From NCBI GenBank assembly GCA_017472635.1, contig JAFUPU010000076.1, forward strand, positions 1-35,238: DNA of 35,238 nucleotides, written 5' to 3'. This document shows positions 1 through 35,238 of this stretch, piece by piece; position 1 is the stretch's first letter, and each line of letters opens with the position of its first letter. Position numbers and translations under genes: made by a program. Source of the DNA: Bacteroidaceae bacterium (GTDB lineage Bacteria; Bacteroidota; Bacteroidia; Bacteroidales; Bacteroidaceae). Below the pieces are notes generated by a model. The model was not told the DNA's origin. It saw only the letters and a list, made by a program, of their open reading frames with translations, and did not search any database.

Positions 1-344
1 TCTACGGTCACCTCGTCGCGGTCAACCACCTTACCTTGGAAGTCGCCATAGATTTCGTGGAGGTTCAAGCGGTGTGTACCGGGAATCAATGATTTGGCCT
101 TGAGAACGTCCTGACGGAGTTCGTCGATATTGCGGGCTGCACCGGGGAAGTCACCGGTTGACTGGATACCGCCGGAGAGGGCACCGGCCTGCACCTCGAA
201 GCCCTTCACGTCGTCAGCCTGCCAGCAGTGCATGCTCAAGTGGAAGTCCTGCAATTGTTCCAATACTTTGTCTGTGTCAACACCAAGGGCTGCGTAGCGT
301 TCCTTGGCAATCTCATACGCTTTGTTAATCAATTCTTCTTTCAT
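1..344 (-). CDS. rhaA: L-rhamnose isomerase, N-terminal part (runs off the window)
   Basis: Only the first 114 codons are present; the gene continues beyond base 1. The start is the ATG at 344-342, giving MKEELINKAYEIAKERYA. Recognisable L-rhamnose isomerase signatures follow: LSMHCWQADDVKGFE, then GGIQSTGDFPG and a HRLNLHEIYGDFQG stretch. The enzyme interconverts L-rhamnose and L-rhamnulose in the cytoplasm, the step before RhaB phosphorylation. It lies 139 bp downstream of rhaB on the same strand, so the two are probably co-transcribed. Identification rests on family recognition of the N-terminus; the metal-binding core lies outside the window. Confidence 0.9.
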   Translation of the reverse strand, partial: MKEELINKAYEIAKERYAALGVDTDKVLEQLQDFHLSMHCWQADDVKGFEVQAGALSGGIQSTGDFPGAARNIDELRQDVLKAKSLIPGTHRLNLHEIYGDFQGKVVDRDEVTV

Positions 345-483
345 GATAGTTGTTCGTTGTGGGCTTTACCTCCACTCCTTTTTTACCGGGGGATAGAAGC
401 CCTGATTAATTATTAATTGTTAGTGTTTCTTTTTCTATTATGGTAGACATCCTTTTAAGTTGCGGGGTAGAAGAGTGGTGGCA

Positions 484-1947
484 TTATCGGGTTACTTCCA
501 CAAACTTCTTGAATGCTTCATTCCACAACTCCGTGTCTTGAGGTGTGAATTCAGCCGTTTCAATGGATGCGGCAATGAGGTGGCGCATCTCTTGGATTCC
601 ATTAACCAAGCCTACAGCTTTTGCTTGGAGCATGATGTTTCCGATTGCTGTAGCCTCTGACGGACCTGCCACCACGGGAATTCCCAATGCGTTGGCTGTG
701 AACTGGTTTAACACATTATTTTTCGATCCTCCTCCAATAACATGGAGCTTTTCGATTGCAAAAGGTGCCATGTCTTGCATCCAACCGAAAACTTGCTTGT
801 ATCGCAATGGTAAGCTTTCAAAGATGCAACGTGTCAATTCTCCGTGTGTCTCAGGGACGGGTTGACCTGTGCGACGGCAATAGTCCTGAATGGCTTCAAT
901 CATTCGGTCGGGGTTGGCAAAACATGCATCATCCGGGTTGATCAGGCTACGGAAAGCAGGGGCTTGCATGGCAGCCTCAATGAGCTCGGGGTAAGAATAG
1001 TCAGTAGTCCATTCCTTCCGGCAGCGTTCAAGTAACCACATTCCACAGATGTTCTTAAGGAATCGGGTGGTACCTTCCACTCCACCCTCGTTAGTGAAGT
1101 TGACTTTGTAACTCTCTTCTGTGATGATGGCGTCTTTAACTTCAATTCCCATCAGTGACCATGTTCCAGAACTCAGATAAGCAAAACGCTCGTTTTGGGC
1201 AGGTACTGCTGCTACGGCACTTCCTGTGTCGTGTCCGGCTACTGCGATGACAGGAATCGCACCCAAACCTGTCTGGCGTTGCACCTCTTCGCTCAAAGTT
1301 CCTACCTCTTCACCGGGGAATACGAAACGACCGAATTGGTCTTCGGTAACTCCAACGGCATCCATCAGTTCCTTATCGAATCGCTTGGTGCGTGGGTCAA
1401 GCATTTGTGAAGTGGAAGCGATGGTGTATTCTGTAACCATCTTGCCTGTAAGCATATAGCTGAGGGCATCGGGGATGAACAATATCTTGTCGGCTGCGGC
1501 TAAAGCGGAACTTTGGTCTCGCTTGAGGGCATAAAGTTGGAACAGACTGTTGAAGTTGAGGAACTGGATTCCTGTAACGTTATAGACTTTTTCTTTAGGG
1601 ATGATGCCGAAGAACTCTTCCATGGCACTGAATGTATGCGGGTCGCGGTAGCAATAAGGACTACGCATTACACCTCCATCTTTGCCAAAACAAACGAAGT
1701 CTACTCCCCAAGTGTCGATACCGATACTCTCAATCTGTATGCCTTCTTGTGCAACAACTTTCAATCCGCGGATGATTTCATGGTACAGCGCGTATATGTC
1801 CCAATAAAAATGTCCGCCTACTTCAATGATGTTGTTGGGGAAACGGGTCAGCTCGCGCATTTCAAATCCGTTTTCGGAAAGAGTGCCTAATATGGTGCGT
1901 CCGCTTGTGGCTCCTAAATCGACTGCAAAAAACTTTCTGTCTTTCAT
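484..1947 (-). CDS. rhaB: Rhamnulokinase
   Basis: Predicted 487-residue FGGY-family sugar kinase that phosphorylates L-rhamnulose to L-rhamnulose-1-phosphate. The ATG at 1947 (MKDRKFFAVDLGATSGR) is chosen over an upstream in-frame ATG at 2049. The phosphate-binding motif DLGATSGR then sits at residues 10-17, and the upstream extension would read through the promoter. Other family signatures are GIDTWGVDFV, AGHDTGSAVAAVP (catalytic Asp region), GMWLLERCRKEW, and the C-terminal ATP-binding stretch VIGGGSKNNVLNQFTANALG. Length matches the family, about 490 residues. rhaA follows on the same strand. A Bacteroidetes-type promoter sits just upstream, and the phased palindrome array lies further upstream. 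Confidence 0.95.
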   Translation of the reverse strand: MKDRKFFAVDLGATSGRTILGTLSENGFEMRELTRFPNNIIEVGGHFYWDIYALYHEIIRGLKVVAQEGIQIESIGIDTWGVDFVCFGKDGGVMRSPYCYRDPHTFSAMEEFFGIIPKEKVYNVTGIQFLNFNSLFQLYALKRDQSSALAAADKILFIPDALSYMLTGKMVTEYTIASTSQMLDPRTKRFDKELMDAVGVTEDQFGRFVFPGEEVGTLSEEVQRQTGLGAIPVIAVAGHDTGSAVAAVPAQNERFAYLSSGTWSLMGIEVKDAIITEESYKVNFTNEGGVEGTTRFLKNICGMWLLERCRKEWTTDYSYPELIEAAMQAPAFRSLINPDDACFANPDRMIEAIQDYCRRTGQPVPETHGELTRCIFESLPLRYKQVFGWMQDMAPFAIEKLHVIGGGSKNNVLNQFTANALGIPVVAGPSEATAIGNIMLQAKAVGLVNGIQEMRHLIAASIETAEFTPQDTELWNEAFKKFVEVTR

Positions 1948-1990
1948 GCTTGTTTTATTTTTCGTTAGATTGATTTTTATTAAAATTGCC

Positions 1991-2021
1991 CAAAGGTAAG
2001 AGTTTTTTGTCAGCCGACCAA
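1991..2021 (-). promoter_or_regulatory. Candidate Bacteroidetes promoter for rhaB
   Basis: Read on the minus strand there is TTG at 2021-2019, 20 nt, then TACCTTTG at 1998-1991, matching the Bacteroidetes -33/-7 consensus (TTTG, about 19-21 nt, TAnnTTTG). The -7 box is 43 nt upstream of the chosen rhaB ATG, which also supports that start over the longer reading frame. Confidence 0.65.
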
Positions 2022-2189
2022 TAAGTTTTCTTAAAAAAAAGAAGCACAACCTTATATTTAGTGTTTTTTAAGATGAAAAGGGGCTTTTTCTTTTTAAGGA
2101 AGTAGGGGCAATCTCTTTTTCTTCTCGTCATGTGGAAAGTATGCATCTGTTTGGTTATACATCAGTCAGATGCTTATTTACGCCCAATG

Positions 2190-2286
2190 AGTCCTGGATG
2201 AAATCAGATAAGTCCTAGGACTGAACGCTGTGAGTCCTAGGACAGATTGTGCTGGGTCCTGGAGATTTTTGAATGAGTCCTAGGAC
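2190..2286. repeat. Array of five AGTCCT(AGGACT) units, 20-22 bp period
   Basis: Five units begin at 2190 (AGTCCTGGA), 2211 (AGTCCTAGGACT), 2233 (AGTCCTAGGACA), 2255 (GGTCCTGGA) and 2275 (AGTCCTAGGACT). Start-to-start distances are 21, 22, 22 and 20 bp. Units 2 and 5 are perfect 12-bp palindromes, and unit 3 matches 11 of 12. The spacers differ in sequence, so only the core and its spacing are conserved. The region 2254-2271 (gggtcctggagatttttg) matches 17790-17807 in the second array at 17 of 18 positions. Confidence 0.85.
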
Positions 2287-2348
2287 TTTTTCCTATTCTT
2301 AAGGATTTGTTGACAGGTGTAGTGTCTTTTTCTTTTTCCCTCTTTATT

Positions 2349-3101
2349 TTATCCGACAATATTGACTTTGCATACCGAGATGTTGTCTTTAGCCCCCATG
2401 AGACAAGCGGCTTTGATTAACTGTTCGGCTCCCCAATCGGCTGTGAGAAAACGGGTGAGGTGGGAGGAGGGGACTGAATCGGTCAGTCCGTCGGAGCAAA
2501 GAAGCAGTTGGTCGCCAACGGTAAGCGAAGGGGTGATGGGTTCGAAATCAATGAACACAGGGCTGCCAGAAGGGCTTCCTATACAATTGACAATGACGTT
2601 GCCCGGGGCTGAAGGACGGCCTGTGAGCCAAGAGAGGGAATGGTCGGAAGAGAGTTGTTGCAGTTCTTCTCCGCTGAGGCGGTAAAGTCGGCTGTCACCA
2701 CAATTGAACCAATAGCTGTTCCCCTCGTAGAAGAGGATGCCCACAAGCGTGGTTCCCATGCCGTAATAATCGGTATTTTCAAATCCCATGGTGCCTAAGT
2801 GTACATGCATTTGCAATACCCATTGATTGAGAGATAGCGATAAATCAGTAGCAGTGAGACCATTAGGGAGCAACCGGATGAACTTTGAGAGAGACTGCAG
2901 CGTCTCGTGGCTGGCGATGTCACCTGCATTATGTCCGCCCATGCCGTCGGCTAAGGCTATGACGTGGTGATCGCTGTCGGTGACCGCATATTGGGAAGTA
3001 TACCGGTTGTCGCGTAGCAAGTGGTCACCGATGAGTATCATGTCTTCGTTGCGCGGACGGGTGGGACCGATGTCGCTGATGGCATCTAATTGGAATATCA
3101 T
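2349..3101 (-). CDS. PP2C-family protein Ser/Thr phosphatase
   Basis: A complete 250-residue PPM/PP2C phosphatase, probably cytoplasmic and metal (Mn/Mg) dependent. Family motifs appear in order: SDIGPTRPRNED (residues 9-20), ADGMGGH (51-57, with the metal-binding Asp-Gly), NCGDSRLYRL (133-142), LCSDGLTD (201-208) and AKDNISV (237-243). No membrane segment or signal peptide is visible. It is the last gene of a five-gene minus-strand run and lies 13 bp after the FHA gene. The natural inference is that it reverses phosphorylation by the kinase encoded at 7107-10121. Relatives include Stp/PrpC and the PppA phosphatases of type VI secretion loci, but no such locus is present here. Confidence 0.93.
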   Translation of the reverse strand: MIFQLDAISDIGPTRPRNEDMILIGDHLLRDNRYTSQYAVTDSDHHVIALADGMGGHNAGDIASHETLQSLSKFIRLLPNGLTATDLSLSLNQWVLQMHVHLGTMGFENTDYYGMGTTLVGILFYEGNSYWFNCGDSRLYRLSGEELQQLSSDHSLSWLTGRPSAPGNVIVNCIGSPSGSPVFIDFEPITPSLTVGDQLLLCSDGLTDSVPSSHLTRFLTADWGAEQLIKAACLMGAKDNISVCKVNIVG

Positions 3102-3114
3102 GTTGATGTGGTGT

Positions 3115-3687
3115 TTAATTGAGGGTGACAGATACGTTCAGTAAAATGTTGGCTAATTGCAATTTGCCTCCATCTGTAAGAGGACAGGGGATGCCAGGTG
3201 ACAAAGGCTCTCCGTCAAACTTGCTGCCGTTGGATGACCCCAAATCAGTAACTGTCCATCGATTGTGGACGGCATCGTAGTTTAGGCGTGCATGAGTGCC
3301 TGAAACATACGGGAACCCGGAAAACTGGCGTTGGTAAATGCCTTGTCTGCGACCGATGGTGGCACCATCGACACCTTCTATGGTCAGTCCTAACATGCTG
3401 TTTGACAAGATTAAGTGGGATTTGCACCCGACTTTTACGGTCGTGTCAGCCGTGGGAGGAGCAGGAGCGGTGTGGGGAGAGGGTGTGGCCGTTTCTATAG
3501 TTACTCCGGTGAAATCTCCTCCTTGGTTTTTGACCGAAGCTGCTGCCACCATCACACCTCCACAGCGTGTACAACGATTGCCTTTACCTGGTTTGCGGCA
3601 TATTTGGCAGTAGCGAATCTCTCCACCGCACATGTCGCAGTAGAGTGAGTCGTCAGGGATTTCTATTTTACATCTGGGACAAATCAT
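3115..3687 (-). CDS. Zinc-ribbon and FHA-domain protein
   Basis: 190 residues. The N-terminus carries two zinc-ribbon-like modules: cysteine pairs C3/C6 with C17/C20, and C27/C30 with C39/C42. A Pro/Thr-rich linker (about 60-85) follows, then a C-terminal FHA domain (about 88-190) with the expected conserved residues: IGRR (111-114), SGTHARL (129-135) and the TDLGSSNG segment (147-154). FHA domains bind phosphothreonine peptides, so this is probably the reader for the neighbouring kinase. The first residues, MICPRCK, resemble the start of the AAA+ protein encoded just upstream (MICLHCKK), suggesting a shared metal-binding tag. Spacing to neighbours is 13 and 30 bp, consistent with an operon. 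Confidence 0.88.
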   Translation of the reverse strand: MICPRCKIEIPDDSLYCDMCGGEIRYCQICRKPGKGNRCTRCGGVMVAAASVKNQGGDFTGVTIETATPSPHTAPAPPTADTTVKVGCKSHLILSNSMLGLTIEGVDGATIGRRQGIYQRQFSGFPYVSGTHARLNYDAVHNRWTVTDLGSSNGSKFDGEPLSPGIPCPLTDGGKLQLANILLNVSVTLN

Positions 3688-3717
3688 ATATCTTAGGCAT
3701 TTTTGTGGTCTATGATT

Positions 3718-6700
3718 TTAAGGAATGTCTTCAGCCTTGATTAATCGATAATCTTCTTCGGTAAGACGTTCCGGTGGGGTGGATGCTACACGCATAGACA
3801 GTCCGCTGATGGTTTTTTCAAACAGAGTCCGCATTTCGCGTGCATTTCCGAAGTTACGTGTCTTTTCTTGGTAAAGGTCATGTACTTTTTGAGCCAGTGC
3901 CATTTCTGCGGATTCAGAAAGCGTATAACCTTTTTGTTGCGCCATCTGTTTGAAAATGAGGGTGAGCTCGTGTTCGCTGTAGTCTTCGATGGTGAGCTTG
4001 TGTGTGAAACGGCTTTCCAATCCGGGATTTGTTTGCAGGAATGCAGCCATTTCGCGCCCATATCCGGCAGCGATGACAATGAACTTTCCTTTGTCATCTT
4101 CCATTCGTTTCATCAGTGTTTCTATCGCCTCTTTTCCAAACTTGTCGCCACTTCCGCCTTCTGGCTCATATAACGTGTAGGCTTCGTCAATAAACAGTAC
4201 TCCTCCGATTGCACGGTCGCATAGGGCGTTCACCAACGAGGGTGTTTCTCCGACGTATTTCCCGACCATTTGGCCGCGGCTTGCTTCTATGACACGACTG
4301 GTGGGCAATAGTCCTACAGCCTTGAAAAATTCACCTAACTTACGTGCTATGGTTGTCTTGCCGGTTCCTGGATTTCCGGTCAGTATCATATTGAATGTTA
4401 GAGGCTCAGCCTGTCCGATGCCCATCTCGAGCCGCTGTTTCATAAATACGACCTGTACTGCAAGTCGGCGTACGGCTTCTTTAATTTGGTTCATGCCAAT
4501 GAACTCATCCAATTCTGCCATTATTCCGGCAAGTGTTTTTTCGCTGCCTTCTTTTTCGCCAAAAATGTCTCGGGATGTCAGCTCAAACATCATCTCTTTG
4601 GTGAAATCGGTTTCGCTCATAGCTTCCATCAACCGTTTGCTTTGATTGGCTACAGCCTGGTCAAACAATTTGCGCACTTCACGTGCGTTGCCAAAGTCGC
4701 GACTGCGGGTTGCATAAACTTGTTCGAAATGGTGCAATAGCTCTTGTTGGCAGTCAGGCGTAAGGGTAAAACTATTCTCTTTTACCAACTGTTTGAATAT
4801 CTCGGTGAGTTCGTCGGGGCGATAGTCTTCGAAATGGATGGTTTTGGCAAATCTTGATTTCAGACCAGGGTTGGAGTTGATGAAAGTATGCATCTCGGCA
4901 GTGTATCCGGCAACGATACATACAAAGCGTCCGCGATCGTCTTCCAGACGTTTCAGTAAGGTGTCAATGGCTTCATTGCCGAAAGAATCATTTTCTCCTG
5001 CTTGTAGTGTGTAAGCTTCATCGATAAATAAGACACCTCCTAAGGCAGAATCGATTAGCTGGTTTGTCTTTATGGCTGTACCCCCTACGTGTCCTGCCAC
5101 CAGGCTGCTACGGTCTGCTTCGACCAATTGTCCGCGGGTGATGATGCCCAGTGCTTTTAGAATGTTTGCCATGATGCGGGCAACGGTGGTCTTTCCGGTG
5201 CCGGGATTGCCTGTAAATACATAGTGCGAAGCTGTCGGGGCATGCCCTGTATCCCGCTTGGCATGCAGGTTTATGAGTGATACCAGGTCTGTTATTTCTT
5301 CTTTGACTTCCTTCAGTCCGATGAGTGATGAGAGTGGAGCCAATATCTCATGAAGGTCAACACTTGCCGGACGTTCGTAGGGGATATCTTCTGCTTGGAT
5401 TGTCAGTAATGCTTCGTCTGTTTGTTCATCGGGCGACAACTGAGAGATACGCTCTGCTTGTCGAGAACAGATTTTTTGCGCTAATAGCCGCATTTCCCGT
5501 GCATTGGCAAAGTTTTTATCTCGCTCTGCATGAAGCTTTTCTACCAATTCTTTGGCAATAGCTTCGGCTTCGGGGGTGAACTTGTAGTGTTTCTTCTCGA
5601 TAAATGAAATCAATATCCTTGTCAGTTCTTCAGCACTATAATCTTCTATATTGATGAATCGGGTGAAACGGCTGCGCATGCCTGGATTGATGTGGAGCAG
5701 ATGTTCCATCTCAGTCTGATAACCGGCAGCAATTACCACAAAGCGTCCGCGGTCGTCTTCCATGCGTTTCATCAATTTCTCGAGAGCTTGTGCGCCCTGT
5801 TCATCTCTTGAGCCGTGCTCGTTCTGTGGGGCAAGGGTGTATGCTTCATCAATAAAAAGGATGCCTCCTATCGCTTTATCGCAAAGTTTGTCAACCACCT
5901 TAGGGGTTTCTCCTGCATATTGGCTGACCATTTGGCTGCGGTCTACCTCAATTACGTGTCCGCTGTCGAGATATCCGATTGCTTCAAGAATTTCGCCCAG
6001 TTTACGTGCTACAGAGGTCTTTCCAGTACCTGGATTCCCTGTGAGAACAATGTGTAGTGGCTGTCTCTCCTGCTCGCCAAGTCCCCGACTGGCGCGGTCG
6101 TTTTCGGCTTTTACTTCCCACGCAATTTCTCGCATGGTTTGTTTGACCTTGTCCATACCGATGAACTCGTCTAATTCACTCAATATTTCATCAATTCCAC
6201 GTATGGGAGGCACGTACCCTCGGATGTCTTCCTCTGAGATTTCTCCAAGAACCTTGGTGTCTCTTGACAAATATGATGTGAACATGTCTTCAGCCTTACC
6301 TCGCGCAAAGTGTCCGTAGGCAAAAGAGTCATCATGCTTCTTCAGTTCATACTTGAATTGTCGGAGTAATTTGTCAGCGGCTTGCGGTGTCAAGGTCTCT
6401 ATCCCATATCGTTCTTTCAACGTACGGATACATATTTCATATAATTCTTCAGCAGTAAAGCCTGTGAGCCTGAAGTGGTATTTGAATCGGCTTTTGACTA
6501 CAGGATTTTGTTCGAGGAATCCTTCAAATCCGCCGGGGAGTCCTGCTAATATGACGATGGGGTCGCCTTCCCAACGATCCATTTCTATGAACAATTTGTC
6601 AAGCGGATTAACATTGTTAGCGTAGTTGTCTGGAAGCAGTTTCTGTACGTTGTCGAAAAATAAGATGCCTCCACGCGCCTCTTTTATGTTTGAGTCCCAG

Positions 6701-7044
6701 TGCTCGACAAATCGGTTATAGTCTACAGCATCAACAATTTTAAGCTTGGATTTTTTCAATACTCCATGTTGTGCCAGATATTCCGATAAAATTTGAGGAA
6801 TAGTAGTCTTTCCTGTTCCTGTTTCACCGATGATGATAGTGTTCAAGTTCAGTCGTACGCTTGTATGCTTGCCATTATCTGTCAGATGGGTGAGGGTTGA
6901 TACGATACTTTGGAATCGTTTCTTGACTTCGTCAGTACCGACGAGTTTGTCCAGCGGGTTCTTTAAATCGACGAGCGCTTTTCCGCACCATCTGCAATAG
7001 CGCGCAACGGGACGATTTTCTTTTTTACAGTGCAGGCAAATCAT
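3718..7044 (-). CDS. Four-module CbbX/SpoVK-like AAA+ ATPase with N-terminal zinc ribbon
   Basis: 1108 residues. An N-terminal zinc ribbon (C3, C6, C17, C20) is followed by four tandem AAA+ modules. Walker A motifs are GETGTGKT (73-80), GNPGTGKT (336-343), GNPGTGKT (612-619) and GNPGTGKT (890-897). Walker B motifs are GGILFFDN (125-132), GGILFIDE (393-400), GGVLFIDE (669-676) and GGVLFIDE (947-954). Modules 2-4 are typical of the CbbX/SpoVK group (IDEAYTL, NPGxxSRF, FxNAREMR). Module 1 is divergent: Asn132 replaces the catalytic Glu, so it may bind but not hydrolyse ATP. Usual family members have one module, though multi-module forms exist. Probable role: remodelling of partner proteins within the kinase/phosphatase/FHA cassette. 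The partner is unknown. Confidence 0.92.
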   Translation of the reverse strand: MICLHCKKENRPVARYCRWCGKALVDLKNPLDKLVGTDEVKKRFQSIVSTLTHLTDNGKHTSVRLNLNTIIIGETGTGKTTIPQILSEYLAQHGVLKKSKLKIVDAVDYNRFVEHWDSNIKEARGGILFFDNVQKLLPDNYANNVNPLDKLFIEMDRWEGDPIVILAGLPGGFEGFLEQNPVVKSRFKYHFRLTGFTAEELYEICIRTLKERYGIETLTPQAADKLLRQFKYELKKHDDSFAYGHFARGKAEDMFTSYLSRDTKVLGEISEEDIRGYVPPIRGIDEILSELDEFIGMDKVKQTMREIAWEVKAENDRASRGLGEQERQPLHIVLTGNPGTGKTSVARKLGEILEAIGYLDSGHVIEVDRSQMVSQYAGETPKVVDKLCDKAIGGILFIDEAYTLAPQNEHGSRDEQGAQALEKLMKRMEDDRGRFVVIAAGYQTEMEHLLHINPGMRSRFTRFINIEDYSAEELTRILISFIEKKHYKFTPEAEAIAKELVEKLHAERDKNFANAREMRLLAQKICSRQAERISQLSPDEQTDEALLTIQAEDIPYERPASVDLHEILAPLSSLIGLKEVKEEITDLVSLINLHAKRDTGHAPTASHYVFTGNPGTGKTTVARIMANILKALGIITRGQLVEADRSSLVAGHVGGTAIKTNQLIDSALGGVLFIDEAYTLQAGENDSFGNEAIDTLLKRLEDDRGRFVCIVAGYTAEMHTFINSNPGLKSRFAKTIHFEDYRPDELTEIFKQLVKENSFTLTPDCQQELLHHFEQVYATRSRDFGNAREVRKLFDQAVANQSKRLMEAMSETDFTKEMMFELTSRDIFGEKEGSEKTLAGIMAELDEFIGMNQIKEAVRRLAVQVVFMKQRLEMGIGQAEPLTFNMILTGNPGTGKTTIARKLGEFFKAVGLLPTSRVIEASRGQMVGKYVGETPSLVNALCDRAIGGVLFIDEAYTLYEPEGGSGDKFGKEAIETLMKRMEDDKGKFIVIAAGYGREMAAFLQTNPGLESRFTHKLTIEDYSEHELTLIFKQMAQQKGYTLSESAEMALAQKVHDLYQEKTRNFGNAREMRTLFEKTISGLSMRVASTPPERLTEEDYRLIKAEDIP

Positions 7045-7106
7045 AACTGGGCATTTTTGTTCTTTCTTACTTCGTTTTCTCAGTAGTTATAGCAAGACTG
7101 CTTAAC

Positions 7107-10100
7107 TTAAATCAAATCAGATGCTTTGAACGATTTTATCATCTCACCGAGTTTGGCTTTCCAGGCTACTATATCGGGGACATCAATGTTCAGCAAGTCT
7201 GCATGGAACACGATGAAGAGTGTAGCTAATGTGAGCATAAACAAAATCCATTCGATATAGTGCGCATAGAATTCGACCTTAGAGGCAGTAATCACTCCCA
7301 CGGCTTCGTCGATGGCTTTGAAGTTTGAACCTTTGAATTGGAATGATTTCTGTTTGTATGTATAGTATAGAGGGTCAAGCAGTGTTTGGTTTACATTTTC
7401 GTTGAACAATGGTTGCAAGTCGCGGAACTTGTATATCGATTTTCGTTTGCCTCCCCAGATTGCTATAGCTGCGTAGGAGAGTAGCATTATCAGTGAAACG
7501 ATGGTCATGATTGTTGGATGTCCTCCTCCGATTAGCTTGATAATCCATGCAGGGAGAAGGGCTGAAATTCCACCGGCTATTCCCCAAAATAGGTTAAAAA
7601 ACAGTCCGTTTCCGTGGAAATAGCTCCATGTGGTAGCTATGATTGCAGTCATTCCTCCTAAGGGGAGTCCGATAGTAAATCTGCTGTGCTCGGCTACATA
7701 TTCGGGATTTGAATATCCGAATATTCCGATTGTCAACAGGGTTAAAATTACGCTGGCAAGAAATCCTTTCATCAATTGATCCTCGCGTTGTAGGATGTGT
7801 GCGCTGATGTTGCGCGAAGACTCCATTTTTTTTCGGGTTTCGGTCAATGCATGTTTGAAGCGTCGGTAGTGTATGTCGTCAGGATTTGCTTTCCCTACTT
7901 CGGTAAGGAATTCGCCGAGGCGTTTTTCGTAGCTGTATTTTTCTGAGAACGTGTCGTGTGGATTTTCGTGGAAGAATATACTGAGCCATTGTTTGAGGCT
8001 TCCATTGCTCATTTCGCTTCTGATGGCTTTTGAATCTTCCAAGTTGAATTCCTCGTATGAGGTAATCAGTCGTCCCGTCTGTCGGATGTAATATTCGGGG
8101 GTGCTTCCCAATTGTTCGCACAGTCGGTATGCGGCAGTGCGTATGTCATATTCTCCGAATCGTGAAGTATTCTCTTCCGAGGTGAGGTCCATGGTCCGTT
8201 TGTTCAACTCAACCACGTCGCGCCATCCTTTCATTTTGGCATAGTGATGCAGGCGGCTCTCCTCTCCGATGTATTCTTTCATCTGTTTTTTAAACTCTTC
8301 ATCGCTGCAGTATTGACATTCTGTCATTCTCCGGCTGATGAAAGCTGCCACTTGGTGACGGGCTACTTGTCCTGCCAAGTCAAATCCTCGGCTTTTATCG
8401 AGGTGATACAAGACTCTGTAGGCTTGTGCCCGTGTGAAAGACCTCTTTTCGTCGCAGATTTCTTTTATCTCCACATACAACATCGGGTCGCATTTGTAGT
8501 ATATCCACGAGAGCAACCTTCCGTCGAGTAGCGCATTCCATTCATCGGGACGACATTTCCGGTCCCGGAATGCATCCACAATTTCTTCGATTGTAGCAGA
8601 GGGCTTGTCTGCCAGAAATGGGATGGTTGGATCCAGTTCGTAGATTACGCGCCAAAGTGCAACCTCTGGCGTGTCTTTTTGGAAATGTTTCCGCAACCTG
8701 TTCACTTCCAGCTCGGTTGTTATCTCCAGGTAAATGTATAGCGGGTGGTTTACGTCGGTGAGCATCACTTTATACTCCTCGGCATTTGCCAGTAAGGTCA
8801 TTACCACCTCGTGTACCCCACTTGCGGTGTTTCCTCTTGCATCGCGATAAGGCATTTTTTTGTCCAGCGTGTATAAGGCCGCTTGGATTCCGGCTTCCGG
8901 ATTCAACGGGTATCGGGTTTCCACTATGTCGTCAAGTTCGATTGCCATTTTGCGGTTCCCGCATTCTTCGAGCCACGATGAGATGAGTTTGCTGTACAGG
9001 TATTTGATGCCCAGGTGCTTTCGCGTGACTAACAGAATTGCCAGTTCACTCGCATTAGATGCCACGACATTCTTTTCTGAGTCGACGATGAATGTTTTGT
9101 ATTTCAGATAGATGGATGCTTCGTCCACTTCTACTTGTTCGCCTTTGAACCACCGTTCAACCTCTTCGTATCCCCATCGTTTTTCGGGGTTTACCACGGT
9201 AAGTCCTCTGATGAGTCGGCTTATCTTTTCCGGCAGTTTGTCCAATCCCGGCAGCCTTCCTTCGCTTTTCATTCTCATCATCGACCGCTCGTTTCCAGAA
9301 AACGGGTTGCCGCCTATCCATAGCGAGAACAGGGTGATTCCCAATGAGTAGAAGTCGGCTTTTGGTGTCAGTTCCACTTCTCCGTCGATTACATCTTCAT
9401 ACATTTCAGGAGCGGCATAGAGGGGGGTGCGTGCCTGGGTTGTCTTGTGCTTCTCTTCGTTCTCTCCCATGATGGTGGATATACCGAAGTCAGTCAGCAC
9501 CAATTCTGTCTGTTCTTTGTCTCTGAAGAGGTAGTTGCCCAATTTTACGTCTTTATGTATCATTCCGCATTGGTGTAGATACTCCAATGCAGCGGCGGCT
9601 GTAAGTGTTATTTGCGCAAACGCCTGTTCGTTTCCCTTGATTTGGTGTTCAGCCAATGAAATGCCTTCCAGCAGCTCCATCAGTTCATAGTCGCGTGCGA
9701 CACCGTCAACGATGGTCTGTCCGTAGTCGTACAGGTGTACGATGTAGGGGAAATTCATGTTCCACACCCGTTGTAGCACCCCCTCTTCCGGGTAGAAGTT
9801 TGGGTAATAGAGTTTCAATACCGCTCGTTTTCCCTCTCCTTCAACCATCATTACCTGTGCCTCTCCTGATGAGATGGAGAGCGTTTTTATCTCACGGTAT
9901 ATTCTGCCCCCCAATATGAAAATGGCTTCTGTCGTTCCCCCTGCCGGCATAGAAACCCCTTCTCCAGCATCCATAAACCTGTTGGTTGTCTCTTCATTGT
10001 CGCAAGAGATAAAGGCATGCTGGGTCGCATCGTCCGAGTTCCGTCGGGTCCTGTTTTCTACCGACGGGATTGTTGCGGGCTCTTCTTTTTTGATTATTTG

Positions 10101-10121
10101 CAGGGTGTTTGATTCTTCCAT
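7107..10121 (-). CDS. Membrane-anchored Ser/Thr protein kinase
   Basis: 1004 residues. A eukaryotic-like kinase domain spans about 68-328: Lys103 in AVLKLYY, catalytic loop HKDVKLGN (189-196), DFG (211-213), APE (237-239) and DFYSLGITLFSLW (256-268). The usual HRD is HKD, so it is a non-RD kinase, and the glycine loop is weak (SGEAQV). Residues 330-780 form a long, mostly helical, Cys-containing region I do not recognise. The C-terminal part has about five hydrophobic segments (near 785-802, 816-833, 840-864, 869-889 and 955-973), anchoring it to the inner membrane with the kinase domain in the cytoplasm. It lies 62 bp from the AAA+ gene. Likely substrates are proteins read by the FHA protein, reversed by the PP2C. 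Activity is inferred from motifs only. Confidence 0.9.
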   Translation of the reverse strand: MEESNTLQIIKKEEPATIPSVENRTRRNSDDATQHAFISCDNEETTNRFMDAGEGVSMPAGGTTEAIFILGGRIYREIKTLSISSGEAQVMMVEGEGKRAVLKLYYPNFYPEEGVLQRVWNMNFPYIVHLYDYGQTIVDGVARDYELMELLEGISLAEHQIKGNEQAFAQITLTAAAALEYLHQCGMIHKDVKLGNYLFRDKEQTELVLTDFGISTIMGENEEKHKTTQARTPLYAAPEMYEDVIDGEVELTPKADFYSLGITLFSLWIGGNPFSGNERSMMRMKSEGRLPGLDKLPEKISRLIRGLTVVNPEKRWGYEEVERWFKGEQVEVDEASIYLKYKTFIVDSEKNVVASNASELAILLVTRKHLGIKYLYSKLISSWLEECGNRKMAIELDDIVETRYPLNPEAGIQAALYTLDKKMPYRDARGNTASGVHEVVMTLLANAEEYKVMLTDVNHPLYIYLEITTELEVNRLRKHFQKDTPEVALWRVIYELDPTIPFLADKPSATIEEIVDAFRDRKCRPDEWNALLDGRLLSWIYYKCDPMLYVEIKEICDEKRSFTRAQAYRVLYHLDKSRGFDLAGQVARHQVAAFISRRMTECQYCSDEEFKKQMKEYIGEESRLHHYAKMKGWRDVVELNKRTMDLTSEENTSRFGEYDIRTAAYRLCEQLGSTPEYYIRQTGRLITSYEEFNLEDSKAIRSEMSNGSLKQWLSIFFHENPHDTFSEKYSYEKRLGEFLTEVGKANPDDIHYRRFKHALTETRKKMESSRNISAHILQREDQLMKGFLASVILTLLTIGIFGYSNPEYVAEHSRFTIGLPLGGMTAIIATTWSYFHGNGLFFNLFWGIAGGISALLPAWIIKLIGGGHPTIMTIVSLIMLLSYAAIAIWGGKRKSIYKFRDLQPLFNENVNQTLLDPLYYTYKQKSFQFKGSNFKAIDEAVGVITASKVEFYAHYIEWILFMLTLATLFIVFHADLLNIDVPDIVAWKAKLGEMIKSFKASDLI

Positions 10122-10167
10122 GGGTTTGTTGGGTGAATGGTTTGTTGGTTGAGGCGTTTATTGGCTC

Positions 10168-11064
10168 TTATAGTTTTTTGTTTCGGGTAAGGGGTGTATC
10201 ATCCTCGATTTGGGTTGTGTCGTCAAGCACTATCCACCTGCCGCCCAGGTGTGGACATGCACATCCGCACGGGCTGCTGTGTATTGCCTGTTTGTAGTTG
10301 CATTTCCATCCCAATATTGTTGAAGCAGGCTTGCGTGCCATTATATAGTTGCGGGTCAATATCGGATTCTCTTGTGGGGTGGCAGTTGTCAGTTTGTCCA
10401 ATAAGGCTTGCAGCTCTTCTTCTTTTTCCTTTATCTGTTTTTGTAGTTCTTCAGCTGTTTTTTGCGAAGCGGTTGGCTGGTACTCTTTTCCTAACAGTTT
10501 CTGCACCCGTTTTGCCAACTCTTCAGCCTGTTTGGCACGTTCGGTAGCTTTGGGCGATTCGATGGGACGGAGCTTTTTCAGTTTGTCCAGTTCTGCACTG
10601 ATTTGGTCCATCTGTTTGAATGCCGGTTCGTTTTGGATTTCTGTTCGTTGTTTGACCACCTTCTCAGTCAATGGCATTCCGCATGCAGGGCAATAACTGA
10701 ACGGACTATGGGTCTTGCATGCCGGGCAGATGATGCCTTGGCGCGAGTTCCCGCATTCAGGACAGAATGAATCTGTTGGTGCCATCGATGCTCCGCAAAA
10801 CGAACATCTGTTGGTGGCGATGTAGGTCTGGCAATGTTCACAGAAGTCTGCTTCTTTGGGTACCGGCAGTCGGCAGTTCGGACACACCAATGTTGTCCCC
10901 AACATCCCTCCGCACTCTTCGCAAAACAAAGCATCGGGTTCGTTGATGGCTCCACAGTGCGGGCATACATGCTCGTTGTGATTTGAAGCATAGCTTTCGT
11001 TCACCTCGTTTTGCTTGTATAACTCCTGTGTCTTTTCTCTCTGTAGTTCTTTCTGCCTCTCCAT
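10168..11064 (-). CDS. Protein with four zinc ribbons and a coiled coil
   Basis: 298 residues. Eight CxxC knuckles occur at regular intervals (34-37, 48-51, 61-64, 75-78, 87-90, 101-104, 113-116, 125-128), which is enough for four zinc ribbons. A charged heptad-like helix follows (about 150-225, rich in Glu/Lys/Leu). The C-terminus (about 250-285) has another Cys-rich patch, PCGCACPHLGGRW, which I do not recognise and which could be a separate metal site. No catalytic motif, membrane segment or signal peptide is seen. It sits 46 bp upstream of the kinase on the same strand, so it may be an adaptor or scaffold, or a redox/metal sensor for the cassette. The function is not known. Confidence 0.82.
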   Translation of the reverse strand: MERQKELQREKTQELYKQNEVNESYASNHNEHVCPHCGAINEPDALFCEECGGMLGTTLVCPNCRLPVPKEADFCEHCQTYIATNRCSFCGASMAPTDSFCPECGNSRQGIICPACKTHSPFSYCPACGMPLTEKVVKQRTEIQNEPAFKQMDQISAELDKLKKLRPIESPKATERAKQAEELAKRVQKLLGKEYQPTASQKTAEELQKQIKEKEEELQALLDKLTTATPQENPILTRNYIMARKPASTILGWKCNYKQAIHSSPCGCACPHLGGRWIVLDDTTQIEDDTPLTRNKKL

Positions 11065-11114
11065 GTTCGGTTGCTGGTTGTTAGATTTATGCAGGTTTTC
11101 TGTCTCTTGCTGTT

Positions 11115-12512
11115 TTAGTGACTTCCTCCTGCAAGTTTATAGGCAATGTCCATTATCTTTTCAGCCAATGCGTTTGCTTCAGCCTCTGTTTTTGCTTCCG
11201 AGTATACCCGTATGATGGGTTCTGTATTACTTTTGCGCAGGTGTACCCAACTGTCGGCAAAATCTATTTTCACTCCGTCGATGTCGTTTATCTCCTCGTT
11301 TTTGTAGATTTCCTTCATTCGTTCGAGTATGGCATCCACGTCTGTTTCCGGAGTCAGGTCTATGCGGTTTTTGGCGATATAGTATGAGGGGTATGTTTCC
11401 CGCAGTTGGCTCACCTTCTTTTGGGTGTGTGCCAAGTGGCTCAAGAAAAGGGCGATGCCCACCAGTGCGTCGCGTCCGTAGTGAATGGCAGGGTAGATGA
11501 CTCCTCCGTTTCCTTCCCCGCCGATGACGGCATGGGTCTCTTTCATCTTTTGTGTCACATTCACTTCCCCTACGGCTGAAGCCTGGTATTCGGCTCCATA
11601 TCCCCGGGTGATGTCGCGCAGTGCCCGTGTTGAACTTAGGTTTGAAACGGTGTTCCCGGGTGTGTGGCTCAATACGTAATCGGCTATGCTTACCAATGTA
11701 TATTCTTCACCGAACATCTTGCCGTCTTCACAAATCATTGCCAGGCGGTCTACGTCAGGGTCTACCACAAAAGCCACATCATAATCTCCCTGTCTCATTA
11801 GTTCCATGATGGCACCCAGGTTCTTTTCCAACGGCTCGGGGTTATGTTCAAAGCGTCCGGTCGGTTCTCCGTATAACGTTTCGACCTGCTCTACCCCTAA
11901 TTGGGCTAACAGCTTGGGCAGTACGATACCTCCCACCGAGTTTACGGTGTCCAGCGCCACCTTGAAGTGTGCATTTCTGATTGCCGGCACGTCTACAAGG
12001 TCAAGCTCGAGGATGCGGTCGATGTGCTTCTGGTCGTAACCGGTATCCTCTGTATAGCTGCCAACCTGTGCCACATCCGCATAGTCAAACTCTTCGGCAT
12101 CGGCTATGCGTATGACTTCGGCTCCCTCTTCCGCGTTAAGGAATTCTCCCTCTTCGTTCAAGAGTTTCAATGCGTTCCATTGAGCCGGATTGTGGCTTGC
12201 GGTCAGTATGATTCCGCCACATGCTTTTTCCATTGTTACAGCCATTTCGGTCGTAGGGGTTGATGCGAGTCCGATGTTTACTACATCAAACCCCATTCCC
12301 ATCAGGGTACCGCATACGAGGTTGTTTACCATCTCGCCCGAGGTGCGTGCATCGCGTCCCACCACAATTTTGTTTGATGTTGCGTGGCTTCTCTTTCGGA
12401 TGAGGGTCGCGTAAGCCGATGTGAATTTGACGATATCCAGCGGGGTCAGTCCTTCACCGGCTTTTCCGCCGATGGTTCCCCGTATTCCTGAGATTGATTT
12501 TATTAGTGCCAT
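11115..12512 (-). CDS. glmM: Phosphoglucosamine mutase (phosphohexomutase family)
   Basis: 465 residues of the alpha-D-phosphohexomutase family. The reaction is probably glucosamine-6-phosphate to glucosamine-1-phosphate, on the way to UDP-GlcNAc. All four active-site elements are visible: the phosphoserine loop TASHNP with Ser106 (104-109), the metal loop DPDVDR (251-256), the sugar loop GGEGNGG (331-337) and the phosphate loop RKSNTEPIIRV (426-436). The N-terminus, SISGIRGTIGG, is characteristic. Phosphomannomutase activity cannot be excluded from sequence. It follows the DUF4827-type gene by 35 bp and precedes the zinc-ribbon gene by 50 bp, so transcription could run on into the signalling cassette. 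Confidence 0.9.
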   Translation of the reverse strand: MALIKSISGIRGTIGGKAGEGLTPLDIVKFTSAYATLIRKRSHATSNKIVVGRDARTSGEMVNNLVCGTLMGMGFDVVNIGLASTPTTEMAVTMEKACGGIILTASHNPAQWNALKLLNEEGEFLNAEEGAEVIRIADAEEFDYADVAQVGSYTEDTGYDQKHIDRILELDLVDVPAIRNAHFKVALDTVNSVGGIVLPKLLAQLGVEQVETLYGEPTGRFEHNPEPLEKNLGAIMELMRQGDYDVAFVVDPDVDRLAMICEDGKMFGEEYTLVSIADYVLSHTPGNTVSNLSSTRALRDITRGYGAEYQASAVGEVNVTQKMKETHAVIGGEGNGGVIYPAIHYGRDALVGIALFLSHLAHTQKKVSQLRETYPSYYIAKNRIDLTPETDVDAILERMKEIYKNEEINDIDGVKIDFADSWVHLRKSNTEPIIRVYSEAKTEAEANALAEKIMDIAYKLAGGSH

Positions 12513-12547
12513 AGTAGTGTCTGGTTTGATTGGAACCTATTTTGTTT

Positions 12548-13168
12548 TTAGTTCAGCCCCCTTTGGTAGGTGATTTCGTAATAGCAGGGGTAAACATACG
12601 AGGTGGCAGTCGATTGTCCCTGACTGTGCGGAACAATCAGTCTCACCTTGGCTATGTTATCCGTATTTCGTCCGATGTTGATGTAGGGGAACGGTACCAG
12701 CCATCCTGCCGGAACCGAACTTCCGTAGTTTCCATACATGTATCCCGAGGTGAACGAGCCGATGTAGCTTCCGCTTTTGTACGAAACGGTCAAGTAATCG
12801 GGGTTTGAGGCGTCATACAGGTTGCCGGTCAGGGTGTCGTTGTCTTGAATGTTGACTTCGATAAAGCGGGCGATTACATCTGCCCGTTCTCCGTCTTGCA
12901 ACTTCTTTCCGTTTCCTTTGCGCACAATCTGCATGTACACTCCATTGTCGTTGAACAGCACAAACTCGTTTTCATCGGTGTTGGTTGTCGAGTCTTGTGC
13001 GTAGAATTGTTCTGCGCTGATGGTCTTTATGTTGTGCTCTTTGATGAAGGCACGGATGGCATCGCGCTCTTTTTCCTTCATCTCAGCGTAAGTCTCGGTG
13101 TCGTCACATGCTTGGAACAGAAAGCCTGCCGACAATAGCAACGTGAATATAACTATCAATTTTTTCAT
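12548..13168 (-). CDS. DUF4827-type lipoprotein (FKBP-like fold suspected)
   Basis: 206 residues from the ATG at 13168 (MKKLIVIFTLLLSAGFLFQAC). This start is preferred over an in-frame ATG at 13222 because it gives a clean lipoprotein signal peptide with lipobox FQAC (Cys21), and because the promoter at 13193-13222 lies upstream of it. The mature part resembles the Bacteroidales DUF4827 family, and the layout (short helix, then KGNGKKLQDGERADV) recalls FKBP-type prolyl isomerases. Catalytic activity is not established. Between nrnA and glmM it belongs to a housekeeping run. Likely a periplasm-facing, membrane-attached protein. Confidence 0.8.
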   Translation of the reverse strand: MKKLIVIFTLLLSAGFLFQACDDTETYAEMKEKERDAIRAFIKEHNIKTISAEQFYAQDSTTNTDENEFVLFNDNGVYMQIVRKGNGKKLQDGERADVIARFIEVNIQDNDTLTGNLYDASNPDYLTVSYKSGSYIGSFTSGYMYGNYGSSVPAGWLVPFPYINIGRNTDNIAKVRLIVPHSQGQSTATSYVYPCYYEITYQRGLN

Positions 13169-13192
13169 TTCAGAATGTTTGTTGTTTTGCTG

Positions 13193-13222
13193 CAAAATTA
13201 CAAAAAGCCTTTCAACCTGCAA
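13193..13222 (-). promoter_or_regulatory. Candidate promoter for the DUF4827-type gene and glmM
   Basis: On the minus strand: TTG at 13222-13220, 19 nt, TAATTTTG at 13200-13193. This fits the Bacteroidetes -33/-7 pattern and lies 24 nt upstream of the chosen ATG. No comparable element is seen in the 35-bp gap before glmM, so glmM probably shares it. Confidence 0.6.
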
Positions 13223-13253
13223 TCGTTGTTTGTGTGCAATTAGCTATAAATAA

Positions 13254-14291
13254 CTATTTTTTTGTTATCAACAGGGGTTCGTATTTGATGATTGCCTCTT
13301 TGAATCGTCTGATTGCCTCTTCCATGCTGCCATAGACTTCGCCTCCCGAGGCGTTCAGGTGGCCGCCTCCTCCAAAAAAGTCAGCCGCCACTTTGTTGCA
13401 GGGGAACTCACCGGTTGAGCGCAACGACACTTTTATCATATCCTTCTCTGTGTCTTCTCTGAGGAAAACCGAGAATTTGACACCGCGGATGGACAGAGGC
13501 ATATTTACAAATCCCTCAGAGTCGCCCCGCTTGTAGTCGAATTGTTGCTGCTCTTTTTTTGTCAGCGTGATTAGGGCTGAACGAAATTCGGGGTAGACCT
13601 GCATGTGTGTCAACACGTGTCCCATCAGGCGTAGCCTTCCCTCCGAGTAGGTGTTGAATACCTTGCGGTAGATGGCGTCCTTGTCGATGCCTTTCGACAG
13701 CAGTTCGCTGATGATGAAGTATATCTCCCGGTCGTTTGAGTTGAAGGTGAAGCCTCCCGTGTCGGTCATCATGCCGGTGTAGATACATTCGGCGCATTCG
13801 AGCGTGATGTCTTCAAACCCTCCCATCCGGCAAATCAGGCGGAACACCAGTTCTGCTGTTGAGGCTACCTGCGGGTGTGAGATGGTGATGCCGCAAAACG
13901 GTTCCGGGTCGATGTGGTGGTCTATCAATATTTTGCGTGCCGGTGATTCGGCGACAGCCGGTGCCACATTGTCGATGCGTTTCAGGTTGTTGAAGTCGAG
14001 GCAACAGATGATGTCGGCTTCAGCTATCACCTGATTGGCTTTTTCGGCATGCTTGTCGTAGCGGATAATCCGTTGGCTGCCGCTCATCCATTGCAGAAAG
14101 TCGGGGAAGGCGTTGGGTACCACAATGTTCACCTCCTTGTCTTGTCCGTCCAGGTAGTGCATCAGTCCTAATGCCGATCCGATGGCATCCCCGTCGGGAG
14201 AGAGGTGGGTGACGATTGTTATCTTCTCTGCCTTGTTCAGCCATTTGGCGAAATGGTCGATATTTGATTGCTGTATGATTTTGCTGAGCAT
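13254..14291 (-). CDS. nrnA: DHH-family phosphoesterase (NrnA-like oligoribonuclease/PAP phosphatase)
   Basis: 345 residues. The DHH domain shows HLSPDGDAIGS (residues 29-39, with metal-binding Asp33 and Asp35), CCLDFNN (Asp99) and LIDHHIDPE (DHH at 124-126). The C-terminal DHHA1 domain ends with GGGGHLNASGG (about 307-317), which binds substrate. NrnA proteins degrade short RNA fragments and dephosphorylate 3'-phosphoadenosine 5'-phosphate; cyclic dinucleotide linear products are a known alternative for this superfamily. It has its own promoter at 14325-14356 and overlaps none of its neighbours. Confidence 0.9.
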   Translation of the reverse strand: MLSKIIQQSNIDHFAKWLNKAEKITIVTHLSPDGDAIGSALGLMHYLDGQDKEVNIVVPNAFPDFLQWMSGSQRIIRYDKHAEKANQVIAEADIICCLDFNNLKRIDNVAPAVAESPARKILIDHHIDPEPFCGITISHPQVASTAELVFRLICRMGGFEDITLECAECIYTGMMTDTGGFTFNSNDREIYFIISELLSKGIDKDAIYRKVFNTYSEGRLRLMGHVLTHMQVYPEFRSALITLTKKEQQQFDYKRGDSEGFVNMPLSIRGVKFSVFLREDTEKDMIKVSLRSTGEFPCNKVAADFFGGGGHLNASGGEVYGSMEEAIRRFKEAIIKYEPLLITKK

Positions 14292-14324
14292 AATAGTTTC
14301 TTTCTATTGTACGTTTTAACTCGG

Positions 14325-14356
14325 CAAAGATACGAAAAAAAACTCAAATATTACAA
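14325..14356 (-). promoter_or_regulatory. Candidate promoter for nrnA
   Basis: On the minus strand: TTG at 14356-14354, 21 nt, TATCTTTG at 14332-14325, 33 nt before the nrnA ATG. The -33 side lies against the comEC stop codon (14351-14353), so nrnA is probably expressed independently of comEC as well as by read-through. Confidence 0.6.
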
Positions 14357-16363
14357 TTTGACCTCCAAATATCTGCTTTTCTCCAGATTAATGCATTTTA
14401 TTTCCAACTCTTTGCACTCTTTCAGATACCGTTCGCGTCGGTATTTGCTGAGTGAGGTGTCTAACACAATGCAGTTGATGCTGAACAGGTTAAGTATCGG
14501 ACGCAGCTCTCCGGTGAACCCTTTGCTCACATACAGATAGTCGAGCGGGAGTTTTTTGCTTGCCGTCAGTTTTTCCCAACGGTTGTCGTGGAGTTGGCAG
14601 ATGCGGAGGCTCTCCACTTGGGTGATGTCGTTTGTACGCACCGATGGCTGTGAAGTGGTGTCGGGGATGAAGTCGGTGATGCTTGTTCCGTGGATGTGTC
14701 GGAGGGTAGGCACTCCATGCAGGTTGCCGATTTGCAAGGAGTGCTGCTGTAGTGCTGTTTCGTGGCGGTATATCGACCGGCACGTTCCGCAGATAAGGAT
14801 GGCTAACGTTATCGTCCAGCCGCGCAGCCATTTCTTTGCCCAACTGTAGCAACCGACGATGAGCGCCAGATAGATGACGATTACTTCTGCCTCTTGCAAT
14901 ACGATGTCGTTGACGGATGAGCCGGGAAGCCGGTTGAACGTCTCCAACAGGTTGTTCATCATGTCAAGCAGGAGCGAAAGCAGGTTGGCTCCGGCTATCT
15001 GCAGCGTGCCGACGGGGAAAAACGAGGCAAGGATGAAGGGGAGTGCCAGGGCAACGATGAGCCAGGTGAGCGGGATGAGCCAGAGGTTGACGAGCAAGCT
15101 GTAGAGGGGGAGTAGCGCAAAGTAGTAGAGACTCAATGGTATGACTCCTATTTGGGCGGCTACCGATACGGTGGTGATTTGCCAGAAGTAATTCAATACG
15201 GGATGTTGGATGGGAGGTAACAGTTGCTCAAACTTGGGTTGTAACAGCAACAGCGAGGCGACGGCGAGAAACGAAAGCTGGAATCCGACGTCGAACAGGA
15301 AGAACGGGTTGTATACAAGCATGCCGAAGGCAGTCAGTGCCAACGTGTTCAGGGGGTATCCGACCCGGGTAAACAGGCTTCCCACTGCCAGCAGGGTGAA
15401 CATCCAGGCGGCGCGGATGGCTGAAAGCGGGAGTCCTACCAGGCAGACGAATGCCCACACGGCGGGTATGACCAGCAAACGCCGCAGCTTCCGGTGTCTG
15501 CCGCCTCTCAGGAATATTCCGTAGAAACAGTGCAACACCATACAGAGGATGCCGATGTGCAGTCCCGAAAGAGCCAGTACATGACCGGCTCCCGAGGCAG
15601 AGAAACGTGCCTGTATCTCGCTGTCCAACTCTTGCTTGTAGCCGAGGGTCAGTGCCGATAAGACGGCAAATCTTTCGCCTTGCAGTCCGGTCTTACGGTA
15701 GTAGTCGAGGATATGCTCGCGTATGCTCAAGGCTTTTGTTTTCAGGCTCTTGTGGGGCGTCTCTTGTTGCCTCCACCGGGTGGTGTAGAGGGTGCCGTTC
15801 ACCTGGTGGTGCCGCAGGTAGCGCGGATAGTCAAATCCGGTGGGGATGCCGCTTGGTTGGGGTGGGGTGATGGTGCCGTGGAAAAAGAGCCGGTCTCCGG
15901 GTTTCAGTCCGTCTGTCTGCGAGTCTTTGGGCAGGTACAACAAAATGTTGTTGGGGGTGGGGATATAGCGGTCTCCTTCCCATCGCCCGGTGAGTGCTAC
16001 TGGACATAGGCGGCTGCGTCTCTTCTCGTCGGGCGAGTCGGTGAGGTAGCCTTCATAGGTGCAGGCATAGGTCGGATAGGAGGGGACGGTTGTCTCCCAC
16101 TTCAGCTTGCAGAGCATGAAACCCAATAGCAGGAAAAACAAGAACGAGAACCCACCGAACCAGTGGCGTCGCCGCCATCCTTTCAACCACAGGCAACCAA
16201 CCATGGCGGTGAGTGACAATCCTATGGCTCCGTAAAAAACGATAGCCGGCAACGGGAGTGTATCCTCTCCTTTGTCGGCTATGATGATGCCTATGACCAA
16301 CGGAAGCAGCATCTTCAGAAACGGGTGCGCCTCCATAAAGCGGGTTATGGCAGCGTCTTTCAC
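14351..16363 (-). CDS. comEC: ComEC/Rec2-family inner-membrane DNA channel
   Basis: 670 residues, polytopic inner-membrane protein. The N-terminal part (about 15-200) has three hydrophobic segments and an OB-like soluble region (DUF4131-type). The Competence domain (about 230-510) includes the signature ALSGLHIG (264-271) and many membrane helices. The family translocates single-stranded DNA during natural transformation. The C-terminal soluble part (about 530-670) is only about 140 residues and lacks a recognisable metallo-beta-lactamase HxHxDH motif, so the nuclease-like domain of longer ComEC proteins is degenerate or absent. The start codon overlaps the rpe stop by 4 bp (ATGA), indicating translational coupling. 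Confidence 0.9.
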   Translation of the reverse strand: MKDAAITRFMEAHPFLKMLLPLVIGIIIADKGEDTLPLPAIVFYGAIGLSLTAMVGCLWLKGWRRRHWFGGFSFLFFLLLGFMLCKLKWETTVPSYPTYACTYEGYLTDSPDEKRRSRLCPVALTGRWEGDRYIPTPNNILLYLPKDSQTDGLKPGDRLFFHGTITPPQPSGIPTGFDYPRYLRHHQVNGTLYTTRWRQQETPHKSLKTKALSIREHILDYYRKTGLQGERFAVLSALTLGYKQELDSEIQARFSASGAGHVLALSGLHIGILCMVLHCFYGIFLRGGRHRKLRRLLVIPAVWAFVCLVGLPLSAIRAAWMFTLLAVGSLFTRVGYPLNTLALTAFGMLVYNPFFLFDVGFQLSFLAVASLLLLQPKFEQLLPPIQHPVLNYFWQITTVSVAAQIGVIPLSLYYFALLPLYSLLVNLWLIPLTWLIVALALPFILASFFPVGTLQIAGANLLSLLLDMMNNLLETFNRLPGSSVNDIVLQEAEVIVIYLALIVGCYSWAKKWLRGWTITLAILICGTCRSIYRHETALQQHSLQIGNLHGVPTLRHIHGTSITDFIPDTTSQPSVRTNDITQVESLRICQLHDNRWEKLTASKKLPLDYLYVSKGFTGELRPILNLFSINCIVLDTSLSKYRRERYLKECKELEIKCINLEKSRYLEVKL

Positions 16364-17010
16364 AACGTTTTCAGCTGGTGGATGGCCTCTTTGGGCTGTG
16401 GTGACTTGAAGACGAAGCTTCCTGCCACCAGGATGTCGGCTCCGGCGTCAATCAGCCTTTTGCCGGTTTCGAGGTTTACGCCACCGTCTACTTCGATGAG
16501 GGCGTGTGCATGTTGGCGCTCAATCAAGTCGCGCAATTTTTGCAGGCGTTCGATGGTGTGGGGGATGAATTTCTGTCCGCCGAATCCCGGGTTCACGCTC
16601 ATCAGCAACACCATGTCCACGTCGCCGATGATGTCCTCTAACAGGCTGATGGGGGTTGCGGGGTTGAGGGTCACTCCGGCTCTCATGCCTGCCTCTTTGA
16701 TGCGTTGGATGGTGCGGTGCAAGTGGGGGCATGCCTCGTAGTGTACGTTCATCATCATGGCGCCCAAGTCTCTCACCTCGTTGACAAACTTGTCGGGGTT
16801 TTCAATCATCAGGTGTACGTCGAGCGGCTTCTGGCAGACGGCGGCAACGGCTTTCAATACCGGGAACCCGAATGAGATGTTGGGGACGAACACGCCATCC
16901 ATCACATCAAGGTGCAGCCAGTCGGCTTCACTCTGATTCAGCATTTCTATATCCGCCTGTAAATTAATGAAGTTGGCGGCCAACAACGAAGGTGCTACTT
17001 TCACTCCCAT
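16360..17010 (-). CDS. rpe: Ribulose-phosphate 3-epimerase
   Basis: 216 residues, TIM-barrel enzyme of the pentose phosphate pathway interconverting ribulose-5-phosphate and xylulose-5-phosphate. The start at 17010 (MGVKVAPSLLAANF) is preferred because family members begin just before the APSLLAADF-like motif; an in-frame ATG at 17064 would add 18 atypical residues. Active-site signatures: LHLDVMDG (Asp35, Asp38), DVHLMI, VNPGFGGQ and EVDGGV. Length is normal for the family. A possible -7 box, TAAGTTTG, lies on the minus strand at 17042-17035, but no convincing -33 partner is present. Its stop overlaps the comEC start. Confidence 0.95.
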   Translation of the reverse strand: MGVKVAPSLLAANFINLQADIEMLNQSEADWLHLDVMDGVFVPNISFGFPVLKAVAAVCQKPLDVHLMIENPDKFVNEVRDLGAMMMNVHYEACPHLHRTIQRIKEAGMRAGVTLNPATPISLLEDIIGDVDMVLLMSVNPGFGGQKFIPHTIERLQKLRDLIERQHAHALIEVDGGVNLETGKRLIDAGADILVAGSFVFKSPQPKEAIHQLKTL

Positions 17011-17122
17011 CTTAACTTTTTCTTTTTGGCGATGCAAACTTACGCAAAATATGTGAGATTGCACGCTCTTTCGCCCGTTTTTTTGCTTCTGTTATGAAAA
17101 AAAGATTTTCTGTCTTCTTTTC

Positions 17123-17140
17123 GACCGGAAGCATCCGGTC
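17123..17140 (-). terminator. Weak hairpin at the end of the small gene
   Basis: Perfect 7-bp inverted repeat GACCGGA (17123-17129) and TCCGGTC (17134-17140) with a 4-nt loop, overlapping the TGA of the 59-codon gene. On the minus strand a run of seven or more T residues follows only about 20 nt later, so a terminator role is uncertain. Confidence 0.35.
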
Positions 17141-17318
17141 AGTTCAGGGCAAAGCCGGGCATGCCTTCCGGCAACAAGATGGATGAGCGGTAGGTTCGGG
17201 CAAAAGTCCGTAAGAAATCGAGGGTCTTTTGCTTGGGTGAAAGGCGCGGGTAGGCGTGTTTCGTCGGGTCGGTGAACTTTTGTTGTGGCATAGTGAATGG
17301 AGTAGTGTTTTTATCCAT
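17139..17318 (-). CDS. Small 59-residue protein of unknown function
   Basis: Reading from the ATG at 17318 gives 59 codons and a TGA at 17141-17139: it begins MDKNTTPFTMPQQKFTDP, continues RLSPKQKTLDFLRTFAR and ends LPEGMPGFALN. A second Met (residue 10) could be the start. The composition looks protein-like: a charged, amphipathic helix-forming centre and a short Pro/Gly end, with G+C-rich third positions like its neighbours. I have an impression of similar small proteins with an SPKQ-TLDFLRxFAR core in Bacteroides genomes, but cannot verify it here. No signal peptide, membrane helix or Cys motif. Minus strand, upstream of rpe and possibly transcribed with it. Confidence 0.6.
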   Translation of the reverse strand: MDKNTTPFTMPQQKFTDPTKHAYPRLSPKQKTLDFLRTFARTYRSSILLPEGMPGFALN

Positions 17319-17501
17319 AGGCAGTATCTGTTTTGATGATTGTTATATCTGATAACGCAGTTCTGTCTCTTTTAGTGTGTGCAGGCAAGAACTATTTTCA
17401 GAAAATCCATTTCCGACCACCATCTCCTCTTTCCATGAGAGAGGAGATTATAGAGGAGAGAGTTTTCTTTTTATTTCTTTTTATTTCTTTTCTTTTTAGG
17501 G

Positions 17502-17560
17502 CGATTTTGTAAATTTGACCCCTGTTTTGTACAAAACGACCCCCTTTTTGTACAAAATCG
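17502..17560. repeat. 21-bp-phased TTTTGTACAAAA palindromes
   Basis: Two perfect 12-bp palindromes TTTTGTACAAAA at 17525-17536 and 17546-17557 (21 bp apart), each preceded by GACCCC (from 17517 and from 17538, also 21 bp apart). A degenerate copy, TTTTGTAAAT, lies 20 bp before at 17505. The outer ends are an inverted pair: CGATTTTGTA (17502-17511) and TACAAAATCG (17551-17560). Possibly an operator-like or structured site; the binding factor is unknown. Confidence 0.7.
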
Positions 17561-17705
17561 AGCTCTTAATTACAATTTTTGCAAAATTCTGCTATCTCGA
17601 GATTGCAATTTTAAAAATGTAAAAAATCAATGTGGAGTGATGTTGGGTACTTTTTGGGCAGTTGGTTTTTGTGTTCGGTATAAATGTTAAAATTGCCCGG
17701 GAAGT

Positions 17706-17818
17706 GGCAGGACTCAATGGCGTGGGTTGCAGGACTCACACCGCTGAGTCCTGCAACAGAATGGTGCGAGTCCTGCCATCGGGGGAGGCGGGTCCTGGGG
17801 ATTTTTGGCTTGGTCCTA
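17706..17818. repeat. Array of six AGGACT/AGTCCT half-sites, 21-22 bp period, nested inverted repeats
   Basis: Half-sites AGGACT at 17709 and 17731, then AGTCCT (or GGTCCT) at 17747, 17769, 17791 and 17812. The dyad points they define are spaced 22, 22, 22, 22 and 21 bp. The first four form nested inverted repeats about one centre (17741.5): inner arms GTTGCAGGACTCA (17726-17738) and TGAGTCCTGCAAC (17745-17757) with a 6-nt loop, and outer arms GGCAGGACTC (17706-17715) and GAGTCCTGCC (17768-17777). The last two units share gggtcctggngatttttg with the array at 2190-2286. Confidence 0.85.
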
Positions 17819-18058
17819 CATTCGGGGGGACGTATACAGTGTCTGTGTTTTTGAAAAATATTGAGAGTGTGTGCGTTGCAATTTGGCGGTATATGTATTC
17901 CCGCTTCTGTAAAAAAAGAGGGACGATACATGTATGGATTGGGGGTGGGATGGGATGTTTTTGAGGGGGTGTTGAATCGGGATTTTAGTGCGATTTTTGT
18001 TTTATTGTACGCCTGTACGGTGATTCATCGGTGAACGTTGATATTTTCCACCCGTTTC

Positions 18059-18090
18059 TTTGGCGCTTTAAACAAAATCGTGTACCTTTG
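18059..18090 (+). promoter_or_regulatory. Promoter of the large secreted protein gene
   Basis: TTTG at 18059-18062, 20 nt, TACCTTTG at 18083-18090: a full match to the Bacteroidetes housekeeping promoter consensus, 32 nt upstream of the ATG at 18123. This is the clearest promoter in the window. Confidence 0.8.
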
Positions 18091-18122
18091 CTATCAGAAT
18101 TTACTAATTAAATCAAAGTTAT

Positions 18123-21100
18123 ATGAAAAAAGGTTTACTATTTTTGTTTGTGCTGCTCAGTGCAATAGGACTGAGGGCGCAAAATGCAACGGGCGATACG
18201 CTGACGGTTGTGCCTGACACGACCACTGTCGAGTTGGGGAAGACTTACTATTTTGCTGCCAGGAGTAAGCAATACCCTGTCAGGTTTGTAGCTACGGCTG
18301 ATGGCTACCTCACTTTTGGTGCTACTGCTAAGATTTCTGCATCAAGCACCAGAAGAAACAATCAGTCGATATCGGCTACTTCTGCGACTGGCGCTATCAG
18401 CTACACAGATGCTGCCGGAGTGAAACACTCTGTCCCCTATATGGGTAGTTACACGAAAGACAGTAAGACCGGTCAACTGACCGGCATAGCGTTGGCAAAG
18501 GGTGATGTGTTTGAGTGCAAGGTCTCTACCTCTGTGGCGCCTACAGCTGAAGCTCCGGTGACTTTGGAGTTGGCTTTCACCGAAGGAAAGCAACCGTTGA
18601 CGTTGCTTGGTACCTCACCCGCAGATGGCAGTGAGTGGTCAGGTGCTGTGAAGTACAAGAGCTATAGCCCGTCGTCAGGTGCTGTTTACTGCTCATTTTC
18701 GTCGTTGGTTGATATCGAAAGTGTGAAAGCAACCGTAAAAGTCGGAGGTAAAGAGTATACCGACGTAAAGGTGGCAGTCGAAAGTTCCAGCAGTTATCTC
18801 TATGTAGAGGGATTGGCTGAAACCATGAAGGCAGCTGCCGCTGAAGGACTGGTGAGTGCCGGTGATGAGTTTACGGTGACCCTCTCGGGCTTGAAAGACC
18901 GTGTCTTCTCTGATGTGACGTTGGCTGACCAGACTTTCACTTTCAAAATGGCGGCTACCGCTTGTTCGGATGTTGCACCTAAAGCTTCAACAAGCTTGGA
19001 TTTGGAAGATATCCAAACCGTTACCTATTCGTTTGACGGTAAAGTGAACATCGACAATGCCAAGTTCTACATGCTCAACCTGGCAGACAGTTCAAAGACC
19101 GACTTGACAGCAACGGTTGATGGTACCAGTGTGGTAATCAATGTAGCTCCGGCTTTGGGTAACATCCCTCCCCGTCTCTTCGACATCATTGCTGAAGGTG
19201 TGGTTGATGCCAAGGGCAATGCCATCTCTTACAGCACCGCCACCAAGACGTTGGAGACCGGCAAGCTGAAAGCACACTACGGTATGTCAAACGGTCTGTT
19301 TGCACCTACCCTTTCACCGGCGAATGGTGCAGAGGTGTTTGTGTTGAACAAGTTCACGTTGACCTTCCCCGGTGAAGTGGTTTACAATCCTGCCGGTTCG
19401 ACTAAAGGTATCACGTTGACCTATATGGATGCCAATTGGGATGACGTTGAGGTAGCTAAGGGTAGTGTGGAGGTAAGTGCTACCAACCCGAATGTAGTAA
19501 CCATCACGCTGGATTCGATGATTGGCACTCCCAACGAGTATACGCTGGGTATCCCTGCCAAACTCTTCTGGCGCAAAGATGCCGGCTACAAAGCCGATGA
19601 TTTGACTTCATCAAGCAAATATGGTTACAATTATTATTCAACTTCAGGGCTGAGCTTCACCGTTATCCCCTCTGATTCGTTGCTGGATGCCCCCGACACC
19701 ACCGCGCTGGCTGAAGGTGTAAACTACATCTATGGCAAGAAGAGAGCATATGACTCGTCAATCCCCGGATATGCCGGTGAGTATTGGGTTAAGTATACCG
19801 CTGAAACCGATGGATATCTTGCCCTGAATGCTTCGCAGAAGGTGACAATGAAGAACATGGCAGTGAATGGTAGCTCGTTGCAGACTACCACCACGACGAT
19901 TTCGTATAAAGATGCCGAGGGTACAACCCACTCTATCCCCTACTATGGTGCATACAGCCAAGATACTAAGACCGGAAGTGTGGCAGGCATTGCCATGGCT
20001 AAGGGCGATGTGTTTACCTGCAAGACCTACACCTCGTTGGCACCCTCGGTTAGCAATATCATTTCGATTGAGCCCGAGTTTACGACTGGTGTCAACCCGC
20101 TGACCTTGGCAGGCGTTTCTCCTGCAAGCGGCAGTGAGTGGTCAGGTGCCATGAAGTACAAGGGGTCTGGTGTGTCAGGTGGCATTTACTGCTCATTCTC
20201 TTCACTGATTGACCGCGAAAGCGTGAAAGTGTCGGTTAAGGCAGGCGGAAAAGTATTTGAAAACGTACATGTGGCTGTTGAAAGCTACTATACTTACCTC
20301 TGCGTTGATGGCTTGGCAGACACATTGAAGGCGGCAGCTGCTGCCGGTCTGATTGGTGCCGGTGACGAGTTTACCGTGACAATCTCGGGCTTGAGAGACC
20401 GTGTCTTCCCCGCTGTTACCTTGGAAGACCAGACTTTCACTTACAAGATGGGTCCGACTGCTTGTACAGGGGTTACACCTGCGGCTGCTACAGCCTTGTC
20501 ACTTGAACAAATTCAAACTGTTACCTATTCGTTCGACGGTAAGGTGAACATCGACAAAGCCAAGTTCTACATGTTCAACCTGGCAGACAGTTCAAAGGTA
20601 GATTTGACTGCAACAGTCGAAGGTACAGATTTGAAAATCAACGTAGCCTCGGCTTTGGGTAATATTCCTCCCCGTCTCTTCGACATCATTGCCGAGGGTG
20701 TGGTTGATGCCCAGGGCAAAACCATCTCTTACAGCACCGACACCAAGACGTTGGAGACCGGCAAGCTGAAAGCACACTACGGTATGTCAAACGGCCTGTT
20801 CAAGCCAGTGGCTGACCCTGCTGACGGTTCAGAGGTTACAGCCTTGAACAAGTTCACATTGACTTTCCCGGGTGAAGTTATTTACAATCCTGCCGGAGCA
20901 ACCAAAGGCATTGCGTTGACCTATATGGATGCCAATTGGGATGACGTTGAGGTGGCTAAGGGTAGTGTGGAGGTAAGTGCAACCAATCCGAATGTGGTAA
21001 CCATCACGCTGGATTCGTTGGTAGGTACTCCCCAAGAGTATACGCTGGAAATCCCTGCCAAACTCTTCTGGTACAAAGATGCCGGTTACAATGCTGACGA

Positions 21101-23051
21101 CCTGTCAACCAAGGGCTCTGCCAAATATGGTTATAGCAATACTACCTATAATTGGAAGTACAGCATCCCGACGATAGCCCCCGACTCAATCGCTCCGGTT
21201 GAGGCTGACACCCTGTACCAACTCGACACGCTGGTACTCTACTTCCCCGAAGAGGTGGAATACAGTGCCGGAGCAAAGGTGGCTGTTGTAACTGAAACCG
21301 GTGATACCATCACCAAGGGAAGTTTCTCTTATCCTGCAACAGGAGACAAGAAGCAGCTGGTTGTAACAACTGACGAAGTGGTAGATTCACTGGGCGCCTA
21401 CAAGGTCGTTGTGCCTGCCGGATCTATCAGCAAGTCAATGGCTGCTGACAACAAGAACCTGACATTGGTTTACTCTTACATTGTGAAACCTCTTGAACTT
21501 GACTTCCTGACCTTGAGCGTCGAAAACGGACAGACTTTGGAGACACTCTCTACTATAGAGTTTACGTTGAACAAGGAGGTAGGATTCTTGGAAGCTAACA
21601 TGCTGATTGGCGATGACGGTATAAACGCTCATGGTGCAACCTTGGCCAAGTCGGATGCTGGTGTTTACAAGCTTGACTTTACTTATGGCGGAATGTTTGG
21701 TGCAGCCAAACTGCTGAAGGGCGTCACTTACACCATGAAACTGGAAGCCTGGAGCTCGGAAGAGGCCAAGAACTACGAAACAGAGACACCGGAGACCCTC
21801 GTCCTGACTTATGTGGGTAACAGCGAACCTGAAAAGGTGAGCGAGGTGACACTGGTGAGCGCAACTCCCGAGGGCGAAAGCGTAATCCAGACCAATGAAA
21901 ATGTATTCACTTACACATTCTCGGCTCCGGTGAAGGTGACCAATGCACAACGCAATATGGGACAAGGCGTCACTCAGGAGATTGAATACAAGGTAGAGGA
22001 GAACAAGGTGACTGTGACCATGGGTGCGGCTGCCATGTTGCCGGGAAGCTACATCGCCATCAGTCTGACACTGGAGGATATGGAAGGCAACCGTCTGGCA
22101 GGGACCGACAACCTGGGTTACTACCTCTTCAACTACACTGTTTACAAGGCTAAAGAGTATGACTACTCACTGTCACCCGTAAGCATCGACCCCGCTGAAG
22201 GACAGGTTGACGCATTGCAAGGCATTACCTTCACCTTCGACACTGAGGTGGTATTGAAGGATGAGGCCGTTGCCTATATCATCAACGACGTTACGGCTGA
22301 TACCGTGAAGACCATGACACTCTCAGGCAATCAAGACGACTGGAAGCAGGTAAGTGCATTCACCATGCTGCCGTTGACTGTTGCCGGATACTACACCGTA
22401 GTGATTCCGCAGGGTGTTATCATGACTGCTGACTATTACGAGACTGAAACGGCGGTAACCGGTAAGTTGAATGGAGAGTTGAAGTATAAGTATACAGTGG
22501 GTACTCCGGTTGAACCCAACTCATTGGTTCCTGCAACGGTAACTCCGGACACCGCCAGCACAGAACTGACCTCGTTGAGCACGCTGACACTCACATTCGA
22601 CAAGTGGGTGGCTGTTCACGAAGGAGATGCAGCCGTGCAACAAGTATGGGTGTTGGATGCAGCCCAACCTGAAAACTCAGAGCCGGTGACTTATGGAACT
22701 TGTGCATTGAACGACGACTTCATGAGCGTAACCATCACCTTGGGCAAGGAACTGGGTAAGGGTACTTATAAGGTTGTTGTAGGTGAAGGTGTAATCTACT
22801 CTAACGATGGTTACAATCCTTCACTCCCCGACTTGGGCGTTTCAAACGGTGCTGTCTACAATCCGTCACTCAGCTACACCTACGTAGTGAAAGAGGTGAC
22901 CGGAATTGACGCTATCCTGAGCATCGGAGGTGAAGTGGAAGTATACGATGTGAACGGTGTTCTCATCCGCAAGGCACAAGCAGCTGAGGCGTTGGAGGGA
23001 CTTTCACGTGGCATCTACATCATCAACGGTCAAAAGATTGCAATCAAGTAA
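18123..23051 (+). CDS. Large secreted Ig-like repeat protein with Por-type C-terminal tail
   Basis: 1642 residues. The Sec signal peptide MKKGLLFLFVLLSAIGLRAQ is probably cleaved after the Ala-Gln region near residue 20. The body contains two long homologous halves (about residues 25-525 and 530-1030), each starting with a beta-rich module (KTYYFAARSKQ versus VNYIYGKKRAY) and including Ig-like modules with Big_5-like character (SPANGAEVFVLNKFTLTFPG). Four to five further Ig-like modules follow to about 1595. The last 45 residues (EVEVYDVNGVLIRK to GIYIINGQKIAIK) resemble the Por/T9SS type A C-terminal domain. No catalytic motif recognised. Likely a surface or secreted adhesin-like or scaffold protein. 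A promoter precedes it and a strong terminator follows, so it is monocistronic. Confidence 0.85.
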   Translation: MKKGLLFLFVLLSAIGLRAQNATGDTLTVVPDTTTVELGKTYYFAARSKQYPVRFVATADGYLTFGATAKISASSTRRNNQSISATSATGAISYTDAAGVKHSVPYMGSYTKDSKTGQLTGIALAKGDVFECKVSTSVAPTAEAPVTLELAFTEGKQPLTLLGTSPADGSEWSGAVKYKSYSPSSGAVYCSFSSLVDIESVKATVKVGGKEYTDVKVAVESSSSYLYVEGLAETMKAAAAEGLVSAGDEFTVTLSGLKDRVFSDVTLADQTFTFKMAATACSDVAPKASTSLDLEDIQTVTYSFDGKVNIDNAKFYMLNLADSSKTDLTATVDGTSVVINVAPALGNIPPRLFDIIAEGVVDAKGNAISYSTATKTLETGKLKAHYGMSNGLFAPTLSPANGAEVFVLNKFTLTFPGEVVYNPAGSTKGITLTYMDANWDDVEVAKGSVEVSATNPNVVTITLDSMIGTPNEYTLGIPAKLFWRKDAGYKADDLTSSSKYGYNYYSTSGLSFTVIPSDSLLDAPDTTALAEGVNYIYGKKRAYDSSIPGYAGEYWVKYTAETDGYLALNASQKVTMKNMAVNGSSLQTTTTTISYKDAEGTTHSIPYYGAYSQDTKTGSVAGIAMAKGDVFTCKTYTSLAPSVSNIISIEPEFTTGVNPLTLAGVSPASGSEWSGAMKYKGSGVSGGIYCSFSSLIDRESVKVSVKAGGKVFENVHVAVESYYTYLCVDGLADTLKAAAAAGLIGAGDEFTVTISGLRDRVFPAVTLEDQTFTYKMGPTACTGVTPAAATALSLEQIQTVTYSFDGKVNIDKAKFYMFNLADSSKVDLTATVEGTDLKINVASALGNIPPRLFDIIAEGVVDAQGKTISYSTDTKTLETGKLKAHYGMSNGLFKPVADPADGSEVTALNKFTLTFPGEVIYNPAGATKGIALTYMDANWDDVEVAKGSVEVSATNPNVVTITLDSLVGTPQEYTLEIPAKLFWYKDAGYNADDLSTKGSAKYGYSNTTYNWKYSIPTIAPDSIAPVEADTLYQLDTLVLYFPEEVEYSAGAKVAVVTETGDTITKGSFSYPATGDKKQLVVTTDEVVDSLGAYKVVVPAGSISKSMAADNKNLTLVYSYIVKPLELDFLTLSVENGQTLETLSTIEFTLNKEVGFLEANMLIGDDGINAHGATLAKSDAGVYKLDFTYGGMFGAAKLLKGVTYTMKLEAWSSEEAKNYETETPETLVLTYVGNSEPEKVSEVTLVSATPEGESVIQTNENVFTYTFSAPVKVTNAQRNMGQGVTQEIEYKVEENKVTVTMGAAAMLPGSYIAISLTLEDMEGNRLAGTDNLGYYLFNYTVYKAKEYDYSLSPVSIDPAEGQVDALQGITFTFDTEVVLKDEAVAYIINDVTADTVKTMTLSGNQDDWKQVSAFTMLPLTVAGYYTVVIPQGVIMTADYYETETAVTGKLNGELKYKYTVGTPVEPNSLVPATVTPDTASTELTSLSTLTLTFDKWVAVHEGDAAVQQVWVLDAAQPENSEPVTYGTCALNDDFMSVTITLGKELGKGTYKVVVGEGVIYSNDGYNPSLPDLGVSNGAVYNPSLSYTYVVKEVTGIDAILSIGGEVEVYDVNGVLIRKAQAAEALEGLSRGIYIINGQKIAIK
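18601..19620 (+). repeat. Internal coding duplication, copy 1
   Basis: Matches 20101-21120 in the same gene. For most of the length the offset is exactly 1500 bp (500 codons), with a one-codon shift near the left end. Some blocks are nearly identical at nucleotide level, for example 19215-19295 against 20715-20795 and 19423-19500 against 20923-21000, while the sections between them have diverged. Confidence 0.8.
20101..21120 (+). repeat. Internal coding duplication, copy 2
   Basis: Second copy of the segment at 18601-19620. The shared protein blocks include FDGKVNID, ARLFDIIAEGVVDA-like (PPRLFDIIAEGVVDA), KTLETGKLKAHYGMSNGLF and LTYMDANWDDVEVAKGSVEV. Confidence 0.8.
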
Positions 23052-23080
23052 CATTTGTTACTGACTTGATTTGAACTTCA

Positions 23081-23120
23081 AAGGGGGTGCGCTGAAAAAT
23101 CGGCGCACCCCCTTTTCTTT
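23081..23120 (+). terminator. Rho-independent terminator after the secreted protein gene
   Basis: Perfect 12-bp stem AAGGGGGTGCGC (23081-23092) and GCGCACCCCCTT (23103-23114), 10-nt loop, followed on the plus strand by a T-rich run (TTTTCTTTTCTC). It begins 30 bp after the stop codon at 23051. Confidence 0.88.
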
Positions 23121-23183
23121 TCTCTTTTCCCTGTTTTTTTACGCTATCGCTCTACGACTCTGAAAGTTTCTTGTACAAATGTT

Positions 23184-23214
23184 ACTTGAAATAGCGGGAA
23201 AATACCTACCTTTG
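23184..23214 (+). promoter_or_regulatory. Candidate promoter of the pectin-enzyme gene pair
   Basis: ACTTG at 23184-23188, 18 nt, TACCTTTG at 23207-23214, and the ATG at 23239. The -7 box is a full consensus match; the -33 element is partial. Confidence 0.6.
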
Positions 23215-23238
23215 TAGCCATTAACAAGCTATAGCTAT

Positions 23239-24780
23239 ATGAAGAAAATAGTAATCTCTCTCTTTCTGTTGCTTTTGTGTGGAAGCAACTATGCAGGAAA
23301 TAACATCCCCTGGAAGAATGGTCCCCTCGGTGTGAGTGAAAACAGTCGCTATCTGGTACACCGGAATGGTACCCCCTTCTTCTGGTTAGGTGATACAGGT
23401 TGGCTCATGCCCGAACGGCTGAACCGCGATGAGGTAGGATACTATCTGAACCGCTGTGGGAAGGCGGGATATAACGTAGTGCAGGTGCAGACCGTCAACG
23501 GGGTACCGGCTTACAACATATATGGAGAATCATCGCACCCCTTTGGCTATGATTTCACCCATATTGACCGACCGGGCGTATATGGATATTGGGATCACAT
23601 GGACTATATCGTAGAGACTGCCGAACGGAATGGTATATATATAGGTATGGTATGCATTTGGGGCGGTCTGGTGAAGAGCGGACAGATGACAGAGGAAGAG
23701 GCGGTGCAGTATGGCACGTTCCTTGCCAACCGGTATAAAGACAACCCCAACATCATCTGGATAATAGGCGGTGACATACAAGGTACCGTGAAGACCGAGG
23801 TGTGGGAGACGTTGGCGCGTACCATCCGTGCCATTGACCCCGGACATCTGATGACCTTCCATCCGCGCGGACGTACCTGCTCGTCTCAGTTCTTCCCCGA
23901 TGCCGAGTGGATTGACTTCCACATGTTCCAAAGCGGACACCGCCGCTATGGACAACGCATGGGAAACAAAAACTATCCCATCCCCGACAATACGGAGGAA
24001 GACAGTTGGCGCTATGTTGAACAATCGTTGGCAATCGTACCTTTGAAGCCGGTGCTTGACGGGGAACCATCGTATGAAAACATCCCGCAGGGGTTGCATC
24101 ACAATACCGAACCCCGGTGGAATGCGGCAGATGTGCGCCGGTATGCCTATTGGTCGGTGTTTGCAGGAGCTTGTGGACATACCTATGGATGCAACGACAT
24201 CATGCAGTTCTACAGACCCGGATACGGACCTGCCTATTTTGCCGATACCCCTTGGTGGGACGCACTTGACTTTCCGGGATTCAACCAGATGAGACACCTG
24301 AAAGAACTGATGCTGACTTTCCCTTACGAAGAGCGAGTGCCTGACCAGACGATAATAGCAGCCGGAGACGAACAGCAAGCAATCAGCGACAAACTGCCGG
24401 TGGAACGGGTAGCTCAGGACCAACTCCCACCGGAGGGAACGATTGTACCTGCTGACTCGGCGTGGGTAATCAAGAAATACAATCGGCTGGTGGCAACCCG
24501 TGGTGCCGATTACCTGCTGGTATACAACTACACCGGACGTGCTATGGAAGTAGACCTTACCCGCATCTCGGGAAAAGAGAAGCAGGCGTGGTGGTACAGC
24601 CCCATCACAGGCGAGTACAGCTACATAGGCAAGTTTGACAACCGTGTAACCCGCTTTACGCCTGTTGAAGAGGGGATAGGAAAAGACATTGTGCTGGTGG
24701 TGACAGATGCTGAAGCTGGCTATTTGGGCACTAAACAGGCCGTGAACGTACAAGCAGAAAAGAAAAGTTACGAAGAATAG
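23239..24780 (+). CDS. GH140-like glycoside hydrolase (DUF4038; probable apiosidase)
   Basis: 513 residues with a Sec signal peptide (MKKIVISLFLLLLCGSNYAG). The catalytic (beta/alpha)8 part begins NGPLGVSENSRYLVHRNGTP and FFWLGDTGW, typical of DUF4038/GH140. Candidate catalytic acid/base Asp179 lies in IIGGDIQG, and the candidate nucleophile Glu276 in VLDGEPSYEN. The C-terminal about 90 residues (YLLVYNYTGRAMEVDLTRISG) form the small beta domain usually attached (collagen-binding-like domain). Characterised GH140 enzymes release apiose-linked side chains from rhamnogalacturonan-II. It precedes the PL10-GH43 gene by 39 bp in the same direction. Specificity is inferred from the family. Confidence 0.88.
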   Translation: MKKIVISLFLLLLCGSNYAGNNIPWKNGPLGVSENSRYLVHRNGTPFFWLGDTGWLMPERLNRDEVGYYLNRCGKAGYNVVQVQTVNGVPAYNIYGESSHPFGYDFTHIDRPGVYGYWDHMDYIVETAERNGIYIGMVCIWGGLVKSGQMTEEEAVQYGTFLANRYKDNPNIIWIIGGDIQGTVKTEVWETLARTIRAIDPGHLMTFHPRGRTCSSQFFPDAEWIDFHMFQSGHRRYGQRMGNKNYPIPDNTEEDSWRYVEQSLAIVPLKPVLDGEPSYENIPQGLHHNTEPRWNAADVRRYAYWSVFAGACGHTYGCNDIMQFYRPGYGPAYFADTPWWDALDFPGFNQMRHLKELMLTFPYEERVPDQTIIAAGDEQQAISDKLPVERVAQDQLPPEGTIVPADSAWVIKKYNRLVATRGADYLLVYNYTGRAMEVDLTRISGKEKQAWWYSPITGEYSYIGKFDNRVTRFTPVEEGIGKDIVLVVTDAEAGYLGTKQAVNVQAEKKSYEE

Positions 24781-24819
24781 GACTGAAAACTTAAAGAAAA
24801 AACATAATAACCATTTCTC

Positions 24820-27800
24820 ATGAACAGACGAACAATCTACTCCTGCCTGTTGGCAGTGGGGATGATGTGGGGGGCAGGTTTACAACCGGCTACAGCACAA
24901 AACATCTCTAACAAGAAAAAAGTGAAGACTCCGGTTGCGGAGACCTCTTTCCGTAACATTGCCCGGGGAATGCCCGATGCTTGGTATAAAACACGCGAAG
25001 CACGCACAGTGGCTGACAGTGTGTTGGCTTACCAGTTCCCCAGTGGAGGATGGGCAAAGAACCAAAGTTGGCACCAGAAACCCGATGGAAAGAAATGGGC
25101 GGAGCGGGCAAGCATACGCAAGCAGATGACTTCAGCAGATGGAGTCGGAGCTACCATTGACAACATGAGTACCACCATTGAGTTGCTCTTTCTCGCCAAA
25201 ATGTACAAGGCTACAGGAAAGAGACTCTATCGCGAGGCTTTCATGCGCGGATTTGAATATCTGCTGGAGGCGCAATACGACAATGGCGGATGGCCGCAAT
25301 ATTATCCCTTGAAGAAACCGCGCAGGAATGGACCGGACTATTCGGTACATATCACCTACAACGATGACGCAATGGGCAACGTCATCAAACTGATGCGCGA
25401 CCTGGCGGAAGGAGACAAGGCGCCCTACGATGCATTGAAACTCTCAGAAGAGGATATCAAACGGGCACAGAGAGCGTATGACAAAGCAATAGATTGTATC
25501 GTTAAGACCCAGATACGCAAGAACGGACGTCCTACCGTGTGGTGTCAACAACATCACTTTGAGACTTTAGAACCGGTGCAGGCACGTGCCTATGAGTTCC
25601 CGTCATTTACTGCAGAGGGCGAAACGGCAGACCTGGTGGAATTGTTGATGGGGGTGAAAAATCCTTCACCTGCAGTGATGAATGCCGTGGAGTGTGCCGT
25701 GGAGTGGCTGCGCAACCATGCCATAAAGGGGTATCGCCATGAAACCTACACGGATGCTGAAGGGAAGAGAGACCGTCGCTTGGTGCCTGATGAGAATGCT
25801 CCTCTCTTGTGGGCACGCAACTATGATTTGGATACAGAGAAACCCTACTTTGGTGACCGTGACGGGAAGAAACATGACAACTATGCCGACATCAGTCGCG
25901 AGCGACGCATGGGATACAGCTGGATAGGAACTGACGTGCAGGGGGTGCTTGACAAATATCCGAAGTGGTACACCAAACACCATCCGGGTAACTATCAGAC
26001 AGGTGACTATGGCTATCTCTATTGCCACATGAGTGGACGGGGTGAGTGGACAGCCTATGCCTTAAGCAGGGACGGACTGCATTTTCACGACCTCATAAAC
26101 GGTGATCCCATCATGGATGTGAAGCAACATGCCCGTATCGAAGGTGGACAGCGCGATGCTTTCATTACCCGCCGGCACGATGGGAAGGGATACCTGATGG
26201 TAACTACCGACATGCGTGTAAGCAGCCGTAAGGAACTGGGAAAGGTGGCTGATTGGGACAACTTCGGTATTGACCTGCTCACCTCCGACGACCTCATCCA
26301 TTGGAAGTCCGTCACCTTCGACTACCGCAAGGGAGCCTCCATCTTCTGCGACCCCCAGTCGCCCGATGTCTATAAGGACTGGAGCACCATCAACCGCGTA
26401 TGGGCACCCCAAATCATTTGGGACCGCAACTACAAGTGGCCCGACGGCAAGAAGGGCGGATACATGATCTACTACTCCATGTGGAACCGTGCCGAAGAGA
26501 AGTACGACCGCATGTACTACTCCTATGCCGACGAATCCTTCACCCGCCTTACGAAACCCCAATTGCTCTTTGACTGGGGCTATGCCACCATTGATGCCGA
26601 CATCAACTTCCTTCCCTCTGACGGGCTCTTCCACATGATGATAAAGAAAGAGGGCGGCACACCCGGCATCTTCACCACCGCCTCCAAGAAACTCACCGGT
26701 CCTTGGCCCGAACCCGTAGCCGATGACTATGTCGATTTCGAAGGAAAGAAGAAGTGTGAAGGTGCTTCGGCCTTCCAGCTTGTGGGTGACAGCACATGGC
26801 GTGTGGCTTACATCGAATACAGCAGCAAACCGCGCAACTATCGCATCTGCAAGGCTGACAAGTATATGCGCAACTTCACTTCTCCCCAGAATATTGAGGG
26901 AGTAAACGGACCGCAGCACGGCTCGTTCATGCGTTTGACGAAGGAGGAGTATGAGCGTCTGCAGGCATGGTCAGAAAGCCTGGAAGGAAAGCATATAGCT
27001 CCTAATGTGAAGAATCCGGTCTTTTCAGGCTTGCACGCCGACCCCGAGGTACTCTATAGCGAACAGACGGGCAAGTATTACATCTACCCTACTACGGATG
27101 GGACAGAAGGTTGGAAGAGCCACGACTTTAAGGTCTTCTCTTCGCCTGACTTGAAGAGTTGGACTGACGAAGGGGTGATGCTTGACCTGCATAGCGATGT
27201 CGATTGGACCGACTGGTATGCTTGGGCTCCTTGCATTATCGAGTGTAAATATGTAAAAGGTAAGCTGGCACGTACTCCCAAGGAACTGAAAAAGAAAGGC
27301 AAGAAGGTGTCGTATAAGTACTTCTACTACTTTACCGCAGGAAAAAATATTGGCGTGGCAGTGGCGGACAAGCCTGAAGGTCCTTTTAAGGATGCATTGG
27401 GGAAACCGTTGCTCAACCAACCGCCTGCAGGTATAAAGGCGCAGGTAATAGACCCGGATGTTTTTATGGATCCGCAGACAGGCAAGTATTATCTCTATTG
27501 GGGAAACAGCTTCTTGGCATGTTCAGAACTGAATGATGACATGGTTTCCATCAAGGAAGGCAGTACCCGTGTGCTCATTAATCGTCCGGAGAAACGCAAG
27601 TACAATTATAATGAAGGAACCTATGTGTTTTATAGGAATGGGAAGTATTACTTCATGTGGAGCGAGAATGACACCCGAAGTGCCTATTATCGTGTTCGTT
27701 ACCTTATCAGTGATTCGCCTACTGAATTTGTTCGTGACGGTAAACCTGCCAAGGTGGAACGTACCATCGTGCTTCAGCAAGACCCTTCAAAACAGATTTA

Positions 27801-27987
27801 TGGTACCGGACATCATTCTATCCTGCAAAAGCCTGGTACCGATGAGTGGTACATTGTCTATCACCGATTTGCCCGCCCTGAGAGCATCAAACTCGGCTGG
27901 TCTGCCGGCTACAATCGTGAGGTCTGCATCGATAAACTGGAATTCAACGAGGACGGTACAATCAAACCGATTGTTCTTTCGTTGTAG
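24820..27987 (+). CDS. Trimodular secreted PL10 pectate lyase-GH43-GH43 protein
   Basis: 1055 residues; signal peptide about 1-26 (ending PATAQ). Module 1 (about 42-385) is a PL10 pectate lyase: FPSGGWAKN, YDNGGWPQYYP, ITYNDDAMGNV, and QARAYEFPSF with Arg256 as candidate catalytic base. Module 2 (about 390-705) is a GH43-like five-blade propeller; candidate residues are Asp446 (RDAF), Asp594 (IDADINF) and Glu647 (CEGAS). Module 3 (about 730-1055) is a clearer GH43: HADPEV (Asp740), VIDPDVF (Asp878/Asp880) and NEGTYVF (Glu932). Together they would cut homogalacturonan and trim arabinose or related side chains. Codon use shifts inside module 2 (about 26260-26720, strongly C-ending), suggesting a mosaic origin. 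Same operon as the GH140-like gene. Confidence 0.9.
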   Translation: MNRRTIYSCLLAVGMMWGAGLQPATAQNISNKKKVKTPVAETSFRNIARGMPDAWYKTREARTVADSVLAYQFPSGGWAKNQSWHQKPDGKKWAERASIRKQMTSADGVGATIDNMSTTIELLFLAKMYKATGKRLYREAFMRGFEYLLEAQYDNGGWPQYYPLKKPRRNGPDYSVHITYNDDAMGNVIKLMRDLAEGDKAPYDALKLSEEDIKRAQRAYDKAIDCIVKTQIRKNGRPTVWCQQHHFETLEPVQARAYEFPSFTAEGETADLVELLMGVKNPSPAVMNAVECAVEWLRNHAIKGYRHETYTDAEGKRDRRLVPDENAPLLWARNYDLDTEKPYFGDRDGKKHDNYADISRERRMGYSWIGTDVQGVLDKYPKWYTKHHPGNYQTGDYGYLYCHMSGRGEWTAYALSRDGLHFHDLINGDPIMDVKQHARIEGGQRDAFITRRHDGKGYLMVTTDMRVSSRKELGKVADWDNFGIDLLTSDDLIHWKSVTFDYRKGASIFCDPQSPDVYKDWSTINRVWAPQIIWDRNYKWPDGKKGGYMIYYSMWNRAEEKYDRMYYSYADESFTRLTKPQLLFDWGYATIDADINFLPSDGLFHMMIKKEGGTPGIFTTASKKLTGPWPEPVADDYVDFEGKKKCEGASAFQLVGDSTWRVAYIEYSSKPRNYRICKADKYMRNFTSPQNIEGVNGPQHGSFMRLTKEEYERLQAWSESLEGKHIAPNVKNPVFSGLHADPEVLYSEQTGKYYIYPTTDGTEGWKSHDFKVFSSPDLKSWTDEGVMLDLHSDVDWTDWYAWAPCIIECKYVKGKLARTPKELKKKGKKVSYKYFYYFTAGKNIGVAVADKPEGPFKDALGKPLLNQPPAGIKAQVIDPDVFMDPQTGKYYLYWGNSFLACSELNDDMVSIKEGSTRVLINRPEKRKYNYNEGTYVFYRNGKYYFMWSENDTRSAYYRVRYLISDSPTEFVRDGKPAKVERTIVLQQDPSKQIYGTGHHSILQKPGTDEWYIVYHRFARPESIKLGWSAGYNREVCIDKLEFNEDGTIKPIVLSL

Positions 27988-28133
27988 AGTCTAATGCCTT
28001 GTTTGGCTGGATTCTTGGTACAAAGATTGTACGTCTGTTGCGAGGAACAGGCGCTTTTGCGCTGAAAGATCAGATATGTAGGATTTCTAACATGAAATAA
28101 GTTGAAGTGGGGTAATAATCCTCTTCTTTTAAA

Positions 28134-28173
28134 TAGGCACGGATTTTCTTGAGAAAGTGAAAGTCCGTGCCTA
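28134..28173. terminator. Hairpin between convergent genes, probably bidirectional
   Basis: Perfect 10-bp stem TAGGCACGGA (28134-28143) and TCCGTGCCTA (28164-28173), 20-nt loop. It lies between the stop of the plus-strand PL10-GH43 gene and the stop of the minus-strand UDG-like gene. On the minus strand it is followed by a short T-run (TTTAAAAG); the plus side lacks one. Confidence 0.6.
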
Positions 28174-28194
28174 AATTCATATTGGACACACCTC

Positions 28195-28833
28195 CTACCC
28201 AAAGGAAGGAGTGTTGAATAACTCATTGAACATTGCCGAATAGTATATTGCCTTTTTCTCAATGGGAAGAGGATATGCGCGTGAAGATGACGGCATTCGG
28301 TAAAGGGACAGTTCGCGACCGTCAGCAAGTTTAACAGGGATGTGTTGTCCGACAGAGGGAATGGCTGTTGCCTGAAGTGTTTGGCATAATTGTTCGGTAG
28401 CCAATTGTCCTGTAGCGGCAATAGCCTTACATAGAGGTAACTGATGTAGAAGTTGATGAATATCGGTAGCTTCTACTATGTGGAGGAATTTGTCGGAGGC
28501 GTTTTCCTGGAGGCGGCATATGGCTGTTGCAGTATCGTAAAGGGCTATGCCTTTTTGTTGCAGGAAATCGACAAGCTTCTCTTTCTGGAAACGACGTTTC
28601 TCTTCGTCGACGAAATATTGTTTGTCACCGAAAAAGTGAAGTCCAAAGATGCGCCACATATCGTTTTGTAGATTGGGGTAGAAGAAGTCTATGGACCAAC
28701 GTTTGCGTGGTGGTGGAAAACTGCCAAGCATCAGCAGACGGGCATGAGATGGGAGAAATGGTTCTAACGGGTGTCTTTCAACGAGGAGATTATTCGTGCT
28801 CACGACGGGTGAATTTTCCATTGTTCCATTCAT
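28195..28833 (-). CDS. Uracil-DNA glycosylase superfamily protein
   Basis: 212 residues. Motifs resemble the small UDG/Mug and hypoxanthine-glycosylase group: LLMLGSFPPP (33-42), FYPNLQNDMWRIFG (51-64) and RMPSSSRAYPLP (179-190). These enzymes remove deaminated bases (uracil or hypoxanthine) from DNA in base-excision repair. The usual motif-1 catalytic Asp/Asn is not obvious (PPPRKR follows GSFP), so substrate and activity are uncertain. The longest frame starts at 28833 and overlaps the upstream gene by 44 bp; an alternative start at Met5 (28821) reduces the overlap to 32 bp. Cytoplasmic. Confidence 0.8.
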   Translation of the reverse strand: MNGTMENSPVVSTNNLLVERHPLEPFLPSHARLLMLGSFPPPRKRWSIDFFYPNLQNDMWRIFGLHFFGDKQYFVDEEKRRFQKEKLVDFLQQKGIALYDTATAICRLQENASDKFLHIVEATDIHQLLHQLPLCKAIAATGQLATEQLCQTLQATAIPSVGQHIPVKLADGRELSLYRMPSSSRAYPLPIEKKAIYYSAMFNELFNTPSFG

Positions 28834-29449
28834 AGATGATTGTTTCTCGGGTTAGTAGAGGACGCAATTTGGATGCCTCTTTGGGGTTCATATAGTCTAA
28901 GGTGGTGTAACTTGCTTTGATGAGAGGCAATGAATCATTTGCTTCAAGGTGTATCAAGAGCATGTCTGCTTGACTGTGCAGTTCTTCCCAACTGGGAGAG
29001 AGGGTGTCGGCAACGGCTGACGAAATTGTGTCGGGGAGAAAATCTGTCTGCTTGGGAAAGGTAAAATATTGGGATGGCTCCAATTCTTCCCAACGTGTGT
29101 TGAAGAAACGTATTCTGCTGTCACATGCTTTGCTGCAGACGGTGTTTATCATACAAATAAGTAGGGTAGAGTCTATGGGAAGGGTCTTTAGCTGGATTTC
29201 ATTGTATGCCGTCGGTTTTAGTGCAATGAAATCATCAGTGAGACGTGTCATTTCGGATGGAGTATCAAACCGGTTGGTGACTTTTGCTTGCATATCCATA
29301 ACCATAAACTCTATGCAGTCGGCACGATTTACAGGAGTAAGTATTGGAATGATAGAGTCGGGCATGCTCTTGAATAGTTGCTTGATTTCTTGTGTATATA
29401 CGGGTACAAGAAAGAAGCAGGAGAGGGCAAGTGATAGCAGTTTTCTCAT
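28790..29449 (-). CDS. DUF3256-type exported protein
   Basis: 219 residues with an N-terminal signal peptide (MRKLLSLALSCFFLVPVYTQ), so periplasmic. The mature part (KQLFKSMPDSIIPILTPVNR, then RADCIEFMVMDMQAKVTNRF) matches my recollection of the Bacteroidales DUF3256 family, whose function is unknown. Several Asp/Glu-rich, beta-rich segments, four Cys residues in or after the signal peptide (two close together in NTVCSKACDS), no enzyme motif. Its 3' end overlaps the UDG-like gene, indicating translational coupling. No clear -7/-33 promoter was identified in the short gap after the EPS terminator. Confidence 0.75.
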   Translation of the reverse strand: MRKLLSLALSCFFLVPVYTQEIKQLFKSMPDSIIPILTPVNRADCIEFMVMDMQAKVTNRFDTPSEMTRLTDDFIALKPTAYNEIQLKTLPIDSTLLICMINTVCSKACDSRIRFFNTRWEELEPSQYFTFPKQTDFLPDTISSAVADTLSPSWEELHSQADMLLIHLEANDSLPLIKASYTTLDYMNPKEASKLRPLLTRETIIYEWNNGKFTRREHE

Positions 29450-29469
29450 GTTGTTTTGTTCATATCTTG

Positions 29470-29514
29470 TAAAACGAGGGTTGCATCTAAAACTGAATGT
29501 GATGCAACCCTCGT
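29470..29514 (-). terminator. Strong terminator of the exopolysaccharide operon
   Basis: Perfect 14-bp stem ACGAGGGTTGCATC (29474-29487) and GATGCAACCCTCGT (29501-29514), 13-nt loop. On the minus strand the stem is followed by TTTT then ACAAG. It lies 25 bp beyond the stop of the Wzc-like gene. The plus-strand side also has a T-rich run (CTTGTTTTAG), so it may work in both directions. Confidence 0.85.
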
Positions 29515-29539
29515 CTTGTTTTAGTTGATTAATGAATTG

Positions 29540-31984
29540 TTATTTTTTGAATCTCTTTTGAGGCTGTTTTTCAGAGTCGAGTCCGTAACCATAGCTGTAG
29601 CCATAGCCATAACGCTTACTGTTACGATATCCGTATCTGCCATAGCCATAATAACTGTTCTCTATATCAATGTCGTTGATAATGACAGAGATGTTTGGCA
29701 ACTTCTTGCTTTCGTGCAAATCGTTGATATATTCAAGATCAGACTTAGGAGTATAGTCAGCACGGCAAACATAGATGGAGGCGCTGGCGACACGACCAAT
29801 CAGCAAGGTGTCAGATACCAAACCTACAGGAGCTGTGTCGAGAATGATGTAGTCGTATTTCTCAGAGAGATATTCAATGGCTTTGTCTAAATTCTCTTTG
29901 GCTAACAATTCTGCCGGGTTGGGAGGGATGATACCTGCCGGAAGAAGATCGAGATTGGGGTTGACTCCGGAATTCATCACTTGATTGAAAAGTAAATCTT
30001 TGTCTTTTGCGTCTCCGGCAAGGAAGGTAGTGATGCCATGAGTCTTGTCTGTAAGGTTGAACAAGTCTACTAAACGTGGTTTGCGAATGTCGAGTCCACA
30101 AAGTATAACCTTCTTTCCCAATAAAGCCAAAGATACAGCTAAGTTAGATGAGATGAAGGTCTTTCCCTCTCCAGAGGTAGTGGACGTGAAAAGAACTACT
30201 TTCCGTTGTGGGTCAGAAAGAATAAAGTTTAGGTTTGTGCGGACGGCACGGAAAGTCTCGGCCATAAGGTCGTTGCTGTCTTGCTTTACAACGACAGAAC
30301 GTTGTCCTTTTTCTATATTCTTCGCACGTGGTATTTCGCCAAGGATGTTTACTCCCTTAGTCAACTTTTCAACATCTGCTCTTCCGCTTATTTTGTAATT
30401 GAGTAGGTTAATGAGGTATAAGATTCCTACAGGTATTCCAACTCCAATTACAAATGCAATCAACATAATCATTGAGCGTTTGGGCGAAATCGGTCTTTCT
30501 TCAGCTAAAGCATCGTCTATGATTTTAGCGTTGTCTGCAGTTGCAGCTAAAGCTATGGAGTTTTCCTCGCGCTTTTGGAGTAACATCAGATAAAGCCCGG
30601 CCTTAATCTCTTGTTGGCGCATGATTTCACCCAAAACTCGCTCCTGCTTGGGAGCATTGCTTACGCGATTGTCGAATCGGTTGACTTCGCGTTCGATGGT
30701 TCCGCGTGAAATTTCCAAGTCTTTCTTGACATTTACGATAGTTTGTTTGATGTTGTCAAGCAGTCCTTCAGCCAATGTGGTGATACTTACAACTGCCGGG
30801 TTGCTTTCTGATGCAGAACGCATCAGACGATTCCGTTCAAGAATTTGTTTATTGTAAGTGTCTATTTGCCCGGTCAATGAGGCATTTGTTAATCCTGTGT
30901 TGGCAGGTAGAAGTTCCAAATGGTTGTTGGGGTTGAATATGTGGTCAGACAAAGACTGGATGAGAGCTAACTGGGTGTTAACATCTACCAATTTTTTCTT
31001 GTAATCAGATGCTTCTTTTAAAGCTTGTTCTGCATCGGAAGCCAAGTTTACTAAACCTGATTTCTGCTTAACATCTTGTAGATTACCTTCTGTCTTATTC
31101 AAGTCTGCACTGACTATAGCAATACGTTCTTCAATGAAAGCTTCTGTTTTCCTTGCTACTTGGTTCTTGTCCTCGTTGGCATCGTTATTGTATATTTCAA
31201 TCAATTTGTTTAGGAAGTCCTCACCTCGTTGCTTGTTTGTATTTGTCAGTGATAGAAGTGCTACAGAAGTTGTTTTAGATGTGGGCTCAACAGTAAGAGC
31301 TGCCAAATAGGCTTTTGCCATCTTTAATGGAGGTGTGATACTTACTAACAACTTCTTGTCAGGAGTCAGTGGTATCTCAAGGTTGCGTGAAATAATCAGA
31401 TTGTCAAACGGAGTTTCAAGCAGGTAGGGTAGTGAAGTGGTGCTTTGCTCTATCACAACTTCTTCTCCCTCATCGTCAAAGGTTTCACATTTAATATGGA
31501 ATACGCTGTCGACAGATGTCGTTATGGTTAATTGGTAACCACGTTCGAGGTCTGCAACTTTGTCGTGTGAAAGGTCTACCAATATGGGGGAAGCTTTATA
31601 AAGGTCGTGTTTCCCTATTCGTCCTTTCTCTATATAAGTGGTGTACAATTTCATGTCGATAATAGCGTCTTTTACCAACGATTTTGATTGTAAAACCTCA
31701 ATCTCGTTGTCAATACCTCCAGTTGAACTAAGGAATCCTAAGTCCTCAAGGGCCACCATTTCGCTAGTGTATCCACCTTTCTTGTTGTCCTTTATCATGA
31801 TTTTTGTGGTGATTTTGTATACAGGAGTTGTATAACGCAGGTATACAAATGCAATGGCGAGACAAATTATAACAGATGCCACAAACCATTTCCAATACAT
31901 GACAAATGTACCAATTAGCGCTTGGAAATCTATTCCGTCCTCTTCCTCTTTAGAATAGGAGTCGTTGTATGAATTGTCTTTCAT
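29540..31984 (-). CDS. Wzc-like tyrosine autokinase / polysaccharide co-polymerase
   Basis: 814 residues. The N-terminal Wzz domain has TM1 about 31-50 (YWKWFVASVIICLAIAFVYL) and a long periplasmic coiled coil (about 270-460). TM2 is at about 505-528. The C-terminal cytoplasmic BY-kinase (about 560-775) has Walker A TSTTSGEGKT (600-609), Walker A' VILCGLDIRKP (626-636) and Walker B YIILDTAP (712-719). The tail (777-801) is a Tyr/Gly cluster with ten tyrosines (YYGYGRYGY, then RYGYGYSYGYG), the expected autophosphorylation site. It controls chain length and export of exopolysaccharide with the Wza-like protein encoded 18 bp upstream. Last gene of the operon. Confidence 0.93.
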   Translation of the reverse strand: MKDNSYNDSYSKEEEDGIDFQALIGTFVMYWKWFVASVIICLAIAFVYLRYTTPVYKITTKIMIKDNKKGGYTSEMVALEDLGFLSSTGGIDNEIEVLQSKSLVKDAIIDMKLYTTYIEKGRIGKHDLYKASPILVDLSHDKVADLERGYQLTITTSVDSVFHIKCETFDDEGEEVVIEQSTTSLPYLLETPFDNLIISRNLEIPLTPDKKLLVSITPPLKMAKAYLAALTVEPTSKTTSVALLSLTNTNKQRGEDFLNKLIEIYNNDANEDKNQVARKTEAFIEERIAIVSADLNKTEGNLQDVKQKSGLVNLASDAEQALKEASDYKKKLVDVNTQLALIQSLSDHIFNPNNHLELLPANTGLTNASLTGQIDTYNKQILERNRLMRSASESNPAVVSITTLAEGLLDNIKQTIVNVKKDLEISRGTIEREVNRFDNRVSNAPKQERVLGEIMRQQEIKAGLYLMLLQKREENSIALAATADNAKIIDDALAEERPISPKRSMIMLIAFVIGVGIPVGILYLINLLNYKISGRADVEKLTKGVNILGEIPRAKNIEKGQRSVVVKQDSNDLMAETFRAVRTNLNFILSDPQRKVVLFTSTTSGEGKTFISSNLAVSLALLGKKVILCGLDIRKPRLVDLFNLTDKTHGITTFLAGDAKDKDLLFNQVMNSGVNPNLDLLPAGIIPPNPAELLAKENLDKAIEYLSEKYDYIILDTAPVGLVSDTLLIGRVASASIYVCRADYTPKSDLEYINDLHESKKLPNISVIINDIDIENSYYGYGRYGYRNSKRYGYGYSYGYGLDSEKQPQKRFKK

Positions 31985-32002
31985 ATCCGTATGTTGTTAA
32001 CT

Positions 32003-32791
32003 TTAGTTTAAGATATTGTATAATAATGATGTCAATGAAATCATAATAGATGTAGCAGAGAACCATAAGGTAGTACTTTGACCAATGTCAGAGTTCTTGG
32101 CTTTTGCCTTGTTTGGCTCTACGTAAAGTACATCGTTCTGTCTTAAATAGTAATAAGGCGAGTTTACGATGTTGGCATCATTTAGGTTTAATGGTATAAT
32201 TTCGGTTTTACCTTCTGAATCTTCACGTATCAGTTTGACTCCATCGCGTTTTCCATAAATGGTAAGGTCTCCAGCTAAAGCCAAGGCTTCGAAGATGTTT
32301 ACTTTTTCATTGGAAATTGTGTAAGTATTGGGACGTGCAACTTCCCCTAATACAGAAATCTTGTAATTTATCATACGTACATTAACGATGAATTTTTTCG
32401 AGAAGTAAGGTTGTAATCTTTGTCGTATCATCTCTTCTGCTTGGCTTTTGGTGAGTCCTCCCACATGTATGGTGCCTAATGAGGGAAAGTCTATATTGCC
32501 ATTGTTGTCAACCAAGTAACTCATCAATGATGGTTGGGTAGTCAAGGTTTTGCTGTTGTTGTTGAGAATTGATTGTACCACAAGATTGTAAGGAGCTGCA
32601 GCTTCGGGATCTTCACAATTGACTGTAATTGTCAACAGGTCTTTCGGCATGATGTGAGCATCATATAAGTCTTTCTCTTGAACAATGTTTTTCAGTTCGT
32701 CACTGTTCTGTATGTAGGGAATCCTTTTATAACTTGTACAAGAGGCAAGACATATTCCCAATAACAGGATTAGATAGCATGTTTTTTTCAT
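32003..32791 (-). CDS. Wza-like polysaccharide export lipoprotein
   Basis: 262 residues from the ATG at 32791 (MKKTCYLILLLGICLASC), giving a lipoprotein signal with LASC lipobox (Cys18). The in-frame ATG at 32821 would add ten residues ahead of the signal and is less likely. The PES domain (about 45-150) includes YDAHIMPKDLLTITVNC and GNIDFPSLGTIHVGGLTKSQAEE-like segments; an SLBB-type domain follows (ISVLGEVARPNTYTI, then INIFEALALAGDLTIYGKR-like). A C-terminal hydrophobic stretch (about 240-260) is the likely outer-membrane segment. It forms the outer-membrane channel partnered with the Wzc-like kinase. 32 bp from the sugar transferase gene. Confidence 0.9.
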   Translation of the reverse strand: MKKTCYLILLLGICLASCTSYKRIPYIQNSDELKNIVQEKDLYDAHIMPKDLLTITVNCEDPEAAAPYNLVVQSILNNNSKTLTTQPSLMSYLVDNNGNIDFPSLGTIHVGGLTKSQAEEMIRQRLQPYFSKKFIVNVRMINYKISVLGEVARPNTYTISNEKVNIFEALALAGDLTIYGKRDGVKLIREDSEGKTEIIPLNLNDANIVNSPYYYLRQNDVLYVEPNKAKAKNSDIGQSTTLWFSATSIMISLTSLLYNILN

Positions 32792-32823
32792 AATTGTTTT
32801 ATGTGTTTTTATATTTATCAAAA

Positions 32824-33606
32824 TTAGTAAGCGTTTTTTTCGTTATGCATAATCATGTTTCTTACTGTCAGCCACATGATTCGAATGTCCAACCAAAAAG
32901 ACCAATTCTCTAAATACCAGATGTCTTTACGTACTCGTTCTTCCATTTGGTATAATTCTTTAGTCTCACCACGGCATCCGTTGACTTGTGCCCAACCTGT
33001 AATGCCTGGTTTTATGAGGTGACGTACCATATAATTCCCTATAAGTTCGGAATATTCTTCTGTATGTTTCAGCATATGCGGACGAGGTCCTACTAATGAC
33101 ATGTCTCCAATAAAGACATTTATGAATTGTGGTAGTTCATCAATATTGGTTTTTCGCATAAAATCACCGAATTTTGTCTTTCTTGGGTCGTGCTCTGTAG
33201 CCTGTAGGGTGTCTGACATAGCGTTAACTTTCATGCTACGGAATTTGTAGCAATAGAACTCTTTGCCATTTAATCCACTTCGTTTTTGCTTAAAAAAGAC
33301 AGGACCTGGTGAAGTCGCTTTAATGATGATTGCTACAATTATATAGATAACAGGAAATAATGTGCATAGAAAAATTCCAGAACACACGATATCAAATGTC
33401 CTTTTTATAATGCGACAGTCTAACTGTTGCAGTGGCTCTTCGCGTATATATAAAATAGGAACATCTCCTAATAATTCCATGTTCATTTTCCTCTTTAAGT
33501 AATTGCGGACATTAGGTACACTGAAGAAACGCACCAAATGATTTTCGCAGTAATTGATGATTTTGCGAATCTCTTTTTCTCGTTTTGATGGTAGACAGCA
33601 ATACAA
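32824..33606 (-). CDS. Initiating sugar transferase, C-terminal catalytic half (after an in-frame stop)
   Basis: 260 codons from a TTG at 33606, or shorter from ATGs at 33486 or 33480. This is the catalytic part of a polyprenyl-phosphate hexose-1-phosphate transferase (WbaP/WcaJ family): a membrane-associated helix (about 70-95), PGPVFFKQKRSG (100-111), FRSMK (122-126), TNIDELPQ with the catalytic Asp156-Glu157 pair, GDMSLVGPRP (167-176) and KPGITGWAQVNG (199-210). It transfers a sugar phosphate to undecaprenyl phosphate to start a repeat unit. It is in the same frame as the N-terminal half at 33610-34236, separated only by TAA CAA, so this is one gene broken by a nonsense codon. Whether this half is translated is unknown. 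Confidence 0.85.
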   Translation of the reverse strand: MYCCLPSKREKEIRKIINYCENHLVRFFSVPNVRNYLKRKMNMELLGDVPILYIREEPLQQLDCRIIKRTFDIVCSGIFLCTLFPVIYIIVAIIIKATSPGPVFFKQKRSGLNGKEFYCYKFRSMKVNAMSDTLQATEHDPRKTKFGDFMRKTNIDELPQFINVFIGDMSLVGPRPHMLKHTEEYSELIGNYMVRHLIKPGITGWAQVNGCRGETKELYQMEERVRKDIWYLENWSFWLDIRIMWLTVRNMIMHNEKNAY

Positions 33607-33609
33607 TTG

Positions 33610-33612
33610 TTA
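33610..33612 (-). other. In-frame UAA interrupting the sugar transferase
   Basis: Minus-strand reading is GAA TCT GTA TAA CAA TTG TAT TGC, with both sides in one frame. No frameshift is needed: a single sense codon changed to TAA, or a sequencing error, accounts for it. Confidence 0.9.
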
Positions 33613-34236
33613 TACAGATTCGTTTTCGGGGGAATCCAAATAAGGAATTATTTGGTCAATTTCTCCCAAATAGGGAATGTCTGTGGGAAACAGAGATGAA
33701 GGAGTGTCATCGAAGTACCCCTTTATCCGATATCCACAAGAAGGATCAGACATCATCTCTTGATATAAATCCATCATATTGGAAGACGCGCCCACAAAAA
33801 CAACAGATTGAACGTTTCGTCCCATTTTACGTGCTCGTTTGACTGCCCAACGTGATGCTAAACGTGAGCCCCAAAGGCATATGCACAAAATGAGGAAGAA
33901 AACAATGTTTATTTCTAGGTTCAATAGTGATTGATTGATGAAACCTGTTGCTATTTCGGCTAATAATGCGAAACAAAATACAGTTGTAAAAACTCTGCGT
34001 ACAATTTCGTCAGGACGTACTTTGTTCATTTGTAGGATTGGAGGATTCAATGTGATACAGAATAGGTAACACAAATTGTATACCATATATATATCACGGA
34101 TGTTTGAACCTGACCATTCTGGAAGCCAAGAACTCCCATAACTATCAAACAGGTATATTAAAATGTTTAACACAACTAAATCAAGTAGTGTGACCAACCA
34201 TTTTATTACTTTATTTGTTTGTGAAACCTGTCTCAT
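33610..34236 (-). CDS. Initiating sugar transferase, N-terminal half (ends at a premature stop)
   Basis: 208 residues. Four hydrophobic segments (about 12-32, 48-68, 83-103 and 110-130) precede a cytoplasmic CoA-binding-like Rossmann module (VQSVVFVGASSNMMDLYQEM, then GYFDDTP), the usual N-terminal architecture of WbaP/WcaJ transferases. The frame stops at TAA (33612-33610) just before the linker, and the sequence after it (QLYCCLPSKREKE) continues the family in the same frame. Together the halves make about 470 codons, the usual family length. This half alone lacks the catalytic domain. First gene of the operon; a TATCTTTG box lies about 60 bp upstream. Confidence 0.82.
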   Translation of the reverse strand: MRQVSQTNKVIKWLVTLLDLVVLNILIYLFDSYGSSWLPEWSGSNIRDIYMVYNLCYLFCITLNPPILQMNKVRPDEIVRRVFTTVFCFALLAEIATGFINQSLLNLEINIVFFLILCICLWGSRLASRWAVKRARKMGRNVQSVVFVGASSNMMDLYQEMMSDPSCGYRIKGYFDDTPSSLFPTDIPYLGEIDQIIPYLDSPENESV

Positions 34237-34297
34237 AATGTCCTATTTTAAATGTTTCGTCAATATGTGGTTGATAGTGCGATTAGACAAATCGTGC

Positions 34298-34305
34298 CAA
34301 AGATA
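34298..34305 (-). promoter_or_regulatory. Candidate -7 box of the EPS operon
   Basis: TATCTTTG on the minus strand (34305-34298), 61 nt before the sugar transferase ATG. No good TTTG is found at the expected -33 distance, so the operon may need an activator or use a different sigma factor. Confidence 0.45.
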
Positions 34306-34467
34306 CGACCTTTTTCTTAAATAAGGATAAAAAAAGAGAAGAAAAAAAGAGTTTTATTGAATTATTTCACAAATAATAGTGTTTCTGACCGAAGAAAACT
34401 CTATAAAAGTGTATGCAGTAAGGCTATTTTTTCTTTTATTCTTGCACGTTTTTTGAATATAAACCTG

Positions 34468-34475
34468 TATCTTTG
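34468..34475 (+). promoter_or_regulatory. Candidate -7 box for the unknown 208-residue protein
   Basis: TATCTTTG at 34468-34475, 39 nt upstream of the ATG at 34515. Upstream TTTG at 34452-34455 is only 12 nt away and TTG at 34442-34444 is 23 nt away, so the -33 element is uncertain. The 278-bp gap between this gene and the EPS operon is divergent and A/T-rich. Confidence 0.5.
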
Positions 34476-34514
34476 CAGCTGAATAAGAAAATAAATGCTT
34501 AATAATATAAAACT

Positions 34515-35141
34515 ATGAATGTGTTTTCAAAACTTTTTAGAAGGAAAAAACAAGAAGAAGAGGAGGTTGTAGGTGGAATGCAAGACTTTATGACTTTGAT
34601 TCGTGTGTATTACCAAGCTTCAATGGCGGCAAGTCTTGGAATAACAAATTTAGGCTTCTTGCCTGATATGGCTGTGTTTAAACGCACTTTGAAAGTTCCA
34701 ACTCAAAATAATAAATTGGGAGTCGCAGAAAAGTCTCGTTGTAAGAAGATGCTGGTTCAAATGTATGATATGACTGAAGATTTCTTCAAAGAAATAGACG
34801 GAAGTATTAAAAAGAATTGCAAAAATGTGAATGACGTAAGAAACTATCTTTTTATGTTTCAGGGGTTCAGTAATGATTTGATGATGCTTATTGGGAATCT
34901 GATGCAATGGAAATTCCGTGTGCCAAGTTTTATGAAGAAAATGCTTCGTGCTATGACTGAGAAAACTGTCCATGATGTTTTGACAAGGAATGAATGGAAA
35001 GATGATTCAGTGAGAAAGACAAGTTTGAATGTGCGTCGATACCAACAAATTTTGGGGTATTCAGAAAAGTGGATGGTAGAGTATGCTTTCCGGATTATAA
35101 TGATGGCAAAAAAGGAAAAACAGCCTAAAGAAGAGGTGTGA
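34515..35141 (+). CDS. Unknown protein, helical and basic
   Basis: 208 residues; I do not recognise the family with certainty. It starts MNVFSKLFRRKKQEEEE, a short basic amphipathic segment followed by an acidic run. The remainder looks all-helical, rich in Met, Lys, Phe and Asn, with stretches such as MQDFMTLIRVYYQASMAAS and LVQMYDMTEDFFKEIDGS. No signal peptide, membrane segment, Cys motif or catalytic signature. It is divergent from the EPS operon and has its own -7 box. A cytoplasmic or membrane-surface protein is likely. The low G+C matches the adjacent EPS genes. Confidence 0.75.
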   Translation: MNVFSKLFRRKKQEEEEVVGGMQDFMTLIRVYYQASMAASLGITNLGFLPDMAVFKRTLKVPTQNNKLGVAEKSRCKKMLVQMYDMTEDFFKEIDGSIKKNCKNVNDVRNYLFMFQGFSNDLMMLIGNLMQWKFRVPSFMKKMLRAMTEKTVHDVLTRNEWKDDSVRKTSLNVRRYQQILGYSEKWMVEYAFRIIMMAKKEKQPKEEV

Positions 35142-35173
35142 ACTGTGAAAAAAAACTAAAATAGTGAAGCGTC

Positions 35174-35206
35174 TTTGCTTTGAATCAATAAAACTCTCTA
35201 TATTTG
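35174..35206 (+). promoter_or_regulatory. Candidate promoter near the window end
   Basis: TTTG at 35174-35177, 21 nt, TATATTTG at 35199-35206 (a second TTTG at 35179-35182 would give 16 nt). It points to the right, to a gene beginning near or beyond the end of the window. Confidence 0.6.
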
Positions 35207-35224
35207 TGTAGAATTTGGTGTAGA

Positions 35225-35238
35225 ATGACCGATGAAGA
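35225..35238 (+). CDS. Possible start of a further gene (four codons visible)
   Basis: ATG ACC GAT GAA GA at 35225, 19 nt after the -7 box at 35199-35206. Only MTDE can be read, so the product cannot be identified and the start itself is a guess. Confidence 0.35.

Follow-up and report, generated by a model that had tools for sequence, protein, structure and literature searches.

Bacterial switches built from a kinase, an FHA protein and a PP2C phosphatase are known mostly from type VI secretion systems (T6SS) and from Actinobacteria. In the GarA/OdhI, FhaA and PknB-type circuits of Actinobacteria, an FHA protein with its own threonine site meets the kinase, and we know of no AAA or zinc-ribbon partner in these circuits; TerY-P type triads are another known phosphorylation system that invites comparison. 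In Agrobacterium, TssL phosphorylated in a PpkA-dependent manner is bound by Fha (PMC3953482). KKP is a prophage-encoded system in which two Ser/Thr kinases and one PP2C phosphatase are encoded in one operon, and clusters of this kind can also encode FHA domains (PMC11341870).

The cassette genes and their products

Five intact ORFs, all on the minus strand, span positions 2349-11064 of the window, that is, the whole analyzed stretch of 35,238 nucleotides, with intergenic gaps of 46, 62, 30 and 13 bases (ZNR-KIN, KIN-AAA, AAA-FHA and FHA-PP2C, respectively); all features described below lie on this strand. The first gene encodes the zinc-ribbon protein ZNR (10168-11064; 298 aa; Pfam DZR, 3.5e-16) and is followed by KIN, a Ser/Thr kinase with C-terminal hydrophobic segments (7107-10121; 1004 aa; Pkinase, 1.7e-28); AAA, a CbbX/SpoVK-type tandem AAA+ ATPase (3718-7044; 1108 aa; Pfam and NCBIfam); FHA, a protein with a double zinc ribbon and an FHA domain (3115-3687; 190 aa; FHA, 1.5e-9); and a PP2C phosphatase (2349-3101; 250 aa; PP2C_2, 1.2e-9). 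The tight five-gene run claimed in the preliminary description was found at this span with its families matched by Pfam, and the zinc ribbons claimed for three of the five proteins are borne out by the cysteines present in ZNR, FHA and AAA. The gene content suggests a variant of the kinase/FHA/PP2C switch that is apparently new; no description of the five-gene block was found in the open-licence literature, which is no proof that the block is unpublished, and within that literature the linked families appear not to be part of a characterized pathway.

In the ZNR alignment, four zinc ribbons occupy residues 34-128 (10681-10965); the first ribbon is missing in some relatives, and six C-x-x-C pairs are invariant in all 25 rows. 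The conserved C-terminal element W-x-C-N...H..P..C..P..GG.W (residues 253-277; 10234-10308), also defined by alignment, is a possible extra metal site, with W253, C255, H262, P265, C268, G274, G275 and W277 invariant in the 25 rows. Comparison of the ZNR profile with PDB sequences yielded zinc-ribbon or weak matches only.

The kinase domain of KIN, delimited by Pfam and alignment (residues 67-325; 9147-9923), has K103, D191, N196, D211 and E239 invariant in 26 of the 26 rows. It is preceded by an N-terminal tail (residues 1-66; 9924-10121), the site of a threonine-motif array in relatives, and followed by a conserved middle region (residues 331-780; 7782-9131), for which Pfam gave nothing significant in the window KIN. 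Four hydrophobic segments detected in a Kyte-Doolittle scan (residues 783-974; 7200-7775) presumably form a membrane anchor. A profile of KIN residues 331-1004 gave no convincing match to PDB sequences (best E 0.044).

Within the AAA protein, Pfam matched the AAA family in four stretches and AAA_lid_6 in three; the protein also has an N-terminal zinc ribbon (C3, C6, C17 and C20). Module 1 (6175-6954) keeps the P-loop GETGTGKT but has FFDN instead of DE in Walker B, and hence no Walker-B glutamate; a pattern search revealed no pore-loop motif in it. Modules 2-4 (3721-6174) have intact Walker A and B, the SRF arginine finger and the NAR sensor-2 motif, and carry a pore-loop-like Y/H-x-G. The four-module ATPase of the preliminary description accordingly stands as far as its four P-loops are concerned, but Walker B is intact in only three modules. 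Against NCBIfam, the whole protein scored 804.5 bits for SpoVK (cut-off 422.95), 700.1 for EccA (466.65) and 666.4 for CbbX (459.25), with four stretches each, and it fits the CbbX/SpoVK/EccA family at the domain level, with the core and the family lid (AAA_lid_6).

The DZR match in FHA is barely below the Pfam cut-off (26.5 vs 27.3 bits). The FHA domain has the residue pattern of a phosphothreonine reader (G-R, S-x-x-H and N-G), with the phosphopeptide residues R113, S129 and H132 present in 23 of 23 proteins and N153 in 22. The metal-site motifs of PP2C are kept with minor variation across 21 rows.

Conservation and genomic context

All 27 loci examined retain the order ZNR-KIN-AAA-FHA-PP2C and the strand, to the extent that their contigs cover the block. 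All five genes are present in 21 of the 23 loci that span the block, a count that includes L018, in which ZNR is cut by the contig end, and L069, in which KIN is split over two frames; the contigs of L024, L061, L065 and L066 end within the block, and these loci are not among the 23. PP2C is missing at the other two spanning loci, L019 and L064, and no PP2C match was found anywhere in the respective genomes, G006 and G547. Two loci found later, outside the profiles, follow the same arrangement: L125 has all five genes in order, and L126 has ZNR-KIN-AAA followed by the contig end. The alignments comprised 26 rows for KIN (without L069), 25 for ZNR (without the partial L018 and L024), 23 each for AAA and FHA, and 21 for PP2C. 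For each of the ten protein pairs, the pairwise distances are correlated, with Spearman coefficients of 0.57-0.89, as calculated for the cassette proteins alone, with no unlinked control gene. The recurrence of one gene order in independent loci goes far beyond what chance adjacency would produce, and the five genes are one unit; the check for joint conservation proposed in the preliminary description thus found the genes kept together rather than scattered.

The block is sparse, being detected in 19 of 251 family genomes and 7 of 395 phylum genomes (own genome included), and occupies varied genome sites. A fixed link to the window neighbors PMM and RhaB was rejected: PMM is flanked by DUF4827 and DHH in 12 genus relatives, and neither cassette genes nor RhaB were matched in the 11-16 kb stretches around PMM in these 12 relatives (15 were searched and 12 read), five of which have the cassette at another site.

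Outside Bacteroidota, the searches covered plasmid, phage and viral collections, along with one exact-peptide-pattern contig scan reaching close relatives only. No tblastn match to window KIN 331-1004 was found in 72,556 plasmid and 50,697 phage records, a search in which distant relatives could be missed. AAA matched 274 plasmid records at less than 60% identity, and many among the matches listed are annotated as beta-helix proteins. None of the 33 viral-contig hits had a ZNR or AAA match; in seven of them (L088-L090, L092 and L098-L100), a PP2C gene precedes two kinase genes, as it does in KKP.

The partners of the described secretion and resistance systems were searched for in the 26 cassette genomes, 17 of which are at least 90% complete, with nine failing the thresholds of 90% completeness and 5% contamination. 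A T6SS-associated pathway was rejected, with VipB (PF05943) in 0 of 26 (the same search was positive in E. coli), as was a Ter system, with TerD (PF02342) in 0 of 26 (the control found TerD in two genomes), in agreement with the initial claim that T6SS and Ter partners are absent; TssC (PF17541) was likewise in 0 of 26, in a search that matched no control either. The vWA domain was not among the Pfam matches listed for the five window proteins.

Threonine motifs, the proposed switch and its alternatives

The motif T-[LIVM]-[KRH] occurs at 50 sites in the N-terminal tails of 18 of the 26 KIN proteins (against a mean of 5.0 in shuffled sequences, with none of 2000 shuffles reaching the observed number) and at 8 sites in the linkers of 8 of the 23 FHA proteins (against a mean of 1.1, again with none of 2000 reaching it). 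These shuffle counts are not probabilities, since the motif was defined once the tails had been viewed and the rows are not independent of one another by descent. Eight KIN tails have no such site (L015, L020, L021, L024, L070, L071, L072 and the window, with zero). In 9 of the 26 tails, there are 25 copies of (D/E)KT(I/V/L/M)(R/K) repeats; the repeat units vary by lineage yet center on Thr. Around the tail Thr, K at -1 is enriched 3.7-fold and R at +2 5.2-fold, a preference not found among the commonest neighbors of tail Ser. Both later loci have different repeats, with two strict sites in L125 and none, by reading, in L126. The linker of the window FHA contains D-T-T-V-K-V (residues 81-86; 3430-3447; motif search), and the C-termini of another four FHA proteins read EKTIRV, DATVRV, DKTVRI and EKTVRI, resembling the tails of their own kinases. 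Altogether, 12 of the 23 FHA proteins carry the motif beyond the FHA domain, and 11 have none in the linker or C-terminus. A looser acidic motif, counted in whole proteins with overlapping starts included, was observed 76 times in KIN against 20.7 expected and 11 times in FHA against 1.7, compared with 6 against 4.1 in ZNR, 21 against 24.3 in AAA, and 6 against 3.2 in PP2C. Given this lack of enrichment in AAA, ZNR and PP2C, AAA is tied to the phospho-signal only by linkage and the shared zinc ribbons. The pattern suggests that KIN autophosphorylates its tail, that FHA reads the marks and that PP2C resets them, and the partner FHA reader probably binds the threonine-motif tail of many KINs.

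We propose, with a probability of about one half, that the cassette is a self-contained inner-membrane phosphothreonine switch controlling a tandem AAA+ remodelling machine. The C-terminal hydrophobic segments would hold KIN in the membrane, where it would sense the state of the envelope, some relatives doing so through an extra C-terminal domain. Active KIN would phosphorylate threonines, beginning with those of its N-terminal tail and of the FHA linker or C-terminus, as the shared, enriched motif suggests. The FHA domain, with its intact residues, would then bind these phosphothreonines and cluster the FHA protein, the kinase and their partners. In the weakest step of the scheme, the zinc ribbons of FHA, AAA and ZNR would attach the AAA+ machine to this assembly, ZNR acting as an adaptor; the degenerate AAA module 1 might regulate or anchor, and the other modules might remodel the target. 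PP2C, judging by its family, would reset the switch. More tentatively, the cassette could represent a new class of bacterial machine that moves among genome sites as a unit, in which the phosphothreonine array that the transmembrane kinase writes on its own tail serves as a multivalent platform, possibly a condensate, from which an FHA/zinc-ribbon adaptor recruits and activates a single-chain tandem AAA+ motor.

The same switch might have envelope repair or quality control as its main output, with AAA remodelling an inner-membrane complex, a serious contender that we nonetheless rate below even odds. Apart from the membrane-like segments of KIN in the hydropathy scan, its support comes from relatives: when the C-terminal parts of 26 KIN proteins were scanned with Pfam, the one strong match was to PG_binding_1, in L072, which together with an SH3_3 domain at the KIN C-terminus in L125 hints at envelope input, and several other relatives have 112-364 residues beyond the last hydrophobic segment. 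However, only about 30 residues follow this segment in the window KIN and its close relatives, no match was obtained in the Pfam scan for the window C-terminal part or in Pfam for those of L058, L061, L022, L070 and L126, and the sparse presence of the block speaks against an essential envelope function. This sparseness and the different genome sites would fit a defense or conflict system, in which KIN activated by phage or attack shuts the cell down and PP2C is the brake, as in KKP. The kinase-PP2C pair does resemble KKP (PMC11341870), and SUKH, DUF1963, DUF4062 or DUF4435 genes lie near single loci. Such a role appears unlikely, given that most of the ten flanking genes taken from six loci have housekeeping or metabolic functions, that window KIN 331-1004 had no tblastn match in the plasmid and phage records searched, and that two genomes have no PP2C match; moreover, the PADLOC matches listed (best 25 of 34 for AAA and best 25 of 33 for KIN) fall within the shared AAA and kinase domains, save for a weak match of ZNR to LmuB (17 bits), and PP2C and FHA had none.

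It is highly improbable that the cassette is a metal or redox sensor in which the activity of the kinase or of AAA depends on whether the ribbons are loaded with zinc. The conserved cysteines of the ribbons in ZNR, FHA and AAA would allow it, and a CusA/CzcA-family efflux operon adjoins the cassette in L018, L019 and L020, but conserved four-cysteine ribbons are often structural. All three loci come from the window's genus, so this neighborhood may reflect a shared ancestral location, and no CusA-cluster gene is present among the flanking genes of the other loci, which were read to at most three on each side and to fewer where contigs end. With the CusA flank confined to three loci of one genus, metal sensing was rejected as the leading reading; of the overall picture drawn in the preliminary description, the single conserved writer/reader/eraser/ATPase/zinc-ribbon cassette stands and the metal or redox input has gained no direct support. 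We also doubt that the threonine arrays are a feature of disordered linkers rather than phospho-docking sites, the cassette being a plain kinase operon with AAA as the substrate. The 8 of 26 KIN tails without the strict motif, including that of the window, are in line with such an operon, as is the adjacency of the AAA and FHA genes in the spanning loci, interrupted by an extra ORF in L022 only; yet the flank preference is seen for Thr and not for Ser, and FHA, unlike AAA, is likewise enriched in the motif.

Comparison with known systems

Similarly to PpkA/PppA/Fha of T6SS, the cassette comprises a kinase, PP2C and an FHA protein and would employ a phosphothreonine route. It differs from that system in the addition of a tandem CbbX-type AAA and a zinc-ribbon protein, in the lack of a VipB match in the 26 genomes, and in the likely phosphosites, which would be carried by the cassette's own kinase and FHA protein. 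Unlike TerY-P triads and the actinobacterial GAP1-N2 neighborhoods (kinase, PP2C and vWA), the cassette includes FHA and a tandem AAA. As in the GarA/OdhI, FhaA and PknB-type circuits, the cassette FHA protein carries a threonine motif, a putative counterpart of their site, although the proteins of those circuits differ from those of the cassette. With KKP, it shares the pairing of a Ser/Thr kinase with PP2C; however, KKP has PP2C followed by two kinases, whereas there is one KIN per block with PP2C last (KIN of L069 being one split gene), and, in contrast to KKP as described in the available part of PMC11341870, AAA and zinc-ribbon genes are included.

What would distinguish the cassette is a stand-alone switch with its own AAA+ motor and an order kept across Bacteroidota; if our reading is true, it would suggest that phosphothreonine reading is able to control protein remodelling in bacteria directly. 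The AAA protein is akin to CbbX, SpoVK and EccA, scoring above all three NCBIfam cut-offs, but unlike these it has a single chain of four modules, of which module 1 lacks the Walker-B glutamate, together with an N-terminal zinc ribbon, and the cassette would, on the same reading, provide a defined context for ATPases of this type.

Conservation and distribution of the five-gene block

By ORF reading, the five minus-strand genes at 2349-11064 are intact and close-packed, at the coordinates given in the preliminary description. Pfam bears out its kinase, FHA, phosphatase (PP2C), zinc-ribbon and AAA assignments and shows AAA_lid_6 beside the AAA matches. The order is ZNR (zinc-ribbon protein), KIN (Ser/Thr kinase), AAA (tandem AAA+ ATPase), FHA (zinc-ribbon and FHA-domain protein) and PP2C (phosphatase). 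A phosphoglucomutase/phosphomannomutase (PMM) gene lies 50 bases upstream of the block, and an FGGY carbohydrate kinase is encoded downstream. Elsewhere, the window encodes an apiosidase-like protein and a pectic-acid-lyase/GH43 fusion (23239-27987), and a 1642-residue protein (18123-23051) with a sole match, to CopC, at about residues 1243-1310.

At E <= 1e-30, 11 of 101 relatives gave a match to the kinase; among good-quality genomes, the count was 5 of 76. A profile of KIN residues 331-1004, following the kinase domain, was built so as to avoid generic kinase matches; at E <= 1e-10, it matched 7 of 395 genomes at phylum level, 19 of 251 at family level and 6 of 393 at order level, in overlapping samples that each include the window's genome. 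An additional locus, L014, came from a Prevotella MAG. Neighbourhoods were read for 27 loci, the window among them, and the same order on a single strand is kept in all, as far as the contigs extend, with additional ORFs within the block in L022, L024, L058 and L061. All five genes are present in 21 of the 23 block-spanning loci, counting L018, where a contig end cuts ZNR, and L069, where KIN is split between two frames. Thus, the genes are conserved together in other genomes, a point that the preliminary description had left to a co-occurrence search. PP2C is missing from the blocks of L019 and L064, and searching these two genomes for PP2C at 1e-5 gave no match. The search at order level added two genomes that had no part in profile building; one carries a complete block in the same order (L125), the other ZNR-KIN-AAA followed by the contig end (L126). 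Searching separately for ZNR gave matches in 4 of 395 class genomes. Three of these were already known as carriers; in the fourth, G709, ZNR is at the end of its contig, and any partner genes are out of view. An SPFH/GYF_2 gene and a TerB-like gene, the latter scoring under its Pfam cut-off, are upstream of this ZNR relative.

A predicted phosphothreonine switch

The best-supported reading is a kinase/FHA/PP2C system linked through zinc ribbons to an AAA+ remodeller. KIN, a predicted membrane kinase, would phosphorylate threonine arrays on itself and on the FHA protein; the FHA domain would read these arrays, and PP2C would reset the switch. The zinc-ribbon proteins may couple this phospho-platform to the tandem AAA+ remodeller. 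The predicted writer/reader/eraser core is supported by motif and active-site evidence; recruitment of AAA is proposed from linkage and shared ribbons only.

KIN residues K103, D191, N196, D211 and E239 are invariant (26 of 26 rows); FHA residues R113, S129 and H132 are present in 23 of 23 rows and N153 in 22; and the PP2C metal-site motifs are retained with minor variation (21 rows). The ribbon cysteines are invariant in AAA (23 rows) and, bar one retained in 19 of 23 rows, in FHA.

Repeats such as DDKTIR, DKTVRI and DKTLKPD were read in KIN tails, the part preceding the kinase domain. The motif T-[LIVM]-[KRH], picked after looking at the tails, in rows that are related, occurs at 50 sites in 18 of 26 KIN tails (5.0 in shuffles) and at 8 sites in 8 of 23 FHA linkers (1.1 in shuffles). 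The remaining 8 tails, the window's included, have no such site; the window FHA linker contains DTTVKV. The full (D/E)KT(I/V/L/M)(R/K) form is found 25 times, spread over 9 of the 26 tails. Of the five proteins, KIN and FHA show enrichment of a looser acidic form, and the other three do not. Four FHA proteins (L058, L059, L060 and L062) end in EKTIRV, DATVRV, DKTVRI and EKTVRI, which, with the 8 linkers, gives 12 of 23 FHA proteins with a site in the linker or C-terminus. Around tail threonines, K at -1 is enriched 3.7-fold and R at +2 5.2-fold; these flanks are not among the commonest serine neighbours, save K at +2 (1.5-fold). In L125 and L126, the repeat patterns, picked after the tails were read, are SGTQRP (TxRP, 8 vs 0.08 expected) and GTDVM (3 vs 0.003 expected); T-[LIVM]-[KRH] also occurs twice in the L125 tail, and the FHA linker of that locus contains STLR. 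A 2187-base IMG/VR contig (L085) with phage-like ORFs, by eye, encodes a KIN tail and kinase fragment in one frame, and is possibly an assembly chimera.

AAA modules and a possible envelope role

At the domain level, the AAA modules fall within the CbbX/SpoVK/EccA family. By pattern scan, the number of modules carrying a DE Walker B is 2 to 4 per protein; in 16 of 23 proteins the scan matched the P-loop of the first module, and in none of these 16 did it find a DE Walker B in that module, where the window protein has FFDN. One whole module is missing from L015 and L018. The varying module number would argue against a fixed single-chain AAA ring.

Our best guess for the output of the favoured kinase/FHA/PP2C system is envelope control. 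By hydropathy scan, most KIN relatives have 4 or 5 hydrophobic segments near the C-terminus (window 4, L024 2, L067 3). Beyond the last segment, L072 KIN carries a PG_binding_1 domain and several others have 112-364 residues, compared with about 30 in the window; L125 KIN has SH3_3 in its last part. Pfam gave no match for the KIN C-terminal parts of L058, L061, L022, L070 and L126. In L070 and L071, the gene adjoining ZNR on its upstream side looks SH3-like by eye; the L071 copy had no Pfam match.

Genome sites and known systems

Flanking genes vary from locus to locus. Six loci have an ABC-F gene upstream, and six have metA and a U32-type gene downstream. Both arrangements are shared by four loci (L014, L021, L063 and L064), indicating one recurring site, where an M13-type gene scores under its NCBIfam cut-off. 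DHH, DUF4827 and PMM occur together in all 12 relatives read from the window's genus, but the cassette follows PMM in the window alone. In the KIN tree, loci cluster largely by family and genus, and the order-level L022 falls, with modest support, within a group otherwise of the window's family. We read the block as an old one that has undergone considerable loss and has, to some extent, been relocated as a unit.

Other neighbours include a CusA/CzcA-type efflux operon in L018, L019 and L020, all of one genus (named by NCBIfam in L018 and by clustering in the others); a SUKH (SMI1/KNR4) gene within the block in L058 (6789-7583) and after it in L062 (10445-10966); a DUF1963 gene after the block in L022 (17431-18075), to which an L068 downstream gene is tied by clustering only; and, in L072 (15643-19631), a gene TerB-like by eye, with no Pfam match, then a DUF4062 protein, both following the cassette.

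A literature search of open-licence papers found no published description of the five-gene block. Known systems for comparison include TerY-P and the actinobacterial GAP1-N2 neighbourhoods. In the latter, a kinase, PP2C and vWA gene are linked (PMC7159879); KKP comprises two kinases and one phosphatase (PMC11341870). The block differs from type VI secretion in that VipB was found in 0 of 26 cassette carriers, in agreement with the earlier claim that such partners do not appear here, but the two are alike in that PpkA, PppA and Fha form a pathway comparable to that of the block's kinase, phosphatase and FHA protein (PMC3953482).
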